A stretch of DNA of 64,000 bases from Desulfitibacter sp. BRH_c19 (GTDB lineage: Bacteria; Bacillota; DSM-16504; Desulfitibacterales; Desulfitibacteraceae): positions 1 through 64,000 of the forward strand of contig LOER01000016.1 of assembly GCA_001515945.1 (NCBI GenBank). Direction: 5' to 3'. Below, piece by piece: positions 1 to 64,000 of this stretch (position 1 is the first letter of the stretch; the number at the start of each line of letters is the position of its first letter). The position numbers and the translations under genes were made by a program. The notes below the pieces were generated by a model, which ran no database searches, was not told where the DNA came from, and saw nothing but the letters and a program-made list of their open reading frames with translations.

Positions 1-77
1 CGGGGCGTAGCGCAGTTTGGTAGCGCACATGGTTTGGGACCATGGGGTCGAAGGTTCAAATCCTTTCGCCCCGACCA
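1..77 (+). tRNA. tRNA-Pro (TGG)
   Basis: The cloverleaf has a 7-bp acceptor stem (CGGGGCG with CGCCCCG), anticodon loop TTTGGGA with anticodon TGG, a GGTTCAAATCC T-arm and an encoded CCA at 75-77. It begins at the first base of the window, so a promoter and possibly more tRNAs lie upstream. Confidence 0.97.
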
Positions 78-86
78 TTTTAATAA

Positions 87-161
87 GGCCCGTTGGTCAA
101 GCGGTTAAGACACCGCCCTTTCACGGCGGTAACAGGGGTTCAAGTCCCCTACGGGTCACCA
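87..161 (+). tRNA. tRNA-Glu (TTC)
   Basis: The acceptor stem GGCCCGT pairs with ACGGGTC. The anticodon stem CCGCC/GGCGG carries loop CTTTCAC with anticodon TTC, and CCA is encoded at 159-161. It lies 9 bp after tRNA-Pro, so the two are probably one transcript. Confidence 0.97.
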
Positions 162-174
162 TTTATGTTAATGA

Positions 175-250
<76 letters not shown>

Positions 251-262
251 TATAGTTTTATT

Positions 263-339
263 GGAGTTGTGGTGTAGTGGTCTAACATATCGGCCTGTCA
301 CGCCGAGGATCGCGGGTTCGACTCCCGTCAACTCCGCCA
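263..339 (+). tRNA. tRNA-Asp (GTC)
   Basis: The acceptor stem GGAGTTG pairs with CAACTCC, with discriminator G and encoded CCA at 337-339. The anticodon loop CTGTCAC gives anticodon GTC. It is the fourth gene of the array. Confidence 0.97.
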
Positions 340-345
340 TTATTT

Positions 346-420
346 GCCGACGTAGCTCAACGGTAGAGCAGCTGACTTGTAATCAGCAGGTTGCGGGTTC
401 AATTCCCATCGTCGGCTCCA
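346..420 (+). tRNA. tRNA-Thr (TGT)
   Basis: The acceptor stem GCCGACG pairs with CGTCGGC. The anticodon stem CTGAC/ATCAG carries anticodon TGT, and CCA is encoded at 418-420. It is the last gene before the terminator at 436-460. Confidence 0.97.
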
Positions 421-435
421 TAGATAAGTTTATTT

Positions 436-460
436 AACAGCGAAGTTTCGCTGTTTTTTT
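436..460 (+). terminator. Rho-independent terminator of tRNA array
   Basis: An 8-bp stem AACAGCGA/TCGCTGTT with loop AGTT is followed directly by a run of Ts, 16 bp after the tRNA-Thr CCA end. Confidence 0.9.
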
Positions 461-522
461 ATTTATTTAAAAACTTGTATAGAATAATAACTAATTACAC
501 AACATTATATATATCCTAATAA

Positions 523-597
523 TGGGGTGTAGCCAAGTGGTAAGGCAGCGGTCTTTGGAATCGCCATTCGTAGGTTCAAATCCTGCCACCCCAGCCA
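523..597 (+). tRNA. tRNA-Gln (TTG)
   Basis: The acceptor stem TGGGGTG pairs with CACCCCA, with discriminator G and encoded CCA at 595-597. The anticodon stem GCGGT/ATCGC has loop CTTTGGA, giving anticodon TTG; the TGG visible in the loop is out of register. It is separated from the array by a terminator and is probably transcribed on its own. Confidence 0.93.
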
Positions 598-683
598 AAT
601 AATTTTACCTCCATTTATCCACTTTCATGAAGAGTTATAGCAACTAATATGATATAATTAGTTGAAATGGGAGGAGGATAAAT

Positions 684-1532
684 ATGCCAAAAATAAAAAT
701 TGTAACTGATTCTACTGCATACATTAAGAATGAAGACTTGAAAAACCTCAACGTAACTGTAGTTCCATTAAGTGTAACTTTAGATAATGACCACTTCAAA
801 GAAAATTTGAAATCTCATGAAGATTTTTTTATTCAGCTTAAGAAATCAAAAGGCTTTCCAACCACATCCCAACCTTCCGTAGGTGATTTCCATACAGCGT
901 ATACTGAGATACTAAAAGAATATGATGAAATTATTTCAATACATATATCTGAGATGATTAGTGGTACCATACATTCTGCCAATACAGCTGCTTCAGAGAT
1001 AGAATCAAACAAAATTCATGTTTTTGATTCAGCAACTACTGCAACAGTCTTAGAAGACATGGTACTAACTGCAGTAGAAATGGTAAAGTTAGGATATTCA
1101 AAAGTTGAAATAATAAATAAGCTCAGTTATATAAAAGAGAATAATAAGCTATTATTTATTGTTGATAATCTTAAATATCTACAGAAGGGTGGTAGAATTG
1201 GTAAAGCTGGATCAATCTTAGGAACCATACTAAACATTAAACCAATTCTTTATATAGATGGGCAAGTTGGATTGTTTGATAAAGTAAGGACACGTAAAAA
1301 AGCATTATTAAGAATAATTTCAGAATTAGAAGCAATGGCTGATAAATATGGGGGTATAAACAATCTTAAGGTAACCCTTATTCAAGTCTATAATAGAGAA
1401 GGCCTCATTAAACTAGAAGAGCTTTTAAAAGAAAAGTGGCCAGAGCTTGAATTTAACACTTATAGCTGTGGCCCGGTCATAGGATCACACGTTGGACCAG
1501 GTGGATTAGGCCTAGCATTTAGACCAAAGTAG
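684..1532 (+). CDS. DegV family protein (fatty-acid-binding, FakB-like)
   Basis: This 282-residue protein opens with the DegV signature: residues 1-12 read as a beta strand ending in VTDSTA, followed by a VVPLSV strand. The C-terminal GPVIGSHVGPGGLGLAF segment is also typical. Family knowledge: DegV/FakB proteins bind one fatty acid and present it to a FakA kinase for phosphorylation, feeding phospholipid synthesis. No FakA gene is near, so the partner must lie elsewhere. The start is fixed by GGGAGGAGG at 668-676 with 7-bp spacing, and a TATAAT box lies at 653-658. It is followed by its own terminator and appears monocistronic. The family is certain; the ligand is inferred. Confidence 0.9.
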   Translation: MPKIKIVTDSTAYIKNEDLKNLNVTVVPLSVTLDNDHFKENLKSHEDFFIQLKKSKGFPTTSQPSVGDFHTAYTEILKEYDEIISIHISEMISGTIHSANTAASEIESNKIHVFDSATTATVLEDMVLTAVEMVKLGYSKVEIINKLSYIKENNKLLFIVDNLKYLQKGGRIGKAGSILGTILNIKPILYIDGQVGLFDKVRTRKKALLRIISELEAMADKYGGINNLKVTLIQVYNREGLIKLEELLKEKWPELEFNTYSCGPVIGSHVGPGGLGLAFRPK

Positions 1533-1552
1533 ATAAATAGATACTTTTCAGG

Positions 1553-1592
1553 AAAAGACCTAGGTTCTATTAATAAAACGTAGGTCTTTTAT
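1553..1592 (+). terminator. Rho-independent terminator of degV gene
   Basis: A 10-bp stem AAAAGACCTA/TAGGTCTTTT surrounds an 18-nt loop. The U-rich 3' arm supplies the T tract. It sits 20 bp after the stop codon. Confidence 0.75.
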
Positions 1593-2187
1593 GTTGCTTT
1601 ATATATGAATTTTCAGAATAAATTTTCATCTATTTTTAATTATTTTTATCTTTGAAAGGAGATGTCTTTGTGATATAATGCACATAGAGAATGTGATAAA
1701 TTGCACAATGTAGGCATCTCTAAAATTTATAAGATAAACTGTCAGGTTTTCATGTAAATGGAAGCAAATTAGTGGTACAAAGTATTTTTAGTGTGGTACA
1801 AGGATTTTTGTGAGTTATGTAGAATATTAAAAAGATAATGAAATCATCTGATTTTTTTATTTCAACTTATAAGAATAACTGTTTTTTTAGAAAGCAGGTA
1901 AAATCCTATTGCTTCTATGGTTTTTTTGGCTTCTTTATATTCTTATAAGGGAAAACTTATTTTCTTGAAGAATTAGCTAGGTGTAAAGGATTAGCAATGT
2001 TAATCCTTGTTATAAAAAAAACAAATAGGGAGGCATGTGTATAGAATACAAAAGAATAGTAAGTATTTCCATATGCATTTTTCTATAATTTACACTAAAT
2101 ATATACTAGTTTACTAGAAGTGTTTTTAGATATCATCAACATAAAAATTCATGTAAAGTCCAGGTAGAAAGATGGGGTGTAGTAATA
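1593..2187 (+). promoter_or_regulatory. Long non-coding leader upstream of the acs cluster
   Basis: About 600 bp hold no convincing gene. A good promoter-like pair, TTGAAA at 1652-1657 and TATAAT at 1674-1679 (16-bp spacer), would give a leader of about 500 nt. A second TATAAT at 2084-2089 lacks a clear -35. Between them lies an imperfect direct repeat (GTGGTACAAAG then GTGGTACAAGG, 1772-1811) and an 8-bp inverted repeat AAGGATTA/TAATCCTT at 1986-2008. I recognise no known riboswitch. Control of the whole acs operon from here is inferred from position only. Confidence 0.4.
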
Positions 2188-2949
2188 ATGAAAATCGCAG
2201 TTTCTGGTAAAGGTGGAGTTGGAAAAACAACTATTTCCGCTGGTTTAACTAAATTCTTTTTAAATAAGGGGTATAAAGTATTTGCTGTAGATGCTGATCC
2301 TGATGTTAGTTTAGGAACAATATTAGGAATTGACGATAATTCTGTAGAAGGACTTAAACCAATTGTAGAGATGCGAGAGGTTATATCAAAAAAATGCGGT
2401 GGTGATGGAGCATTTTTTCCATTAGATCCTCAAGTAGACGATATTTTAGAGGATTACATCATCCAAAAAGGTAATCTTTTCTTTTTGAAGATGGGTGCAG
2501 TTAAACAGGGTGGTTCATCCTGTTACTGCAGAGAGAACACTATCCTAAATGCTTTGGTCAATTCCTTACTTATTAAACATAAAGAAATTGTGTTGCTTGA
2601 TATGGGTGCAGGTATAGAGCATTTAACTAGAGGAACCTCTGGTGGAGTAGATATAATGTTAATTGTTACAGAAGCCAGTAAGGTTAGTGTTAATACCGCT
2701 CTAATTGTAAAGAAACTAGCACAGGAATTAGGTGTTCAGCACATTAATTTTATTGGTAATAAAATCAGAACTGAAAAAGAAAAGGTATTTTTGAAATCAG
2801 CATTACCAGCACATGAAATCTTAGGTTTTGTGGAATTTAATGAAGAAGTACTAGACTTAGCAATGGAATTTCACCCTTTAGACAAGAGTAGTGCAGCCAG
2901 CCTTGATCTTGAAGCAATTGGAAGCGAGATCCTGGCCAGAAACAGCTGA
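2188..2949 (+). CDS. cooC: CooC-type nickel-insertion ATPase for CODH/ACS
   Basis: This 253-residue MinD/ParA-like P-loop ATPase has a deviant Walker A motif GKGGVGKTT at residues 7-15, a switch DADPD near residue 35, and the paired cysteines C112-x-C114 that bind Ni/Zn at the dimer interface in characterised CooC proteins. Family role: ATP-dependent maturation of the nickel site of carbon monoxide dehydrogenase, in the cytoplasm. It is the first gene of the cluster, 42 bp upstream of acsA. A second homologue lies at 10598-11359, so one may serve CODH and the other ACS, as proposed for CooC and AcsF in acetogens. That split of roles is inference. Confidence 0.93.
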   Translation: MKIAVSGKGGVGKTTISAGLTKFFLNKGYKVFAVDADPDVSLGTILGIDDNSVEGLKPIVEMREVISKKCGGDGAFFPLDPQVDDILEDYIIQKGNLFFLKMGAVKQGGSSCYCRENTILNALVNSLLIKHKEIVLLDMGAGIEHLTRGTSGGVDIMLIVTEASKVSVNTALIVKKLAQELGVQHINFIGNKIRTEKEKVFLKSALPAHEILGFVEFNEEVLDLAMEFHPLDKSSAASLDLEAIGSEILARNS

Positions 2950-2991
2950 TTATCAATTTTATTATAAATTTTATATCAGGGAGGTATAAAT

Positions 2992-5016
2992 ATGCCAAGA
3001 TTTAGGGATGTAGATCACACATGTAGGCCTTCTGATGCAGACAGAGTTAAAAATAGGAAAGTACGCGAACGTACAATTGATCCTGCTGCATTAGAATTAT
3101 TGGAAGTTGCAAAAGAAAATAATATAGAAACAACGTTTGACAGGTTTATAGCCCAACAACCCCAATGTAAATTTGGTTATGAAGGTCTTTGTTGCAAATT
3201 TTGTATGAAAGGTCCATGTCGCATAAAAGCTCTTGAAGGACCTGGAAGTAGAGGTATTTGTGGAGCTTCTGCATGGACTATAGCTGCAAGAAACGTTGGT
3301 CTGATGATTATTACAGGAGCAGCTTCCCACTCAGAGCATGCTAACCATATTGCAATGGCTTTATTAGAGTACGCAGAAGGTAAAGCCTCAGATTATTCAA
3401 TAAAGGACCCAGAAAAGCTTCGAGCAGTAGCTGTAAGACTTGATGTAGATGTTGAAGGAAAAAATGATAAGGAAATTGCGCATGAAATCGCCAAGATATC
3501 AATAGAAGATTTAAGCAGGCTTAAAAACATGGGAGAATCTACTTGGTTAACCAAGAGCTCCATTCCAGAACGTGTTGAAAAGTTTAGGCAATGTAATGTT
3601 GTTCCGCATGGAATTCATGCAACTATTTCTGATCTTTGTACACAAGCCCATGTTGGCATGGATAATGATCCTGTTAATATAGTTTTTAGTGCAATAAGGG
3701 TTGCACTTTCAGATGCTGCAGGTGAAATAATGGCAACAGAAATCTCTGACGCATTATTTGGAACTCCAAAACCAGTTGTAACTGAAGCTAATATGGGTGT
3801 TCTAGATAAAGATAAAGTAAACTTTGTAGTACATGGTCACAATCCACTTTTAAGTGATATTCTCGTCACAACTGCTAGGGAAATGGAACATGAAGCTATT
3901 AAAGCTGGCGCAAAAGGACTTAATATAGTTGGTATGTGCTGTACTGGTAATGAAATATTAATGCGACAAGGTATACCAATCTTAACCTCCTATACTTCCC
4001 AAGAACTAGCAATAGTAACAGGTGTATGTGATGCTATGGTGGTCGATGTTCAGTGCATCATGCCAACCATTCAAAAGATAGCTGAATGTTATAGTACAAA
4101 GATCATTACTACATCAGATATTGTTAAAATACCAGGTTCTATGCATATTGATTATCAGGTTGAAAGTGCTACAAAGAACGCAAAAGAATGTATCAGAATT
4201 GCTATTGAAGCTTTTAAAGCTAGAAAAGAATCAAATCAACCAGTAAAAATCCCTAATCATAAAACAAAAATAGTGTCAGGCTTTAGTTTGGAAGCATTAA
4301 TGGATTTATTTGCAACAGTAAATTCAGAAAATCCCATTAAGTATTTAAACAATGCTATTATTAATGGTCAGCTAAAAGGCGTAATACTAATGGCTGGTTG
4401 TAATAACACCAAATCATATCAAGATGAGAACCATATCACCATCATAAAAGAGATGTTGAAAAATGATGTTTTAGTTTTGACAACTGGCTGTGCAACTTAT
4501 GCAACATCAAAATTTGGTTTGATGGACCCTGATAGAGTTGATGAGTTCTGTGGTGAAGGACTTAAAAAGTTTATCCATGCAATTGAAGAAAAATCGGAAC
4601 TATCAACAAAGCTACCTCCAACCTTCCATGTAGGTTCTTGTGTAGATAATTCGAGAGCATACCAATTAATGATGAAAATGGCAGAAGATTTGGGTGTAGA
4701 CACTCCAAAGGTTCCTTTTGTAGCTTCAGCTCCTGAGGCAATGAGTGGTAAGGCAACTGCAATTGGTTCCTGGCTTGTTGCTGGCGGATGGCCAACTCAT
4801 GTCGGTTCTATGCCTCCTGTTGAAGGAAGTGACCTTTTATATAGCATACTAACTCAAGTTGCTGGGGATGTTTATGGCGGTTATTTTATGTTTGAAATGG
4901 ATCCTGAAATAGGAGCACAGAAACTTTTAAGTGCTTTGGAATATAGAAATTGGAAATTAAAGATACACATGCAAAAAGCAGAAGAGTTTCAAACTCCACT
5001 CTGTCAAAACTATTAA
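2992..5016 (+). CDS. acsA: Carbon monoxide dehydrogenase subunit (beta) of CODH/ACS
   Basis: This 674-residue catalytic CODH subunit reversibly reduces CO2 to CO and passes CO to acetyl-CoA synthase through an internal tunnel. Visible ligands match bacterial bifunctional CODH numbering: C59 and C67 for the bridging D cluster; C68, C71, C76 and C90 for the B cluster; H283 of the Ni-Fe-S C cluster in the HGHNP motif; and later C-cluster cysteines in CTGNE, GCNN and GSCVDN segments. The length and close linkage to acsB (24-bp gap) point to the CODH/ACS type rather than a free CooS. The start is preceded by GGGAGG at 2980-2985. Confidence 0.97.
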   Translation: MPRFRDVDHTCRPSDADRVKNRKVRERTIDPAALELLEVAKENNIETTFDRFIAQQPQCKFGYEGLCCKFCMKGPCRIKALEGPGSRGICGASAWTIAARNVGLMIITGAASHSEHANHIAMALLEYAEGKASDYSIKDPEKLRAVAVRLDVDVEGKNDKEIAHEIAKISIEDLSRLKNMGESTWLTKSSIPERVEKFRQCNVVPHGIHATISDLCTQAHVGMDNDPVNIVFSAIRVALSDAAGEIMATEISDALFGTPKPVVTEANMGVLDKDKVNFVVHGHNPLLSDILVTTAREMEHEAIKAGAKGLNIVGMCCTGNEILMRQGIPILTSYTSQELAIVTGVCDAMVVDVQCIMPTIQKIAECYSTKIITTSDIVKIPGSMHIDYQVESATKNAKECIRIAIEAFKARKESNQPVKIPNHKTKIVSGFSLEALMDLFATVNSENPIKYLNNAIINGQLKGVILMAGCNNTKSYQDENHITIIKEMLKNDVLVLTTGCATYATSKFGLMDPDRVDEFCGEGLKKFIHAIEEKSELSTKLPPTFHVGSCVDNSRAYQLMMKMAEDLGVDTPKVPFVASAPEAMSGKATAIGSWLVAGGWPTHVGSMPPVEGSDLLYSILTQVAGDVYGGYFMFEMDPEIGAQKLLSALEYRNWKLKIHMQKAEEFQTPLCQNY

Positions 5017-5040
5017 TCATGTGGAAAGGAGGAATATATA

Positions 5041-7239
5041 ATGTCTAATAAATTAAATTTTGATTCAATATATGATAATGTAATTGAAGAAGGGAAAGAG
5101 CCAAAGGTATTGTTTAGAGAGGTCTATCATGGTGCAATTACTGCAACCAGCTATGCAGAAATTAGACTCAATCAAGCAATTAGAAGATATGGTGAGGATT
5201 ATCAAATAAGCTATCCAGATACAGCATATTCTTTGCCAGTAATTAGATGTTGGACTGGAGAAGAAATCACCCAACTTGGAGAATTGGTTCCAGTTTTAAA
5301 TAGCGCTAGAAGTCTTTTAAATGAAAATCTAACTTTTGAAAATTCACGAAATGCAGGTCGAGCAACATGGGTAGCAGCAGAAATTATTGAAGCTGTTAAC
5401 TACATCGGACATACTAGAGAAGAACCACTCTTTGTTGAGCCTTGGACTGGATTTATTGGAGATCCTGTTGTTAGGAAATATGGAATTAAGATGGTTGACT
5501 GGACTATACCTGGTGAGGCAGTTATCATTGGTAGAGCAAAGGATAGTCAATCGGCAAAAATGATTGTTGATGATTTAATGGGAAAAGGAATGATGCTTTT
5601 TCTATGTGATGAATTCATTGAGCAATTAATGGAAGAAAATGTTAAACTCGGAATCGACTATATTGCATTCCCAGTCGGTAATTTCACACAGGTGGTACAT
5701 GCAGCTAATTATGCATTAAGAGCTGGTATGATGTTTGGTGGAATTAAACCTGGCTTATTAGAAGAACAAAGAGATTATCAACACCGCCGTATTAAGGCAT
5801 TTATATTATATTTAGGCGAGCATGATATGGTAAAAACTGCAGCCGCCATGGGCGCAATTTATACTGGTTTTCCAGTAATTACGGATCAAGAGTTGCCTGA
5901 GGATAAACAAATCAAAGATTGGTTTATTTCACAACCTGACTATAACAAAATTGTTCAGACAGCAATGGAAGCAAGAGGTATAAAGGTTGTAAAAACTAAA
6001 ATTGACCTGCCAGTTAATTTTGGTCCAGCCTTTGAAGGTGAGACTATCCGTAAAAATGATATGTATGTTGAAATGGGTGGAGGTAAAACAACATCCTTTG
6101 AATTAGTTCAATCAGTATCTGAAGATGAAATTGAAGATGGCAAGATTGAAGTTATTGGACCTGAACTTAGCGATATTGAAGAAGGTGCACGAATTCCTTT
6201 GGGTATTATGGTAGATATCTATGGACGTAAAATGCAGACGGATTTTGAAGGTGTTCTTGAAAGAAGAATCCACGACTTCATTAACTATGGTGAAGGTTTG
6301 TGGCATACCGCTCAGAGGGATATAAACTGGTTAAGAATAAGTAAAGATGCTAAAGCTAAAGATGTCAAATTTAAGCACTATGGTGATATCTTAATTACTA
6401 AGTTCAAGGCTGATTTTCCAGCTATTGTTGATAGAGTTCAAGTTACAATAATTACCGACCCAGCAATCGTTGAAGAAAAAGTACAAATTGCTAAAGCTAA
6501 ATATAAAGAAAGAGACGACAGAATGAGAGGTTTAACTGACGATAAGGTCGAAGAATTCTATTCATGTACTTTATGTCAGTCCTTTGCTCCTAACCATGTC
6601 TGTATTGTTACTCCTGAAAGGGTAGGATTATGTGGTGCTGTTAGCTGGTTGGATGGTAGGGCAGCCTATGAAATTGACAGTACTGGTCCTAATCAACCAA
6701 TTCCCAAGGGAACTGCTATTAATGATATGAAGGGTGAATGGAAGAGTTGTAATGACTTTATGTTTACAACTTCTAACAGAACAATCGATAGTGTCTGCAT
6801 GTATACTTTGATGGAAAAACCAATGACTTCATGTGGTTGTTTCGAAGCTATCATGGCAATACTTCCTGAAGCTAATGGAATTATGATTACAATGCGCGAG
6901 CATACTGGAGATACCCCATGTGGTATGACATTCTCAACTTTAGCTGGTATGGTTGGTGGTGGTGTTCAAACACCAGGTTTCATGGGTATAGGTAAGAGCT
7001 ATATTGTTAGTAGAAAATTCATAACTGCTGATGGTGGATTACAGCGAATTGTTTGGATGCCTAAAGCATTAAAAGAATTCTTAAGAGATGATTTAATTAA
7101 GAGAAGTGTAGAAGATGGTCTTGGTGAAGATTTCATTGACAAGATAGCCGATGAAACAATCGGAACTACTTCAGATGAGATACTACCATTCCTTGAAGAG
7201 AAAGGCCATCCAGCATTAACTATGGATCCATTATTTTAA
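5041..7239 (+). CDS. acsB: Acetyl-CoA synthase (alpha subunit, CODH/ACS)
   Basis: This 732-residue enzyme condenses CO, the methyl group from the corrinoid protein and CoA into acetyl-CoA. The A-cluster ligands are all present: C509, C512, C521 and C531 hold the [4Fe-4S] cube with a bridging cysteine, and C598-G-C600 is the motif coordinating the distal nickel. The protein has the full N-terminal CO-channel domain found in bacterial enzymes (archaeal ones lack it). AAAGGAGG precedes the ATG. A 9-bp hairpin follows the gene at 7249-7273 before acsC. Confidence 0.97.
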   Translation: MSNKLNFDSIYDNVIEEGKEPKVLFREVYHGAITATSYAEIRLNQAIRRYGEDYQISYPDTAYSLPVIRCWTGEEITQLGELVPVLNSARSLLNENLTFENSRNAGRATWVAAEIIEAVNYIGHTREEPLFVEPWTGFIGDPVVRKYGIKMVDWTIPGEAVIIGRAKDSQSAKMIVDDLMGKGMMLFLCDEFIEQLMEENVKLGIDYIAFPVGNFTQVVHAANYALRAGMMFGGIKPGLLEEQRDYQHRRIKAFILYLGEHDMVKTAAAMGAIYTGFPVITDQELPEDKQIKDWFISQPDYNKIVQTAMEARGIKVVKTKIDLPVNFGPAFEGETIRKNDMYVEMGGGKTTSFELVQSVSEDEIEDGKIEVIGPELSDIEEGARIPLGIMVDIYGRKMQTDFEGVLERRIHDFINYGEGLWHTAQRDINWLRISKDAKAKDVKFKHYGDILITKFKADFPAIVDRVQVTIITDPAIVEEKVQIAKAKYKERDDRMRGLTDDKVEEFYSCTLCQSFAPNHVCIVTPERVGLCGAVSWLDGRAAYEIDSTGPNQPIPKGTAINDMKGEWKSCNDFMFTTSNRTIDSVCMYTLMEKPMTSCGCFEAIMAILPEANGIMITMREHTGDTPCGMTFSTLAGMVGGGVQTPGFMGIGKSYIVSRKFITADGGLQRIVWMPKALKEFLRDDLIKRSVEDGLGEDFIDKIADETIGTTSDEILPFLEEKGHPALTMDPLF

Positions 7240-7248
7240 TATCAATTT

Positions 7249-7273
7249 TGGGTGCCGTTTTTTGCGGCACCCA
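7249..7273 (+). other. Intercistronic hairpin between acsB and acsC
   Basis: A perfect 9-bp stem TGGGTGCCG/CGGCACCCA encloses loop TTTTTTG. No T tract follows on either strand, so it is not a classical terminator. It probably stabilises or processes the mRNA end and could set different amounts of AcsAB and AcsCD. Confidence 0.6.
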
Positions 7274-7317
7274 ATAAAAATAAAAATGTCTTATTCAATT
7301 AAGAAAGGGGATCAGTT

Positions 7318-8655
7318 ATGGGCTTAACAGGTTTGGAAATTTACAAACAACTGCCAAAAAAGAACTGCGGAGAATGTGGACCTCCAACTTGCTTAGCATT
7401 TGCGATGAATCTTGCAAGTGGGAAAGCAGCATTGGATTCATGTCCATATGTTACTGATGCAGCAAAGGAAGCTTTAGAATCAGCGGCAGCTCCTCCAATT
7501 GCTTTAGTTAAAGCTGGTACTGGGGATTATGTTGTTGAAATGGGTGACGAAACAGAATTATTCCGTCACGATAAAAAGTTTTATCATGAAGCTGCATATG
7601 CTATTAAAGTTAGTGATAGTTTATCAGAGGAAGAAATTAGCGAGAAAGTTAAAAAAGTAAACAACCTAGTTATTGAAAGAGTTGGGATGCAGTATAAATC
7701 CCAGTTTGTTGCTATCGACAATCAATCAGGTAGTGCTGATGCTTTTGTAAAAGCTGTAGAGATTGCAAATAGTATCACAGATATGCCTCTAGTACTAATA
7801 TCTACTGATGTTCCTGCTGTTGCAAAAGCATTGGAAATAGTAGCTGACAAAAAGCCTCTTGTTTATGCAGCTACAGAAGACAACTATGAAGAAATGACTA
7901 AGCTAGCTAAAGACAAAGATGTTCCTCTAGCTGTATATGCAGAAGGCTTAGATGCTTTAGCCGAGCTAGTTCAGAAGGTTGTTAACTTAGGACATAAGCA
8001 ACTTGTTCTAGATCCTGGAAGCAAAGATTTATCACAAACCATTGCAAATTTAGTACAGATTCGCCGTCAGGCTATTAAGAAGAAATTCAGACCATTTGGA
8101 TATCCCATAATGGCGTTCACTCAAGCAACTGACCCATTAGAAGAAGTTGTTGAGGCCGTGGCTCTAACAGGGAGATATGCAAGTATAGTTGTGATGGATA
8201 CAACTGACCCAGCTCACATGGCACCACTAATGTCCTGGAGACAAAACCTATATACAGATCCACAAGTTCCAATCCAAGTTGAAGAAAAAATATATGCTGT
8301 TGGAGATGTAAATGAGAATTCACCTGTTTATGTTACAACTAACTTCTCATTATCATTCTATACTGTTCAAGGTGAAGTTGAATCTAGTAAGATTCCTTCA
8401 TATATCATACCAATCAATACAGATGGAACATCAGTATTAACTGCATATTCAGCTGGTAAATATGAGCCAGAGCAAATAGCTGCAGTTCTTAAAAAGGTTG
8501 GTATTGAAGATAAAGTAAGCCATAGGAACGTTGTAATTCCTGGCCTAGTTGCTGTTGTAAGTGGTAAGCTCGAAGATTCATCGGGTTGGAAAGTAATTGT
8601 TGGTCCGAGGGAAGCTTCTGGTATACCATCATTTGCAAAAAGTCAATTTGCGTAG
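7318..8655 (+). CDS. acsC: Corrinoid iron-sulfur protein large subunit
   Basis: This 445-residue gamma subunit of the corrinoid/iron-sulfur protein shuttles the methyl group from methyl-THF to acetyl-CoA synthase. The N-terminal [4Fe-4S] motif is C17-x2-C20-x4-C25-x16-C42, and the rest forms the TIM-barrel and B12-binding C-terminal domain of the family. It pairs with AcsD (11382-12353) to make the heterodimer. AAAGGGG at 7303-7309 precedes the start. Only 10 bp separate it from acsV, which reactivates its cobalt. Confidence 0.96.
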   Translation: MGLTGLEIYKQLPKKNCGECGPPTCLAFAMNLASGKAALDSCPYVTDAAKEALESAAAPPIALVKAGTGDYVVEMGDETELFRHDKKFYHEAAYAIKVSDSLSEEEISEKVKKVNNLVIERVGMQYKSQFVAIDNQSGSADAFVKAVEIANSITDMPLVLISTDVPAVAKALEIVADKKPLVYAATEDNYEEMTKLAKDKDVPLAVYAEGLDALAELVQKVVNLGHKQLVLDPGSKDLSQTIANLVQIRRQAIKKKFRPFGYPIMAFTQATDPLEEVVEAVALTGRYASIVVMDTTDPAHMAPLMSWRQNLYTDPQVPIQVEEKIYAVGDVNENSPVYVTTNFSLSFYTVQGEVESSKIPSYIIPINTDGTSVLTAYSAGKYEPEQIAAVLKKVGIEDKVSHRNVVIPGLVAVVSGKLEDSSGWKVIVGPREASGIPSFAKSQFA

Positions 8656-8665
8656 GAGTGATTAA

Positions 8666-10570
8666 ATGAAATACTCGGTGACCTTTCTTCCAGATCAAAT
8701 CACAATTGAATTAGAAGCAGGCAAAACTTTAATCCAAGCTGCAAATTATGCAGGTATAGGAATAAAGAGTTCATGTGGTAGTGAAGGCACCTGTGGGCGT
8801 TGTAAGATAAGAGTAATTGAAGGAAATTATCAATACGACAATAAATTCAACTGTACATTACCAAAAAAGCATAGAGATGCAGGATATGTTTTAGCTTGCA
8901 AAACCTTTGTAGAGGATAATATCATTGTTCAAATTCCAACAGAGTCAAGACTTGAAGCTCATCAAGTCTTGATGGACGATAAAGTAGGAATTTTAGCTGA
9001 AACAAACATTTCCCTGTTAAATGGATATAATTTAAATCCATTAAGTAAAAAAATTAAGCTTTCGATGGATGCTCCAAATTTAACCGAGATTATTAGTGAC
9101 TTATCCCGATTAGAGACTGAATTAGCTAAGCAATTTGGAATAAAGAACCCAAAGATTAGTTTGCCAGTTCTATCACAAATGGCAGAGAACTTAAGAAAGG
9201 GTAACTGGCAGGTTACATTAACATTAGCCTTGAACGGTAAAGACTACGAAATAATCAGAATAGATCCTGGTCATGACGACAAGTCTTGCTATGGGCTAGC
9301 AATTGATATTGGCACTACTACTGTTGTAGTCAGTTTGGTTGATCTGGAGAATGGAAGATCTATTGATAAAATGGGAACATATAATCGTCAAGCTAAGCTA
9401 GGTGATGACGTTGTTTCTAGAATGATACACAGCTCATCTGAAGAAAATGGGTTACAGGAACTTCAATCTCTGGTAATTAAAACAATAAATGAATTAACAT
9501 CTAAGTTGTTAGAAAAACATCATCTAACTTCTGATGAAATATGTATTATGGTTACTTCTGGCAACACAACTATGACCCATCTCTTACTTGGTTTACATCC
9601 AAAGTATATTAGACTTGAACCTTATGTTCCTACTGCTACCTTCGCTCCAATAGTGAAGGGTAAGGATCTGGGGTTACAGATGAATCCAGAAGGTCTAGTA
9701 TATAGCTTTCCCGCTGTAGCAAGCTATGTAGGTGGAGATATCGTGTCTGGAGCTCTGGTAACTAAAATATCAAACAAAGAGGAACTTACTCTTTTCATTG
9801 ATATTGGTACTAATGGAGAAATTGTCTTAGGCAACCAGGATTGGCTTATAAGCTGTGCTTGTTCTGCCGGACCTGCTTTTGAAGGTGGTGGCATAACTCA
9901 TGGCACAAGAGCTATGAAGGGTGCCATTGAAAGGGTCGAGATAGACAACGAAACATTTGAAGTTAAGGTAAATACAATAGAATCTGGTAAAGCAATTGGC
10001 ATATGTGGTTCAGGCTTGATAGACTGTATTGCTAAAATGCATCAGGTTGGTATAATTGACAGGACAGGTACTTTTCAAGATACAGAATCCCAAAGAGTAC
10101 AGATTACACATGATGATAAGCTTTTTGTACTTGTATGGAAAGGGGAATCTGGTATTGGGAAAGATGTGTATATATCTGAAAATGATATCAAAAACATTAT
10201 CAGGTCCAAAGGAGCTGTTTTTGCTGGTATTCAAAGTCTATTAAAAACACTTCAGTTGGAAATTGAGTTGATTGATAAGATTTTGATTGCTGGTGGTTTT
10301 GGTAATTATCTTAACATTCCTGATGCTGTTAGACTTGGATTGCTACCGGATTTACCCCTTGAAAAATATGAATTTGTAGGGAATACATCTTTAAAAGGTG
10401 CCGAGTTGGCATTGATATCCCAAGAGTCCTGGAAGCAGGCTGAAAATATTGGGAAAATGATGACATACTTAGAGCTTTCAGTAGGTAATTTATTTATGGA
10501 TGAGTTTATGCAAGCTCTATTTTTACCTCATACTGACTTAAGATTATTTCCTTCAGTTGAATTACGTTAA
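8666..10570 (+). CDS. acsV: Reductive activator of the corrinoid protein (RACo, AcsV)
   Basis: This 634-residue protein has an N-terminal plant-type [2Fe-2S] ferredoxin domain (C37, C43, C46 and C78), a linker, and a C-terminal ASKHA-fold ATPase domain beginning near residue 210 (motif AIDIGTTTVV, later DIGTNGE and AGGFGNYL). Family role: it couples ATP hydrolysis to reduction of accidentally oxidised Co(II) in the corrinoid protein back to Co(I). It sits between acsC and cooC2. An SD-like AGGAG lies 8 bp before the ATG. Confidence 0.95.
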   Translation: MKYSVTFLPDQITIELEAGKTLIQAANYAGIGIKSSCGSEGTCGRCKIRVIEGNYQYDNKFNCTLPKKHRDAGYVLACKTFVEDNIIVQIPTESRLEAHQVLMDDKVGILAETNISLLNGYNLNPLSKKIKLSMDAPNLTEIISDLSRLETELAKQFGIKNPKISLPVLSQMAENLRKGNWQVTLTLALNGKDYEIIRIDPGHDDKSCYGLAIDIGTTTVVVSLVDLENGRSIDKMGTYNRQAKLGDDVVSRMIHSSSEENGLQELQSLVIKTINELTSKLLEKHHLTSDEICIMVTSGNTTMTHLLLGLHPKYIRLEPYVPTATFAPIVKGKDLGLQMNPEGLVYSFPAVASYVGGDIVSGALVTKISNKEELTLFIDIGTNGEIVLGNQDWLISCACSAGPAFEGGGITHGTRAMKGAIERVEIDNETFEVKVNTIESGKAIGICGSGLIDCIAKMHQVGIIDRTGTFQDTESQRVQITHDDKLFVLVWKGESGIGKDVYISENDIKNIIRSKGAVFAGIQSLLKTLQLEIELIDKILIAGGFGNYLNIPDAVRLGLLPDLPLEKYEFVGNTSLKGAELALISQESWKQAENIGKMMTYLELSVGNLFMDEFMQALFLPHTDLRLFPSVELR

Positions 10571-10597
10571 TAAAGATAATAAGGTAGGTGACCAGTA

Positions 10598-11359
10598 GTG
10601 ACTGTAACAATCGCTGTAGCAGGAAAGGGTGGAACCGGAAAAACGACATTTGCCGCATTGGTTATAAAAAGCCTTTTGCAAGGAAAAAATCCTAGTATTT
10701 TAGCCCTGGATGCAGATCCTAATTCAAACTTAAATGAGGCTTTAGGCTTGGAGGTGGAAAAAGCGATTTCTGAGATTTTAGAGGCTACCAAGGACCCAAA
10801 GGCAGTACCTGAGGGTATGTCTAAGCACATGTTTATTGAATATATGCTATCACAAGCTATCATTGAAACAAAAAACATTGATCTGCTAGTTATGGGAGGC
10901 CCACAAGGTCCTGGTTGTTATTGTTATCCTAATGATATTCTAAAGGGCAACATGGACAAACTTGCTCCAAACTACGATTATGTGGTTGTAGATAATGAAG
11001 CAGGATTGGAGCATATAAGTAGGGGTACTGTAAAAAAGGTTAACCATTTATTTGTTATTAGTGATGGTTCAGTTAGGGGAATTAGGTCAGCAGCAAGAGT
11101 TAGAGAGTTGATAGAAGCACTCAAAAACGAAATAGATAATGTCTATCTTGTTATAACCAAAATCTCTAATGAAGAGCAATTAGATACCATAATGCCAGAA
11201 ATCCAAAAGACGGGATTGAATTTTATTGGTTACATCCCAATGGATGAACAAGTTGTGGAATATGATCTGCATGCTCGAGCTTTGTTCGACTTGCCTGATG
11301 ATAGTAAAGCAGTTGAGTCCGTTAAAGACATTCTCAATAAAACAGTTTTAAATAATTAA
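10598..11359 (+). CDS. Second CooC/AcsF-type nickel-insertion ATPase
   Basis: This 253-residue MinD-like ATPase has Walker [10 protein letters not shown] at residues 9-17, a [10 protein letters not shown] switch and a GCYCY motif with C107 and C109. It is homologous to the first-gene CooC but clearly diverged, and is placed between acsV and acsD. In acetogens such a homologue (AcsF) is thought to help load nickel into acetyl-CoA synthase; that role is family-based inference. The start is GTG at 10598 behind AAGGTAGGTG. It could equally be a redundant CODH maturase. Confidence 0.9.
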
Positions 11360-11381
11360 CCTTTGGAAAGGAGAGAAGTTT

Positions 11382-12353
11382 ATGGCAGTAGCAATTTTAA
11401 AAGATAGAAACACTTCTAAGGTTATCGAAGTGACACTCGGAGCTACCAAAGAACAGGGTGGTACACGTTCCCATACAATTACTGTTGGTGGAGATTCTGC
11501 ATTACCTTTCCATCACTTTGAAGGTGAGTTTCCAAACAAACCAGTAGTAGCTATGGAAGTTCAAGACATGGTTCCTAAATGGAGTGCTAGTCTAACAAAA
11601 GAATTAAGTGATGTATGGGGTGACCCTGCTGCGTGGGCACAAAAGTGTGTAGAGGAATATGGAGCTGACTTGATATATCTTAAGTTAGATGGAGCTCATC
11701 CTGATGAGGCTGACCATTCTCCAGAAAAATGTGCTGAAATTGTTAAAAAGGTTCTAGCAGCTGTTAGTGTACCATTAATCGTTGCAGGTTGTGGGGTTGA
11801 AGAAAAAGACAATGAAGTATTACCAGCTGTAGCGGAGGCTGCTGCAGGTGAGAACCTTCTACTTGGTTTTGCTGAACAAGAGAATTATAAAACTTTAACA
11901 GCTGCATGTATGGTTCACAAACATACTATTATCGCTCGCTCACCTCTAGATATAAATATTTGCAAGCAGTTAAACATCTTAATCTCTGAAATGAACCTAC
12001 CTACTTCTAGGATTATTATTGACCCAACGATAGGTGCTTTGGGATATGGGATAGAGTATGCATACTCTATCCTCGAGAGAGCTAGATTAGGTGCTTTGCA
12101 AGGAGATAAAATGCTTGGAATGCCTATTATTGCAACTGCAGGTTTCGAATCATGGAAGACAAAAGAAGCTATCGCTCCTACTGAAGATTACCCTGAGTGG
12201 GGAGATGTAGAAGATAGAGGTGTCTTATGGGAAACTGTAACCGCAACTTCTTTATTACAATCAGGTGTTCACATTTTATTACTCAGACACCCTAAATCAG
12301 TTCAGTTAGTCAAGAAGAGTATAGATCAGTTAATGAAGGTAAATAAGTTATAA
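11382..12353 (+). CDS. acsD: Corrinoid iron-sulfur protein small subunit
   Basis: This 323-residue TIM-barrel beta subunit of the corrinoid/iron-sulfur protein partners AcsC and helps place the corrinoid between methyltransferase and synthase. Family hallmarks are the N-terminal [19 protein letters not shown] segment, the [12 protein letters not shown] strand and the [20 protein letters not shown] stretch. The start follows GGAAAGGAGAG with normal spacing, 22 bp after cooC2. A strong hairpin follows at 12365-12399 before acsE. Confidence 0.95.
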
Positions 12354-12364
12354 GTAATCTTAGG

Positions 12365-12399
12365 TTTTTGCTGCAGTATCTAAGGTGCTGCAGCAAAAA
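12365..12399 (+). other. Intercistronic hairpin between acsD and acsE
   Basis: A perfect 12-bp stem TTTTTGCTGCAG/CTGCAGCAAAAA encloses an 11-nt loop. The only T run is in the 5' arm and no T tract follows, so termination on this strand is doubtful. It resembles the acsB-acsC hairpin in placement and likely affects message stability or partial readthrough. Confidence 0.55.
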
Positions 12400-12411
12400 T
12401 TAATATTATAG

Positions 12412-13227
<816 letters not shown>

Positions 13228-13247
13228 TAAGCCTAATATAAGCAATT

Positions 13248-13281
13248 AATAGGCTAGACCATTAGGCCTAGCCTATTTTTT
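13248..13281 (+). terminator. Rho-independent terminator of the acs operon
   Basis: A 10-bp stem AATAGGCTAG/CTAGCCTATT with a 10-nt loop is followed by TTTT, 20 bp after acsE. Confidence 0.9.
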
Positions 13282-13587
13282 ACTTTTGAAAACTTTTTAG
13301 ATATAATACCTCTAGAATATGCACTCGTTTTTAATCTGACATTAGAACACTTTACTTCTTCAGAGTGCTGCTAATTTTTTTGTATTAATAAATAATTTTT
13401 ATTTTATTAATAAACAATCTATAAAAGACTACAAGAACATACCAGAAATTATATGAATTCCTCCTGAAAAGATGGTTGTCTATAACCTGTATTTCAGTTA
13501 ATATATACTAAGTACTATTTTGAATTATTATAAATTTTCTAATAATAGTTATATTTACTAACTTTAAAACCTGTGGGGGTGTAAAAT
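13282..13587 (+). promoter_or_regulatory. Leader region of the methylene-THF reductase gene
   Basis: There is no gene in these 306 bp. A TATAAT at 13302-13307 has only a weak TTTACT 17 bp upstream. About 35 bp further, an imperfect hairpin (TTAG..CACT with AGTG..CTAA, 13343-13374) is followed by seven Ts, so a short terminated transcript or attenuator is possible. The last 80 bp are featureless AT-rich DNA up to the SD GTGGGGG at 13573-13579. The interpretation is tentative. Confidence 0.35.
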
Positions 13588-15138
13588 ATGGAGAATCGCT
13601 TTAAAGAATCATTATTAGACAAAAATACCGTGTCAATAACTTGGGAAGTAGTTCCAGGTAGAGGGGCAAGAGAAAAAGCACAAGAAGTAGCCATGGAGGC
13701 TGCTGAAATAGCGGCCAAAAGTGGTAAAATTCATGCAATTACAATTACTGATATGCCTGGTGGTAATCCTGCAATTTTAGCAGATACTCTCGGAATGGAA
13801 ATGCTAGAGTTAGGTATTGAACCACTAGTACACTTTACTTGTAAGGATAAGAACCGGAATCAAATGGAAAGTCAATTATACTCTTTAGATAGAGCAGGAG
13901 TTCGTAACCTTTTGGTAATGACAGGGGATTATCCTGTTTCCGGTTTTAAGGGAAGACCTAAGCCTGTGTTTGATTTAGATCCTATTCATACAGTCAAGCT
14001 AATTTCAGATATGAATAAAGGACTTGAGGTTCAGGGATTTAAAGGAATGCTTCAGCATGCTAAAAGTGACTTTTTTAGTGGAGTAGCTGTATCACCATTT
14101 AAAGCTACTGAAGCTGAACAAATGGCACAATATTTTAAGTTAAAAAAGAAGATAGCTGCAGGCGGTAATTTTGTTGTTACGAATCTTGGTTATGATGCTA
14201 GAAAGTTTCATGAAGTAATTCAGTTTATGAAACTTAACAACCTGAATGTACCAATTATTGGTAACTTATATGTTTTACCTTATGGAGCAGCAAGGATTAT
14301 GAATCAAAACCAGCTTCCAGGATGTGTAGTTACTGATAAACTATTAGCGCAACTTGATGAAGAAAGAAAAGCTCCAGACAAAGGTGTTGGAGCTAGATTA
14401 TTACGTGCAGCAAAAATGTATGCCTTTATGAAGGGTATGGGCTTTGATGGCATTCATCTAGGAGGCCATAACCTCAAGTTTGAACACGTAGAATATATCA
14501 TGGAAAAAGGGGAAGAGTTGAGTGCTAATTGGCAAGACTATATTTCTGAATTTGATTTCCCAATGCCTGATGGTTTCTACTATTACGAAAAAGACCCTAA
14601 TACTGGATTAAATACTGAAAATCCTACTAGCACTAAGGACCGTCCTCTTGATGCACCAGTTGGAGGCGTCTATAGGCTTTCTAGAGTTGTTCACAGCCTA
14701 ATGTTTGAACCTAATAAAAAATTCTTTGGTATGATGCGTGGAGTTTCAAAGTCTGTAGAAGGTTCCTCAATGGAGAAACTTTATCACGGCCTTGAACATC
14801 TAGCAAAAGTTATAATGTATGACTGCAAAGATTGTGGAGATTGTGCTTTGTCAGATTTGGCATACGTTTGCCCAATGTCTCAGTGTCCAAAGAATCAGCG
14901 CAACGGAGCCTGTGGTGGTAGTTTTAACGGTTGGTGTGAAGTCCATCCTAATAAGAAAAAATGTATTTATGTAAAAGCTTATTCTAGATTAAAGAACTAT
15001 GGAGAGCATTCTCAACTAGATGATTACCATGTAGATCCTTGTAATTGGGACTTACACCAAACATCATCTTGGATAAACTTCTATCTAGGAAAAGATCACT
15101 CCTCAGATCGCTTAGGAATTAAAAAACCTGAAAAGTAA
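13588..15138 (+). CDS. metF: Methylenetetrahydrofolate reductase with fused MetV-like C-terminal domain
   Basis: This 516-residue protein has two parts. Residues 1 to about 330 are a MetF-type flavin TIM barrel (ITWEVVPGRG start, HFTCKDKNRNQ, LLVMTGDYP and IIGNLYVLPYGAA segments). Residues from about 370 form a cysteine-rich MTHFR-C domain (DCKDCGDC, VCPMSQCPKNQRNGACGG, WCEVHPNKKKC), the part encoded separately as metV in several acetogens. It reduces methylene-THF to methyl-THF, the donor for AcsE just upstream. Alone in its transcription unit, it ends with an inverted-repeat terminator. The electron donor cannot be told from sequence; no hdr or etf subunits are adjacent. Confidence 0.93.
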   Translation: MENRFKESLLDKNTVSITWEVVPGRGAREKAQEVAMEAAEIAAKSGKIHAITITDMPGGNPAILADTLGMEMLELGIEPLVHFTCKDKNRNQMESQLYSLDRAGVRNLLVMTGDYPVSGFKGRPKPVFDLDPIHTVKLISDMNKGLEVQGFKGMLQHAKSDFFSGVAVSPFKATEAEQMAQYFKLKKKIAAGGNFVVTNLGYDARKFHEVIQFMKLNNLNVPIIGNLYVLPYGAARIMNQNQLPGCVVTDKLLAQLDEERKAPDKGVGARLLRAAKMYAFMKGMGFDGIHLGGHNLKFEHVEYIMEKGEELSANWQDYISEFDFPMPDGFYYYEKDPNTGLNTENPTSTKDRPLDAPVGGVYRLSRVVHSLMFEPNKKFFGMMRGVSKSVEGSSMEKLYHGLEHLAKVIMYDCKDCGDCALSDLAYVCPMSQCPKNQRNGACGGSFNGWCEVHPNKKKCIYVKAYSRLKNYGEHSQLDDYHVDPCNWDLHQTSSWINFYLGKDHSSDRLGIKKPEK

Positions 15139-15182
15139 TATATAAGAAAACACCGGGTAACCCGGTGTTTTCTTATATATAT
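15139..15182 (+). terminator. Terminator, probably bidirectional, after metF
   Basis: A perfect 17-bp inverted repeat ATAAGAAAACACCGGG/CCCGGTGTTTTCTTAT with loop TAA has a GC core and a U-rich 3' arm. It starts at the metF stop codon. Confidence 0.85.
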
Positions 15183-15237
15183 GGTATATTCTTGTCCCTT
15201 TTAGAATATCTGTTTATAAGGATATTTTTAAAAAAGG

Positions 15238-16008
15238 GTGATGAAATTGAATGTGAGAAGAAACAAAGAGCTCGAATTAAAAATAGTTAATTTGACAGAT
15301 CTATTAATACAAAGTGTAATAGAAGCTAGTCTCAAGGACCCTGAAGAAAAGCCATTAGTTTTAGAAGAAGCAGAAGATTTGATTCTTCAGTTGTCTGAAT
15401 TAATACATGATTTAATTGAAGATGAACAACACTTAGAGTCCATGCTTAGTCAATTAGTTTTTCAAAAATTACCTGGCGACCATATTCTAGAAGGCTTTAA
15501 AGATTTTAATGAAGTGCTATCTGCTCTAATTGAAAAAGGTGTCCATAACTATCGAAGTGGCCTAGATGATGATAACTCAGTTGATGAAGCTGAAATCCCC
15601 ACTAAAGCAAATAAAGATGATATAAACAAGGAAAAAGATATCTATATTAGTAAGATTGATAATGGAATAGAATCGTTATTGAAAGAGGCAACTAGTGGAA
15701 TAATAGACTTAAAATCTAATGCTGACATTAGGACAGAGGATGATGATTTAGCTAAAGATAGGTTTATCTTAGATATTAAAAAAATATATCCAGATCTTGT
15801 AGTCTATAAGAATATAAACTATAAGGGAACAAAATTTCAATACTATATTCCAGAGAGAAAGATAGCAATTGAAATGCATACAAATCCACAGATTTATCAA
15901 GGTTTTAAAGGTATTAAAGAGTTTATTTCTGAAAAACAAGGCATTAAAATAATAAAAATACCCACAAAATACACTATTTCTTCCTTGAAAAGCTTAATAA
16001 AATTCTAA
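15238..16008 (+). CDS. Uncharacterised protein with nuclease-fold-like C-terminus
   Basis: I do not recognise this 256-residue protein. The N-terminal half is acidic and helical (residues about 10-100), followed by a charged low-complexity linker with DDDN and EKD runs. The last 70 residues read as alternating strands and helices ending KFQYYIPERKIAIEMH then KIIKIP. That is the spacing of a PD-(D/E)xK or DUF559-like nuclease core in which the usual D before YIP is absent, so catalysis is unlikely if the resemblance is real. The start ATG at 15238 follows AAAAAAGGGTG; an alternative is GTG 15253. It is monocistronic, in front of the T-box leader. Confidence 0.7.
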   Translation: MMKLNVRRNKELELKIVNLTDLLIQSVIEASLKDPEEKPLVLEEAEDLILQLSELIHDLIEDEQHLESMLSQLVFQKLPGDHILEGFKDFNEVLSALIEKGVHNYRSGLDDDNSVDEAEIPTKANKDDINKEKDIYISKIDNGIESLLKEATSGIIDLKSNADIRTEDDDLAKDRFILDIKKIYPDLVVYKNINYKGTKFQYYIPERKIAIEMHTNPQIYQGFKGIKEFISEKQGIKIIKIPTKYTISSLKSLIKF

Positions 16009-16035
16009 AAAGTACTAGAGGAAAATTATATTTTC

Positions 16036-16044
16036 TGTTATAAT
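16036..16044 (+). promoter_or_regulatory. Extended -10 promoter of T-box operon
   Basis: TGTTATAAT has the TGn extension and a perfect -10 hexamer. The -35 region is poor. Transcription would start near 16051, just upstream of the T-box structure. Confidence 0.6.
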
Positions 16045-16065
16045 AAGTGAAAATTAATATCCTTA

Positions 16066-16297
16066 AATGCAATGATCAGGAAGAAGTAAGTTAGAATTCT
16101 TTTCGCAGAGAGCTGGGTATAGTGTAAACCGGTAAAAGAAACTGCTGAATGCCACCTGTGAGCATGAGAACTGAAATAGAAGTAGGTTCTTAACGAAATT
16201 TCTCGTTAAAGAAAAAAGTGGGTAAATAGATACTTATTTGCTTATTAGGGTGGTACCGCGGGCTATCTCTCGTCCCTTGACGAAAGATAGTCTTTTT
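16066..16297 (+). promoter_or_regulatory. T-box leader controlling the regulator/aminotransferase operon
   Basis: Seen directly: a stem I 5' side with AAGAAGTAAG and the AGAGAG bulge at about 16106; the T-box sequence AGGGTGGTACCGCG at 16247-16260; and a terminator stem CTATCTCTCGTC/GACGAAAGATAG (16263-16274 with 16279-16290) followed by TCTTTTT. Known mechanism: uncharged tRNA pairs with the specifier and with the T-box, favouring antitermination and expression of the downstream genes. The specifier is not clear: the strand CTGAAATAGAAGTAGG (16171-16186) offers GTA (Val) or, in strict spacing, TAG. The amino acid sensed is therefore left open. Confidence 0.93.
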
Positions 16298-16321
16298 ATA
16301 TTTAAAGGAGGTTAAACATTA

Positions 16322-16807
16322 ATGCGTCAAAGACTATTGAATATCTTGGAAACAAATGGTAAGTTAGAACCTAAACAGATTGCTGCAATGTTAGATTTGA
16401 ATGAAGATGATGTAAAAACTGAAGTCACAGCTATGGAAAAAGAGGGTATTATACTTCAATATGGAGCTTTAATCAACTGGGATAAGACTGGGAAAAACGA
16501 TGTAGTAACTGCCCTTATTGATGTTAAGGTTACACCTCAAAGAGATGTTGGTTTTGATGAACTTGCTTCAAAGATTTATAAGTATCCAGAGGTACAATCT
16601 CTTTTTTTAATGTCAGGTAGCTATGACTTTTCAGTACAAATTGTTGGTAAAAGCCTTAAGGATGTAGCTGAATTTGTTGGTAAAAAACTTGCAGTAATCG
16701 AGGGAATTCAGAGTACTACAACTCATTTTGTTTTGAAGAAATATAAGGTTTCACATGTAATATTAGAAAATAACGAAAAGGATAGACGGCAGGTGATAAT
16801 TCCATGA
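16322..16807 (+). CDS. Lrp/AsnC-family transcription regulator
   Basis: This 161-residue protein has an N-terminal winged helix-turn-helix (residues 1-55) and a RAM/ACT-like ligand-binding domain (residues about 65-145, with VTALIDVKV, LFLMSGSYDFSVQIVG and ALIN strands). Such proteins bind amino acids and oligomerise on DNA. It is translationally coupled to the aminotransferase (ATGA overlap at 16804-16807), the same arrangement as the alaR-alaT pair of Bacillus subtilis, so control of alanine or a related amino acid is plausible. It is expressed from the T-box leader. TTAAAGGAGG precedes the start. Confidence 0.92.
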   Translation: MRQRLLNILETNGKLEPKQIAAMLDLNEDDVKTEVTAMEKEGIILQYGALINWDKTGKNDVVTALIDVKVTPQRDVGFDELASKIYKYPEVQSLFLMSGSYDFSVQIVGKSLKDVAEFVGKKLAVIEGIQSTTTHFVLKKYKVSHVILENNEKDRRQVIIP

Positions 16808-17973
16808 TTGATAGCAGTCGATTTTTGTGTCAAAGAGTAATGGAAATTCCTCCATCAGGAATAAGAAAGTTTTTTGATTTAGTAGCTAGTACCCCTGGAG
16901 TTATTTCTTTGGGGGTGGGTGAGCCTGACTTTGTTACTCCTTGGCATGTAAGAGAAGCGTGTGTGCATTCTTTATCTCAAGGGTATACAATGTATACTTC
17001 TAATAAGGGGCTACTAGAATTAAGGGATGAGCTTACTAAGTTCATTTTAAACGAATATTCACTAGAATACTGCCCAGAAAACGAAATACTTGTTACCGTT
17101 GGAGCTAGTGAAGGTGTAGATTTGGCAATACGCTCTATAATCGATCCAGGAGATGAAGTTTTAGTTATTGAACCATCTTATGTATCTTATAAACCCTGCG
17201 TCACCTTGGCAGGTGGTATTCCAGTAGCTGTTCAAACTGATGAGGAATATTCATTTAAGCTACAACCACATCAAATTAGTAAAGCAATCACACCCAAAAC
17301 AAAGGCAATTATATTCTGCTATCCAAATAATCCTACTGGTGGAATAATGGATAAATCAGATTTGGAAGCTATTGCAGATATAATAATAGATAATGACTTG
17401 CTTGTGATAAGCGATGAAATCTACAGTAAGCTCACATATAGCCAAGATCATGTATCCATTGCCACTCTCCCCGAGATGAGGGAGAGAACAATTGTATTAA
17501 ATGGTTTCTCTAAAGCACAGGCTATGACAGGTTGGAGAATCGGCTATGCATTTGGACCTGAACCACTCATAGCTTCAATGGTTAAAATACATCAATACAC
17601 AATGCTCTGTGCTCCGATAATGGGACAAAAAGCTGCACTTGAATCTTTAAAAAATGGAAAAGATCAGATTATAGGAATGTATCACGAATATGATAAAAGA
17701 AGGCGTTTGGTTTACAATTCATTTAATGATATTGGACTGCCTTGTTTTGAACCAGAAGGAGCATTTTATATATTTCCAAATATAACCAAAACAGGTTTAT
17801 CATCCGAGGAGTTTGCTGAAGAATTATTAAACGAGGAGAAGGTAGCCGTTGTTCCTGGAACTGCATTTGGTTTGGGCGGTGAAGGTCACATTCGATGTTC
17901 TTATGCCTCTTCTATAGCAAATCTTGTGGAAGCTATGAAACGTATAGAGACATTTGTTAAAAACAGAATATAA
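16804..17973 (+). CDS. PLP-dependent aminotransferase class I/II (AlaT-like)
   Basis: This 389-residue fold-type I aminotransferase has the PNNPTGG motif near residue 178, the DEIYSKL aspartate-tyrosine site that contacts the PLP pyridine, the LNGFSKAQAMTGWRIGY segment carrying the Schiff-base lysine, and the C-terminal RCSYA arginine that binds substrate carboxylate. It overlaps the Lrp-type gene by 4 bp. By context it probably moves amino groups between alanine, aspartate or branched-chain acids and 2-oxoglutarate; specificity cannot be read from sequence. Confidence 0.9.
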   Translation: MIDSSRFLCQRVMEIPPSGIRKFFDLVASTPGVISLGVGEPDFVTPWHVREACVHSLSQGYTMYTSNKGLLELRDELTKFILNEYSLEYCPENEILVTVGASEGVDLAIRSIIDPGDEVLVIEPSYVSYKPCVTLAGGIPVAVQTDEEYSFKLQPHQISKAITPKTKAIIFCYPNNPTGGIMDKSDLEAIADIIIDNDLLVISDEIYSKLTYSQDHVSIATLPEMRERTIVLNGFSKAQAMTGWRIGYAFGPEPLIASMVKIHQYTMLCAPIMGQKAALESLKNGKDQIIGMYHEYDKRRRLVYNSFNDIGLPCFEPEGAFYIFPNITKTGLSSEEFAEELLNEEKVAVVPGTAFGLGGEGHIRCSYASSIANLVEAMKRIETFVKNRI

Positions 17974-17993
17974 TTATGAAAAACTTTAGGCAT

Positions 17994-18027
17994 AAAAAAT
18001 AAGCGAAACCGTTGTTCGCTTATTTTT
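17994..18027. terminator. Bidirectional terminator between convergent genes
   Basis: The stem AAAATAAGCGAA/TTCGCTTATTTT has A and T runs on opposite sides, so it can terminate both the aminotransferase operon (+) and the gene ending at 18020 (-). Confidence 0.85.
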
Positions 18028-18859
18028 TTCCTTCTAGATAAAGGGATTTTACTAAAACATTTATACTTAAAACATTAATTGCTGTCATATATTCAATATT
18101 GCTTAAAATGATCTTTTGTATATCCTTGATCATAGATGGAATATTATTAATTCCATGTTCTACTATTACGTCAATGTTTATAATAATTCCTTCAGCAAAT
18201 GTTTGAGTGTCAATTTTAGTTAGTTTTACAGGAAAAGTGAATTTCTCAAGAGAATATTTTACAATATCTTTTAGAACTGGATTAGAAATAAAGAATTTTC
18301 CTAAATAGTTAAAAGTTGGGCGTACTACTGTTTGCTCTAAGTGTATGGGTTTTAGAGGATTACTTCCCCTTATCGGTTTATGAAATAAAATTTTAAAAGG
18401 TTGAATCATTAAACCAGAAAACTTGGGCTTGACAGCAAGCGTGGGAGCAGGGACAACATGGGTTCCAAATCTTTTCCTACGACTATAAGCTTGTTCAATT
18501 TCCTTTTCTGAAGCAATGTCTGTTATATATATTATTTGCTTAGGTACTGATATGCCTAATCTATTCGCAATTCTATTAACCATTTCAAGAGATGTGCCTA
18601 AAAGCAAGACTTTCTTAGCTTTTTCATCCATGATTACTTTTTTTACTTCCGCTGAGTGTTCCTCAGATCTAAACAAAGCAGTCTTTATGGCTCCTACCTT
18701 TGTTGGCTGTCTTTTCGCAGATATACCCGCTAATATTTGTGAGCCTTTAATTGCTAATCCGTCATCTATTATTATATCTATATTATATTCGTGGGCCACT
18801 AACAATGCTCTGTGACTCTTTCCACTTCCGCTTGGTCCCACTAAAGCCAAAACCTCCAT
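18020..18859 (-). CDS. P-loop ATPase with Asp23/Gls24-like C-terminal domain
   Basis: This protein is about 279 residues from the preferred ATG at 18859, which follows AAGTAGGTG at 8-bp spacing; an in-frame ATG at 18901 has no ribosome site. It begins MEVLALVGPSGSGKS, a Walker A at the extreme N-terminus. A DDGLAIKG stretch and ILLLGTSLEM-type strands follow. Residues about 215-270 (IIINIDVIVEHGINNIPSMIKDIQ, then ALNVLSINVLV-like) resemble the Asp23 envelope-stress domain. Family function is unknown; a role in nucleotide-dependent envelope or stress processes is only a guess. It is divergent from trkA. Confidence 0.75.
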   Translation of the reverse strand: MEVLALVGPSGSGKSHRALLVAHEYNIDIIIDDGLAIKGSQILAGISAKRQPTKVGAIKTALFRSEEHSAEVKKVIMDEKAKKVLLLGTSLEMVNRIANRLGISVPKQIIYITDIASEKEIEQAYSRRKRFGTHVVPAPTLAVKPKFSGLMIQPFKILFHKPIRGSNPLKPIHLEQTVVRPTFNYLGKFFISNPVLKDIVKYSLEKFTFPVKLTKIDTQTFAEGIIINIDVIVEHGINNIPSMIKDIQKIILSNIEYMTAINVLSINVLVKSLYLEGKK

Positions 18860-18909
18860 TAAGTTATCACCTACTTCTCTTCCTAGTATTGCGGTTAGCA
18901 TTTATATCT

Positions 18910-18937
18910 ATTATAATACAAACAGTTGGAAATGCAA
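18910..18937 (-). promoter_or_regulatory. Promoter of the P-loop/Asp23-like gene
   Basis: On the minus strand TTGCAT (18937-18932) and TATAAT (18915-18910) are separated by 16 bp, about 50 bp upstream of the chosen start. Confidence 0.65.
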
Positions 18938-18968
18938 TTTATTCCTTTTAGACAATAGGAGTGTAGTT

Positions 18969-20306
18969 ATGAAAACAATTATTATTGGTGCTGGCAAGGT
19001 GGGATTTAGTATAGCTCAGATTCTAAGTTATGCTAATCATGACGTTGTTGTAATAGAAAATAATAGTGAGAGAAAGCAAATTGTTGAGGAACACTTAGAT
19101 GTTCAAACAATTCTAGGTAGTGGAGGCAGTATTTCTACTTTACAAGAAGCTGGAATATGTGATGCACAACTGCTTGTAGCGGTTACTGAATATGATGAAT
19201 TGAATATGATTTCTTGCTTGTTAGGAAAAAAGCTCGGCGTAAAGAAAACAGTTGCAAGAGTTAGGAACCCTGAATACGCTGATAACAATCAAGTATCAGC
19301 TGATTCCCTTGGCATAGACCTAGTTATCAACCCTGAACAGGTTACTGCAGAAATGGTTGGAAAACTTGCTGAAGTACCAGAAGCAATAAATGTTGATTAT
19401 TATGCTGACGGTAGAGTTCAAATGGTTGAATTACAACTTACGAAAGATTCCCCAGTAGCCAATAAACAGCTTAAAGATATTAAATTCCCAAAGCCAAACC
19501 TAATCGTTGCTATATTACGTAATGAAGAAATGATAATTCCTCGTGGTGACGATCAATTAAAACCAGATGACCTTGTATTTGTTCTTGCTGAAACCACCAA
19601 TATGGTCGCTATTGAAAAGGTTTTAGGAAAAGAGAGGATTAAAACTGAAAATGTTACTATTTTAGGTGGAGGAAGAATAGGTTTTTATCTTGCACAATTA
19701 TTAGAAAAAAAAGGCTACACAGTTAAACTTATTGAAAAAAATATTGAAATATGCAAGCAAATATCTCAAAAACTAACGAATACCCTTGTTTTACAAGGAG
19801 ATGGCTCTGATATAACTTTGTTAGAAGAAGAAGAGGTTGGACAAACAGACTTTTTCGTAGCAGTTACAAATGATGATAAAGTTAATTTGCTTGTTTCTAT
19901 AATTGCTAAACATTTAGGTGCTAAAAGGACCATCGCACAAATTAGAAGAACAGAATATGTTCCACTTGTAGAAAAGGTTGGAATAGACATTGCTATTAGC
20001 CCAAGGCTCTTGACTGCTGGTGCAATCCTTCGCTTTATACGTAAGGGTGATATTGTCTCCGTATCTTTAATAGGTGGTGCAAAGGCTGAGATGATTGAAC
20101 TTATAGCACAAACCGATTCAAGAGTAATTGGTAAACAATTAAAGGACTTAAAATTCCCTAAGGATGCAATAATTGGCGCAGTAGTTCGAGGAGAAGATGT
20201 TATTGTTCCTACTGGTAGAGATAGTATTAAACCCTGTGACAGAGTTATTGTTTTTGCTTTGCCTAAAGCAATATCAAAAGTTGAGAAATTTTTTACACAA
20301 ACTTAA
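18969..20306 (+). CDS. trkA: TrkA-type potassium uptake regulatory protein
   Basis: This 445-residue protein is built from two tandem RCK units. Each has a Rossmann NAD domain (GAGKVG at residues 7-12 and GGGRIG near residue 229) and a TrkA-C domain (VELQLTKDSPV.. and ELIAQTDSRV..). Cytosolic TrkA gates a TrkH-type K+ channel in response to nucleotides. No trkH or trkG gene is in this window, so the channel must be encoded elsewhere. The start follows AGGAGTG. Confidence 0.93.
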   Translation: MKTIIIGAGKVGFSIAQILSYANHDVVVIENNSERKQIVEEHLDVQTILGSGGSISTLQEAGICDAQLLVAVTEYDELNMISCLLGKKLGVKKTVARVRNPEYADNNQVSADSLGIDLVINPEQVTAEMVGKLAEVPEAINVDYYADGRVQMVELQLTKDSPVANKQLKDIKFPKPNLIVAILRNEEMIIPRGDDQLKPDDLVFVLAETTNMVAIEKVLGKERIKTENVTILGGGRIGFYLAQLLEKKGYTVKLIEKNIEICKQISQKLTNTLVLQGDGSDITLLEEEEVGQTDFFVAVTNDDKVNLLVSIIAKHLGAKRTIAQIRRTEYVPLVEKVGIDIAISPRLLTAGAILRFIRKGDIVSVSLIGGAKAEMIELIAQTDSRVIGKQLKDLKFPKDAIIGAVVRGEDVIVPTGRDSIKPCDRVIVFALPKAISKVEKFFTQT

Positions 20307-20408
20307 AGAGATACACAAGAAACAGCAAATACCCGACCTATATTAACTATAGTAATGGACAAGCTATTATTTTAGATGTTTTAAATTTTTACTTTTTTAT
20401 TTAAACCC

Positions 20409-20417
20409 TGTTATAAT
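20409..20417 (+). promoter_or_regulatory. Extended -10 promoter of dnaD-like gene
   Basis: TGTTATAAT lies 31 bp upstream of the ATG; no clear -35 element is present. Confidence 0.5.
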
Positions 20418-20447
20418 GTGTTCAAGAGAAGTTTTTGAGGTGAAACA

Positions 20448-21170
20448 ATGATTGAAAATCCATCTAACCCTTGTTTAAAAGATTTATTAAATGAAAAGCC
20501 TATAGTTATTTCACAATTACTACTAATGTATTATGCAGAAGTAGATATGGATGAAATTGAATTAGCTGTAGTTATGCAATTAATAAGGTTTAGAGATTGT
20601 TTAGGACAAACTTACCCTACAATTGATGAACTTAAGACAGTTATGACATTAGGTAGTGATCAAATCAGGTCAATCCTAGCGCGTCTTATAGAGAAAGGTT
20701 TAGTTGCAGTAGTGCATTCACCTGTTGAAAGTAATCATGGTAAAAGCTCTTATGTTCTTGAACCCTTATGGGATAGGTTGTTAACTGCATGGCAAAAATC
20801 TAAAACAAAAAAATTAGGCATTCCTTCCCAATCTGATAGTTTAAAAAAGGTATATGGTACTTTTGAGAAAGAGTTTGGTAGATATTTATCTCCTATTGAG
20901 AGCAGCAAAATAGTTCAATGGTGTTCTACTGATGGTTTTTCAAGTGAAATAATACTTGAAGCTTTAGAAAGATCTGTTTTACAAGGAGTATTAAGTTTCA
21001 AATACATTGATTCGATTTTAAAAACATGGGAAACGCAGAACCTAAAAACCATAGAAGAAATCAACAATTATGAAAAAAAGTATAAAGAACGAAGAAAAAA
21101 TAATAAGAATAGTAATCCGAAGCAAAACCAAAAACTGCAGGATAAATATTCGGAAATCTATGTTACCTAA
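20448..21170 (+). CDS. DnaD-domain replication initiation protein
   Basis: This 240-residue protein has an N-terminal winged-helix domain (residues about 25-95) and a C-terminal DnaD/DnaB2 domain (about 125-200) with the FEKEFGRYLSPIES and ILEALERSVLQGVLSFKYIDSILKTWE segments. A lysine/asparagine-rich tail follows. In low-GC Gram-positives DnaD-type proteins bind and remodel origin DNA and help recruit the helicase loader. The next gene is that loader, only 16 bp away. Confidence 0.9.
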   Translation: MIENPSNPCLKDLLNEKPIVISQLLLMYYAEVDMDEIELAVVMQLIRFRDCLGQTYPTIDELKTVMTLGSDQIRSILARLIEKGLVAVVHSPVESNHGKSSYVLEPLWDRLLTAWQKSKTKKLGIPSQSDSLKKVYGTFEKEFGRYLSPIESSKIVQWCSTDGFSSEIILEALERSVLQGVLSFKYIDSILKTWETQNLKTIEEINNYEKKYKERRKNNKNSNPKQNQKLQDKYSEIYVT

Positions 21171-21186
21171 GAGGTGCTTTTTCTAA

Positions 21187-21915
21187 ATGTATCAATGTGA
21201 AAAATGTAATGATAGGGGTATTGTTCTTCATAAAGGAACAGCATATAGGTGTGGCTGTTGGGCTCAAAGAATGCTAGATTTAAAAATTAAAAGGGCTAAT
21301 TTAGGTACAAACTTTCAAGATGCAAAGTTCTCAAATTTTAATTTTAAGTACTATCCTAATACAGTACCTTCAGAAGGTGAGAGTACCTATAAAGAAAGAG
21401 CTACAAAGGCTTTGTCTGCTGCCAAATGCTTTGTCAATGATGTAAAATTAAATACTGTTAAAAAAGGCTTGTTTTTTTGTGGTCCTGTAGGAAGTGGAAA
21501 AACATTTTTAGCATCATCTATAGCTAGGGAATTAGCTTTAAGTAATCAGGATGTTCTTTTTGTGGTAGTTCCCGATTTTCTTGATTCACTAAGATTCACA
21601 TTCGATAAGGGAGAAGATGGAATGACAGAAAAAGAACTAATGGATGTGGTCTGGCATATTCCTGTCTTGATTCTAGATGATCTAGGAGCTCATAATTATA
21701 CTCAGTGGACTCTTAATAAGATTTATTCCCTCTTAAATTATCGTCTAAATCATGAATTGCCTACAGTAATAACATCTAATCTATCTCTCAATGAATTGGA
21801 AAATATGTTAGGCGATAGAACATGCTCAAGAATTATTGCCTTATGTAATATATTTAGACTACTAGTACCAAAAGATATAAGATATATTCAAAGTTTAAAT
21901 AATATGTCAACCTAG
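21187..21915 (+). CDS. DnaC/DnaI-like helicase loader ATPase
   Basis: This 242-residue protein has an N-terminal zinc-binding motif C4-x2-C7...C20-x-C22 (DnaI-type) and an AAA+ domain: Walker A GPVGSGKT near residue 100, Walker B LILDDLGA near 163, and a C-terminal arginine-bearing GDRTCSRI segment. It loads the replicative helicase onto single-stranded DNA. Coupled to the DnaD-like gene, the pair forms a primosome operon separate from dnaB. It is followed by a terminator. Confidence 0.9.
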   Translation: MYQCEKCNDRGIVLHKGTAYRCGCWAQRMLDLKIKRANLGTNFQDAKFSNFNFKYYPNTVPSEGESTYKERATKALSAAKCFVNDVKLNTVKKGLFFCGPVGSGKTFLASSIARELALSNQDVLFVVVPDFLDSLRFTFDKGEDGMTEKELMDVVWHIPVLILDDLGAHNYTQWTLNKIYSLLNYRLNHELPTVITSNLSLNELENMLGDRTCSRIIALCNIFRLLVPKDIRYIQSLNNMST

Positions 21916-21935
21916 AACCCCGATAGGGGTTTTTG
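21916..21935 (+). terminator. Rho-independent terminator of primosome operon
   Basis: A compact stem AACCCC/GGGGTT with tetraloop GATA is followed by TTTTT directly after the dnaI-like stop codon. Confidence 0.85.
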
Positions 21936-22008
21936 CTTATTTTTAATCCCATTTTTTCATTTTTTCCATATGCTATAAAAAAAGCTTTGTTCATAATGGG
22001 AGGAAAAA

Positions 22009-23250
22009 ATGAAAGCACCAGAAATGATTAAAGTTAGGATGAACTTTCCCAAAGAATGTTTATTAGATTTGCATTCATCTTTAAAAAAGGAATTGTTTAA
22101 GAAAAACTTCTTGTCAAAGATAAAACCCAAAGAAAAAGTAGGTATTAGTGCAGGAAGTAGGCATATAAAATCAATTAGTACAGTTCTTGAAACCTTAATA
22201 GACGAAATTAAAAAAGTTGGTGGTGAACCTTATATTCTAGCTGCTATGGGAAGCCATGGTGGAGGCTCTATTTCAGGTCAATTAAAGGTTCTAGATAGTC
22301 TAGGAATAAATAAAGATAATTTTAATGTTCCTGTTGTAGGAGGAGTAGACACTACTATCCTAGGTTATTTAGATAATGGTGTGCCTGTAAATTGTTTAAA
22401 TCACTTTTTAAAAATGGATAAAATAATTGTGTTAAATAGAATTAAGCCTCATACTTCCTTTAGGGGTGAAATAGAGAGTGGCTTATTGAAAATGTTAACC
22501 ATAGGACTAGGAGGTCCTGTTGGTGCAAAGTATGTCCATCAAAACTGCAAAGGAAACATGTCTCAAATGATTCAAAAGGTGGGTCTGCACATTATTAGAT
22601 CACTTCCGATTATCATGGGAGTTGCTATAATAGAAAATGCTTATAAAGAAACATATAGAATAGAAGTAATTTCTCCCGAGAGCATTCTTGAAAGAGAAAA
22701 ATCCTTACTTGAAATAGCACGAAATATTATGCCTAAATTGCCTTTTGAAACTATTGACTTACTAATATGTGATGAAATGGGTAAATGCTATTCAGGTACT
22801 GGAATGGATACAAATATAATTGGCAGACTGAGAACCCACAACGGCAACTTCAACAACAATCCCTATATAAAAAGAATCCTCGTTTTAGATTTAGCCGAAG
22901 CATCTCAAGGCAATGCTAATGGAGTAGGACTCGCAGATTTTGTTACAAGAAAACTAGTAGATAAAATTGATTTTTATTCTACCTATTTAAATTGTTTGAC
23001 TACTGGTTTCTTACAACGAGCTATGATTCCAATTATTATGAATACTGATAAAGAAGCTATATATACAGCACTAGAAAGTATTATCGGCAATAACGAAACT
23101 AATCCTAGAATAGTGAGAATAAAGAATACATTAGATTTAGAAAACATTTGGGTATCTAGAGGGTTTATTAATGAAATCGAGGAATTAAAGTTAGAAATTG
23201 ATGGTAGCTGGCAAAGTTTTACCTTTACCAATAATGGCACTTTATTGTAG
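22009..23250 (+). CDS. LarA/DUF2088-superfamily protein (possible nickel-pincer enzyme)
   Basis: This 413-residue homologue of the lactate racemase catalytic subunit has a GSRHI motif near residue 47 and AMGSHGG, aligning with the first LarA histidine. RIKPHTSFRGEIESGLLKML then aligns with the second histidine and the catalytic lysine that bears the nickel-pincer cofactor, and YVHQ with the third histidine. The Ni-binding set therefore looks intact by eye, but no larB, larC or larE is nearby. The substrate is unknown; family members include racemases and epimerases of 2-hydroxy acids. The start follows GGGAGG. The reading frame stays open for 47 codons after the TAG stop. Confidence 0.8.
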   Translation: MKAPEMIKVRMNFPKECLLDLHSSLKKELFKKNFLSKIKPKEKVGISAGSRHIKSISTVLETLIDEIKKVGGEPYILAAMGSHGGGSISGQLKVLDSLGINKDNFNVPVVGGVDTTILGYLDNGVPVNCLNHFLKMDKIIVLNRIKPHTSFRGEIESGLLKMLTIGLGGPVGAKYVHQNCKGNMSQMIQKVGLHIIRSLPIIMGVAIIENAYKETYRIEVISPESILEREKSLLEIARNIMPKLPFETIDLLICDEMGKCYSGTGMDTNIIGRLRTHNGNFNNNPYIKRILVLDLAEASQGNANGVGLADFVTRKLVDKIDFYSTYLNCLTTGFLQRAMIPIIMNTDKEAIYTALESIIGNNETNPRIVRIKNTLDLENIWVSRGFINEIEELKLEIDGSWQSFTFTNNGTLL

Positions 23251-23394
23251 GATGATAGCCATATAGAGCAAACCTATGCATGCGTCATATTAAATTGTGA
23301 AATAACGAGCAATCGGAAGGAAATTAAAGAAAAACTTCAACAAGTATCAAACCTTTCACTAATTTATAGTTTTCGGATGCCACAAAAAGGTTGA
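23251..23394 (+). pseudogene. Open extension after the LarA-like stop codon
   Basis: In the same frame as the upstream gene, 47 sense codons follow the TAG and end at TGA (23392-23394). The translated stretch is protein-like, including TYACVILNCEI and NRKEIKEKLQQVSN, which recalls an ACT/AsnC-type ligand-binding domain. No ATG, GTG or TTG start opens it. It may be the tail of a decayed gene or a readthrough extension. Confidence 0.35.
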
Positions 23395-23419
23395 AAACAT
23401 AGATTAACCAGAGTATAAT
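23391..23419 (+). promoter_or_regulatory. Sigma-A promoter of pduL
   Basis: TTGAAA (23391-23396), a 17-bp spacer and TATAAT (23414-23419) predict a start near 23426. This rules out the upstream in-frame ATG at 23429 as the main pduL start. Just downstream, ACGGTGAA is repeated at 23421 and 23441. Confidence 0.85.
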
Positions 23420-23500
23420 TACGGTGAAATGAAGCTTTCATACGGTGAATGGAAGTTTTGCATGGTTAAACCGTTAAAATCTCTGGGGGAGGGGATCTTG

Positions 23501-24106
23501 ATGAATCAACTACAGGTGCCCGTTGGCATTTCTAACAGACATATTCACTTAAATAAAGTGGATTTAGAGAAATTATTTGGTGAAGGCTATGAATTAACTA
23601 ATATTAAAGACCTTGTTCAAACAGGTGAGTTTGCAGCGGGTGAGACAGTAACAGTAAAAGGTCCTAAGGGAAGTATTGAAAAAGTACGTATACTTGGCCC
23701 TATTAGATCAACAAGCCAGGTTGAAATATCAAGAACTGATGGTTTCAAATTAGGTATTAATGCTCCTGTTAGAGAATCTGGTCAGGTTGATGGAAGTCCA
23801 GGATGCATACTTGTGGGACCACATGGGGAAGTTGAGTTAAATAAGGGAGTTATCATTGCTGACCATCACATTCATATGTCACCCAAAGATGCAGATGTAT
23901 TTGATGTAAAAGATGGTGATAGGGTTAGTGTTCATGTGGAAGGTATTAGGGAGTTAACTTTCCATAATGTATTAGTTAGAGTTAAACCGAGTTTCATTTT
24001 GGAATTTCATATAGATACTGATGAAGCAAATTCATGTGTTGTAAAAAATCATGATATGGTAACAGTACTTAATAAAGTTGCTAAACTCAGCGATCTAACT
24101 GCATAA
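23501..24106 (+). CDS. pduL: PduL-type phosphate acyltransferase
   Basis: This 201-residue protein has two PduL repeats. Each carries the zinc-binding histidine motif: VGISNRHIHL near residue 10 and IIADHHIHMSPKDA near residue 125. It converts acyl-CoA and phosphate to acyl phosphate. With an acs cluster and a methylmalonyl pathway in the same window, it may serve acetyl-CoA or propionyl-CoA to ATP conversion with an acetate kinase encoded elsewhere. No microcompartment shell genes are present and no encapsulation peptide is seen. The start ATG at 23501 follows GGGGGAGGGG, and the promoter at 23391 supports it. Confidence 0.92.
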   Translation: MNQLQVPVGISNRHIHLNKVDLEKLFGEGYELTNIKDLVQTGEFAAGETVTVKGPKGSIEKVRILGPIRSTSQVEISRTDGFKLGINAPVRESGQVDGSPGCILVGPHGEVELNKGVIIADHHIHMSPKDADVFDVKDGDRVSVHVEGIRELTFHNVLVRVKPSFILEFHIDTDEANSCVVKNHDMVTVLNKVAKLSDLTA

Positions 24107-24124
24107 ACATAATTGGTTACAGTA

Positions 24125-24157
24125 AAACCTACCATCAAAGCATGGTAGGTTTTTTAA
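24125..24157. terminator. Bidirectional terminator between pduL and the tRNA-Arg/ncRNA unit
   Basis: The stem AAACCTACCAT/ATGGTAGGTTT is followed by Ts on the plus strand; on the minus strand the same stem ends in TTTT. It can end pduL and the oppositely transcribed RNA. Confidence 0.85.
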
Positions 24158-24167
24158 TACAATATAA

Positions 24168-24349
24168 TTTATCCGATGACTATCGCCACTAGCCTTGCAT
24201 GGGTTCAGCTATGTCAACAAGTTGACAAGTTTCACTCCAAGACTCCTATCTTCTACAAGTAGGAGATAAGTGGCGCTACGTCCCTGGATAACGGATTCTA
24301 AAACTCAGATGTAGTCAAAACTCCACCTGAGTTCAAGAATCCTGTTTAT
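24168..24349 (-). ncRNA. Structured RNA, copy A (unrecognised family)
   Basis: This stretch of about 182 nt begins at the last base of tRNA-Arg and matches a stretch at 34536-34724. Shared blocks, read on the minus strand, are ATAAACAGGATTCTT, AGGTGGAGTTTTGACT, CCGTTATCCAGGG, CCACTTATCTCC, GGAGTCTT and CATCGGATAAA. Predicted helices are GGATTCT/AGAATCC around an apical hairpin, the long-range TTATCC/GGATAA (24287-24292 with 24169-24174), CGCCACT/AGTGGCG (24269-24275 with 24184-24190) and CTCCTA/TAGGAG. It is probably read from the tRNA promoter and ended by 24125-24157. No open frame is shared with the other copy. I cannot name the family. Confidence 0.75.
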
Positions 24350-24425
24350 GGCGTGCCCGACAGGATTCGAACCTGCGACCTCCGGACTCGGATTCCGTCA
24401 CTCTATCCGACTGAGCTACGGGCAC
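24349..24425 (-). tRNA. tRNA-Arg (CCG)
   Basis: Minus strand: the acceptor GTGCCCG pairs with CGGGCAC, with discriminator G and an encoded CCA. The anticodon loop ATCCGAG gives anticodon CCG. The top pair of the anticodon stem (27:43) is an A.G mismatch; the other four pairs are sound. A structured RNA follows with no gap. Confidence 0.93.
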
Positions 24426-24437
24426 ATACCTATATTA

Positions 24438-24466
24438 AGTATATATTAGTAGCTATACTTAGTCAA
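24438..24466 (-). promoter_or_regulatory. Promoter of tRNA-Arg
   Basis: On the minus strand TTGACT (24466-24461), a 17-bp spacer and TATACT (24443-24438) lie 12 bp before the tRNA 5' end. It probably drives both the tRNA and the RNA behind it. Confidence 0.85.
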
Positions 24467-24606
24467 ATGCTCGAAATGCTTACAATTACCTGATTGCTCT
24501 ACAAAGCATATAGGTATACTAATACATTATAGGTTCAATATATTGCCCTAAGCTTTTTTATGATGTAATATAATCAAAAAGGTATATTTATGACAGGGAG
24601 ATAGTC

Positions 24607-25230
24607 GTGAGTAAAATAACCAATCAAAATCATAATTTAGAAACAACTTTAAGAATTGCTATTGAAAACTTTCAAGTGAAGGATCCATCTGAAATGTCCT
24701 GGAAAAGTAAATGTAGTTTTAACACGGAAAAAAAGACTTTTATGGTTCCCTTTATGAGGAAAGATTTTTGCGTTAGTTATCCTAGTGGAGAGATAGACTT
24801 TTGTAACAACTCTGAGGAAGTTCCTATCATATGGAAAATATTGATGCTTCATTATTTAGTTAGAGCTACTGGAACCCCTTTGACTGGAAATAGTATATCT
24901 TACAAAGAATTGCCAGGTGGAGATATTTATTTTAATCCTTTTAAGAAGAGAACTATTTTACCCTTCTTAAAAATATTTGGTACTAATCCACGAAAACTTT
25001 TAGAAATTACTGAGTCCATTGGTGGTGTAGTAAGTAACATGGGGGACTATAGTGTAACCATAAATGTGTTACCACGTATTCCAATCACTTATGTTTTATG
25101 GGAAGGTGATGATGAGTTTCCTCCGAATGCAACAGTTCTCTTTGATGAAACTGCAAAAGAATATCTACATACAGAGGATTTTGCATTTGTTGCAAGTCTT
25201 ACAGTTTATGAAATGGCAAAAATGTTTTAA
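24607..25230 (+). CDS. DUF3786 domain protein
   Basis: This 207-residue cytosolic protein has DUF3786 hallmarks: ILMLHYLVRATGTPLTG, the YKELPGGDIYFNPF segment and PRIPITYVLWEGDDEFPPNATVLFD. Function is not established. The family is frequent in acetogens and corrinoid-using anaerobes, which fits this window. The start is GTG at 24607 behind GGGAGAT. It is followed after 28 bp by S-adenosylhomocysteinase, so a joint role in methyl-group metabolism is possible but inferred from context only. Confidence 0.85.
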   Translation: MSKITNQNHNLETTLRIAIENFQVKDPSEMSWKSKCSFNTEKKTFMVPFMRKDFCVSYPSGEIDFCNNSEEVPIIWKILMLHYLVRATGTPLTGNSISYKELPGGDIYFNPFKKRTILPFLKIFGTNPRKLLEITESIGGVVSNMGDYSVTINVLPRIPITYVLWEGDDEFPPNATVLFDETAKEYLHTEDFAFVASLTVYEMAKMF

Positions 25231-25258
25231 TAAAATATAGATAGGAGTGTTGTTATTA

Positions 25259-26509
25259 ATGAAAGAATCCATGATTAGAGATATAGGTTTGGCTCCTCAT
25301 GGTCAAAAAAAATTACAATGGGTGAAGAACCATATGCCTATTATGAATCAGTTGGAAAGTGACTTTTTTCAAAACCAGTACTTTAAAGGCCATAAGGTAG
25401 TAGTTTGTTTGCATCTCGAAGCAAAAACAGGCTATTTAGCACAAGTTATAAAAGCTGGAGGTGCAGAAGTAGCCGTAGTAGCCAGTAATCCTCTTTCAAC
25501 TCAAGATGATGTAGTAGCAGCTCTTGTACAGGATGGCATAAAAGCCTATGCATGGCACGGTGCATCTGATGAAGAATACTCTGAACATTTAAATGCTGCT
25601 CTAGATTTTAGGCCAGACTTAATAATTGATGATGGTGGCGATTTAGTAGCGCGTATACATAAAGAACGTCCGGAACAAATTAAGGAAATTATTGGGGGAT
25701 GTGAGGAAACTACTACTGGGATATTACGATTAAAGGCTATGAGTAAGGAGAAGCAATTGAAATTTCCGATGATGGCAGTTAATGATGCTTACTGTAAATA
25801 TTTATTTGATAATAGATATGGTACTGGTCAATCTGTGTGGGATGGACTAAACCGCACCACTAATTTAGTTGTTGCTGGTAAAAATGTAGTTGTTATTGGA
25901 TATGGATGGTGTGGCAAAGGTGTAGCTATGAGAGCAAAGGGGTTAGGAGCTAAGGTAATAGTTACAGAAATTGATCCAATAAAAGCAATAGAGGCACATA
26001 TGGATGGTTTCAAGGTTATGACAATGCAGGAAGCAGCAGGTATTGGTGACTTTTTCATCACAGTTACTGGAAACTGTAATGTTATACGAAAAGAACACTT
26101 CCTGAAAATGAAAGATGGAGCTATTTTAGCTAACGCAGGACATTTTGATATAGAAATTTCTAAAATTGATCTAGCAGAAATTTCTAATGAAAAAAAGACG
26201 GTTAGGCCAAATGTAGAGCAATATTGTATGCAAGATGGTAAAAGCATTTATCTATTAGCTGAAGGTAGGCTTGTTAATCTAGCTGCGGGTGATGGCCACC
26301 CAGCTGAAATTATGGATTTAACATTTGCAATACAGTCCTTATGTCTTCAGTATGTTATGAATAATAAAGATAATTTAAAAGGAGATGTGTATCCTGTACC
26401 TTATGAGATAGATAAGAAGGTTGCTAACCTGGGTCTTAGTACTTTAGGTATTAAAATTGATTCTTTGACTAAAGAACAAATTAGTTATTTAGAATCTTGG
26501 GATGCGTGA
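25259..26509 (+). CDS. ahcY: Adenosylhomocysteinase
   Basis: This NAD-dependent enzyme of about 416 residues reversibly splits S-adenosylhomocysteine into adenosine and homocysteine, removing the product of SAM methylations. Signatures are HLEAKTGYLA, IIDDGGDLV, EETTTGILRL, MMAVNDAYCKYLFDN, GLNRTTN, the NAD site VIGYGWCGKGVA, and NAGHFDIEI. It is the shorter form without the eukaryotic insertion. ATG 25259 is preferred because GGAG at 25244-25247 is correctly spaced; an in-frame GTG at 25247 overlaps that site. It ends with a terminator. Confidence 0.95.
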   Translation: MKESMIRDIGLAPHGQKKLQWVKNHMPIMNQLESDFFQNQYFKGHKVVVCLHLEAKTGYLAQVIKAGGAEVAVVASNPLSTQDDVVAALVQDGIKAYAWHGASDEEYSEHLNAALDFRPDLIIDDGGDLVARIHKERPEQIKEIIGGCEETTTGILRLKAMSKEKQLKFPMMAVNDAYCKYLFDNRYGTGQSVWDGLNRTTNLVVAGKNVVVIGYGWCGKGVAMRAKGLGAKVIVTEIDPIKAIEAHMDGFKVMTMQEAAGIGDFFITVTGNCNVIRKEHFLKMKDGAILANAGHFDIEISKIDLAEISNEKKTVRPNVEQYCMQDGKSIYLLAEGRLVNLAAGDGHPAEIMDLTFAIQSLCLQYVMNNKDNLKGDVYPVPYEIDKKVANLGLSTLGIKIDSLTKEQISYLESWDA

Positions 26510-26515
26510 TGTATT

Positions 26516-26542
26516 AAAGGAGTTCTTTAGGAACTCTTTTTT
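26516..26542 (+). terminator. Rho-independent terminator of ahcY
   Basis: The stem GAGTTC/GAACTC, extended by A-T pairs, has loop TTTAG and is followed by TTTTTT. Confidence 0.85.
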
Positions 26543-26582
26543 CAAAAATAATTGTTAAATAAATGATAGGGGAGGCGTTACC

Positions 26583-27692
26583 ATGAAACTTCAAGAGTAT
26601 CAAGGCAAGAATATCTTTAGAAACTATGGTATTGAAGTACCCAGGGGTAAAGTTGCCAGAAGTCAAGCCGAAGCATTTGAAATAGCTAAAGAGCTTAAAG
26701 AAACTGTTTTAAAGGTACAGATTTTATCTGGCAAAAGAGGGAAAGCCGGTGGAATCCAATTCGCATCAAGCCCAGATGAAACACTAATTAAAGCAAAAGA
26801 TTTGCTTTCTACGAATTTTCTGGGCTTTAACGTTGAGCATTTACTAATTGAAGAAAAAATATCTATTGAAAAAGAATATTATGTTGCGGTAACTTATGAC
26901 TACAAAATGAAATGTCCGGTTATGTTAGTCTCTGCTCAGGGAGGTATGGATATAGAGGATGTTCCTGAAGCATTAATCATTAAAACTTATATTAAACCAA
27001 ATACAAGATTAGAGCAATATCAAGGAAGAGAAATAGCTGTTAATACTGGTATTAAAGGTAAACAAATTAATATATTTTCATCATTACTTGTTAAATTAAT
27101 GGACATTTTTTTAGATTGTGATGCAGAACTTGTTGAAGTTAACCCATTAGTTCTTTCAAAGGAAAGATTTATTGCTGCCGATTCAAAGGTTGTTATTGAT
27201 GATGATGCACTCTTTAGGCAAACTGATTTGCCTCATAATGATGAAAAAACTGAAGTGGAACGAAAATGTCATGCAATTGGACTTTCCTATGTAGAACTAG
27301 ATGGTGATATTGCTATTATGGCTAATGGCGCAGGAATAACCATGGCAACATTAGATTTGATAAATCATTATGGAGGAAGCCCTAATAATTTCTTAGATGC
27401 TGGCGGTGGGGCAAATGAGGAACAGACAAGAAAAGCCTTAGAATTATTGATTTCCACTAATCCAAAGGGAATTTTCATAAACATCTTTGGAGGCATCACT
27501 AGGACAGACGATGTTGCTAGAGCTTTTCTTAAGGTCAAAGATCAGCTCGAAATTAACGTTCCAGTGGTAATCAGGCTAGTTGGTACTAACCAAAAAATTG
27601 CTCTGGATTTACTTCAATCTGCTGGAATCGAAGCTTTTTCTGATATGGAGCAGGCTGCCAAAACAATTGTACAAAAGGTGAGGGGGTACTAA
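26583..27692 (+). CDS. sucC: Succinyl-CoA ligase beta subunit (ATP-grasp)
   Basis: This 369-residue ATP-grasp subunit begins MKLQEYQGKNIFRNYGI. It has the nucleotide-binding KVQILSGKRGKAGG segment, the AELVEVNPLV metal motif and the CoA/phosphate loop FLDAGGGANEEQTRKAL with GIFINIFGGITR. It binds ATP or ADP and succinate. It pairs with SucD directly downstream (1-bp gap). In the methylmalonyl route it interconverts succinate and succinyl-CoA with substrate-level phosphorylation. It is the first gene of a nine-gene operon that runs to 33775. Confidence 0.93.
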   Translation: MKLQEYQGKNIFRNYGIEVPRGKVARSQAEAFEIAKELKETVLKVQILSGKRGKAGGIQFASSPDETLIKAKDLLSTNFLGFNVEHLLIEEKISIEKEYYVAVTYDYKMKCPVMLVSAQGGMDIEDVPEALIIKTYIKPNTRLEQYQGREIAVNTGIKGKQINIFSSLLVKLMDIFLDCDAELVEVNPLVLSKERFIAADSKVVIDDDALFRQTDLPHNDEKTEVERKCHAIGLSYVELDGDIAIMANGAGITMATLDLINHYGGSPNNFLDAGGGANEEQTRKALELLISTNPKGIFINIFGGITRTDDVARAFLKVKDQLEINVPVVIRLVGTNQKIALDLLQSAGIEAFSDMEQAAKTIVQKVRGY

Positions 27693-27693
27693 A

Positions 27694-28578
27694 ATGGCTA
27701 TTCTTTTAAACAAGGAGTCTAAAGTTCTTATACAAGGTATTACAGGTAATCAAGGCTCATTTCATTGTAAACAGATGTTAGATTATGGAACAAATATTAT
27801 TGCTGGTGTATCTCCTGGTAAAGGCGGTAACACAGTACATGATGTTCCCGTATATGATAGTGTATCTATGGTCAAAAATCATCTAGGTAAAATTGATGCC
27901 AGTATTTTATTTATCCCCGCTTCCTTTGCTAAAGATGCTGCACTTGAGGCTATAAACAATCATGTATCCATGATTGTGTTAATCACCGAACACATTCCAT
28001 TAAAAGATGCTACATACATAATGGATGCAGCAAAAGATAGGGGAACCATTGTTTTAGGGCCTAATACATACGGGATTATCAGCTCAGGTTTATCTAAAGT
28101 TGGAATTATGCCAAGTCAATATTTTCAGCCAGGACCAGTAGGCGTTGTTAGCAGAAGTGGTACATTAAGTTACGAAATCGTCGGAAATCTTTACAATAGT
28201 GGATTAGGCACTTCCACAGTTGTTGGCTTAGGTGGAGATAGAATAATAGGATTAAATTTTCCTGAAATTCTAGAAGAATTCCAGAAGGATTCTGAAACTA
28301 AGATCATTGTACTAATAGGGGAAATTGGTGGTAGTGCCGAAGAAGATGCCGCTGAATATATAAAGGGTAATGTTACTAAGCCTGTTGTAGCTTATCTAGC
28401 AGGTAAAAGTGCCCCTCCAGGTAAAAGGATGGGGCATGCTGGAGCAATTATAGAGAAAGGAATGGGTACTTTTGAAGCTAAGGTTAAAGCATTAGAGAAT
28501 GTAGGTGTTTTTGTTGCTTCTGAGCCTTCCCAAGTACCTATCTTAATAAGAAAGAATCTTCAACTAGGAGGACAGTAA
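27694..28578 (+). CDS. sucD: Succinyl-CoA ligase alpha subunit
   Basis: This 294-residue subunit has a Rossmann CoA-binding domain ([19 protein letters not shown]) and [12 protein letters not shown]. The phosphohistidine is in [10 protein letters not shown] near residue 247. It forms the heterodimer with SucC. It overlaps the next gene's start by one base (28578), giving translational coupling with the mutase. Confidence 0.94.
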
Positions 28579-30254
28579 TGATGAGAGAAGATAAAAAACA
28601 AGCCTTGTCAGAGAAGTTTAAAACCTGGACAGAAAAAACTGATAAGTTTGTTTTAAAAAGACCAGAAAGAAAAAGTAATTTTCTTACAGATTCTAACATT
28701 CCTGTTCAGAGGACTTACACACCTCTTGATTTGGAGGAATTTGACTATTTAGACCAATTGGGTATGCCTGGAGAATATCCATATACCCGAGGTGTTCAAC
28801 CAACAATGTATAGGGGGAGAAATTGGACCATGCGCCAGTATGCTGGCTTTGGAACTGCTGAAGAAACCAACAGTAGATTCAAATTCTTATTAGAGCAGGG
28901 GCAGACGGGGCTTAGTGTAGCTTTTGACTTGCCTACTCAAATAGGCTATGACTCTGATCATTACCTCGCAATGGGTGAAATAGGTAGAGTTGGTGTTGCA
29001 ATAGACTCTTTGGCTGATATGGAAATCCTATTTGATGGTATTCCCTTAGATAAAGTAAGTTGTTCCATGACAATTAATGCTCCTGCTGCTATTTTGCTTG
29101 CGATGTATGTAGCAGTCGCTGAAAAACAAGGAGTTTCGGCAGAAAAAATATCTGGTACAATTCAAAATGATATCTTAAAAGAATATGTTGCAAGGGGGAC
29201 ATATATTTTTCCTCCTAAAGAGTCTATGAAGTTGATTACAGATATCTTTGCCTACTGTTCAGAAAACGTTCCCAATTGGAATACAATCAGCATTAGCGGT
29301 TATCATATTCGGGAAGCGGGTTCAAATGCGGTTCAGGAAGTAGCATTTACCCTTGCCAATGGCATTGCTTATGTGGAAGCTGCTGTTAATACAGGTTTAA
29401 ATGTAGATGAATTTGCTCCACGTCTATCTTTCTTTTTTAATGCCCACACGAATTTTTTTGAAGAAGTCTGCAAATTCAGAGCGGCTAGACGGCTCTGGGC
29501 TAAAATTATGAAAGAAAGATTTGGTGCTAAGGATCCAAAATCTTTGATGTTAAGATTCCATACTCAAACCGGCGGGAGTACATTAACAGCTCAACAACCT
29601 GATGTAAATATAATGAGAGTTGCTTATCAAGCCCTAAGTGCTGTTCTTGGGGGGACTCAGTCCTTACATACCAACTCTAAGGATGAAGCTTTAGCCCTGC
29701 CAAATGAACACTCTGTGCGTATTGCCCTAAGAACTCAGCATGTAATTGCTGAGGAAATAGGTGTTACAGATACTGTAGATCCCCTTGCAGGATCTTATTA
29801 CATTGAAAAGCTTTCAAACGAGATTGAAGAGAAGGCTTATGAATATATTAAGCAAATTGATTTATTAGGTGGATCACCAAAAGCAATTGAAGAAGGATTT
29901 ATCCAGAAAGAAATACAAGAGAATGCTTATAATTATCAAAAACTTATTGAAAACAACAAGAAAGTGGTTATTGGAGTTAACAAATATGTCATTGAAGAAC
30001 AACCTCCAACAGATTTACAAAAGTTAGATCCAGAAGTTGCACAAAGACAGTTGCAAAAGCTACATAAGGTTAAAGAAAACAGGAATTCGGATAAAGTAGC
30101 CGCCTCACTAGATAGCTTGAAGATAGCTGCTCAGGGTTCAACTAATTTGATGCCTTTTATTGTAGATGCAGTAAAAAATTATGCTACTCTAGGAGAAATG
30201 TGTGGGATCCTTAGAGAGGTTTACGGTGAATATGAACAAAAGATCAATTTTTAG
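28578..30254 (+). CDS. mcmA1: Methylmalonyl-CoA mutase large (catalytic) subunit
   Basis: This 558-residue B12-dependent mutase TIM-barrel subunit has [73 protein letters not shown] and the substrate-histidine segment [16 protein letters not shown]. It isomerises succinyl-CoA and methylmalonyl-CoA. The cobalamin-binding domain is encoded separately by the next gene, as in archaea and many Clostridia. The ATG that overlaps sucD is preceded by CTAGGAGG. Confidence 0.96.
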
Positions 30255-30275
30255 TACAGGAGGTTACATTAGATT

Positions 30276-30668
30276 ATGGATAAACACATTCGAGTTCTAA
30301 TTGCTAAGGCTGGATTAGATGGCCATGACAGAGGAGCCAAAATAATTGCTCAAGCATTAAGAGACGCAGGGATGGAGGTAATATATACAGGCCTTAGACA
30401 AACCCCTGATCAAATAGTACAAACAGCTTTGCAGGAGGATGTTCAGGTAATCGGTATAAGCTGTCTTTCTGGGGCCCATATGTACTTAATGCCACCCATA
30501 GTTGAAAAACTTAGAGAAAATGAAGCTTCTGAAATCATTGTATTAGGGGGTGGGGTAATTCCAGCAGAGGATATTCCTGACCTAAAAAAGCTAGGAGTTA
30601 AAGAAGTATTTACACCAGGAACTCATACTTCAAAGGTTATAGAATTTATAAAAAATAACGTTCTATAA
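30276..30668 (+). CDS. mcmA2: Methylmalonyl-CoA mutase cobalamin-binding subunit
   Basis: This 130-residue flavodoxin-like B12 domain has the signature D15-x-H17-x-x-G20 (LDGHDRG), where H17 ligates cobalt, followed by GISCLSGAH and VLGGGVIP that line the nucleotide-loop pocket. It completes the mutase with the upstream catalytic subunit. TACAGGAGG precedes the start. No meaB/argK chaperone gene lies in the operon. Confidence 0.96.
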
Positions 30669-30767
30669 TAGCTGACTATCATGTTAGCTCAGATTACATC
30701 TTACTTACTAATTTATGCTAAGGAATATCAGATTATGTTGAAACTAGATAGTATGAGGAGTGATTAT

Positions 30768-31169
30768 ATGATCAGCAAAATTGATCATGTAGGAGTAGCT
30801 GTAAGTAATTTAAATGAAGCGAAGAAGCTTTATGAAGAAGTTTTTGGATTAGAAGTTTCTGGTACTGAAGTAGTTGAGGAGCAAAAGGTTAAGGTTGCCT
30901 TTATCCCGACTGGAAGTAGTAAGATTGAATTGCTTGAAAGCACAGATCCAGATGGACCAGTTGCAAAATTTATAGAAAAAAAAGGCCAAGGAATTCAACA
31001 CCTTGCACTAAGAGTAAACAATTTGGCAGAAGCTCTTGCAGAAGTTAAGGGTAAGGGAGTTCGTGTAATAGATGAAAAACCAAGATATGGAGCGGGAGGT
31101 GCAAAAATAGCTTTTTTACATCCTAAAGATACAAATGGTGTACTGATTGAGCTTTGTGAGAGGGAATAA
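30768..31169 (+). CDS. mce: Methylmalonyl-CoA epimerase
   Basis: This 133-residue VOC-fold protein starts [15 protein letters not shown] and has [16 protein letters not shown] and GIQHLALRV, with metal-binding H and E residues at the usual places. It interconverts (R)- and (S)-methylmalonyl-CoA. The ATG at 30768 follows ATGAGGAG at good spacing; an in-frame ATG at 30681 would add 29 residues not found in the family and lacks a ribosome site. Confidence 0.94.
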
Positions 31170-31186
31170 TTTTGGAGGGGATGCTA

Positions 31187-32026
31187 ATGAGAGAAATTGA
31201 ATTTAACAAAATAGTGAATGCAATTTCTGCACTATGTATTAGAATTAACTATGAATTAGAAGAAGATGTTGTGAACAGCTTTACCAATTCAATAGAAGGA
31301 GAAAAATCTCAGGTTGGAAAAGAGATTTTGGAGTTATTAATAGAAAATGCAAGGATAGCCAAAGAGGAACAGGTTCCTATGTGTCAAGATACTGGAACTG
31401 CCGTTGTATTTATAGAGCTTGGTCAAGACGTGAACATTACAGGAGGACCACTAAATAGAGCAGTTGAAGAAGGTATTCGTAAAGGATATTTAGAAGGTTA
31501 TCTACGCAAATCAATGTGTAATCCTTTTACAAGAGCTAACACAGGTGACAACTGTCCCCCCATAATTCACAGCCAGGTTGTACCTGGTGATAAACTTTCA
31601 ATTTCAATTGCAGCAAAGGGCGGCGGGAGTGAAAATATGAGTCGGCTTGCTATGCTTACTCCATCTGCAGGAATAGATGGCATAAAGAAGTTTGTAGTAG
31701 ATACTGTAGATCAAGCAGGTCCAAATCCTTGCCCACCACTTGTAGTCGGAATTGGTGTAGGAGGAAACTTTGAAACGTGTGCAATATTAGCAAAAAAAGC
31801 TCTGATGAGAAAATTTGGTGAACCTAGTAAAGATGAAGCTGTTGCAAAAATAGAAAAAGAATTGTTATCTGAGTTAAATGAAACAGGAATTGGCCCATCA
31901 GGTTTTGGTGGTACAACTACAGCTATAGGAGTGCACATGGAAGTGATGCCATGCCATATTGCAAGCTTACCAGTTGCTGTTAATTTAAATTGTCATGCAG
32001 CACGTCATGGGAAAGTTGATTTATAG
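31187..32026 (+). CDS. Fumarase/tartrate dehydratase alpha subunit
   Basis: This 279-residue iron-sulfur hydratase alpha chain has cluster cysteines in QVPMCQDTGTAV, GDNCPPIIH and GGNFETCA, and the GPSGFGGTTTAIGVH substrate loop. Next to malic enzyme and the methylmalonyl genes it is best read as fumarase (fumarate to malate), although tartrate dehydratases share the fold. The ATG at 31187 follows TGGAGGGG at 7 bp; an upstream in-frame TTG (31172) lies inside that site. Confidence 0.9.
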   Translation: MREIEFNKIVNAISALCIRINYELEEDVVNSFTNSIEGEKSQVGKEILELLIENARIAKEEQVPMCQDTGTAVVFIELGQDVNITGGPLNRAVEEGIRKGYLEGYLRKSMCNPFTRANTGDNCPPIIHSQVVPGDKLSISIAAKGGGSENMSRLAMLTPSAGIDGIKKFVVDTVDQAGPNPCPPLVVGIGVGGNFETCAILAKKALMRKFGEPSKDEAVAKIEKELLSELNETGIGPSGFGGTTTAIGVHMEVMPCHIASLPVAVNLNCHAARHGKVDL

Positions 32027-32039
32027 AGGAGGTTAAAGC

Positions 32040-32600
32040 ATGGGAGATATTAGAATTACTACACCCATGGATACAGAACAAGTTCTTAAACTAAAATCAG
32101 GTGACAAGGTATTGATTTCTGGAACTATTTATACTGCTAGAGATGCAGCTCATAAAAGATTAATTGATATGATAGAAAAAGGCGAAAAACTTCCATTTGA
32201 TATTCGTGGACAGATAATATATTATGTTGGACCTACTCCTCCAAAACCCGGAAAAGTTATAGGGTCTGCTGGACCAACAACTAGCATTAGAATGGATGCT
32301 TATGCACCCACTTTATTAGAGTTAGGGTTAAAAGGAATGATCGGTAAAGGCCTACGATCTCAGAAGGTAAAAGATGCTATCATTAAGTATAAGGGTGTCT
32401 ATTTTGCTGGTGTTGGAGGAGCAGCGGCGGTTATTTCTAAATCAATAGTTAGTGCAAAAGTAATTGCCTTTGATGAGCTAGGTACTGAAGCTATTAGAGA
32501 ATTAGTTGTAAAGGATTTTCCAGTTGTTGTTGTCAATGACTGCCATGGAAGAGACTTATATATAGAAGGAAGAAAATTATTTTTGAAAGGTGGTAATTAA
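32040..32600 (+). CDS. Fumarase/tartrate dehydratase beta subunit
   Basis: This 186-residue beta chain completes the class I hydratase. The swivelling domain has LKSGDKVLISGTIYTARDAAHKR, YVGPTPPKPGKVIGSAGPTTS and GVGGAAAVISKSI. It follows the alpha gene by 13 bp with GAGGAGG before its ATG. The active site is shared with the alpha chain. Confidence 0.92.
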   Translation: MGDIRITTPMDTEQVLKLKSGDKVLISGTIYTARDAAHKRLIDMIEKGEKLPFDIRGQIIYYVGPTPPKPGKVIGSAGPTTSIRMDAYAPTLLELGLKGMIGKGLRSQKVKDAIIKYKGVYFAGVGGAAAVISKSIVSAKVIAFDELGTEAIRELVVKDFPVVVVNDCHGRDLYIEGRKLFLKGGN

Positions 32601-32602
32601 TT

Positions 32603-33775
32603 ATGACAATTCAAGAAGAAGCTCTTAAGCTCCATGAGGAAGCAAAAGGAAAATTAAGTATAGTATCTAAAGTTCCTGTGAATAACCAAAAAGATTTAAG
32701 TTTAGCATATACTCCAGGGGTAGCTGAACCATGTAAAAGGATAGCTGAAAACCCTGAGGAGTCATACAAATATACTTCCAGAGGAAATATGGTTGCTGTT
32801 ATTACTGATGGGACTGCTGTGCTTGGCTTAGGTGACATAGGGCCATTAGCTGCAATGCCAGTAATGGAAGGAAAATCTGTTCTTTTTAAAGAATTTGCAG
32901 GTGTTGATGCAATCCCCATTTGCTTGGACACCAAAGATCCAGAAAAAATTATCGAAACTGTAAAACTTATTGCACCAAGCTTTGGTGGTATAAATTTGGA
33001 GGATATAGCGGCTCCAGCTTGTTTTATCATTGAAGAAAGGTTAAAGGCAGAGCTTGACATTCCTGTGTTTCATGATGATCAGCATGGAACTGCAGTAGTA
33101 GTTATGGCTGCTCTACTAAATTCCTTAAAGGTCGTTAAAAAGGAAATTGCTGATATTAAGATAGTTGTATTGGGTGCGGGATCGGCTGGAATAGCTATTG
33201 TGAAACTCTTACTTGGACTAGGTTTAAAGAATGTTATTATGTGCGATCGTAAGGGTTCAATATACAAGGGTAGAGATAGTTTAAACCCTGCAAAAGAAGA
33301 AATTGCCAATGTAACCAATTTAGAAAAGTATCAGGGTGATTTAGAAGGAGCACTAGTTAACTCAGATGTCTTTATAGGAGTTTCAGGGCCTGGTTTGGTA
33401 TCAAAAGATATGATTGCAAAAATGGCCAAAGATTCAATTATAATGGCAATGTCAAATCCAGTACCTGAAATAATGCCTGATTTAGCTAAAGAAGTTGGTG
33501 CAAAAGTTATATGTACTGGAAGGTCTGATTTTCCTAATCAGGTCAACAATGTCTTAGCATTTCCAGGAATATTTAGAGGTGCTTTAGATGTTAGAGCTAG
33601 TGATATAAATGAGGATATGAAATTAGCAGCTGCTTATGCAATTGCTGGTTTAATAACAGATGCAGAATTAAAACCTGAATATGTCATACCTGAAGCCTTT
33701 GATGAAAGGGTTGCAAGGGCCGTAGCCAATGCTGTATCTGAAGCAGCTAAAAAAAGTGGGCTGGCACGTATTTAG
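32603..33775 (+). CDS. NAD(P)-dependent malic enzyme
   Basis: This 390-residue enzyme oxidatively decarboxylates malate to pyruvate, or runs in reverse with CO2. Motifs are LSLAYTPGVAEPCK, TDGTAVLGLGDIG, the metal site NLEDIAAPACF, PVFHDDQHGTAVV, the Rossmann VVLGAGSAGIA and AMSNPVPEI. It has the short bacterial form without a phosphotransacetylase tail. As last gene of the operon it links the C4 acids to pyruvate, bypassing malate dehydrogenase. It is followed by the hairpin at 33805. Confidence 0.94.
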   Translation: MTIQEEALKLHEEAKGKLSIVSKVPVNNQKDLSLAYTPGVAEPCKRIAENPEESYKYTSRGNMVAVITDGTAVLGLGDIGPLAAMPVMEGKSVLFKEFAGVDAIPICLDTKDPEKIIETVKLIAPSFGGINLEDIAAPACFIIEERLKAELDIPVFHDDQHGTAVVVMAALLNSLKVVKKEIADIKIVVLGAGSAGIAIVKLLLGLGLKNVIMCDRKGSIYKGRDSLNPAKEEIANVTNLEKYQGDLEGALVNSDVFIGVSGPGLVSKDMIAKMAKDSIIMAMSNPVPEIMPDLAKEVGAKVICTGRSDFPNQVNNVLAFPGIFRGALDVRASDINEDMKLAAAYAIAGLITDAELKPEYVIPEAFDERVARAVANAVSEAAKKSGLARI

Positions 33776-33804
33776 AAAATGTTAATTAGTAATTATATAT
33801 TTCC

Positions 33805-33850
33805 TCCCTGCATAGACATGTATTAAAGCTTGTCTACAGGGAGTTTTTTT
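33805..33850 (+). terminator. Terminator overlapping the next gene's ribosome site
   Basis: A stem TCCCTG/CAGGGA plus TAGACA/TGTCTA (33805-33818 with 33831-33842, 2-nt bulge) is followed by seven Ts (33844-33850). The ATG of the next gene starts at 33851, and its SD (AGGGAG) lies in the 3' arm. Confidence 0.8.
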
Positions 33851-34423
33851 ATGGATATCGTTATATCTATTGTAGTCGCTTTAGTAATAGGTATTTTGCC
33901 ATTAAAAAAGTTATTTGCATTTTACTTTTTTTCCTACGAAGATTTATACATGAAACACTATGATTTAAAGAAGTGCTATGATATATGGGGCCATATTTCT
34001 TATATTTTGCCCTTATTAGATTTCTTAAAAGGGCCTATGTTATACTATGTTTTAAAGATTCTTAATATCCAGGCTAGTCCACTTGTAGCAATTATTCTTA
34101 TTGTCCTATGGAAGGTCAACCCCCTGAAGGATTTCTTCCTTGGAAGAGGTATGAGTTTTTTTATGGGAATATCGTTAATTATCAATATTGAAATCTTTAG
34201 GCTTGTAATACTAATATATCTATCTTTATTAATTCTAAGTCGTTACCAAAGTATAGCTAGCTTTTTAACAGGTATTCTAGCAACTCCTGTGGTCTTTCTC
34301 AACACTAGTTTTACATTAATTGAGTTAACAGTAGTAATAATATGTTCAGGGCTTGTTCTTATATCATATAAAAGTTCGTTTTACCAGATATTTAATAAGA
34401 GATTTTTTCACCTTTCCCAGTAA
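33851..34423 (+). CDS. PlsY-like polytopic membrane protein
   Basis: This 190-residue, very hydrophobic protein has about six membrane segments. It loosely follows the PlsY acyl-phosphate:glycerol-3-phosphate acyltransferase pattern: LLDFLKGP resembles motif D-x-x-KG, and FFLGRGMSFFMG resembles the GKGVAT loop. The conserved GSGN-type loop is replaced, so activity is uncertain. The start at 33851 is chosen because AGGGAG is 7 bp upstream and the first helix begins at once. That site is buried in a terminator hairpin, so expression may depend on readthrough. Confidence 0.6.
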   Translation: MDIVISIVVALVIGILPLKKLFAFYFFSYEDLYMKHYDLKKCYDIWGHISYILPLLDFLKGPMLYYVLKILNIQASPLVAIILIVLWKVNPLKDFFLGRGMSFFMGISLIINIEIFRLVILIYLSLLILSRYQSIASFLTGILATPVVFLNTSFTLIELTVVIICSGLVLISYKSSFYQIFNKRFFHLSQ

Positions 34424-34467
34424 CTTGAATAAGATAATAGAGAACTTCAATCAAGGAGGGGAAGGAC

Positions 34468-34536
34468 ATGAAAGTATATTTTATTCCAGTTCCAAATTTT
34501 CTAAAAGGTTTTCTTAGAAAAATTTTAAAACAATGA
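34468..34536 (+). CDS. spoVM: Stage V sporulation protein SpoVM (22 residues)
   Basis: This 22-codon ORF encodes MKVYFIPVPNFLKGFLRKIL plus KQ and lies behind a near-perfect ribosome site AAGGAGGGG (34454-34462). It matches the length, charge pattern and key positions of Bacillus subtilis SpoVM (MKFYTIKLPKFLGGIVRAML...): MK-Y-I at 1-6, a proline near 9, and an amphipathic basic C-terminal helix. SpoVM inserts into the convex forespore membrane and recruits SpoIVA for coat and cortex assembly. It is too short for routine gene finding. Its stop codon abuts structured RNA copy B. Confidence 0.85.
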   Translation: MKVYFIPVPNFLKGFLRKILKQ

Positions 34537-34724
34537 TAAACAGGATTCTTTATTCAGGTGGAGTTTTGACTCCATCTAAATATTTAGAAACCGTTATCCA
34601 GGGGCTTAGTACCACTTATCTCCCACCTACGCCATTAGGTCTAGCATTGTGATTTTTGCAATGCGTAGAAATACCAGTGCAAAGCAAGAGGTGGGAGTCT
34701 TAATGGTAGTTAGCCATCGGATAA
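34536..34724 (+). ncRNA. Structured RNA, copy B (unrecognised family)
   Basis: This copy of about 189 nt matches the RNA at 24168-24349 from ATAAACAGGATTCTT to CATCGGATAAA. Helices are the AGGTGGAG/CTCCATCT hairpin (loop TTTTGA), the long-range TTATCC/GGATAA (34594-34599 with 34719-34724), TACCA/TGGTA (34610-34614 with 34704-34708) and CTCCCACCT/AGGTGGGAG (34620-34628 with 34689-34697). It also has an extra hairpin GCATTG/CAATGC absent from copy A. Paired positions differ from copy A in a compensating way. It starts at the last base of the spoVM stop codon and ends before a strong terminator. Confidence 0.75.
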
Positions 34725-34786
34725 AAAGTTGGCTTGAGCCAGTACATGTGTGGCGCCAAGTATAAGTTATCTCTGATAGTGTAAAT

Positions 34787-34826
34787 AAAAGGGAGGGCAG
34801 TTTGTATAAGCTGCCCTCCCTTTTAT
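34787..34826. terminator. Strong bidirectional terminator after RNA copy B
   Basis: A 14-bp stem AAAAGGGAGGGCAG/CTGCCCTCCCTTTT with a 10-nt loop ends the plus-strand spoVM/RNA unit and the minus-strand gene ending at 34832. A smaller hairpin TTGGC/GCCAA lies between (34729-34759). Confidence 0.9.
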
Positions 34827-34831
34827 TAGAT

Positions 34832-35224
34832 TTATTTTTCTGACACTCCAAAAATACCTCCAAGAGCTCCTGCCACTAGACATAATCCTAACTGCTTAGA
34901 AATTGCTCCAAGAGTTATGGCTGTTCCATCAAAGATTGCAATTATGCCTGTCAGAACAAAAAATGCTAAACCAACACTGGCTCCAAATAGAAGACCCTTT
35001 GCTCCAACACTTCTAGCTGTAACACGCCCGCCCCAAAAAACACTAACTACTATTATCACAGCAGACAAAGCAGAAAGCATGGTTTCCTGCATTGGAGTGA
35101 AGAAAAAGATTATACCAAGAATTACTGAAAATGCTATTGCAAGTATGATACTGCTGAGCAAACCATTTAAAATAGGATGAAATTTAAAGGTATTGATTTT
35201 TGGTATATTTTTAAGAGATGGCAT
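34832..35224 (-). CDS. TIGR04086 family membrane protein (YrzE-like)
   Basis: This 130-residue protein has four predicted membrane helices in two pairs (about residues 18-42, 48-66, 76-94 and 103-125) and the glycine-rich VFWGGRVTARSVGAKGLLFGASVG segment typical of TIGR04086. Members occur in endospore formers and their function is unknown. GGGAGGTT lies upstream on the minus strand. It is monocistronic and convergent with the spoVM/RNA unit. Confidence 0.85.
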   Translation of the reverse strand: MPSLKNIPKINTFKFHPILNGLLSSIILAIAFSVILGIIFFFTPMQETMLSALSAVIIVVSVFWGGRVTARSVGAKGLLFGASVGLAFFVLTGIIAIFDGTAITLGAISKQLGLCLVAGALGGIFGVSEK

Positions 35225-35399
35225 TTTAAAACCTCCCTAAAACATATTTTGTTAGATTGTATGCTTTAAATCAATAATTATGCTTTTTAAATCTTAAATT
35301 CACTAATTGATTGAGAGGTTTTTTATTATTTGATGTCGAATTCAATATGTAATTTATATTATATAAACTTATTAAAATATCTTTTGGAGGAGCTAGTCT

Positions 35400-36371
35400 A
35401 TGAAAATTGGATACCCAGCAACACTAACTTATTATTCTCATTTTCCATTATGGAAAAGCTTTTTTATGAGCCTTGGGCACGAGGTGATTACTTCTCCAAA
35501 AACATCAAAAAATATTTTGGAGAGTGGTGTTAAAGATACAGTTACAGATGCATGTATCCCTATTAAGATACTCCATGGACACGTTAGTTCCCTAAAAGAA
35601 AAGGTTGATGTTATCTTTATCCCAAGAATGGTAAGTATTGTTAAAAACGAAACCTTTTGTCCCAAGTTTTTAGGTCTACCAGAAATGGTAAAATACTCCA
35701 TAGATGATCTTCCAGAAATTATGTCTCCCCAAATTGAGTTAAAAAGGGGATTTTGGCAAATTTATAAAGTCTTAAAATCTGTAGGGTTACAGTTAGGGGC
35801 AACAAAAAATCAGGTTTTCAAGGCAATAATAGTAGCTATGAAAAATCATTTGAAATATCAAAAGTTATTACTTGCTGGTGTTTTTCCCAGAGAAGCAATA
35901 GATATTATAGATGGAATAAAAACCCCTAAGTTTAGTGAGCCAATCAAAAGTATTAATCTCGCTGTTTTAGGCTATCCATATCAAGTCTATGATTCATATA
36001 TTACTGTAAACCTGTTAGAAAACCTTGAAAAGATGGGTGTTAACATCTGGACTTGTGAAATGGTATCAGATAAAACACAAAAAAAATATAAAAATCTACT
36101 TCCAAAAAAGTTATTCTGGTATTACAGTAATTTGGTTATGAGGTGTACTTATTACTACTTAACGGAAAAGAAGGTTGATGGCATTATTCATATAACTGCT
36201 TTTGGTTGCGGTCCTGATGCAATGCTGGATAAATTAATGGAATTAGAATCTAAAAGCCACAAAGTCCCATTTATAAACATTACAATTGATGAACATACTG
36301 GAGAGGCCGGAATCCTTACAAGGTTAGAAGCTTTTATAGATATATTAAAAATACGGAGGGGTTATAGTTGA
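35400..36371 (+). CDS. DUF2229 / CoA-dehydratase-activase-related protein
   Basis: This 323-residue protein has the DUF2229 fold found in large acyl-CoA dehydratase activase proteins. It opens MKIGYPATLTYY, then has GHEVITSPKTS, the cysteine in TDACIPIKILHGH, a second in NETFCPKF and a third in HITAFGCGPDAM, followed by ITIDEHTGEAGILTRLEAF. These cysteines likely hold an iron-sulfur cluster, as in HgdB-type or double-cubane proteins. It is the first of three overlapping genes. The natural substrate is unknown. GGAGGAGC lies before the ATG. Confidence 0.85.
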   Translation: MKIGYPATLTYYSHFPLWKSFFMSLGHEVITSPKTSKNILESGVKDTVTDACIPIKILHGHVSSLKEKVDVIFIPRMVSIVKNETFCPKFLGLPEMVKYSIDDLPEIMSPQIELKRGFWQIYKVLKSVGLQLGATKNQVFKAIIVAMKNHLKYQKLLLAGVFPREAIDIIDGIKTPKFSEPIKSINLAVLGYPYQVYDSYITVNLLENLEKMGVNIWTCEMVSDKTQKKYKNLLPKKLFWYYSNLVMRCTYYYLTEKKVDGIIHITAFGCGPDAMLDKLMELESKSHKVPFINITIDEHTGEAGILTRLEAFIDILKIRRGYS

Positions 36372-37477
36372 AAGTTTCATTTCCACGCATGGGAACTTCA
36401 CATATAGCTTTTAAGCATTTCGTTGAAAGATTAGGTCACGAAGTTATCATTCCTCCTACTCCTAGCAAGCAAACTTTAAGCTATGGGGTTCAGTATTCAC
36501 CTGAATTTGCATGCATACCATTTAAGGTTCTTCTGGGTACATATGTAGAAGTTCTAGAAAAAGGAGCTGAAATGATTATTTCTTCTGGTGGCCATGGCCC
36601 TTGTCGAGCGGGACTTTATGGAATGCTACATGAGAAAATATTAAAAAATGCTGGTTATGATTTTGAAATGGTTACTCTAGATGCTCCTCTTAGAAATTTA
36701 AAGGATTTTATAAGTAAAATAAACCGCATTATCAAACCAAATAAAATTGGTTGGTATCAGTTTTACCAAGAATTTAAATTCGGCTGGGCTAAACTTAAAG
36801 TTTTAGATGAAGTTGACGCTTATTCACATAAAATCAGACCATACGAGGTAAAAATAGGACAAACTACAAAACAATTTCAAGCAGTACTAAAGTTGATAAC
36901 CGAAGCACAGACAATAAATGAAATAGATGAAGCAAAACACCAAAGTCTGAAACTATTGGATTCTGTAGAACAAGATAGAACAAAAACACCCCTCAAAGTA
37001 GGAATAATAGGAGAAATATACGTTGTAATAGAGCCCTTTATGAACTTTGATATCCAAGTTTTACTTGGGGAGATGGGAGTTGAAACACACCGTTCCATTT
37101 ACTTAACCCAGTGGACAAAAGACAATGTAGTAACTGATCAAGGAGAATTAGATGTAATAGCATGTGCACCTCCGTATCTAAATCAAAAGATTGGTGGCCA
37201 CGGTATAAATTCCATAGGAGAAACTGTACTATATTCAAAAAAAGGGTATGATGGAGTTATACAATTAGCTCCTTTTACTTGTATTCCAGAAATTGTTGCA
37301 AAAAGTATAATGCCTCAGGTTTCTAAGGATTTCAGAATTCCAGTCCTTTCTTTAACGATAGATGAGCAAACTGCAAGAGCAGGAGTTCAAACCAGGCTTG
37401 AAGCATTTATTGATTTAATGCTACATCAAAGGTCTGCCAAAGGAGGAAACCCACGTGAAGTGCTTATTGGGAATTGA
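36368..37477 (+). CDS. 2-hydroxyacyl-CoA dehydratase-like (HgdB-fold) protein
   Basis: This 369-residue paralogous-fold partner opens KVSFPRMGTSHIAFKH and has GHEVIIPPTPS, EFACIPFKVLLG, SSGGHGPCRAG, DVIACAPPY, GVIQLAPFTCIPEIV and LSLTIDEQTARAGVQTRLEAF. Cysteines in these motifs are placed like cluster ligands. The start is TTG at 36368, overlapping the previous stop (TTGA) behind GGAGGGG. It probably forms a complex with the upstream DUF2229 protein that accepts electrons from the activase encoded next. It is not a recognised dehydratase of a known substrate. Confidence 0.83.
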   Translation: MKVSFPRMGTSHIAFKHFVERLGHEVIIPPTPSKQTLSYGVQYSPEFACIPFKVLLGTYVEVLEKGAEMIISSGGHGPCRAGLYGMLHEKILKNAGYDFEMVTLDAPLRNLKDFISKINRIIKPNKIGWYQFYQEFKFGWAKLKVLDEVDAYSHKIRPYEVKIGQTTKQFQAVLKLITEAQTINEIDEAKHQSLKLLDSVEQDRTKTPLKVGIIGEIYVVIEPFMNFDIQVLLGEMGVETHRSIYLTQWTKDNVVTDQGELDVIACAPPYLNQKIGGHGINSIGETVLYSKKGYDGVIQLAPFTCIPEIVAKSIMPQVSKDFRIPVLSLTIDEQTARAGVQTRLEAFIDLMLHQRSAKGGNPREVLIGN

Positions 37478-38417
37478 TGTAGGATCTGTAAGTACAAATA
37501 TTGTAGTTTTAGATGAAGATCTTCAAGTTGCAGATTCTCTTTATTTACGAACTCAAGGCAACCCTATAAACGCCATTACCAAGGGCCTTAAGCTTATTGA
37601 AGAAAAGCTACCTAACAATGTTGAAATAATAGGTGTAGGAACTACGGGTAGTGGCAGGATTTTAGCAGGTGTTATTACTGGGGCCGATATAATAAAAAAC
37701 GAGATTACTGCCCATGCAGTAGCGGCATCTATGGAGGTTCCAGATGCACAAACAGTAATAGAAGTTGGTGGTCAGGATTCTAAGATCATTATTTTAAGAG
37801 ATGGAATAGTAGTAGACTTTGCAATGAATACGGTATGTGCCGCAGGTACTGGATCTTTCTTGGACCAACAAGCATCACGCCTAGGAATACCTATAGAGAA
37901 TTTTGGAGCGATGGCATTAAACGCTACTGTACCGGTTAGAATAGCTGGTAGATGTACGGTTTTTGCTGAATCCGATATGATACATAAGCAACAGATGGGC
38001 CATAAAAAGGAAGATATTATTAAAGGATTATGCGACGCCCTTGTAAGAAATTATTTAAACAATGTTGGAAAAGGAAAAGAGATATATCCGACCATTGTGT
38101 TTCAAGGAGGTGTAGCTGCTAATAAAGGGATTCATAAAGCCTTTGAAGATCAACTTAAAAAGGAAGTTATTATTCCTACTCATTTTGATGTTATGGGTGC
38201 CATTGGTGCAGGACTGCTTGCCTTTCACCATATTAAATCACACAATAGAGGTTCCAAGTTTAAAGGGTTCCAGGTTTCCGATTTAAAATATGAAACCTCT
38301 AGCTTTGAATGTACTGGATGCTCAAACCTCTGCGAAGTAATAAACATTACAAACAACAATGACGTTATTGCTAGGTGGGGTAGTAGATGCGGTAAATGGG
38401 AAACACTAGTAACTTAA
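37455..38417 (+). CDS. Acyl-CoA dehydratase activase (BadF/BcrA/HgdC ATPase)
   Basis: This 320-residue ASKHA-fold ATPase has the phosphate loop LLGIDVGSVSTNIVV, VGTTGSGR, VIEVGGQDSKII, and the [4Fe-4S]-binding cysteines in NTVCAAGTGSFLDQQ and AGRCTVFAESD. The C-terminus adds an unusual ECTGCSNLCEV plus SRCGKWE cysteine tail. Such proteins use ATP to push a single low-potential electron into a partner. The start is GTG 37455 behind AAAGGAGG, overlapping the upstream gene by 23 bp. The tail cysteines may bind an extra cluster. Confidence 0.9.
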   Translation: MKCLLGIDVGSVSTNIVVLDEDLQVADSLYLRTQGNPINAITKGLKLIEEKLPNNVEIIGVGTTGSGRILAGVITGADIIKNEITAHAVAASMEVPDAQTVIEVGGQDSKIIILRDGIVVDFAMNTVCAAGTGSFLDQQASRLGIPIENFGAMALNATVPVRIAGRCTVFAESDMIHKQQMGHKKEDIIKGLCDALVRNYLNNVGKGKEIYPTIVFQGGVAANKGIHKAFEDQLKKEVIIPTHFDVMGAIGAGLLAFHHIKSHNRGSKFKGFQVSDLKYETSSFECTGCSNLCEVINITNNNDVIARWGSRCGKWETLVT

Positions 38418-38442
38418 AAAGATTACTAAGTCTACTGATTAA

Positions 38443-38458
38443 AGAACTTACGTTCTTT
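38443..38458 (+). other. Small hairpin upstream of the first Fur gene
   Basis: An inverted repeat around AAGAAC TTAC GTTCTT sits in the 73-bp gap before the Fur gene. It is too short and lacks a T tract for a terminator. An operator is possible but not shown. Confidence 0.3.
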
Positions 38459-38490
38459 GATAAGTAAATACGTATAAAGGAGTAACTAAA

Positions 38491-38922
38491 GTGAAACAGT
38501 CTTTAGAAGTAATTTGTAAAAAACTACAAGGAAAGGACTATAAACTCACTCCGCAACGGAAAATTATTCTAAAAGTATTTTTGGAAAATGAACAGGATCA
38601 TCTTAGTGCTGAAGACATTTATCAAATGGTAAAACATCATTATCCAGAAATCGGTCTCGCCACAGTATACAGAACCCTCGATTTACTAGCAGATATGGAA
38701 GTGCTACAGAAAATGAATTTTGATGATGGCAAGGCTCGTTATGAATTCTCTAGTCACAATGAGCACCATCATCACCACTTAATCTGCTTAAGATGTAGCA
38801 AAGTAATTGAATTTAATGATGATTTACTTGATGTGTTGGAAAGAGCAATTTCCGAGAAAAAGAACTTTGACGTAATCAATCATGAATTAAAGTTTTTTGG
38901 TTATTGTTCAGAATGCAAATAG
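38491..38922 (+). CDS. Fur-family metalloregulator, paralogue 1
   Basis: This 143-residue protein has a winged helix (residues 15-80, with LTPQRKIILKVF and ATVYRTLDLL) and a dimerisation domain with the histidine cluster EHHHHHLIC, a C-x2-C zinc pair (CLRC) and a second pair near the end (CSEC). That is the typical Fur/PerR/Zur layout. The regulated metal or peroxide signal cannot be told. A closely similar paralogue is at 61335-61775. GTG start behind AAAGGAG. It is separated from folE by a terminator. Confidence 0.93.
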   Translation: MKQSLEVICKKLQGKDYKLTPQRKIILKVFLENEQDHLSAEDIYQMVKHHYPEIGLATVYRTLDLLADMEVLQKMNFDDGKARYEFSSHNEHHHHHLICLRCSKVIEFNDDLLDVLERAISEKKNFDVINHELKFFGYCSECK

Positions 38923-38928
38923 TACTGA

Positions 38929-38973
38929 GGCTTATGCCAAATATTACAGTCTTGGCATAAGCCAATTTTTTTT
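38929..38973 (+). terminator. Rho-independent terminator after Fur paralogue 1
   Basis: A 12-bp stem GGCTTATGCCAA/TTGGCATAAGCC is followed by AATTTTTTTT. Confidence 0.92.
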
Positions 38974-38982
38974 GTAGTATGT

Positions 38983-39012
38983 TTGAATTATTAAAAGCAT
39001 TTCTGGTATAAT
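38983..39012 (+). promoter_or_regulatory. Promoter of folE
   Basis: TTGAAT (38983-38988), an 18-bp spacer and TATAAT (39007-39012) with a TGg extension, 48 bp before the ATG. Confidence 0.8.
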
Positions 39013-39059
39013 ACAACATGCAAGCATAATAAAGACATACGACTTAGGAGGTTAAAATA

Positions 39060-39626
39060 ATGGACAGAGAAAAAATAGCTAAAGGTGTCAGACTAATACT
39101 TGAAGCAATCGGAGAAGATCCGCAACGAGAAGGCCTTCTAGACACTCCTGACAGAGTTGCAAGAATGTATGAAGAAATTTTTTGTGGCCTTAAACAGGAT
39201 GCTGACAAACACCTAAATGTACTATTTAATGAAGACCATGAGGAAATGATTCTCGTAAAGGATATTCCAATATATTCTATGTGTGAACATCACCTCTTAC
39301 CTTTTTATGGTTACGCTCATGTTGCTTATATATCAAAAAACGGTAAAGTAACTGGTTTAAGCAAGTTAGCTAGAGTAGTAGAAACCTTTGCAAAAAGACC
39401 TCAATTGCAAGAAAGATTAACTAGTCAGGTAGCTGATACACTTATGGACAAGCTAACCCCTCGTGGTGTGATGGTTGTGATTGAGGCAGAGCATATGTGT
39501 ATGACAATGCGAGGAATAAAAAAGGCCGGTTCTATGACACTTACTAGTGCTGTAAGAGGAATTTTTAAGACAAATGAAGCTACTAGAGCTGAAGGCTTCT
39601 CATTAATTAGGGGAGGCCGACATTAA
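39060..39626 (+). CDS. folE: GTP cyclohydrolase I (type IA)
   Basis: This 188-residue enzyme converts GTP to dihydroneopterin triphosphate, the first step of folate synthesis. Zinc ligands are visible in [11 protein letters not shown] and [13 protein letters not shown], with TPDRVARMY and [23 protein letters not shown] as family hallmarks. Folate demand is high in a Wood-Ljungdahl organism. The gene is followed 30 bp later by a small DUF4264 ORF in the same direction. CTTAGGAGG lies before the ATG. Confidence 0.96.
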
Positions 39627-39656
39627 CGTATCCAATTTTAGTGGAGGCATCAAAAA

Positions 39657-39830
39657 GTGGAATCTAATGATAAATTAACAATGATTGCATCTCTAACTAT
39701 TCAAGAAAGTGACGATTTTTATAAAATAGTTGACTTTCTAAATAGGACTCTAAAAGAGCAAGGAGTATTGTTTGGTTTAAAAAAAATTAAAGATGAACCA
39801 AAGATGACTCTATATATTTATAAACTATAA
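39657..39830 (+). CDS. Small DUF4264 (YpmA-like) protein
   Basis: This 57-residue ORF has a GTG start at 39657 behind GTGGAGG. It has a SDDFYKIVDFLNRTLKEQGV core and a strand ending MTLYIYKL, which fits the short YpmA/DUF4264 family of Firmicutes (function unknown). It lies directly downstream of folE, probably in one operon. Codon use and the ribosome site look genuine. Confidence 0.7.
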   Translation: MESNDKLTMIASLTIQESDDFYKIVDFLNRTLKEQGVLFGLKKIKDEPKMTLYIYKL

Positions 39831-39905
39831 AGTTACACTAATACAACCTCTCTTTCATATGATAAAGCAAGCAAAACAGTCTTGGCTTTTTTGGGGGAGG
39901 TTAGA

Positions 39906-40103
39906 GTGAAATTTTTGGAATGTTGTTTTATATGTCATAGGGACTTAAACAATGAAGAGTGGCAAATACTTGTGGTATATAATCAAAGTGTAGTGTTAAG
40001 ATGTCCTCACTGTAAATCTATTCACAACTGCTCTGCTGACGGAACAGTATTAATATACAACCATGAATCAGGAGGAAACGATGCAAATTCTTATAACCAA
40101 TGA
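39906..40103 (+). CDS. Small zinc-ribbon protein upstream of surE
   Basis: This ORF of about 65 residues begins at GTG 39906 behind GGGGGAGG; an in-frame ATG at 39882 precedes that site. It has a CCFICHRD pair and a second pair RCPHCKSIH, consistent with a zinc ribbon. It overlaps surE by 23 bp. It resembles in size and pattern the small protein at 45915-46100. Function is not known. Confidence 0.6.
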   Translation: MKFLECCFICHRDLNNEEWQILVVYNQSVVLRCPHCKSIHNCSADGTVLIYNHESGGNDANSYNQ

Positions 40104-40842
40104 TGATGGGATAGAAGCCTTAGGAATAAATGAACTTCGAAAGGAGCTCAGTACTCTTGGAAGTATAACAGTTGTAGCACCCGATAGAGAAAGAAGTGCA
40201 TCAGGACACGGAATTACCATCCACAAACCTTTAAGAGTGCATAAAATGGACTATGAGAATTGTACTGCCTTTGCGGTTTCTGGCACTCCTGCTGACTGTG
40301 TAAAACTTGCAATACAAGAACTTATGGAATTGCCACCTGACATAATTGTTTCCGGAATTAATTCTGGCGCCAATTTAGGAACAGATGTATTATATTCGGG
40401 TACTGTGTCTGCAGCCTTTGAAGGAATTATCGCAGGCATTCCCTCAATAGCAGTTTCTTTAGCATTGAATAAAAAAAGTAATTATAGTATGGCTGCACAA
40501 ATTACTTCTAAAATCATTCAAAAACTTTTAAAAGAAAGACTTCCAGAAGAAACAATACTTAATATAAATGTACCTGATATTGAAACAGACAATAATATTG
40601 AATTTGAAATAACAAAACTCGGTATTAGAAAATATACAGATTCAATTGAAAAGCGAATTGATCCTAGAGGTTACGAGTACTATTGGGTAGGTGGTCAGGT
40701 AATTGATATTGAGTGTACAAAAAATGATAAAATTTGTACCGATATTAGCGCAATTGTTCAAAATAGAGTTTCTATTACTCCAATTCATCTCGACCTAACA
40801 AATTATAGGATAATTAATGAGTTATTAACTTGGAATTTTTAA
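40081..40842 (+). CDS. surE: 5'/3'-nucleotidase SurE
   Basis: This 253-residue survival protein has the metal site ITNDDGIEALG at the N-terminus, APDRERSASGHGITIHKPLR, the GTPADCVKLA loop and SGINSGANLGTDVLYSGTVSAA. It dephosphorylates nucleoside monophosphates. ATG 40081 is chosen because AGGAGG at 40070-40075 precedes it; the ATG 18 bp upstream overlaps that site. It is convergent with spoVB with only 7 bp between and no clear terminator. Confidence 0.95.
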   Translation: MQILITNDDGIEALGINELRKELSTLGSITVVAPDRERSASGHGITIHKPLRVHKMDYENCTAFAVSGTPADCVKLAIQELMELPPDIIVSGINSGANLGTDVLYSGTVSAAFEGIIAGIPSIAVSLALNKKSNYSMAAQITSKIIQKLLKERLPEETILNINVPDIETDNNIEFEITKLGIRKYTDSIEKRIDPRGYEYYWVGGQVIDIECTKNDKICTDISAIVQNRVSITPIHLDLTNYRIINELLTWNF

Positions 40843-40849
40843 TAACTTA

Positions 40850-42379
40850 TTAAATTTTTCTATATTGTTTTATATCGGCGAAGGATACAAGCCCTAAGAC
40901 AAATAAACAAGCTGTATACACTCCAATTCCCACAAGCAAATTCAACATTGTAAAACCAAGGTTATTGCCCCATATCGCAAGATAATGACTAGAGGTAATC
41001 ATAGTAAAAAGCATTATTATAACAGCAATAGTTAATAGAACCAACTTTTTATAATTAACATTAAGCTTAACATAATTAAGTAAATATATCATATTTAAGC
41101 TTGCAACTACCATGGCACTTAGGTTAAATGCAATTGCAGTTCCTTTTATACCTAGGGTTCCAGTTAGCAGGTAAATTCCAGTAAGATTAATAGTTGCACC
41201 AATGACAGAATGCAATAGTAGTATATACATTTTGCCCATACCTTGAATAATGCCCGTTGAAGTCTGTTGTAAATAAATAAAAAGCGCTCCCATAGCCAAA
41301 TATTTTAATGGTATACCCGCATTAGGTGTATTGAAAATTGTTTCACATAATTTTCCTGGAATAGTATAAAAAACTATCACCCACGGACTGCCAGCTAATA
41401 CTGTTATTTTTAATGCTGTCATTGCTCTTTTTTTTACAAGCTTCAGGTTGTTTGCAGCCATAGCTTCTGATATTGCTGGAACCATTGTTATAGCTAAGGA
41501 TACAGTTATTATTGTTGGTAAACCCAATAGAGTCATAGCTATCCCTGTAAACTGTCCAAACAAATCAGTTGCTTCTCTTACTGAAAAACCAGCAACCTGT
41601 AGTCTGTTGGGTATAATTATAGCTTGAGCAGTAAATAGTAAACCAATTACTGCTCTATTTAAGGTTAATGGAATAGACAAGTTGTAAATATTTTTTATTA
41701 TTTCCCAAGTACTACCCTCGTATTTATTTCCGATAGAAATCTGCTCAGTTTTTTTATAATAAATTATCAGAATTATTAGACCTGCAATTTCTCCCATTAC
41801 TGTTCCTACTGCAAGCCCAACTATTGCGTATTCTAGGCCATAGGGTAATAATGCCATTATTGTGCCAACACCAAAAATAAATCGTATTATTTGCTCTATA
41901 ACAGTAGATAGGGCAGATGGAAACATCATTTTTAGTCCTAAAAAATAACCTCTATATGCCGAACTGAAAGCAACAACAATTAATGCAGGTATAAGTGCCA
42001 TGTAAGCCCAATATACTCTTGTATCTGAAAAAAACATTTTAATAAAATATGGCGCCCCTAACCAACTAATGATGGAAATAGTCATAGAGGAGATAAGTAA
42101 AACTCTCAATGCAACCGTAAATATTTTTTTTGCTTCACTATGTTGTTTCAAAGCTATATGTTGAGATATTAGCTTTGATAGTGTTAAGGGTATTCCTGCC
42201 GTGGTAAGCAAAAGTAGAAATGTAAAAGGGGGAAGGACCATTTGAAATAATCCTATTCCCTCAGAACCAATTAGACGTATGGTCCAGACACGATAAACAA
42301 AACCTAGCATTCTATTAATAAAACCAGAAGCTGTAAGGATTAGAGCTCCAAATGCCAAAGAAGTATATCTTTTTTTCAA
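40850..42379 (-). CDS. spoVB: SpoVB-like polysaccharide/lipid II flippase
   Basis: This 509-residue protein has 12-14 predicted membrane helices of the MOP/MATE exporter superfamily, opening with LAFGALILTASGFINRMLGFVYR and IRLIGSEGIGLFQM. SpoVB family members act in spore cortex peptidoglycan synthesis, probably as lipid II flippases. The organism also has spoVM, which supports spore formation. TTGGAGGAT precedes the start on the minus strand. YtgP-type proteins are close relatives and cannot be fully excluded. Confidence 0.88.
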   Translation of the reverse strand: MKKRYTSLAFGALILTASGFINRMLGFVYRVWTIRLIGSEGIGLFQMVLPPFTFLLLLTTAGIPLTLSKLISQHIALKQHSEAKKIFTVALRVLLISSMTISIISWLGAPYFIKMFFSDTRVYWAYMALIPALIVVAFSSAYRGYFLGLKMMFPSALSTVIEQIIRFIFGVGTIMALLPYGLEYAIVGLAVGTVMGEIAGLIILIIYYKKTEQISIGNKYEGSTWEIIKNIYNLSIPLTLNRAVIGLLFTAQAIIIPNRLQVAGFSVREATDLFGQFTGIAMTLLGLPTIITVSLAITMVPAISEAMAANNLKLVKKRAMTALKITVLAGSPWVIVFYTIPGKLCETIFNTPNAGIPLKYLAMGALFIYLQQTSTGIIQGMGKMYILLLHSVIGATINLTGIYLLTGTLGIKGTAIAFNLSAMVVASLNMIYLLNYVKLNVNYKKLVLLTIAVIIMLFTMITSSHYLAIWGNNLGFTMLNLLVGIGVYTACLFVLGLVSFADIKQYRKI

Positions 42380-42477
42380 ATTTTATCCTCCAAGAAGTAG
42401 TAATATCTATATATATATTATTTTAGAAGTAAAAACAGTATGTTTTATTTAGCATAATTGTTTAATTTTAGGAAAAA

Positions 42478-42497
42478 CTTATTGAGAATGACTCATA
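42478..42497. promoter_or_regulatory. Candidate operator dyad in the spoVB/EF-G-like intergenic region
   Basis: TTATTGAGAATGACTCATAA is an imperfect dyad (TTAT.GAG with CTCATAA) in the 239-bp gap between divergent genes. It loosely resembles AT-rich Fur-type boxes. No function is shown. Confidence 0.3.
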
Positions 42498-42539
42498 AAA
42501 AAATAATTGTAACATTTTTTAAAAAATATAAAGGATTTT

Positions 42540-42591
42540 ACTAATAAATCGAAAATATTAATACTAATGTCCATTTTTCGATTTTATTAGT
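42540..42591 (+). other. Long hairpin in the leader of the EF-G paralogue
   Basis: ACTAATAAATCGAAAA (42540-42555) pairs with TTTTCGATTTTATTAGT (42575-42591) with one bulged base and a 19-nt loop. No T tract follows, so it is not a normal terminator. It ends 18 bp before the SD GGAGGAGG of the next gene. Confidence 0.6.
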
Positions 42592-42618
42592 CAAAGTACA
42601 AGTTTAAGGAGGAGGCAT

Positions 42619-44658
42619 ATGAAAGTATATTCTGCAAACAAAATTCGCAATATAGGGATAATGGCTCACGGTGGTGCCGGAAAGACTTCTCTAGCAGAAG
42701 CAATGCTATATAATTCCGGAGCTGTTAAAAGACTAGGAAAGGTAGACGAAGGTAATACTACTACCGATTACTTACCTGAAGAAATCGAAAGGAAAGTTAC
42801 TATTACTTTAGCATTAGCACCTTGTGAGTGGAAGAATACCAAAGTTAATTTAATTGATACACCAGGATTCATCGATTTTGTTGGTGATGTAAATAGTGCT
42901 TTAAGAGTAATAGATAGTATGATTGTTACCGTATGTGCTGTAGCAGGGGTAGAGGTTAGAACCGAAGCAGTCTGGGAGTTCGCAAATGAGCGAAACATGC
43001 CACGGATTTGCTTTATCAATAAAATGGATAGAGAGAATGCAGATTTTTATAGAGTTCTTGATGAATTAAAAGATTCTTTTGAAAACAGAATAGTTCCACT
43101 ACAACTACCTATTGGAAGTGCGGAAAGTTTTTCCGGAATCGTAGATTTGGTTACAATGAAAGCATATAAATATGATGATGGAAAACCTATTGAAATTGAT
43201 ATTCCTGAAGATCTAAAAGAACAAGCTGAAACCTATAGAGAAGAGTTAGTTGAAGTTGTCGCGGAAAGTGATGACGAACTTTTGATGAAATATTTAGAAG
43301 GTGAAGACCTAACACCAGAAGAATTCGCAGCTGCCCTTAACTCTGGTGTCAAAAATGCACAATTTATTCCGGTAGCATGTGGTTCAACATTAAATAATAT
43401 GGGAATTACAAATCTTTTAGACTATACTGTGGAATGTATGCCATCCGCAGAAGAAGCTTTAAATAAATCAGAAGAAGAATTAGCAAAAGAACCCTTTAAA
43501 GCTATAGTCTTTAAGACAATTGCCGATCCTTACGTAGGAAAAGTTAGTTATTTTAGAATTTATAGTGGAGTATTTATTCCAGGCAACTCATATCACAATA
43601 TAAATAAAGAAACCGATGAAAAAGTTAATAGCGTGTTTGTTATGAGAGGTAAGCAGCAGGAACAGGTTGAAAAAATGATGCCTGGAGATATTGGTGCTTT
43701 AACTAAGCTTGCCAAAACTGAAACATCTGATACTCTTTCGGTTAAAGGAATTAATGAACCACTAGATGGAATAGAGTTTCCTAACCCTACTCTATCCTAT
43801 GCAATTAGTCCTAAAAGTAAAGGTGATGAAGACAAGTTAGGTAATGCAATTTCAAGAATTTTAGAAGAAGACAAAACTCTAACTCTAGAAAAAAATATTG
43901 AAACAAAAGAAACAATTTTAAGTGGAATGGGTGACCAACACTTAGATATAGTTATAGAAAGACTTCAGAATAAATATGGAGTTGGTGTGGAAAAAGATAC
44001 ACCTTCAGTTCCTTATAGAGAAACCATTCGCTCTGCAGTAACCAAAATAGAAGGCAAACATAAGAAGCAATCAGGTGGAGCTGGTCAATTTGGTCATGTA
44101 TATATTGACATGGCACCGCATAGAGACGATGATTTTCTTTTTGAACAGACAATTTTTGGTGGTTCAGTTCCTAGGAACTATATACCAGCCGTCGAAAAAG
44201 GTGTACAAGAAGCTATGCAACAAGGGGTTCTGGCAAAATATCCAGTTTCAAACATTAAGGTGACCTTAACAGATGGATCTTACCATCCTGTTGATTCAAA
44301 TGAAATGGCATTTAAAATTGCAGGAAGCCTTGCCTTTAAAAAAGCCATGGAAAAAGCAGATCCCATTCTACTCGAACCTATTATGAAGGTTGAAGTTACT
44401 GTTCCAGAACAGTTTATGGGTGACATCATGGGTGATATGAACAGTAAAAGGGGAAGAATACTTGGAATGGAAGCTAAGGGCAAAAGCCAGGTAATTAAGG
44501 CTCTAGCGCCATTATCAGAAATGTATAGATATGCAATTGATCTTAAATCTATTAGCCAAGGCAGGGGTACATTTACCATGGAGTTTAATAATTACGATCC
44601 GGTACCTGATCACTTAGCTGAAAAAGTAATAGCAGCTCGAAAGACGGCAGAGGAGTAA
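42619..44658 (+). CDS. EF-G paralogue (elongation factor G-like GTPase)
   Basis: This 679-residue protein has all EF-G domains in order: G domain (1-270), domain II (about 290-370), III, IV (about 460-590) and V (about 590-675). Its Walker A reads AHGGAGKTSLAEAM instead of AHIDAGKTTTTER, switch II is DTPGFIDF, and the switch I region has ERKVTIT where canonical EF-G has RGITI. It therefore belongs to the EF-G-like (type 2) group, usually stand-alone and of unsettled role in ribosome recycling or stress. It has its own leader hairpin and terminator, and no str operon is near. Confidence 0.9.
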   Translation: MKVYSANKIRNIGIMAHGGAGKTSLAEAMLYNSGAVKRLGKVDEGNTTTDYLPEEIERKVTITLALAPCEWKNTKVNLIDTPGFIDFVGDVNSALRVIDSMIVTVCAVAGVEVRTEAVWEFANERNMPRICFINKMDRENADFYRVLDELKDSFENRIVPLQLPIGSAESFSGIVDLVTMKAYKYDDGKPIEIDIPEDLKEQAETYREELVEVVAESDDELLMKYLEGEDLTPEEFAAALNSGVKNAQFIPVACGSTLNNMGITNLLDYTVECMPSAEEALNKSEEELAKEPFKAIVFKTIADPYVGKVSYFRIYSGVFIPGNSYHNINKETDEKVNSVFVMRGKQQEQVEKMMPGDIGALTKLAKTETSDTLSVKGINEPLDGIEFPNPTLSYAISPKSKGDEDKLGNAISRILEEDKTLTLEKNIETKETILSGMGDQHLDIVIERLQNKYGVGVEKDTPSVPYRETIRSAVTKIEGKHKKQSGGAGQFGHVYIDMAPHRDDDFLFEQTIFGGSVPRNYIPAVEKGVQEAMQQGVLAKYPVSNIKVTLTDGSYHPVDSNEMAFKIAGSLAFKKAMEKADPILLEPIMKVEVTVPEQFMGDIMGDMNSKRGRILGMEAKGKSQVIKALAPLSEMYRYAIDLKSISQGRGTFTMEFNNYDPVPDHLAEKVIAARKTAEE

Positions 44659-44663
44659 AATAT

Positions 44664-44699
44664 ATGGAGTCTTGGACAATAGTCTAAGACTCCATTTTA
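44664..44699 (+). terminator. Terminator of EF-G paralogue
   Basis: The stem ATGGAGTCTT/AAGACTCCAT is followed by a short TTTT. Confidence 0.75.
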
Positions 44700-44838
44700 A
44701 AAGATTTCATTATCCTAGCTGGTATTTGCCCAATCTAAGGCTAAAAAACGAAAAATTATAATATAATAAAACTGGTACACTTTTAATCGCTATGAATATA
44801 TTGAGCCAATAAGATATGGAACCAGGGAGGTTTGTATA

Positions 44839-45768
44839 TTGAAAAAAATTGCTGTTTTATTAGGCGGTAAATCAGCCGAAAGAGAAATATCATTAAAAAC
44901 CGGTACTGCAGTAGCCAATGCCTTAATCAGGTTGGGTTACAACGTTAAAAGTATTGATACTGGCAATAGTTTTATTGAGAAACTAAAGGAATTTCATCCT
45001 GACCTTGTATTTATTGCTTTACATGGTCCTTTTGGAGAAGATGGTACAATGCAAGGCTTGTTAGAAATTTTAGGTTATCCTTATACTGGATGTGGTGTGC
45101 TTACCAGCTCCCTTACAATGAACAAAATTTATACTAAAAGACTTTTGAATGATGCAGGAATTCCTACTCCGAAATTTATAGCTGTTCGAGAAAATGAATA
45201 TTTAAGTAATTCTTTGCAAATACAATCAATGCTCCTTAGTGAGTTCAATTTTCCTATAGTAATAAAAGCCCCAAGTCAGGGTTCAACCATAGGTATTTAC
45301 TTTGCTAAACAGGAAAAAGATCTCCACGATATGATATTAGATGCATTTTTATTTGAAAAAGAAATACTTATTGAACAGTTTGTTGAGGGCAGAGAAGTCA
45401 CAGTAGCAATTATGGGAAATGAAGAGATTGAAGTTTTACCGATTATAGAAATTGTATCCCATACTGGTGTCTATGATTTTCAAGCTAAGTATACTAAAGG
45501 CCTTAGCGACCATATTATACCAGCACGTCTAAAGGAAAATGTTAGTAAAAAAGTAATAGACTTAGCAGAAAAAACCTATACATATTTAGGTTGTAGGGGA
45601 TTTGCAAGGGTAGATTTTATCGTTGAAGATGATGCAAAACCTTATGTTTTAGAAATAAACACTATACCTGGTATGACTGAAACAAGCCTTTTTCCAGACG
45701 CAGCACATAGCGCTGGGATCTCCTTTGAAGAGTTAATAAATAGGTTTGTTAAATACGGCTTTGAATAA
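44839..45768 (+). CDS. ddl: D-alanine--D-alanine ligase
   Basis: This 309-residue ATP-grasp enzyme of peptidoglycan synthesis has VLLGGKSAEREISLKTG, VFIALHGPFGEDGTMQGLLE, YTGCGVLTSSLTMNKIYTK, the PSQGSTIG loop and the LEINTIPGMTE magnesium site. It makes D-Ala-D-Ala; nothing in the sequence suggests a D-Lac form. The start is TTG at 44839 behind AGGGAGG, as in several genes here. Confidence 0.95.
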   Translation: MKKIAVLLGGKSAEREISLKTGTAVANALIRLGYNVKSIDTGNSFIEKLKEFHPDLVFIALHGPFGEDGTMQGLLEILGYPYTGCGVLTSSLTMNKIYTKRLLNDAGIPTPKFIAVRENEYLSNSLQIQSMLLSEFNFPIVIKAPSQGSTIGIYFAKQEKDLHDMILDAFLFEKEILIEQFVEGREVTVAIMGNEEIEVLPIIEIVSHTGVYDFQAKYTKGLSDHIIPARLKENVSKKVIDLAEKTYTYLGCRGFARVDFIVEDDAKPYVLEINTIPGMTETSLFPDAAHSAGISFEELINRFVKYGFE

Positions 45769-45914
45769 CTTCGGCTTTTAAAAATACAATTATATTAATT
45801 ATTAAACATTGAAATTCAGATGTATTTATTTTATAATAACCATAAGATAATCAAATCTATATAAAAACCTATTCTTTGGGGCCACGAAGTAGTTAAAGGG
45901 GAGGAGAACATTTT

Positions 45915-46100
45915 ATGGAGTTTTTTCGTTGTCAGTGCAAAAAGATCATCTGTCAAATCGAAGATGATACTATAGTAATCAAATGTAGACATTGTAAAAG
46001 GTATATTCATATTAAAACATATGGAATTAAAGATATTGAGTATAAACTCACCTCTGATACTGACGAAGGTCCAGGATTGGTAGCAAATATTAATAAATAA
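45915..46100 (+). CDS. Small zinc-ribbon protein
   Basis: This 61-residue ORF has ATG 45915 behind AAGGGGAGGAG. Motifs CQCKKIIC and KCRHCKRYIHI give two cysteine pairs of a zinc ribbon, like Com/YgiT-like short proteins. It resembles the protein at 39906-40103 (hydrophobic strand, then CRHCK/CPHCK, then a short basic stretch). Function is unknown. It is followed by a terminator. Confidence 0.65.
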   Translation: MEFFRCQCKKIICQIEDDTIVIKCRHCKRYIHIKTYGIKDIEYKLTSDTDEGPGLVANINK

Positions 46101-46116
46101 AATAAATACTTAGCTT

Positions 46117-46140
46117 AAAACCGGTTAAATACCGGTTTTA
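46117..46140 (+). terminator. Terminator after the small zinc-ribbon gene
   Basis: The stem AAAACCGGT/ACCGGTTTT with loop TAAAT has a U-rich 3' arm. Confidence 0.75.
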
Positions 46141-46176
46141 ATTATTTATATGATACTAATCATCAAAAACCATATA

Positions 46177-46206
46177 TTGGCTTATAATAAAGATATCTGG
46201 TATAAT
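46177..46206 (+). promoter_or_regulatory. Promoter of the UPF0182 operon
   Basis: TTGGCT (46177-46182), an 18-bp spacer and TATAAT (46201-46206). A leader of about 125 nt follows with an AGGATG/CATCCT repeat. Confidence 0.7.
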
Positions 46207-46335
46207 TTTCAGAAGCAGGATGTCTTGAGTATTAAATTAATTGTCTTAAAAGGAAAACAACTACTCGAAGTCGAATATTTATAGTTATGCATAAGTCGAT
46301 GGCATCCTATTCAACTATTAAATGGAGGTTAAATA

Positions 46336-49122
46336 ATGCAATTTATTTTACGTCAGGGATTGCTAATTATACTTGCTATAGTTTTCGCAGTAGGATATTT
46401 TTTTAACTTTTCAATGAATCTATACGCAGATATTTTATGGTTTACGGCAATGGAATATGTTTCGGTTTTATATACCATTGTTATCTCAAACATAGGTTTA
46501 AGATTCGTCTCGTTTATCTTTTTATTTTTATTTTTCATAATAAACTTGCTCATAACATTGAGAGTCATAAAATTTGAAAAGGTTTTTGTCGAGTATAATG
46601 ACCAGGATGTAATACCTATTAGAGAGTATTTTTTGAAAAAATTCTTTAATCCTAAAAAATTATTATTGATTTACATACTAATCAGTATATTTTTTGCATT
46701 TTTGTTTAGTGCAATAACTGCTAATCAGTGGTTAACAGTACAAGCTTTCCTTAATTTAAATGAATTTGGGATATTAGATCCGGTATTTAATAAAGATATC
46801 AGTTTCTATGTTTTCACACTTCCATTCTATAGACTACTATATGCTATACTAGTTTCAGCTGTAGTAGGAAGTGGTATTTTAGTGGGTTTGGCTTACTTTT
46901 TATTTACACCACGAAATCAATTTAATCTTAAGTCTAAAAATTTCAAACTCCCTCAGATACATTTGTCAGTTATTGTTGCTCTATTTTTTCTATTAAAGGC
47001 TTGGAGTTATAAACTTAGTGCTTTTGAGCTGCTTAATTCTCAAAGAGGTGTTGTATCAGGAGCAGGCTATACAGATATAGTTGCTCAAATACCAGCATTT
47101 AATATTCTAGCTATTTTAGCTGTGGTTTTGGCTGTTTTAATAGTCATTAGTATATTCTTAAAAATATATAAAATAATACTGGGATCTGTAGTATTATTAG
47201 TAATAGGTTCCATTGTACTGGGATCGGTATTTCCTGTAGCTGTGCAAAGGTTTAGGGTAGAACCCAATGAATTTGTTAGAGAAGCCCCTTATATTGAAAA
47301 CAGTATCTCCTTTACAAGAAAAGCTTATAATTTAACTGATATTGAGGCAAGAGCGTTTCCAGTTGATCAGGAATTAACGGGGGAATCCATTGAAAATAAT
47401 AGAAGTACTATCGATAATATCAGGCTATGGGATCCTAGACCATTAAGACAAACTTTTGAACAACTACAAACACTTAGGTTATACTATGATTTTCAAGATG
47501 TAGATATTGATCGTTATTGGATTGATGGTGATTATCGTCAGGTTATGCTATCTGCAAGAGAATTAGATCAAAGACAACTCCAACCTCAAGCTCAAACCTG
47601 GATTAACCAGAGATTCCGTTATACCCATGGCTATGGAGTTGTAATGTCAGCTGTTAATGAAACTACTACTGAGGGGCTGCCATATTTTCTTATTAAAGAC
47701 TTCCCACCCCAACCAATATCAACTGACTTAGAATTAAGTGAACCGGCAATCTATTTTGGTGAGTTAACAACAAATAATGTTATTGTAGATTCTAATACAA
47801 CGGAGTTCCATTATCCATCTGGTGATGAAAATGTGGAAACTAATTATGCTGGTACTGGCGGTGTGCCAATTGATTCATTTTTTAAAAGACTATTTTTTGC
47901 TATTTATCATGGGGATTTTAGATTAATTCTTACAAGTGAACTATCAGATAACAGTAAGATTTTATATAACCGTGATATTAATACTATGGTTCAGAAAATA
48001 GCTCCATTTTTATTCTTCGATCCAGATCCATATATAGTAATTAGTTCGGGAAAGCTTTACTGGATTAGAGATGCCTATACTACCAGCAATATGTATCCAT
48101 ATTCAGAAAGATATGGAAATGACTTCAATTATATTAGAAATTCAGTAAAAGTTGTTACTGATGCATACAACGGAACTACCCATTTTTATATTAGCGATGA
48201 AACCGACCCTATAATAAACGCATATAGTGATATATTCCCTGATTTATTTAAATCCATGGAGGATATGTCACAAGACTTAAAGCAACATATTCGATACCCT
48301 GCATATTATTTTGGTGTGCAGTCCAATCTTTTATCACTATATCATATGCAAAACCCTCAAGTATTCTATAACAGAGAAGACGCATGGACCATTCCCCAGG
48401 AAATATTCCAAGGTGAAAGTCAACCGATGGAGCCTTATTATACAATAATGCAGCTTCCAGATGAAACTGATCCTGAATATGTTTTAATGCTCCCATTTAC
48501 TCCATTAAATAGAGCAAATATGGTGTCATGGCTTGCAGCTCGGAGTGATGGTGACAATTATGGTACGCTTATGTTATATCAGTTTACTAAGGAAGAACAT
48601 CTTTTTGGCCCTATGCAGATTGAAGGTAGAATTGATCAGGATTCTGAGATATCCGAACAGTTAACCCTGTGGGATCAAAGAGGATCACAGGTTTTGAGAG
48701 GTAATCTTTTGGTAATCCCCATCGAAAACTCCATACTTTATGTAGAACCCATATTTCTTCAAGCTGAACAAAGCAAGATCCCGGAGTTAAGAAGAGTTAT
48801 AGTAGCTTATGGAGACCAGATTGTAATGGAGGAAACATTAGAACTATCTCTTCAAGCCATATTTGGAGAACGCATTCCCATAGATGTTGAAGATGTTGGA
48901 GATGTTGGAGATGTTGGAGATGTTGAAGATGAAAATACTGATGAACAAATAATTGTCGGGGAAACAGCCAGTCAATTAATAAGTAGGGCAAATCAATTAT
49001 TCAATGAAGCTATCGAAAGACAGAAAGCTGGAGATTGGAATGGCTACGGCAATGCATTAGAGGAACTTGAAGATGTTTTAAACAGACTTTCAAACATAAA
49101 TGAAAATGAAAACCAGGATTAG
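46336..49122 (+). CDS. UPF0182 family large membrane protein
   Basis: This 928-residue protein has about seven N-terminal membrane helices (residues 1-310, including LDPVFNKDISFYVFTLPFYR and an RGVVSGAGYTD loop). A large extracytoplasmic domain follows, with NIRLWDPRPL, YYDFQDVDIDRY, RFRYTHGYGVVMSAV, FYISDETDP and the RYPAYYFGVQS segments that define UPF0182. Function is not known. Near the C-terminus a run of three 9-bp repeats codes for repeated GDV in a VEDVGDV stretch. It is followed closely (11 bp) by nrdJ, so co-transcription is likely. Confidence 0.92.
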   Translation: MQFILRQGLLIILAIVFAVGYFFNFSMNLYADILWFTAMEYVSVLYTIVISNIGLRFVSFIFLFLFFIINLLITLRVIKFEKVFVEYNDQDVIPIREYFLKKFFNPKKLLLIYILISIFFAFLFSAITANQWLTVQAFLNLNEFGILDPVFNKDISFYVFTLPFYRLLYAILVSAVVGSGILVGLAYFLFTPRNQFNLKSKNFKLPQIHLSVIVALFFLLKAWSYKLSAFELLNSQRGVVSGAGYTDIVAQIPAFNILAILAVVLAVLIVISIFLKIYKIILGSVVLLVIGSIVLGSVFPVAVQRFRVEPNEFVREAPYIENSISFTRKAYNLTDIEARAFPVDQELTGESIENNRSTIDNIRLWDPRPLRQTFEQLQTLRLYYDFQDVDIDRYWIDGDYRQVMLSARELDQRQLQPQAQTWINQRFRYTHGYGVVMSAVNETTTEGLPYFLIKDFPPQPISTDLELSEPAIYFGELTTNNVIVDSNTTEFHYPSGDENVETNYAGTGGVPIDSFFKRLFFAIYHGDFRLILTSELSDNSKILYNRDINTMVQKIAPFLFFDPDPYIVISSGKLYWIRDAYTTSNMYPYSERYGNDFNYIRNSVKVVTDAYNGTTHFYISDETDPIINAYSDIFPDLFKSMEDMSQDLKQHIRYPAYYFGVQSNLLSLYHMQNPQVFYNREDAWTIPQEIFQGESQPMEPYYTIMQLPDETDPEYVLMLPFTPLNRANMVSWLAARSDGDNYGTLMLYQFTKEEHLFGPMQIEGRIDQDSEISEQLTLWDQRGSQVLRGNLLVIPIENSILYVEPIFLQAEQSKIPELRRVIVAYGDQIVMEETLELSLQAIFGERIPIDVEDVGDVGDVGDVEDENTDEQIIVGETASQLISRANQLFNEAIERQKAGDWNGYGNALEELEDVLNRLSNINENENQD
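48887..48925 (+). repeat. 9-bp tandem repeat inside UPF0182 gene
   Basis: GATGTTGGA-type units are repeated about four times in tandem (last unit GATGTTGAA), coding for a D-V-G repeat. Because the unit is a multiple of three, copy-number change would alter length but not frame. Confidence 0.85.
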
Positions 49123-49133
49123 GGGGAATATCC

Positions 49134-51407
49134 ATGAACTTAACAGAGAATGCAGTTAAAATTTTGGAAAAAAGATATTTAATCAAAAAGGATGGTATAC
49201 CAGTAGAAAAACCTGAAGACATGTTCCGAAGGGTAGCTAACTTTGTCGCAGGTATTGAGATTAATTTTAATCCTAAACTTTCAAAAAGTAAGATTAAAGC
49301 CATTGAAGATAAATTTTATTCTCTTATGACAGAACTTGACTTTATGCCTAACAGTCCAACCTTAATGAATGCAGGAAGAGATTTAGGGCAGTTATCTGCT
49401 TGCTTTGTATTACCTATAGAGGATAGCATGGAAGGAATTTTCACAGCTGTTAAAGATGCAGCTTTGATTCACAAAAGTGGTGGAGGTACTGGCTTTTCTT
49501 TTTCAAGAATCAGACCCAAAAATAGTCCTGTAAATACAACTGGTGGAGTCGCATCAGGGCCTATATCATTTATGAAGGTTTTTAATTCCGCTACAGAAGC
49601 AATAAAACAGGGTGGAACTCGCAGGGGAGCCAATATGGGTATATTAAGTGTTGATCACCCTGATATCATGGAGTTTATTACATGTAAACAAAATAATAAT
49701 GACTTGACTAATTTTAATATTTCCGTTGGTATTACCAAGGAATTTATGGATGCCCTCGATAGTGATGACTATTATGACCTTAAATTTAAAGGAACCGTCT
49801 ATGACAGATATAAGGCTAAGAAAGTTTTTGATTTAATAGTTGAAAAAGCTTGGTCCAATGGTGAACCAGGAATTGTATTTTTGGATAGACTAAATGCAGA
49901 TAATCCTACACCACAGCTTGGTAGTATAGAAGCTACTAATCCTTGTGGAGAACAGCCCTTACTTGGTTATGAGGCGTGCAATTTAGGATCTATTAATTTA
50001 GAAAATATGTATGAGAATGATAGTATTAACTGGGACAAGCTAGAAGATACTGTTATCTGGTCAATGCGATTTTTAGATAATGTAATTGAAGCAAATAAGT
50101 TCCCCTTGGAAAAAATTCAAGACATGGTCCAAGGTAATAGAAAAGTTGGGCTAGGAGTCATGGGATGGTCTAATTTACTTTTTAAGCTTCGAATACCATA
50201 TAACTCTACAGAAGCCATTGCATTGGCTGAAAAGGTTATGGCTTTTATAAATAGTAAAGCCCACGAAACATCTGCTTCGTTAGCTGAAGAAAGGGGAAAT
50301 TTCCCCAATATAAATCAAAGTATCTTTATTGGTAAACCAGTGAGAAATGCTACCTGTACTACTATTGCTCCTACAGGAACCATTAGTATGATATCAGGAA
50401 CTTCCTCGGGAATAGAACCTTCCTTTTCAATAGCATATACTAAGAATGTCTTGGATGGCGCTAACTTAGTTGAAGTTAATCCCATTTTCGAAGAATATGT
50501 TACTAGTAATTACTCACCTGACGAGGCTAAGGTAATTATAGAAAAGACTGCTATTGCTGGTAGTGTAGAAGAGATTACTGAGCTCCCAGAAACCATTCGT
50601 AATGTATTTATTACTGCTCTAGAAATTGAACCTGAATGGCATTTAAAAATGCAGGCAGCCTTTCAAAAGTACTGTGATAATGCTGTATCTAAAACAGTTA
50701 ATTTCCCAAATTATGCGACTAAAGAAGATGTAATGAGGGCTTATATGCTGGCCTATACACTAGAGTGTAAAGGCGTTACTGTATACAGAACAGGTAGTAG
50801 AGAAGAAGAAGTATTAATTAAGGGTAGCAAAGGAAAATTAGAACCATCTATGAACATAGACAAGCTATATCCGCGACCAAGACCCAAAAGGACAGTCGGT
50901 ATTACAGAACAGGTTAGTACTGGTTGTGGTAGAATGTATATTACCGTTAATTATGACCAGGAAGGCCTGATAGAAACATTTATTACTACTGGTTCATCGG
51001 GTGGTTGTAGTGGCTTTACCGAAGGTGTAAGTCGATTAATATCCCTTGCTTTAAGGGCAAATATATCACCTGATGCAATAATAGATCAACTCACATCAGT
51101 AAGCTGTCCTACATTCCTTAGGAGAAGAGCTAATAACGACGCACTAGTTGGTAAATCATGCCCAGATATTATTGGTAGAATACTGACACAAGAACTACAA
51201 TTTGTAAAGGATAATAAGAATGTTAAAAGTATCTTTAATAATACAGTCTCCGAGTTAAGTGCTACTTCTGAAGAATTGCCAACCAAATATGAAACCATGT
51301 CAGAGGACGAGTTAATATCTTTAGCTATTTGCCCTGATTGTAAAGAAAAGTTAACATTTGCTGAAGGATGTCTAAAATGCGATTGTGGCTTTAGCAAGTG
51401 CGGCTAA
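49134..51407 (+). CDS. nrdJ: Adenosylcobalamin-dependent ribonucleotide reductase (class II)
   Basis: This 757-residue class II reductase has the substrate-site MPNSPTLMNAGRDLGQLSACFVLP, KSGGGTGFSFSRIRP, NPCGEQPLLGYEACNLGSINL with the radical cysteine, and GTISMISGTSSGIEPSF. After residue 600 comes the TSCPD-type region (STGCGRMYITVN..), and a C-terminal CPDCKEK/CDCGFSKCG zinc or redox tail follows. It makes deoxyribonucleotides without oxygen using B12, matching the corrinoid-rich metabolism here. ATG behind GGGGGAA. Confidence 0.95.
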   Translation: MNLTENAVKILEKRYLIKKDGIPVEKPEDMFRRVANFVAGIEINFNPKLSKSKIKAIEDKFYSLMTELDFMPNSPTLMNAGRDLGQLSACFVLPIEDSMEGIFTAVKDAALIHKSGGGTGFSFSRIRPKNSPVNTTGGVASGPISFMKVFNSATEAIKQGGTRRGANMGILSVDHPDIMEFITCKQNNNDLTNFNISVGITKEFMDALDSDDYYDLKFKGTVYDRYKAKKVFDLIVEKAWSNGEPGIVFLDRLNADNPTPQLGSIEATNPCGEQPLLGYEACNLGSINLENMYENDSINWDKLEDTVIWSMRFLDNVIEANKFPLEKIQDMVQGNRKVGLGVMGWSNLLFKLRIPYNSTEAIALAEKVMAFINSKAHETSASLAEERGNFPNINQSIFIGKPVRNATCTTIAPTGTISMISGTSSGIEPSFSIAYTKNVLDGANLVEVNPIFEEYVTSNYSPDEAKVIIEKTAIAGSVEEITELPETIRNVFITALEIEPEWHLKMQAAFQKYCDNAVSKTVNFPNYATKEDVMRAYMLAYTLECKGVTVYRTGSREEEVLIKGSKGKLEPSMNIDKLYPRPRPKRTVGITEQVSTGCGRMYITVNYDQEGLIETFITTGSSGGCSGFTEGVSRLISLALRANISPDAIIDQLTSVSCPTFLRRRANNDALVGKSCPDIIGRILTQELQFVKDNKNVKSIFNNTVSELSATSEELPTKYETMSEDELISLAICPDCKEKLTFAEGCLKCDCGFSKCG

Positions 51408-51417
51408 AACAAAACTT

Positions 51418-51452
51418 GGCTTCCGCCAAGTCCATAGACGCAGGCGGAAGCC
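51418..51452 (+). terminator. Hairpin after nrdJ
   Basis: A 10-bp GC-rich stem GGCTTCCGCC/GGCGGAAGCC with a 15-nt loop is followed by a weak TTAGTCTTTG tail. It is probably a terminator or processing site. Confidence 0.6.
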
Positions 51453-51512
51453 TTAGTCTTTGTAAATACTATCTACCTTGTTTGAACTTATACATTCTGA
51501 TAGTATAAGATA

Positions 51513-51541
51513 AACACCTGGGAATTTTCCAGGTGTTTTCT
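51513..51541 (+). terminator. Rho-independent terminator
   Basis: The stem AACACCTGG/CCAGGTGTT with loop GAATTTT is followed by TTCT. It lies 100 bp after nrdJ and may be the final stop of that operon. Confidence 0.75.
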
Positions 51542-51608
51542 AAAATCAATAGTATCATTATCTGCACTATGTACAGACTATTAAAAACGCCGTAAAGAGG
51601 TGCAAATA

Positions 51609-51722
51609 ATGGATTGGTTCCTAATTTGGCTATTTTCGGAATACGGGATACTGGTGTTTGGAATTGGGTTAGCTACAGTTATGATGTTTATTCTTCTCCA
51701 ATTTAAAAGGAAAGTAGATTGA
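51609..51722 (+). CDS. Small single-pass membrane protein (37 residues)
   Basis: This ORF has ATG 51609 behind AAAGAGGTG. The sequence starts MDWFLIWLFSEYG and continues as one hydrophobic helix ending with basic KRKVD, so it would insert with the C-terminus in the cytoplasm. It matches no named family I recognise. The ribosome site and helix argue for translation; it could still be a chance ORF. Confidence 0.5.
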   Translation: MDWFLIWLFSEYGILVFGIGLATVMMFILLQFKRKVD

Positions 51723-51841
51723 GGCATCATTTTCTCCTGAGATAGCTACGGCAAAAAGAATACACCTGTCCAGATCAATAAAAGATGTGATAAAAACTTG
51801 GTCAGATTATTTACTACACAGTATATAAAAGGGGGATAAAT

Positions 51842-52819
51842 ATGTCCAAATGGAACGTGTATGTGACAAGATTGCTTCCAAAACCTGCCATGGATTTATT
51901 GAAAGAAAATTGTAATGTAGAAGTTAATCCAGAAGACAGGGTATTGACAAGGCAAGAGCTTTTACAAAACGTTAGAGGAACGGATGCTATTATTTCCTTA
52001 TTAACTGACATAATAGATAGTGAAGTAATGGATGCAGCTAAAGGTGTAAAGATTATCGCTAACTATGCAGTAGGATTTAATAACATTAATATTAAATCTG
52101 CAACTGCAAGAGGAATTTATATTACTAATACACCCGAAGTCTTAACAGATGCAACTGCAGAGCTAGCGTGGGCCATACTACTTTGTACTGCAAGAAGAGT
52201 AGTAGAAGCAGATAATTACTTAAGGGGTGGGAAGTTTAAAGGATGGGGACCACAGCTTTTATTAGGCCATAGCGTCAAGGGTAAGACATTAGGCATCATA
52301 GGGGCTGGAAGAATAGGTCAAGTATTTGCAAAAATGTCAAAGGGGTTTGAAATGAAAATACTATACTATGATAATAAACCTAATCTAGAATTTGAAAAAG
52401 AAACTGCCGCGACTTTTGTTAACCTTGATCAGTTACTTGCCAATTCTGATTATGTTTCATTACACGTACCTTTAACCTCAAGCACTCAACATCTTATTGG
52501 TTCAAGAGAATTAAAAATCATGAAGAATACTGCTATTTTAATTAATACTTCTCGGGGTCCTGTTGTTGACGAAAAAGCTCTTGTTGAAGCATTGATTAAT
52601 AACGAAATCTGGGGAGCGGGTCTTGATGTTTTTGAAAATGAGCCTGCGCTTGCACCAGGTCTTGCTGATTTAAATAATGTAGTAATTCTTCCTCATGTAG
52701 CAAGTGCAACCTTTGAAGCTCGAACCAATATGGGATTAGTTGCTGTCAAAAATATACTGGCAGTAATGGAAAACAAAAAACCTCCTAACTGCCTAAATCC
52801 AGAAGTATTTCAAAAATAA
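51842..52819 (+). CDS. D-2-hydroxyacid dehydrogenase (glyoxylate/hydroxypyruvate reductase type)
   Basis: This 325-residue NAD-dependent dehydrogenase has ANYAVGFNNINI, the TDATAELAWAIL start of the NAD domain and the Rossmann GIIGAGRIGQVFA. The catalytic triad is R in NTSRGPVVDE, E in FENEPALA and H in LPHVASAT. The D-glycerate/glyoxylate reductase subgroup fits best; the exact substrate cannot be read. GGGGGAT lies before the ATG. It shares a terminator with the opposite gene. Confidence 0.9.
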   Translation: MSKWNVYVTRLLPKPAMDLLKENCNVEVNPEDRVLTRQELLQNVRGTDAIISLLTDIIDSEVMDAAKGVKIIANYAVGFNNINIKSATARGIYITNTPEVLTDATAELAWAILLCTARRVVEADNYLRGGKFKGWGPQLLLGHSVKGKTLGIIGAGRIGQVFAKMSKGFEMKILYYDNKPNLEFEKETAATFVNLDQLLANSDYVSLHVPLTSSTQHLIGSRELKIMKNTAILINTSRGPVVDEKALVEALINNEIWGAGLDVFENEPALAPGLADLNNVVILPHVASATFEARTNMGLVAVKNILAVMENKKPPNCLNPEVFQK

Positions 52820-52820
52820 C

Positions 52821-52851
52821 GAAAAACCTCTTTTAAATAAAGAGGTTTTTC
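52821..52851. terminator. Bidirectional terminator
   Basis: A 12-bp stem GAAAAACCTCTT/AAGAGGTTTTTC lies between the convergent genes ending at 52819 and 52861. Confidence 0.88.
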
Positions 52852-52860
52852 GCATTTAAG

Positions 52861-54291
52861 CTATCTGTTTTTTACAATATCTCTTGCTATTGCTATTCCA
52901 CAAGCACCTGCTTGAGCTAGACCCCTTGTTAAACCTGCACCGTCTCCTCCAGCATATAATCCTGCAATTTCTGTCTCAAAGCTATTAGTTAATTTAGGTC
53001 GTGAAGAGTAAAACTTTGCTTCAACTCCATAAAGCAATGTATGTTCAGATGCAATTCCTGGTGTAACATTATCTAAAGCCTGTATCATCTCAATAATACT
53101 TTTCATCGTATTATAAGGAAGAACCAAGCTTAAATTGCCTGCTGCAGCTTCTTTTAGAGTAGGCTCTACAAAACCTTCTTTAATTCGTTTTTCAGTAGAG
53201 CGTCTGCCCTTAATAACATCTCCAAAACTCTGTAATAGAACACTACCACCAGACAAATCATTAGCAAGTTTGGAAATTGCTTTGGCGTACTCTGTTGGTT
53301 TATTAAATGGATATGAAAATTTGTGTGATACCAGTAAAGCAAAATTAGTGTTATTGCTTCCAAGATTCTTGGCCTTATATGCGTGACCATTTGCAAGCAT
53401 AATCCCACTATGGTTTTCAATAACTACATGACCTGAAGGATTGCTACAAAAACTCCTTACAGTTGTTCCAACAGAAGTTCTGAATATAAATTTACCTTCA
53501 TAAAGATTTTCGTTTATTTCTTCCATAATAGTATCTAAAGTTTCTACTCTTACACCAACATCAACCTGATTACTACTCATTTCAAGATCATGTGATTGTA
53601 AAACTTTAGTTAACCACTGTGAGCCATCTCTTCCAGGAACAACAACCACCTTATCCGCAAATAATTCTTCATTGGATGAAGTACGAACCCCTTCAACTGA
53701 CAACAGACCATCGTTATTATTGATTATTAGATCCGTAATTTCATTTTGAAACATCATATCTACTTTAGTTTTAAGATACTCATAAATGCTTTTTAGAATC
53801 TGCAAATTTTGCTCTGTACCAAGATGCTTAACTTCAGCTCTTAATAGCTTTAATCCTGTAGCTAAACCTCTTTTCTCAATATTCTTTACAGCTTGTGTTG
53901 TTGGGTCTGATGCTATTGCGGTAGCCCCATGTTTAATATTTATATTATCCACATATTTTATCAGATCCAACACTTCTGAAGATAACATATATTCTGTCAT
54001 CCAGCCACCAAACTCTGTTGTAATATTAAATTTCCCATCTGAATATGCACCTGCACCACCAAAACCATTAGTAATTGAACAAGCAGGTAGACATCCTGTA
54101 AAAACCTTATTCTTATTAGGTGGTGGGCATTTGGTAATTTTTTTTTGGAGGATAGGACAACTACGTTTATATATATCATGACCTTTGTCTATTAAAAGTA
54201 CTTTTAAATCTGGCTTTTTTTCTACCAATTCATAACACGTAAAAATACCGGCAGGTCCTGCTCCAACAACTATAACATCAAATTTTTTCAT
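52861..54291 (-). CDS. FAD-dependent oxidoreductase (COG2509-like)
   Basis: This 476-residue protein has an N-terminal FAD-binding GAGPAGIFTCYEL Rossmann motif, a cysteine-containing segment (KRSCPILQKKITKCPPPNK, then GCLPACSITNGFGGAGAYSDGKFN) and a C-terminal GLYAGGDGAGLTRGLAQAG flavin loop. It belongs to the group annotated as NAD(P)/FAD-dependent dehydrogenase of unknown substrate. The start ATG at 54291 follows GGAGGTTGCGCT; an in-frame ATG 42 bp upstream lacks a ribosome site. Confidence 0.85.
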   Translation of the reverse strand: MKKFDVIVVGAGPAGIFTCYELVEKKPDLKVLLIDKGHDIYKRSCPILQKKITKCPPPNKNKVFTGCLPACSITNGFGGAGAYSDGKFNITTEFGGWMTEYMLSSEVLDLIKYVDNINIKHGATAIASDPTTQAVKNIEKRGLATGLKLLRAEVKHLGTEQNLQILKSIYEYLKTKVDMMFQNEITDLIINNNDGLLSVEGVRTSSNEELFADKVVVVPGRDGSQWLTKVLQSHDLEMSSNQVDVGVRVETLDTIMEEINENLYEGKFIFRTSVGTTVRSFCSNPSGHVVIENHSGIMLANGHAYKAKNLGSNNTNFALLVSHKFSYPFNKPTEYAKAISKLANDLSGGSVLLQSFGDVIKGRRSTEKRIKEGFVEPTLKEAAAGNLSLVLPYNTMKSIIEMIQALDNVTPGIASEHTLLYGVEAKFYSSRPKLTNSFETEIAGLYAGGDGAGLTRGLAQAGACGIAIARDIVKNR

Positions 54292-54333
54292 AGCGCAACC
54301 TCCTTCAATTATAAAAATACCCAAACAATGCAA

Positions 54334-54654
54334 CTATACAGGAATATACCTAGAAATGCAATAACAAATATTTCCTTAACGACCTCTTTAGCTAACCATT
54401 AACTAGGCATCTTTTTAACCCCGTTGTATTCATATAGTCTTGTAGAGAGTATTTAAGAGTATATGCTAATGAACTAGCAATAGTTTGTATGTGGGGGAGG
54501 TATACTTTCTGAAGTATCTGTTAGGCCTAATTAGTACACCTCTATATCGCTCAGTAGATTAGACCTAGTAAACAAAGAATGATAGTATATTAAGGTAAAT
54601 AGCTTGCCTGTTGTTTTCAAATAGGTAGCTTTTCTTTTATTATAACGCAAATTC
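54334..54654 (+). promoter_or_regulatory. Intergenic leader upstream of glnA
   Basis: There is no gene in 321 bp. An imperfect stem GAGGTATAC/GTACACCTC (54496-54504 with 54533-54541, one mismatch) encloses a TTAGGCCTAA palindrome. A TATAAC (-10-like) at 54641-54646 lies only 9 bp before the first glnA ATG. I recognise no known riboswitch and no convincing GlnR box. Confidence 0.4.
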
Positions 54655-56007
54655 ATGAGGAGGATTACTATTAATTCCACGGAGGTAGAAAAGCAACAAG
54701 TAATTAAGAAGATTGAGGAAAATGGAATAGAATTTATTAGATTACAATTTGTTGATATTTTTGGAATATTAAAGAGTGTCAATATAACACCTGATGAATT
54801 AGAAAATGCTTTTGAAGGTAATTTAATGTTTGACGGATCATCTATAGATGGTTTTGCCAGAGTCAATGAATCAGATCAATGTCTAATACCAGATCCAGAT
54901 ACATTCCAAGTAATGCCCTGGAGACCCAAGGAAATGGGTGTAGCTCGCATGATATGCGATGTTCATACCCCTGACGGTGAACCTTTTGAAGGATGCCCAA
55001 GAAATACTTTAAAAAGAGCATTAAATGAAGTCAAAGAATTAGGACTAGAATTGAATGTAGGACCTGAAGGAGAGTTTTTCTTATTTCATACTGATGAAAA
55101 TGGTTCTCCTGTTTTTCACATTCATGATCATGCAGGTTATTTTGATCTAGCTCCTGTAGATAGGGGTGAAGATGCGAGACGAGATATAGTTCTAACTATG
55201 AAAAAAATGGGTTTTAGAATTGAAGCTTCTCATCACGAAGTTGCACCTGGTCAACATGAAATCGACTTTAAATATGATGAAGCATTAAAAACTGCTGATA
55301 AATGGGTTACATTTAAAGATGTAGTAAAAAATATTGCTAAACAGCACAATTTATACGCTACGTTTATGCCTAAACCTTTTTTTAATGAGAATGGATCAGC
55401 GATGCATTGCAACCAGTCCTTATTTAAAAATGGAGAAAATATTTTTTATGATAGTACTACAGAAAGCGGATTAAGTAAAATGGCTCATTATTATATAGGT
55501 GGCATCTTAAGGCATGCTAACGGTATGACAGCTATTGGTAACCCAATAGTAAACAGCTATAAGCGGTTAAAACCTGGGTATGAAGCACCTATCCAAATCG
55601 GTTGGTCAAAATCTAACAGAAGTACATTAATCAGAGTTCCAGCTAGCCGAAAATCAGCGACTAGGGTAGAATTAAGGTCTCCGGATCCAACAGCAAATCC
55701 ATATCTAATGTTTGCTGTCATGTTAAAAGCAGGTCTTGATGGAATTAAAAACAAAATCGAACCTCCTGCTTCTATAGAAGAGGATTTATATAATTTATCT
55801 CCTAAAAAGAGAGCCCAGCTTGATTTACAACATCTACCTAGAGACTTATATGCTGCTTTAAGGTCTATGGAGGCTGACCCTCTTATAAAAAAATCACTTG
55901 GTTGTCATATTTATGATCGTTTTTTGGAAGCTAAGTATAAAGAATGGTCGGATTATACAGATCAAGTTCATGATTGGGAAATCAAAAAATATTTAGGTAA
56001 CTACTAA
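54655..56007 (+). CDS. glnA: Glutamine synthetase type I
   Basis: This enzyme of up to 450 residues has the beta-grasp start FIRLQFVDIFGILKSVNIT, the Asp-50-loop region DGSSIDGF, the metal site GPEGEFFLF, ASHHEVAPGQHEIDFKYDEAL, NENGSAMHCNQSL and NRSTLIRVPASRKSATRVELRSPDPTANPYL. There is no adenylylation tyrosine block, as in short GSI-alpha forms. The start is ambiguous: ATG 54655 has no upstream ribosome site and sits 9 bp behind a TATAAC box, while AGGAGG lies inside the frame at 54658-54663. Translation may be leaderless or begin at ATT 54670. Confidence 0.93.
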   Translation: MRRITINSTEVEKQQVIKKIEENGIEFIRLQFVDIFGILKSVNITPDELENAFEGNLMFDGSSIDGFARVNESDQCLIPDPDTFQVMPWRPKEMGVARMICDVHTPDGEPFEGCPRNTLKRALNEVKELGLELNVGPEGEFFLFHTDENGSPVFHIHDHAGYFDLAPVDRGEDARRDIVLTMKKMGFRIEASHHEVAPGQHEIDFKYDEALKTADKWVTFKDVVKNIAKQHNLYATFMPKPFFNENGSAMHCNQSLFKNGENIFYDSTTESGLSKMAHYYIGGILRHANGMTAIGNPIVNSYKRLKPGYEAPIQIGWSKSNRSTLIRVPASRKSATRVELRSPDPTANPYLMFAVMLKAGLDGIKNKIEPPASIEEDLYNLSPKKRAQLDLQHLPRDLYAALRSMEADPLIKKSLGCHIYDRFLEAKYKEWSDYTDQVHDWEIKKYLGNY

Positions 56008-56020
56008 TAATAAAGGTTTA

Positions 56021-56061
56021 GAAATACGACAACTCCCAAAATGAGGGGTTGTCGTATTTCT
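56021..56061 (+). terminator. Terminator of glnA
   Basis: A 16-bp stem GAAATACGACAACTCC/GGGGTTGTCGTATTTC lies just after the gene; its 3' arm is U-rich. Confidence 0.8.
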
Positions 56062-56123
56062 ATAGTATTACCTTATCTATCAATGTATAAAGAAAATACT
56101 AGTATTAACTATTTATTACTTCG

Positions 56124-56150
56124 TTGAACATCATAATTTTTTGTTATAAT
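56124..56150 (+). promoter_or_regulatory. Promoter of small basic protein gene
   Basis: TTGAAC (56124-56129) and TATAAT (56145-56150) have a TGt extension and a short 15-bp spacer. Confidence 0.6.
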
Positions 56151-56187
56151 AGATATGATGTAAATTATGGCAAGGAGGTTTTAAATA

Positions 56188-56388
56188 TTGTACCTTTATA
56201 CTGCTATTATTAATTACTTTGACAAAAACAAAGCTGAAAGGACCATAAGAAAAACTGTCCAAGCTAAAAACATGAAAGATGCGAAAAAGAAGTTAAGGCA
56301 GCTAGGAACAATAAAAAGCCTAACTTTTGAGAAGACACCTGATTTAGCTATAGATAATCAATTACAATTTTTTGAGGAAGATATATAA
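56188..56388 (+). CDS. Small basic hypothetical protein
   Basis: This 66-residue ORF has a TTG start at 56188 behind CAAGGAGG. It is lysine-rich (KNKAERTIRKTVQAKNMKDAKKKLRQ) with short strands at each end. I recognise no family. Its own promoter and ribosome site support expression. Confidence 0.6.
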   Translation: MYLYTAIINYFDKNKAERTIRKTVQAKNMKDAKKKLRQLGTIKSLTFEKTPDLAIDNQLQFFEEDI

Positions 56389-56520
56389 TCAATTTTTAAA
56401 ATATTATAAAACACAGAAAAAAAGCACTACAAAACAGAATTACAATAAATCCAAGAATATATTTAGTTTTGAATATAGTATATTAAGTTCATTGAATAAC
56501 AAAGGCCTGGAGGAATAGTA

Positions 56521-57843
56521 ATGAGATGGACTATAAGTCAAAAAATGATTATTGGTTTAATTATAGTGGTATTATCTATGGCCACCCTTTTAACAATCGC
56601 TAGTTACACCACAACAAAAAATAATTTAATTAGTAGTGCCCAGCAAAAACTAATTTCTGATATCCAACTAGGTTACAGTTATTTAGATATAAAAATTCCT
56701 GGCGATTGGAGCTTAAGAGATGGCTATCTTTATAAAGGTTCCGTTATGATGAATGGTAATTATGAAATTGTAGATGAAATTGGGGATTTAACAGGTGGTA
56801 ATACTGTAACTATATTTCAGCTTGATACTAGAGTTGCAACAAATGTTCGAACCGAGGATGGCGAAAGAGCTATTAATACAAAAGTTTCAGATCACGTGGC
56901 AGAAATAGTACTTAAGAAAAATGAACGCTTTGTCGGAAGAGCTAATGTTGTAGGAAGTTGGAACCAAACTGGATATGATCCAATCCATAATGCTGAAGGT
57001 GAAATTATTGGAATTTGGTACACAGGCGTGCCTGAAGACCCATATATTGACCTGTCCATGCAAGCAGCTTTACAGGCTGTAGCAATTGCTGCACTAGCTG
57101 TTATTATTGTTATCCTTATTGGTTACATATTCTTAAAGAATATAATTATTAAACCATTATCCATGCTCCATGAAATAAATCAGCCCCTAAACTCTTTAAA
57201 AGTAACTGTAGATGGTATGCTCTATTTTTACAAAAAGGGTAATACTCCCGATCCAGTTAAAACAATGGATAATTTAGAAAAAGTGTCTATTCAGGCTAGG
57301 CGAATTGAGTATATTATAAAAAATATGCGCCAATTTATTAAAGATGAGTATCCTGGTAAACTAGTTCCTTGTGATTTAAACCTGGCAGTTGAGGGGGCAT
57401 TAAGCCTTGTAGGTAGGCAAATCTCTACACATGGTATTGAGATTAAAAAGTCACTTGAAGAAAATTTGCCTCCCATCCAAGGGGATCAGGTGCGTCTGGA
57501 AGAAATAATAATGAATCTCCTTATTAATTCACTTCAAGCTTTAGAGACAGCTGATAGAGACCGAATGACTATTACTTGTAAAACCTGGTCAGCAAACAAA
57601 GTGTTCCTGGAAATAAGCGATAATGGGCCTGGAATCAAGGAAGAATATCGCAGTAAGATTTTTGATCCTTTTTTTACAACCAAAAAACAAAAGGGTAATA
57701 TGGGACTAGGTTTATCTATTGTCTACTCTATTACAGCTTCTCTAGGTGGAAAAATATATCTCATGGAGAATCAAGAGGGCGGAGCCACCTTTAGAGTTGA
57801 GTTTTTGATTTCTAAAGGCTTAAATGGAAGGGTGAGAGACTAG
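56521..57843 (+). CDS. Cache-domain sensor histidine kinase
   Basis: This 440-residue membrane kinase has TM1 at residues 10-31 and an extracytoplasmic Cache_3/Cache_2-like domain (about 35-180; GDWSLRDGYLYKGSVMMNG then GGNTVTIFQLDTRVATNV). TM2 is at about 183-208. The H-box follows almost at once (H217 in LHEINQPLNSLK) with no HAMP domain visible, and a HATPase_c domain has N in NLLINSLQAL, DNGPGI and GLGLSIV. It is coupled to the response regulator downstream (stop and start share one base at 57843). The ligand is unknown; Cache domains often bind small acids. Confidence 0.92.
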   Translation: MRWTISQKMIIGLIIVVLSMATLLTIASYTTTKNNLISSAQQKLISDIQLGYSYLDIKIPGDWSLRDGYLYKGSVMMNGNYEIVDEIGDLTGGNTVTIFQLDTRVATNVRTEDGERAINTKVSDHVAEIVLKKNERFVGRANVVGSWNQTGYDPIHNAEGEIIGIWYTGVPEDPYIDLSMQAALQAVAIAALAVIIVILIGYIFLKNIIIKPLSMLHEINQPLNSLKVTVDGMLYFYKKGNTPDPVKTMDNLEKVSIQARRIEYIIKNMRQFIKDEYPGKLVPCDLNLAVEGALSLVGRQISTHGIEIKKSLEENLPPIQGDQVRLEEIIMNLLINSLQALETADRDRMTITCKTWSANKVFLEISDNGPGIKEEYRSKIFDPFFTTKKQKGNMGLGLSIVYSITASLGGKIYLMENQEGGATFRVEFLISKGLNGRVRD

Positions 57844-59297
57844 TGAATATTTTGCTTGTTGATGATGATAGACACGGTAGGAGTTCCGTTGCTGATTTTT
57901 TAAATCAGCTTGGACATCACGTGGTAGAGTGTGATGATGGCAGAGAGGCTCTTGAAATATATAAAAGCGGGGAATTCCCCATGGTCTTAACAGATATTAA
58001 AATGCCGCATCTGTCAGGGGTAGAATTATTAAAAGCTATTTCCAAACTTCCTAAATACTCAGAAACAGATGTAGTAATATATACTGGTCATGGTGAACTA
58101 GAGACAGCTATCAGCGCTCTAAGGTCAGGTGCCTACGATTATTTACTTAAGCCTCTAAACGTTGAGGAACTCGCTGTTCTTACAGAAAGAATTGCGGAAC
58201 ACCAAGCTCTGCGCAGAGAAAATAAAAAGCTTACAGAACACTTTGATAGTGAGTTAGAGACTGCAACTAAGGAATCTAGAGAAGAAACTCAACGGCTTAG
58301 GAAATTGATGGCAAAATATACCGGTCTAGACTCAATAGGGATTTTTTCAGATCAAATGAAGCTGATAGTCCGTCAAACTCAAATGTATCATGTAGATCGT
58401 TCTATTCCAGTAATTATTCAAGGAGAGACTGGAACTGGCAAAGAGGTTATAGCTCGCCTCATCCACTTTGGTGAAACTGGAACAGCAACAAATTTTGTAG
58501 ATATCAACTGTGCTGCTTTAACACCAAGTCTTTTTGAAAGCGAATTATTTGGTTATGAGGCAGGGTCTTATACAGGAGGATTGTCTAAGGGACAACAAGG
58601 TAAGATTGATATAGCCAAAGGCGGAACACTTTTTTTAGATGAGATTACTGAAATCCCTTTAGAACTTCAAGGAAAACTCTTAAGAGTAATTCAGGAAAAG
58701 GAATTTTATCGAGTAGGTGGCTTAAAAAAAATTCAAACAGATGTGAGATTAATCTGTGCCACCAATTCTAATCTTGAAAAACAGGTAACAGATGGTAAAT
58801 TTCGTAAGGACTTATATTACCGACTTAAAGTAGGCCATATCATCATTCCACCATTGCGAGAAAGAATGGATGATATCATTAAATTAGCTCAAATGTTTTT
58901 GGAGCAATTTTCAAAACAAAAAAAGAAGAATTTCAGGAGTATTAGCAAAAACGCTCAACAAGAACTCTTAACTTATTCCTGGCCAGGGAACGTTCGAGAG
59001 CTAAAAAATATTATAGAATGGGCAGTTTTTATGTATGATGATATTGAGATTAAACCTCATCATTTAAAGCTTATTAAAAATAATCAAAAATCAGTCGAGA
59101 CTTATCAAACAAATAATGCTGATAACTTTTCGTTGCCTACAAAGTCTTTTCCCCTTAATCAATTTGTAGATGAAGTGATTGAGGAAGCTCTAGAGAAACA
59201 TCAAGGTAACAAAGCTAAAACAGCACGTTACCTTGGTATTTCTCGTAGGTCTTTATACAGTCATTTAGAGCGAATGGCAAAACATGAGCGTGAATAA
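57843..59297 (+). CDS. NtrC-family sigma-54 response regulator
   Basis: This 484-residue activator has a receiver (1-120; acidic D7-D9, phospho-acceptor D51 in LTDIKMP, K near 108) and a predicted coiled-coil linker (about 120-165). The AAA+ domain follows, with Walker A GETGTGKE near 198, the sigma-54 contact loop G241-S-Y-T-G-G246 instead of GAFTGA, and Walker B GGTLFLDEI. A Fis-type helix-turn-helix closes it (NKAKTARYLGISRRSLYSHL). GTG start at 57843. It is the obvious regulator of the sigma-54 promoter at 59490-59504. Confidence 0.94.
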   Translation: MNILLVDDDRHGRSSVADFLNQLGHHVVECDDGREALEIYKSGEFPMVLTDIKMPHLSGVELLKAISKLPKYSETDVVIYTGHGELETAISALRSGAYDYLLKPLNVEELAVLTERIAEHQALRRENKKLTEHFDSELETATKESREETQRLRKLMAKYTGLDSIGIFSDQMKLIVRQTQMYHVDRSIPVIIQGETGTGKEVIARLIHFGETGTATNFVDINCAALTPSLFESELFGYEAGSYTGGLSKGQQGKIDIAKGGTLFLDEITEIPLELQGKLLRVIQEKEFYRVGGLKKIQTDVRLICATNSNLEKQVTDGKFRKDLYYRLKVGHIIIPPLRERMDDIIKLAQMFLEQFSKQKKKNFRSISKNAQQELLTYSWPGNVRELKNIIEWAVFMYDDIEIKPHHLKLIKNNQKSVETYQTNNADNFSLPTKSFPLNQFVDEVIEEALEKHQGNKAKTARYLGISRRSLYSHLERMAKHERE

Positions 59298-59304
59298 GAC
59301 ATAA

Positions 59305-59351
59305 TGTACCTTAAAGCACAACTGTTCACTAAATATGTACCTATTTGCACA
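59305..59351 (+). promoter_or_regulatory. Paired upstream activator sites (dyads)
   Basis: Two identical half-site dyads TGTAC-N6-GCACA occur at 59305-59320 and 59336-59351, with centres 31 bp apart (three helical turns). They lie about 170-205 bp upstream of the predicted sigma-54 start, which is ideal for an NtrC-type activator. The second partly overlaps a terminator. Confidence 0.7.
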
Positions 59352-59378
59352 CATCTTTTAAAAAGGATGTGTTTTTTT
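59349..59378 (+). terminator. Terminator of the two-component operon
   Basis: The stem ACACATC/GATGTGT with a 10-nt loop is followed by TTTTTTT. Confidence 0.88.
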
Positions 59379-59489
59379 ATTCTTTTTGGAGGAGTTCCAA
59401 TATCTTATTTCCATTTTAAAGCCTTAAAGCGTAAGTGTTATGTTCAACGATATTAAGAATAAGTGTAAAATAATCCATTTCTAATGATC

Positions 59490-59504
59490 TGGCACGGCTT
59501 TTGC
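59490..59504 (+). promoter_or_regulatory. Sigma-54 promoter (-24/-12)
   Basis: TGGCAC-N5-TTGC has the invariant GG and GC dinucleotides in exact spacing. Transcription would start near 59516, 50 bp before the next gene. I noticed no other match to this pattern in the window. Confidence 0.92.
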
Positions 59505-59566
59505 TTATGTAGATAAGTAAGATCAATGGTAATGATTTATAAAAAATATGAAGGGAGAGGTGCATC

Positions 59567-60760
59567 ATGACAGTTAGTTATAAGGATTTTGTGGTGGTTT
59601 GTGGGAAATGTGGAGAAGTTACATGGCTTAGTGAGAAAGGTTGTAGCAAGTGTGGAGTCCAGGGGCATCTGATTTCCTTAGATAAAGCTATTAAGGAGAC
59701 AGGTAAGGTAAGTAAGACAGTTAGTGTTGCAGGAGGAATAATTGCGTTAGTTGGTTTACTAACCATTCCTTTCTTTGGAATTATGCCAGGACTTATAATA
59801 TACGGAGTGTCATCAAATATTACAGCCAAAGCTAGGAAAACCAAAGAAATCTCACTAAAAGAAAAATCTGAACAAATGTTTAGAAATCTGGAAGTATCTG
59901 ATGTTTCCCTTGGAATAGAATCAGCTGTAGAAGGTACTATATGTTTAGAAGAAAGCAATTCTGCACAAACACTTAGCTATTTCAAGAGTGCTAGAGAAAA
60001 GGGTTATTCTACACAAGTAACAGGTTTAAATATAGCTAGTGAGTATTACAAAATGGGTGAGTATTCTAAGGCTATATCACTATTAGAAAAATTAAATTTG
60101 AACTCAAAAGAATTAATTGGAGCATCTGATCTTTTAGCTAAGGCTTACCTAGATAGCGGCCAATTAAACTATGAAAGAATTTCTTTTATCTTAGATGTCA
60201 AAGGAAATTCCACGAAGGATACACACGATTATATTGTTTTGTCTCTTGCAGACTACATTTGTAAAGGTGACAAAAATTTGTCGAAAAATCTGGACAAAGC
60301 CGACATACTCAGAGAAGCTATTTCTATAGCCCCACACAATATCCAATATATTGAAACTGCTGCACAAATAATGATGGAATTAGGGCTTATAAAATCAGTT
60401 GTGGAATATTGCAATAAAATAAATGTTTACGCTTTGTCTGAGCATACTACTGTTATATATGCAGAGGCACTATGCATGACCGATAACCTAAGTGAAAGTG
60501 CAATTCCTGTTTACAAAAAGGCACTTACAATCAATGATAATGAAACCATTCTGATTAAATTATGTGAGGCCCTTTTGAACAATGGTAAGTATCACGAAAC
60601 CATAGATATCTGCAAGAGTGCTTTAAATAGAGAGCATTATAATCTTAATTTGCGGCAAATACTGGCTTTAGCATATATGAGAACAGGGCAGCTAGAACAA
60701 GCAATTTCACAGCTGCAAACCATCCGAAAAAAGGACGATTTTCAATCATTGTGTAGTTAA
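59567..60760 (+). CDS. Zinc-ribbon, membrane-anchored TPR protein (sigma-54 target)
   Basis: This 397-residue protein has an N-terminal zinc ribbon (C12-x2-C15, C26-x2-C29), one membrane hairpin or helix at about 50-85 (VSVAGGIIALVGLLTIPFFG.. then LIIYGVSSN), and from about residue 130 a series of helical TPR-like repeats (ALLEKLNLNSKELIGASDLLAKAYLDSGQL-type, IPVYKKALTINDNETILIKLCEALLNNG, LAYMRTGQLEQAISQLQ). Function is unknown; it looks like a scaffold. It is transcribed from the sigma-54 promoter and almost certainly controlled by the kinase/activator pair just upstream. AGGGAGAGG precedes the ATG. Confidence 0.85.
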   Translation: MTVSYKDFVVVCGKCGEVTWLSEKGCSKCGVQGHLISLDKAIKETGKVSKTVSVAGGIIALVGLLTIPFFGIMPGLIIYGVSSNITAKARKTKEISLKEKSEQMFRNLEVSDVSLGIESAVEGTICLEESNSAQTLSYFKSAREKGYSTQVTGLNIASEYYKMGEYSKAISLLEKLNLNSKELIGASDLLAKAYLDSGQLNYERISFILDVKGNSTKDTHDYIVLSLADYICKGDKNLSKNLDKADILREAISIAPHNIQYIETAAQIMMELGLIKSVVEYCNKINVYALSEHTTVIYAEALCMTDNLSESAIPVYKKALTINDNETILIKLCEALLNNGKYHETIDICKSALNREHYNLNLRQILALAYMRTGQLEQAISQLQTIRKKDDFQSLCS

Positions 60761-60782
60761 ATACACATATTAATACTCACAT

Positions 60783-60813
60783 GGTCAGGCATTATTGTCT
60801 GACCTCTTTTTTT
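60783..60813 (+). terminator. Terminator of zinc-ribbon/TPR gene
   Basis: The stem GGTCAG/CTGACC with a 10-nt loop is followed by TCTTTTTTTT. Confidence 0.88.
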
Positions 60814-60823
60814 AAAGACGTTA

Positions 60824-60851
60824 TTGACATATGTTCAAAAAGGTATATAAT
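60824..60851 (+). promoter_or_regulatory. Promoter of the DUF134/Fur operon
   Basis: A perfect TTGACA (60824-60829), a 16-bp spacer and TATAAT (60846-60851). Confidence 0.85.
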
Positions 60852-60921
60852 AAAAACTGAAAAAGCATATGTCGATAACCATTCCCTGTTATTTATCTTA
60901 TAAATATGAGGTGAATCAATC

Positions 60922-61305
60922 ATGCCAAGACCTAGAAAATGGAGAAAAGTATGTTGCCTGCCAGATAGTAACTTGTTTGGCCCACTCAATGCAACAGATT
61001 TAGATACTGAAATAATTATAATGACAGTTGAGGAATATGAAACCATTCGTCTTATAGATTTAGAGGGGATGAAGCAAGAGGAATGCGCTGATCAAATGAA
61101 TGTCGCTCGCACAACTGTCCAGAGGATATACAACGAAGCTCGTATAAAGCTTGCAGATTCTTTAGTTAATGGTAATATTTTGAAGATAGAGGGTGGCGAT
61201 TACAAGCTTTGCGACAAAAGAGAGCAAATCTATGGATGTGGTAGATGCCGCAGACATAGGTTTGAACAGAATTGTCCAGAGGACAAAAGCTCAAAATGTG
61301 ATTAG
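60922..61305 (+). CDS. DUF134 (UPF0251) HTH protein
   Basis: This 127-residue protein has the family start [11 protein letters not shown], the [46 protein letters not shown] helix-turn-helix (sigma70 region 4-like) and a C-terminal cysteine set ([22 protein letters not shown]) that may bind metal. It is a probable DNA-binding regulator with no known targets. Its next gene, 29 bp away, is a Fur paralogue, so a joint metal response is plausible. Confidence 0.9.
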
Positions 61306-61334
61306 CTATAAAAAGTATAAAGGAGTAAATTATA

Positions 61335-61775
61335 GTGAAAAAATCTTTAGAAGTAATTTATCAAAAACTACAAGAAAAAGACTATAAACTTACCCCACAA
61401 CGGAAAACCATTTTAAAGGTATTTTTGGATAATGAACAAAAGCATCTTAGTGCTGAAGACATTTATCAAATTGTTAAAAATCAGTATCCAGAAATAGGCC
61501 TTGCTACAGTTTACAGAACCCTAGATTTACTAGCAGATATTGAAGTATTACAAAAAATGAATTTTGATGATGGTAAGTCTCGCTATGAGTTATCAAGTCA
61601 TGATAAGCATCATCATCACCACTTAATCTGCTTAAAATGTAGCAAAATAATAGAATTTAATGATGATTTGCTTGATGTGTTGGAAAAGGCAATCTATGAA
61701 AAAAAGAGCTTTACTGTCATCAATCATGAATTAAAGTTTTTTGGTTATTGTTCAGAATGTCATTCCGAAAAATAA
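61335..61775 (+). CDS. Fur-family metalloregulator, paralogue 2
   Basis: This 146-residue protein is closely similar to paralogue 1 at 38491: the same LTPQRK..ILKVF helix, ATVYRTLDLLAD, the HHHHHLICLKC cluster and the CSEC tail. It adds a three-residue C-terminal extension. The SD region TATAAAGGAGTAA and the GTG start are also shared, which points to fairly recent duplication or strong selection. It is probably co-transcribed with the DUF134 gene. The metal specificity is not readable. Confidence 0.93.
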   Translation: MKKSLEVIYQKLQEKDYKLTPQRKTILKVFLDNEQKHLSAEDIYQIVKNQYPEIGLATVYRTLDLLADIEVLQKMNFDDGKSRYELSSHDKHHHHHLICLKCSKIIEFNDDLLDVLEKAIYEKKSFTVINHELKFFGYCSECHSEK

Positions 61776-61835
61776 ATATTACGTTATTGCTATTGCGGGC
61801 ATTGATTGGACTATTATTAGAAAGGCGTGGTATCA

Positions 61836-62273
61836 ATGATTAAAGGAATTATATATGCCATCTCTGTTAGCCCAGAGAGAGGACAACTTAAAAAAGAAGT
61901 GTCTGAAGCTAATATAATAGAAGATTATGGAATTGAAAAAGATGGACACGCAGGGAAGTGGGGACGCCAGGTTACTTGTCTTAATTGGGAAAGTGTTCAA
62001 ATGGCCAATAAAGAGCATAAATTGAATGCCGGACCCGGTGATTTTGCAGAAAATATTCTAATTGCTGGCCTGGATTTATCGCGCTTGACTGTTGGAAGCA
62101 AAATCAGATTGGCTATAGATGCAGTATTACAGGTAACTCAAATTGGTAAAGAGGATCATCCTAGTATTGTTAGCAAAACATTTGGAGTAAGCCTTTTACC
62201 AAGCAAAGGTCTGTTTTGTAAAGTTATTAAAGGTGGTAAAATAAAAAAAGGGGATTCTGTAGAACTAATATGA
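61836..62273 (+). CDS. MOSC domain protein
   Basis: This protein of about 145 residues has the MOSC core: a sulfur-carrier domain with YGIEKDGHAGKWGRQVTCLN, a GDFAENI segment and a VGSKIRLAIDAVLQVTQIGK beta-rich end. MOSC proteins bind molybdenum cofactor or act in sulfur transfer. The short type is often next to moa/mog genes, none of which is here. ATG 61836 is preferred, behind AAAGGCG; a GTG nine bases upstream overlaps it. It could serve a molybdo- or tungsto-enzyme such as formate dehydrogenase. Confidence 0.87.
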   Translation: MIKGIIYAISVSPERGQLKKEVSEANIIEDYGIEKDGHAGKWGRQVTCLNWESVQMANKEHKLNAGPGDFAENILIAGLDLSRLTVGSKIRLAIDAVLQVTQIGKEDHPSIVSKTFGVSLLPSKGLFCKVIKGGKIKKGDSVELI

Positions 62274-62310
62274 CCTTAAAACTTCCCACTATTTGAAAAA
62301 ATGATATCAC

Positions 62311-62348
62311 AACCGCCGATTAAGGTTTGTGCGTCTTGATCAGCGGTT
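62311..62348 (+). terminator. Hairpin after the MOSC gene
   Basis: The stem AACCGC/GCGGTT plus inner GATTAAG/CTTGATC is followed by a weak T-rich stretch. It is probably a terminator. Confidence 0.55.
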
Positions 62349-62397
62349 ATTTACTGTTTTGGAGCAAAAATCCTTGAAAGACTACCAATAATATTAG

Positions 62398-62487
62398 CAG
62401 GAATATTATATAGGAAGCAAATATGTATGTAAAGATGGTCCAGTATTTGGTATGGCCGAATTAGAAGAATTACCGGCAGAATATTAG
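62398..62487 (+). pseudogene. Tail remnant of a PyrK-type flavin/iron-sulfur subunit
   Basis: One frame after a stop codon reads for 29 codons and ends at TAG (62485-62487). It contains KYVCKDGPVFGMAELEELP, very like the C-terminal end of dihydroorotate dehydrogenase electron-transfer subunits (CKDGPVF). No start codon and no upstream part of such a gene is in the gap, so it looks like the remains of a lost gene. Confidence 0.5.
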
Positions 62488-62589
62488 TTTTATGGTAAAA
62501 CTAAATCTAAACCTTGCTTTTTTAGGATATATGTGTATAGACTTATATTAATGTACTAAATATATTATACACGAGGGGGTAAGAATCTA

Positions 62590-63939
62590 ATGGTTTCTAT
62601 ACAAGCCACGGGTATGGAACAAATTATTGGTAGCCTGGAACCACCTAATGTATCAAGTGGTTTAATACAAACAGCAGGTGAACATTTAGGTCTTGGTAGT
62701 GATATCATAACAGAATTGATTAAACCGCAAAACATTTACATATTCCGATTGCCCGTAGAAGTCTTTGGAAAAATTATTAATGTTTGGGGTTGTATAGTTC
62801 TTCACAACAATGCACGCGGTCCTTACAAGGGTGGTATTAGATTGGCTAATGATGTTGACGTTTGGGAAACAACAGAGTTAGCTAGACTTATGACTTTAAA
62901 AACTGCTGTGACAGGTATTGAGTTTGGTGGTGGAAAAACTGGGATACGAGTTGATATGCAAGATTTTTATAACTTATTTGCTATAAAAACTAGGAGTTTA
63001 GATTTTGAGAAGGTAATAAAAAGGGCAATTTTTAAGGAATACGGAAGTAAGTTTCGAGCAATGTTAACTAGCCATACTTATATTCCTGCACCAGATATGG
63101 GTTCAAGTGGAGAACAGATGACAGAAATATATAATGCTACAGATGACCCTGCTTCAGTAACTGGGAAACCCGAAGGAGTACATGGTTGGTTATCTGGCAG
63201 AAAAGAGAGTACCGGTTATGGTGTAGCAGTTTCCACAATTGAAACCTTAAAACATTTAGGCATAGAACCATCAAAAGCTAAAATAGCTATTCAAGGTTTT
63301 GGTAACGTGGGTTCTTATACTGCTTATTACCTAGCTGAACAAGGTGTTACTATTGTAGGTGCTAGTGATATTAATGGCGGTGTATATTCTAAAGGTGGCT
63401 TTGATATTGAAAAAATGATGAATTATGCTGAAAAAAAAGGCACTATAGTAGGGTTTTCAGAAGAAGTCATTGACAATGATCAATTATTTAGTTTAGAGGT
63501 AGATGCTCTTTTACCTTGTGCAGCAGGCCATGTACTAAATGAAAGAACATCCAAGCTTGTGCGAGCTAAAGCTGTAGTTTCCGGAGCTAATATGCCTATT
63601 ACTCCAGATGGCATGAATATTCTAGAAGACAAAAAGATATTTGTTTTTCCAGATATAGTAGCAAATTCTGGTGGCGTTATTGCTTCTAATATGGAATACT
63701 CTGGCTCCTTAAGTGCACAACAAAGGAAGAAAGAAACAGTTTTTAATTTTGTTGATTTCATAATTAAGGATACTTTTGTCGATATCCTTGATATAAGCAA
63801 TAAGGAAAAAATCAATTTAACGGAAGCTGCAATTTTGTTGGCTGTTAAACGTATAATTGATTCTATGAGACTAAGAGGCTCTTTAAGCACAACTAGCTGT
63901 GATTTTAATGGCCTATCAAACGGGAAGCATCAACGCTAA
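62590..63939 (+). CDS. gdhA: Glutamate dehydrogenase family protein
   Basis: This 449-residue Glu/Leu/Phe/Val dehydrogenase has GPYKGGIRL with a substrate lysine, LARLMTLKTAVTGIEFGGGKTGI with the catalytic lysine region, YIPAPDMGSSGEQM, the NAD fold IAIQGFGNVGSYTAYYLA, LLPCAAGHVLNE, and FPDIVANSGGVIASNMEY. It interconverts glutamate and 2-oxoglutarate and may be the main ammonium-linked enzyme besides glnA. There is an N-terminal extension of about 30 residues. ATG lies behind CGAGGGGG. Confidence 0.93.
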   Translation: MVSIQATGMEQIIGSLEPPNVSSGLIQTAGEHLGLGSDIITELIKPQNIYIFRLPVEVFGKIINVWGCIVLHNNARGPYKGGIRLANDVDVWETTELARLMTLKTAVTGIEFGGGKTGIRVDMQDFYNLFAIKTRSLDFEKVIKRAIFKEYGSKFRAMLTSHTYIPAPDMGSSGEQMTEIYNATDDPASVTGKPEGVHGWLSGRKESTGYGVAVSTIETLKHLGIEPSKAKIAIQGFGNVGSYTAYYLAEQGVTIVGASDINGGVYSKGGFDIEKMMNYAEKKGTIVGFSEEVIDNDQLFSLEVDALLPCAAGHVLNERTSKLVRAKAVVSGANMPITPDGMNILEDKKIFVFPDIVANSGGVIASNMEYSGSLSAQQRKKETVFNFVDFIIKDTFVDILDISNKEKINLTEAAILLAVKRIIDSMRLRGSLSTTSCDFNGLSNGKHQR

Positions 63940-63973
63940 TTAATGAATTTATAGAATAAAATGTGTACTGAAA

Positions 63974-64000
63974 GCCTGTATCAGCAAGATAGATACAGGC
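63974..64000 (+). terminator. Probable terminator stem at window end
   Basis: GCCTGTATC pairs with GATACAGGC. The window ends at the base of the stem, so any T tract is not visible. Confidence 0.6.

Follow-up and report, generated by a model that had tools for sequence, protein, structure and literature searches.

The window analysed here, a stretch of 64,000 nucleotides from Desulfitibacter sp. BRH_c19 (the source genome, G000, with the congeners G001 and G002), contains two similar structured sequences, one behind tRNA-Arg and the other behind a 22-codon ORF that we take to be spoVM-like, which raises the question of whether they are a pair of RNA genes or something else. A preliminary description had proposed paralogous RNAs of an unknown family, tied to these two genes and selected for RNA shape. 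The sequences themselves are real: their alignment spans the whole length (local score 76.5, against 22.5 for the best of 300 shuffles), copy 1 being one base longer (to 34725) than first described, both start at the end of the preceding gene, and there is no frame that stays open across the two. The lack of a recognisable RNA family was also borne out, as Rfam 15 gave no match at gathering score over either copy, and a lenient Rfam search of seven loci with other copies gave only sub-threshold matches over the repeat. No description of this repeat family was found in the open-access literature searched. Our results suggest that each of the two sequences (Table 1) is very probably a copy of a non-autonomous mobile DNA element, probably moved in trans.

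Table 1. Features of the two copies and of the adjoining host genes, in window positions.
Feature	Positions	Strand	Remarks
Copy 1, core plus one D module	34536..34725	+	directly 3' of the spoVM-like ORF; R2 model 121.5 bits; site empty in G001 and G002
Copy 1, left pentamer ATAAA, read as element-coded	34536..34540	+	
Copy 1, hairpin H1, GGATTCT...TTCAGGTGGAG / CTCCATCT...AGAAACC	34543..34592	+	folds and pair counts
Copy 1, hairpin H2, TTATCC/GGATAA; GGCTTAGTACCAC/GTGGTAGTTAGCC; CTCCCACC/GGTGGGAG	34594..34724	+	folds, pair counts, model match
Copy 1, optional module D, a hairpin of 56 bp forming the tip of H2	34630..34685	+	tandem in some other copies
Copy 1, right pentamer ATAAA, taken to be the target word of the host	34721..34725	+	
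Copy 2, core plus module E, without D	24168..24349	-	directly 3' of tRNA-Arg(CCG); 95.9 bits; site empty in G001 and G002
Copy 2, optional module E (GGAGTGAAACTTGTCAACTTGTTGACATAGCTGAACC...), within the 3' arm of H2	24191..24238	-	
tRNA-Arg(CCG), host gene	24349..24425	-	last base is the start of copy 2
Host ORF MKVYFIPVPNFLKGFLRKILKQ, 22 codons	34468..34536	+	stop is TGA here, TAA in G001 and G002

The window pair represents two of about 50 copies in the source genome, where the covariance model R2 gives 50 matches and where 45 copy starts, counted by the left end and therefore excluding copies without it, lie in 46 own-genome stretches. Homologues elsewhere, in many Clostridia-like bacteria and anticipated in the preliminary description, were recovered by the same model in 39 of the 398 genomes of the phylum and in 32 of its 266 genera, in a search whose E-values are rough owing to a short calibration, whose weakest single matches may be chance, and whose copy numbers are lower bounds, eight candidates per genome having been scored. 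The copies are intergenic and occur in any orientation: a hand tally of the genes neighbouring 43 copies of the source genome gives 16 ++, 11 --, 9 +- and 7 -+ arrangements. No long ORF was seen to be interrupted by these copies; three of them overlap short ORF calls of 76 to 125 codons, and in six the left ATAAA supplies the TAA stop codon of the preceding ORF. In searches for carriage by phages or plasmids, the window copy matched nothing in either collection, nor did a G018 copy in plasmids or a G014 copy in phages; one exact repeat pattern was likewise without a match in viral contigs.

Both copies had also been thought to end at a strong terminator. These hairpins lie outside the element, and similar ones are seen by eye behind the same genes at the empty sites of the two congeners. 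A preference for terminators was not supported, since strong folds are not significantly commoner beside the copies than at control intergenic ATAAA sites: fold energies of -14 or below occur on the right side of 17% of 41 copies and 9% of 193 controls, and on either side of 20% and 13%, respectively (rank tests of flanking folds, p 0.57 right and 0.84 left). The succession of gene, copy and terminator is therefore not a general rule.

The copies measure from 128 to about 412 bp and share a common plan. The left end is fixed (ATAAACAGG in the source genome, mostly ATCAACAG in G014), the body is formed by two adjacent hairpins, H1 and H2, and the right end is CGG beside ATAAA or a near variant. 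The left pentamer is ATAAA at 44 of the 45 source-genome starts and ATCAA in five of the eight G014 copies read. A matching right end was found for 41 of the 45 starts, 33 of them with ATAAA as the right pentamer; of the remaining four, two reach contig ends, the other two being unexplained. Among the 41, L150 (683 bp) probably joins two unrelated ends, leaving 412 bp as the largest credible copy. Optional hairpin modules occur at set points, four in the element, and explain the internal differences between the window copies. Short-motif scoring, with the number of D units counted, distinguishes 18 module combinations among the 41 complete copies. Module D is present up to three times in a complete copy; it also forms a longer tandem array where a contig ends, and occurs in other repeat types of the source genome and its two congeners. 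Among the repeat matches of the source genome, no autonomous parent with the same ends was seen.

This modularity recalls the BOX elements known from Streptococcus pneumoniae and S. suis, compared here by their published description only, in which outer modules enclose inner ones that can likewise be absent or repeated (boxA-boxB(n)-boxC). BOX elements are reported as 67-637 bp long, with predicted stem-loops, and are regarded as parasitic non-autonomous elements (PMC3049150). In contrast to the terminal inverted repeats and target duplications reported there, neither was found here, and the optional modules lie at four points, unlike in BOX.

The copies at both window loci are insertions, as both sites are empty in the two congeners. 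A spanning empty site was also recovered for 5 of 12 further copies of the source genome. Among six G014 copies, the site is clearly empty in G098 or G131 for four, exactly to the base in two of these cases; for a fifth, L135, G185 has an empty site whose junction is blurred. Altogether, eleven examined sites (both window sites and nine more) are empty in relatives, although divergence blurs the junctions at L046, L028, L044, L004, L131 and L134, and G131 retains a remnant of the element's 3' end at the L014 site. The two exact sites, both of G014 copies, carry a single ATAAA each when empty, and their filled form is [ATCAA...CGG]ATAAA, with ACAAA in one. A single ATAAA before insertion, followed by ATCAA on the left and ATAAA on the right, indicates that the element itself supplies the left pentamer and the host target the right one. 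This combination of host and element-coded words is found at the two exact sites and approximately elsewhere. The idea of an RNA gene pair belonging to tRNA-Arg and spoVM is not supported: the copies are dispersed and are absent from both loci in the congeners, their ends are fixed, and they have a target word.

The target word also bears on how the element moves, for which a DDE transposase, a SINE-like route and a site-specific recombinase would be other ways of moving the same element. An ordinary MITE moved by a DDE transposase with a 5-bp ATAAA duplication would agree with the ATAAA found at both ends of most source-genome copies, which are uninformative on duplication because both words are ATAAA. 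At the two exact G014 sites there is no target site duplication, as the left ATCAA differs from the ATAAA of the empty site and so is not a copy of the target. Moreover, when the ends are compared by eye, ATAAACAGG... and ...CGG(ATAAA) are not inverted copies of each other, that is, terminal inverted repeats are absent. We consider this route very unlikely.

The argument for RNA shape came from the pattern of paired changes, and this pattern is genuine. Across 18 copies from three genera, both sides have changed in 14 of 47 pairs (77 cells, against 30.3 in shuffles). The pairs named originally hold in these copies, with the stem versions TACCA/TGGTA and CGCCA/TGGCG joined by a third, CACCG/CGGTG, and with the CTCCC/GGGAG stem, and the TTATCC/GGATAA stem is kept, as claimed, without double changes. 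The copies, folded as DNA, also lie well below shuffles (z -8 to -11). Conserved pairing with compensatory changes thus stands, but the mismatches do not single out RNA. In the mismatch alignment (A3, 62 rows, of which the eight weakest, antisense re-matches, were dropped, leaving 54 copies, several per genome), there are 26 G-U and 22 A-C mismatches among the 30 pairs with a Watson-Crick share of at least 90%. With all pairs considered, one G-U-dominated pair included, G-U outnumbers A-C, 89 to 66. In contrast, 21 distinct tRNAs gave 35 G-U and 0 A-C, a control that is generous to RNA because ARAGORN selects for pairing. One copy folded on both strands gave nearly equal energies (-36.8 and -33.4 kcal/mol). 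The near equality of G-U and A-C points to DNA hairpins rather than RNA, and we read the conserved shape as that of DNA, in single-stranded hairpins or a cruciform, because the mismatches are about symmetric between strands.

A functional non-coding or cis-regulatory RNA family, kept for its RNA shape and happening to have many paralogues, would agree with the strong covariation, with folds far below shuffles, and with the position of some copies directly behind genes, where transcription is possible. It does not sit well with about 50 copies in all four gene arrangements, with sites empty in relatives, with large optional modules inside the fold, with G-U scarcely commoner than A-C, or with the near-equal fold of both strands in the copy folded both ways. 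We therefore rejected an RNA gene or cis-regulator, given the number of copies, their empty sites and orientations, and the symmetry of the mismatches, and regard it as extremely improbable. The same near-symmetry of mismatches argues against an RNA-copied, SINE-like element, whose transcript would be reverse-transcribed in trans with priming at ATAAA. The absence of a terminal inverted repeat, the exact sites without classical target duplication and the strong fold would fit such an element, yet 5'-truncated copies would be expected and, by eye, few matches in the source genome are without the left end; we hold this route to be highly improbable.

For the mobile DNA element that we favour, an enzyme encoded elsewhere would cut at both pentamers and insert the element beside ATAAA. 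Read on the opposite strand, the order of host TTTAT, element and element-coded TTGAT or TTTAT end would match the layout of IS200/IS605 elements, in which the target contributes the 5' word and the element the 3' word, and TTAT, lying between the hairpins, could form pairs with either end, so choosing the insertion site, along the guide logic outlined for IS200/IS605 elements (PMC6006769; PMC8266576). Like these elements and the REP/REPINs moved by TnpA-REP (RAYT), the repeat has hairpins near its ends, no inverted termini, a host word on one side, an element-coded word on the other and a possible guide pairing; long RAYT-like Y1 genes are present in G000 and G018. We tentatively propose a Y1 (HUH) transposase of REP/IS200 type as the leading candidate mobiliser. 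In a comparison whose genomes are not independent samples, Y1 transposases occur in 30 of the 39 carriers, against 195 of the 359 other genomes (Fisher p 0.0066), and the long REP-type Y1 group in 19 of 39, against 98 of 359 (p 0.0087). A Y1 match (E 0.001) is therefore not general among carriers, being absent from nine, including G131, G279, G351 and G109, each with at least eight copies.

Several features set the repeat apart from these systems. No significant match to it was found beside Y1 genes (23 loci by BLAST; 20 by model, best E 1.2), and the Y1 loci examined yielded no transposase that shares the ends of the repeat or has repeats on its flanks. A strand-specific IS200/IS605 route might be expected to leave a replication orientation bias; there is none in three single-contig genomes (12 of 24 copies, two of them weak, with the terminus assumed opposite dnaA), and the oriented GC skew of the source-genome copies is positive in 25 and negative in 19. 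The lack of a repeat-flanked Y1 gene and of a strand bias differs from IS200/IS605 and REP/REPIN alike. IS608 has, as published, one guide 5' of each hairpin, whereas here a single one would be shared between the hairpins; this TTAT shows no covariation with the ends, and some distant members have lost it. A more far-reaching reading, in which the family is a shape-conserved, phylum-wide DNA element whose internal TTAT pairs with either end and so programs insertion at ATAAA through an enzyme new to such repeats, with modules swapped between families, appears unlikely to us. Finally, REPs are described as species-specific in sequence (PMC6006769), unlike the present repeat.

The target word also invites comparison with bcr1 (and bcr2-3) of the Bacillus cereus group, described as similarly small (100-400 bp), intergenic, high-copy and MITE-like, with movement tied to TTTAT, the complementary-strand form of ATAAA (PMC6542083; PMC3446304). 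By description, which was the basis of our comparison, the first bcr element is reported to occur only in the B. cereus group (PMC6542083), whereas the present repeat occurs in 32 genera. The mobility of bcr elements has been worded as possibly "site-specific recombination-like" with TTTAT repeats (PMC6542083), and a tyrosine or serine recombinase exchanging a short ATAAA core could have moved the present element as well. The element-coded left and host-derived right pentamers are what short-core strand exchange would leave, and the nine carriers without a Y1 match agree with it. Such a recombinase would leave the two conserved hairpins without an obvious role. A 5-bp recombination core without recognisable arm sites would, moreover, be unusual, and we judge this route somewhat unlikely.

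The analysis removes one false RNA-gene candidate and shows that a DNA repeat can imitate RNA covariation, for which the count of G-U against A-C mismatches is a simple test. It also defines, by one model, a large repeat family spread through 32 of the 266 genera of a phylum, where small repeats of a comparable kind have been described as confined to one species or group (PMC6542083; PMC6006769). Exact empty sites and a target word make the mover of orphan small repeats a testable question. The copies settle at gene ends, as exemplified by the spoVM-like gene, whose stop codon at the insertion point differs from that of the congeners. If the reading of TTAT-programmed insertion were true, the family would represent a naturally modular and possibly retargetable insertion system.

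Both sequences of the preliminary description are present in the window, share no open reading frame, and in full-length alignment score far higher than shuffled sequences do; because one carries module D and the other module E, their conserved blocks enclose different filling. Neither copy matched an Rfam family, and no Rfam entry matching the repeat family was found; the window's Rfam hits consist of a T-box leader and tRNAs. The covariance model of the repeat scored the two copies at 121.5 and 95.9 bits and recovered no third copy in the window, two extra weak matches being antisense overlaps of the same two. Its search across genomes of the phylum gave matches in 39 of 398 genomes and 32 of 266 genera (E-value of 0.001 or better), although several of the weakest carriers have a single near-threshold match that may be due to chance. 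A copy also lies in one of 78 named loci that surround an unrelated gene (L085, Clostridiales bacterium 38_11).

Coordinates of the repeat copies, their optional modules, and neighboring features
Feature	Location	Remarks
Copy behind the spoVM-like ORF	window 34536..34725 (+)	with module D
Copy behind tRNA-Arg(CCG)	window 24168..24349 (-)	with module E
T-box leader	window 16063-16280	RF00230, 133.6 bits
Module B	in the loop of H1	
Module C	between H1 and H2	two hairpin versions
Module D	tip of H2	56 bp, tandem possible
Module E	3' strand of H2	
D-module array	G000 C27:6698-7255 (L031)	runs into the contig end
D hairpin in a different repeat type	L027:5290-5490 (G000)	
PyrR binding site	L016:1747-1843 (G018)	RF00515, 58.8 bits; near a repeat copy, not within it
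Y1 protein	G000 C26:222806 (L192)	C-terminal part weakly like the DnaA family (NCBIfam, E 0.00035)

In the BRH_c19 genome (G000), a search that used the copy at 34536 as query gave 76 matches, many of which are fragments of a single copy, and the covariance model gave at least 50 (150 of 1455 candidates scored), a few being pieces or antisense re-matches. Over 46 sources, namely the window and 45 fetched stretches (38 around search matches and seven found by pattern; the window's own copy is shared with them), the left end was found 45 times, with a matching right end in 41 cases. The core of approximately 133 bp consists of ATAAA, the hairpin H1, a short linker, and the hairpin H2 spanning TTATCC to CGG-ATAAA. 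Scoring by short motifs, with D units counted, distinguished 18 module combinations among 41 copies. Modules B and C, which contain the complementary words AGGATTAG and CTAATCCT, respectively (e.g., L017 and L018), co-occur in some G000 copies and are separate in others. D can stand in tandem: one complete copy has three units, and contig C27 ends in a run of roughly nine or more. D-module copies or arrays also run into the ends of C47 (L038) and C22 (L043), and the assembly apparently breaks at these modules. The D hairpin (GTTCTAGCATT...AATGCGTAGAAATACCAGT) is also found within different repeat types of G000 and its congeners G001 (L155, L157) and G002 (L160, L161), as if hairpin modules were exchanged between repeat families. 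These congeners share an orthologous minimal element of ~58 bp (L154 and L159), which resembles the start of H1 joined to the end of H2 at a common GGTGGAGTC/GGTGGGAGTC word.

The window copies and other copies are insertions. In G001 and G002, a terminator directly follows the spoVM-like gene and the element is absent, as it is from the tRNA-Arg gene. For 12 other G000 copies, searches with the joined flanks gave five spanning empty sites and seven one-sided, separated or no matches. In a further set of 13 copies from two other carriers (G014 and G018), four G014 copies had clear empty sites in the relatives G098 or G131, the L135 site was empty in G185, where the junction is blurred, its comparison with G098 being unclear, and no empty site was obtained for L132; the places of the seven G018 copies were occupied in the congener G134, judging by the gap between flanks. 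At the L014 site, a short 3' remnant of the element is kept in G131, a second relative. Upstream of tRNA-Arg, G002 holds a fragment of the repeat family (TTAGTGACTTAGCTATCGGATAAA, L181) where G001 has ACATAAAGTTGAC (L184), perhaps a further ATAAA site.

Two G014 sites are exact. The first reads GTCATCTC-ATAAA-TTCCCGG when empty and GTCATCTC[ATCAACAG...CGG]ATAAATTTCCGG when filled; the second reads GTTAA-ATAAA-AATAAG and GTTAA[ATCAACAG...CGG]ACAAAAATAAG. Therefore, the single ATAAA belongs to the host and the left ATCAA comes with the element, which is evidence against a simple target duplication. The match is less exact at two further G014 sites, where the relative reads GTAAA and ATATT. In G000, the end words are both ATAAA, on the left in 44 of 45 and on the right in 33 of 41 cases, and the less uniform right word is as expected for host DNA. 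Read on the other strand (host TTTAT, element, element-coded TTGAT or TTTAT), the arrangement is that of IS200/IS605.

The preliminary description had also claimed selection on RNA shape, of which the covariation held: both sides had changed in 14 of 47 pairs, and cells of this kind numbered 77, compared with 30.3 in shuffles and no more than 19 with slid partners. The RNA part was not supported. A helix maintained as RNA should tolerate G-U and refuse A-C, whereas 26 G-U and 22 A-C cells were counted over 54 aligned copies (30 pairs at least 90% Watson-Crick). All pairs but one gave 59 and 60, respectively, and including that G-U-dominated H1 pair, 89 and 66; in contrast, 21 distinct tRNAs encoded at the loci used gave 35 and 0. 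When one copy was folded both ways, its strands were about equal in DNA folding. The outermost pairs, formed by TTAT and the right ATAA, are variable with little compensation, as would likewise be expected if the right word derives from the host. We read the pattern as DNA hairpins that are under selection or are mechanically maintained.

As to what moves the repeat, the best lead is a Y1 transposase. Such enzymes were found in 30 of 39 carriers against 195 of 359 other genomes (p = 0.0066), and a long REP-type group, with members in G000 and G018, in 19 of 39 against 98 of 359 (p = 0.0087), both tests ignoring kinship and genome size. The best NCBIfam match of this group is REP_Tyr_transpos, the tested G000 protein falling just below the cut-off. 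Yet nine of the 39 carriers gave no Y1 match and no repeat lies beside the Y1 genes examined, making Y1 a lead rather than a result. No orientation bias with replication was observed (12 of 24 copies). The main rival is that a recombinase acting at the short core would move the repeat, a similar route having been suggested for bcr1.

No published description of the family was found in the open-access literature searched. Going by published descriptions of bcr1, BOX and REP/IS200 repeats (PMC6542083, PMC3446304, PMC3049150, PMC3733652, PMC6006769, PMC8266576), bcr1 is closest for the TTTAT motif, BOX for the modules, and REP/IS200 repeats for the hairpins and one-sided target word. We file the repeat among the small non-autonomous bacterial repeats, as a new variant.

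Follow-up and report, generated by a model that had tools for sequence, protein, structure and literature searches.

Which enzyme is encoded by three overlapping genes of Desulfitibacter sp. BRH_c19, and what might it reduce? The genes lie in a stretch of 64,000 nucleotides that was analyzed as a whole (here, the window). A first-pass annotation had read them as two DUF2229/HgdB-fold proteins and an activase that overlap tightly and lack a recognized substrate enzyme. Our analysis confirms the operon at 35400-38417 (Table 1), and its boundaries and tight overlaps are as first described, with 4 nt shared by A1 and A2 and 23 nt shared by A2 and A3. The A1-A2-A3 order, with genes that overlap or almost abut, was found again in about 50 loci. 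The three proteins may correspond to COG3580, COG3581, and COG1924.

Table 1. Features of the A1-A2-A3 locus, in window positions
Feature	Position	Strand	Properties	Assignment
Upstream element AGGTTTTTTATTATTTGATGTCGAAT	35316-35341	+	Starts 84 nt before A1	Contains Spo0A-box-like TGTCGAA
A1	35400-36371	+	ATG start, 323 aa	DUF2229 with HGD-D tail; predicted HgdB-fold subunit
A2	36368-37477	+	TTG start, 369 aa	Predicted second HgdB-fold subunit
A3	37455-38417	+	GTG start, 320 aa	ASKHA fold; predicted ATP-dependent activase of the BadF/HgdC family
A3 CxxCxxxC-X18-C motif (Cys4)	38310-38390	+	C286, C289, C293, C312	Absent from solved activases
Fur-family regulator	38491-38922	+	73 nt downstream of A3	

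In Pfam, A1 matches PF09989 (DUF2229) with 168 bits, while its HGD-D match is confined to the C-terminal 63 residues and stays below the cut-off (25.9 versus 28.4 bits). The only domain of A2 that exceeds a Pfam cut-off is the DUF2229 N terminus (43 bits); A2 matches are present in 37 of 41 sampled genomes, part of them as fused proteins. A3 is recognized by BcrAD_BadFG (Pfam, 160 bits) and TIGR00241 (NCBIfam, 190 bits), and it gave full-length alignments to the HadI (E value, 3e-35) and HgdC (3e-34) activators. Its first ~260 residues align with the solved activases MbdQ (of 3-methylbenzoyl-CoA reductase), HadI, HgdC, and DCCP-R, whose chains have 243 to 276 residues; about 55 further C-terminal residues of A3 are without counterpart there. 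AlphaFold2 gave a model with a pLDDT of 82 for A1 and one of low confidence for A2 (pLDDT of 63, from nine sequences), which is too poor for detail. Compared with 350,542 PDB chains, the A1 and A2 models gave convincing E values only with DCCP, 2-hydroxyisocaproyl-CoA dehydratase, and benzoyl-CoA reductase (BCR) subunits. Judged from their sequences, A1 and A2 both have the HgdB fold and together make a catalytic dimer like that of the dehydratases. Because they themselves make up such an HgdB-type pair, the catalytic enzyme that had been thought absent is present, and none is missing.

The cysteines of A1 and A2 that had been noted as conserved are not a chance feature: C52, C87, and C270 of A1 are invariant in 59/59 homologues, and C49, C79, and C305 of A2 are invariant in 61/61. 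Both triplets are predicted to be [4Fe-4S] ligands. In BzdO, a characterized relative, three cysteines (C95, C128, and C380) bind the catalytic [4Fe-4S] cluster, whose fourth iron carries water or hydroxide (PMC11971306), and HAD has three cysteine ligands in each of its two subunits (PMC11574389). The activase has the two bridging cysteines per monomer of the HgdC type (C128 and C167, invariant in 54/54 homologues), which by analogy would hold a dimer-bridging [4Fe-4S] cluster. The C-terminal Cys4 motif is kept in 52 of the 54 A3 homologues. Since both exceptions are activases of other systems (L032 and an unlinked copy in L093), Cys4 is present in 52/52 of the split-set activases examined, a split set being an A1-A2-A3 set of separate genes.

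The number of cysteines also bears on a comparison with double-cubane proteins that the first-pass annotation had suggested. A DCCP/DCCP-R-type system (6ENO, 7YYL) that reduces small molecules (e.g., acetylene or azide) would share with the operon an HgdB fold and an ATPase partner, and DCCP holds the first Foldseek rank for A1. However, in a double cubane, as exemplified by BzdN, the cysteine thiolates of a single subunit ligate six irons (PMC11971306). The double-cubane reading fails on this point because A1 and A2 have only three invariant cysteines each, where six are needed for [8Fe-9S]. DCCP is, moreover, built of two identical subunits, each providing six cluster ligands, whereas the operon encodes two different subunits, and the double_cubane model of NCBIfam matched neither A1 nor A2. 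We therefore consider such a system very improbable.

A 2-hydroxyacyl-CoA dehydratase or class I BCR acting on a CoA thioester is also improbable, if not to the same degree. Superfamily folds and the activase family are shared with these enzymes, and two subunits with three cysteines each recall HadBC. However, A3 scores far under the NCBIfam equivalog cut-offs for BCR subunit A (118 versus 578 bits), BzdQ (85 versus 380 bits), and BCR subunit D (71 versus 313 bits), and no NCBIfam model matched A1 or A2. HGD-D matches over the cut-off in both subunits, as in a dehydratase, were not found (A1 falls short, and a value for A2 was unreported). Genes for a CoA-transferase, a CoA-ligase, or aromatic or amino acid degradation are not consistently linked, and A1 and A2 are nearer to DUF2229 proteins and to the fused PlsA homologue described below. 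Orthology to a characterized dehydratase or BCR system, which had been named as the result that would speak against an unusual enzyme, was thus not found, with scores below the curated cut-offs of Pfam and NCBIfam.

The closest parallel is in the same genome, which also encodes a fused protein of 1,444 residues (contig C17; L029 3627-7961) in which two activase modules are combined with DUF2229 and another reductase part, the layout of PlsA/Ger (plasmalogen synthase/glycerol ester reductase). When profiles of A1, A2, and A3 were mapped onto it, (i) the A3 profile matched residues 20 to 273 (140 bits) and again 333 to 649, including Cys4 (202 bits), so that A3 is equivalent to the second activase domain, (ii) the A1 profile matched the first reductase domain at 684 to 1000 (125 bits), and (iii) the A2 profile matched the C-terminal reductase domain at 1044 to 1257 (52 bits) and, in the region of the third cysteine, at 1339 to 1383. 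A1 C52, C87, and C270 correspond to C735, C777, and C948 of the fused homologue; A2 C49, C79, and C305 correspond to C1073, C1108, and C1367; and Cys4 corresponds to positions 619, 622, 626, and 645, between activase 2 and reductase 1. The extra activase cysteines that had been singled out as peculiar do exist, but they typify the split family and recur in the fused plasmalogen-synthase homologue. Bridging layouts exist as well, namely, A1-A2 fusions of 720 to 739 residues (e.g., L110) and fused forms of 979 to 1,015 residues. Given the collinear profiles and the matching cluster cysteines, the window set most likely works like a split PlsA/Ger, and the operon probably encodes a split enzyme of the PlsA/Ger branch of the BCR/HAD superfamily, an ATP-driven Fe-S reductase that is complete in itself.

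The distribution of the split form was surveyed in 120 genomes of the phylum, all of them nearly complete, with SpoIVA as the spore marker (105 positive and 15 negative). Split sets were defined by an A2 match with an E value of ≤1e-50 and the window type by an A2 score from about 370 bits upward. Such parts had been described as usually fused or next to a dehydratase; within the phylum, the split form is commoner than the fused one, being present in 90 of the 120 genomes as against 31. Split sets occur in 86/105 SpoIVA-positive versus 4/15 SpoIVA-negative genomes (Fisher P = 3e-5) and, counted per family, in 50/61 versus 3/9 (P = 0.005). The window type was found in 43 genomes with SpoIVA and in 1 without it. 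Fused PlsA is enriched where SpoIVA is lacking (10/15, versus 21/105 with it; P = 4e-4). In the 120 genomes, it is also anticorrelated with split sets (P = 0.004). Split sets follow sporulation, a correlation over related genomes that is not proof. The acetyl-CoA pathway was tried as the main correlate and rejected: AcsB is present in 22 of 44 window-type genomes (P = 0.005), a mild correlation weaker than that with sporulation, which persists within AcsB-negative genomes (P = 6e-4). When named genomes were scanned by pattern, no more than nine close loci turned up, most of them in Moorella.

The source genome contains a second complete A1-A2-A3 set on contig C32 (L030:8716-13927), in the order spoIIAA-spoIIAB-sigF-spoVA-A1-A2-A3-lysA (SpoVAE and a GerA-family gene were identified by Pfam, and the remaining genes were named by reading the sequences). 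A dodecin gene (PF07311) also lies within this sigF-spoVA locus, in which the second set directly follows the spoVA genes. This arrangement is widespread. In an IQ-TREE tree of A1 plus A2, a branch divides the window-type sets from the rest (bootstrap, 96; SH-aLRT, 79; recovered in 98% of the bootstrap trees). The spoVA-linked sets group together with two nonlinked exceptions, and the spoVA-linked label has to change three times along the tree instead of once. Two main lineages of paralogues are evident: the window type and a spoVA-linked sister. In all 24 spoVA-type sister loci with a readable upstream neighbor, this neighbor is on the same strand and mostly within 100 nt, and in all but three of the 24 it belongs to the spoVA cluster. 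This spoVA-linked second copy is the strongest functional clue. Among the papers searched on the forespore and this enzyme class, none describes the link.

Further relatives were seen in the source genome and elsewhere. Contig C38 (L031:3691-5692) has a pair of A1 and A2 genes, convergent with plsY, that lacks an activase of its own, and plsY adjoins related pairs also in L104, L106, and L107. Because the proper PlsY sits on C38, the PlsY-like membrane protein at 33830-34423 of the window (a weak match of 28.6 bits) looks like a diverged paralogue. On contig C23 (L032:6102-7853), a two-gene pair for an HGD-D protein and an activase lies next to murI-like and rph/rdgB-like genes; this pair is not a standard DCCP, because it reaches 52 bits against a cut-off of 350 bits for the double-cubane model. 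An extra, diverged A2 copy follows shortly downstream of the first in L067 (G030 C4), with matches in G045, G117, and G048.

Around the window set itself, no consistent sporulation gene was found in the immediate neighborhood of window-type sets. A pattern AGGTNTTT...AYGTCGAAW precedes A1 in the window, in the host's own genus, and in Moorella; each genome has only one or two copies of it. The Spo0A box consensus, which we take to be TGNCGAA, fits the TGTCGAA of the element; this heptamer is exact in the own genus and reads CGTCGAA, off consensus, in Moorella. The enrichment is not general, as exact TGNCGAA precedes 5 of 24 window-type loci and the extended element is limited, among these loci, to the own genus and the Moorella relatives. 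Spo0A control of the window set may be regarded as a weak lead. Upstream of A1, classical sigma-G/E/K promoter patterns gave no consistent matches, and sigma-70 matches were not above those in shuffled sequences. On the other side, no terminator-like site was called between A3 and the Fur gene, a layout from which cotranscription with the operon is possible. Fur is a conserved neighbor in 10 window-type loci, though not in the remaining ones; often fur, surE, folE, and a spoVB-like gene lie close to window-type sets, but not to distant members. The window has a second Fur paralogue at 61335-61775, 22 kb from that at 38491-38922 and 85% identical to it. In Moorella and relatives, the window-type set and fur are separated by the gene for a conserved protein of ~320 to 350 residues that has no Pfam match (L020:12045-13010 and L065:6306-7355); this protein is absent from the window.

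Elsewhere in the window are an apparent Wood-Ljungdahl cluster (2188-16008, with CdhC/AcsB confirmed at 5041-7239), which includes a gene whose product reads like a RACo-type ATP-dependent reductive activator (8666-10570), and, further on, apparent methylmalonyl-CoA genes (26583-31169). The Wood-Ljungdahl genes and the frequent Fur neighbor could fit another role, in which A1-A2-A3 is a reductive activator or maturase that feeds low-potential electrons to a metalloprotein or cofactor, as RACo does for corrinoid proteins. Metabolic genes are not consistently linked to the window type, and the acetyl-CoA pathway, with which it mildly co-occurs, needs reductive activation. However, AcsB is absent from half of the window-type genomes, the nearest relatives act on small molecules or lipids, and A1 and A2 show the three-cysteine pattern of catalytic HAD/BCR subunits (PMC11971306 and PMC11574389), so that an activator is unlikely.

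For a split PlsA/Ger-type reductase, homology gives good support to the general mechanism. An A3 dimer would bind ATP and bear the bridging cluster, and Cys4 would bind a further metal, perhaps as a cluster through which electrons enter or are relayed. Upon ATP hydrolysis, A3 would fire single low-potential electrons into an A1-A2 heterodimer, in which one cluster may store or relay the electron and the other, a three-cysteine cluster with an open site, would pass it to the substrate. The uncharacterized ATP-driven low-potential reduction that had been proposed for the set fits all the evidence. Reduction of a lipid acyl ester by PlsA/PlsR gives a vinyl ether, and reduction by Ger gives an alkyl ether (PMC9702350 and PMC13274423). 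It is quite conceivable, if short of probable, that the substrate here is an ester or carbonyl compound and not a CoA thioester, the likeliest candidate being an acyl ester of a membrane (phospho)lipid, as for PlsA/Ger.

The biological role is a matter of greater doubt. Tentatively, split sets could be a sporulation-associated class, with the spoVA-linked paralogue acting in the forespore and the window paralogue doing a related job, possibly under Spo0A. One paralogue would be dedicated to the developing spore, where it might remodel the spore inner membrane (e.g., with vinyl- or alkyl-ether lipids) or reduce another spore-specific compound, and the other would carry out a related reaction in the same organisms. 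Moorella stamsii, M. sulfitireducens, and M. thermoacetica have two split sets each and no fused PlsA. Because Table 1 of PMC13274423 lists iso-diabolic acid and N-glyceroyl alkylamines for M. thermoacetica and no vinyl or alkyl ethers, abundant ether-lipid formation by split sets in ordinary cultures is unsupported; a spore-specific product may stay compatible with that table.

The operon points to a very widespread, uncharacterized enzyme family of anaerobic spore formers, and its interest lies mainly in this wide conservation and in the spore link. The spoVA locus offers a directly testable genetic connection of endospore formation to Fe-S chemistry at extremely low potential. For annotation, counting DUF2229 matches as plasmalogen synthase or Ger leads to misannotation of genomes, such as those of Moorella, that have only split sets.

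Compared with known systems, the operon resembles HadBC/HadI (HgdAB/HgdC) in having two HgdB-fold subunits with three cysteines each and a separate ATPase activase. It differs from them in the DUF2229 N-terminal part of A1, in an HGD-D match that stays under the cut-off, in the C-terminal Cys4 of the activase, and in that CoA-pathway genes are not linked. With PlsA/PlsR and Ger it shares an activase followed by Cys4, a DUF2229 reductase module with three cluster cysteines (A1), and a second HgdB-type reductase module with the same (A2), although A2 has only a remote likeness (52 bits) to its counterpart. PlsA/PlsR and Ger join these modules in one or two polypeptides, whereas the operon has three separate genes in the order A1-A2-A3 and one activase module, compared with two in the fused PlsA homologue of the source genome. 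According to a 2026 paper (PMC13274423), which calls their role unclear, all screened Bacillota genomes hold additional PlsA homologues that lack the activation domain; many of these homologues are probably the A1 (DUF2229) subunits of split sets, which would account for them in the lipid literature. In section 18 of that paper, a neighboring activase and the spoVA link go unmentioned. In split sets, the activase is encoded by a neighboring gene. Split sets and fused PlsA also have opposite distributions relative to sporulation.
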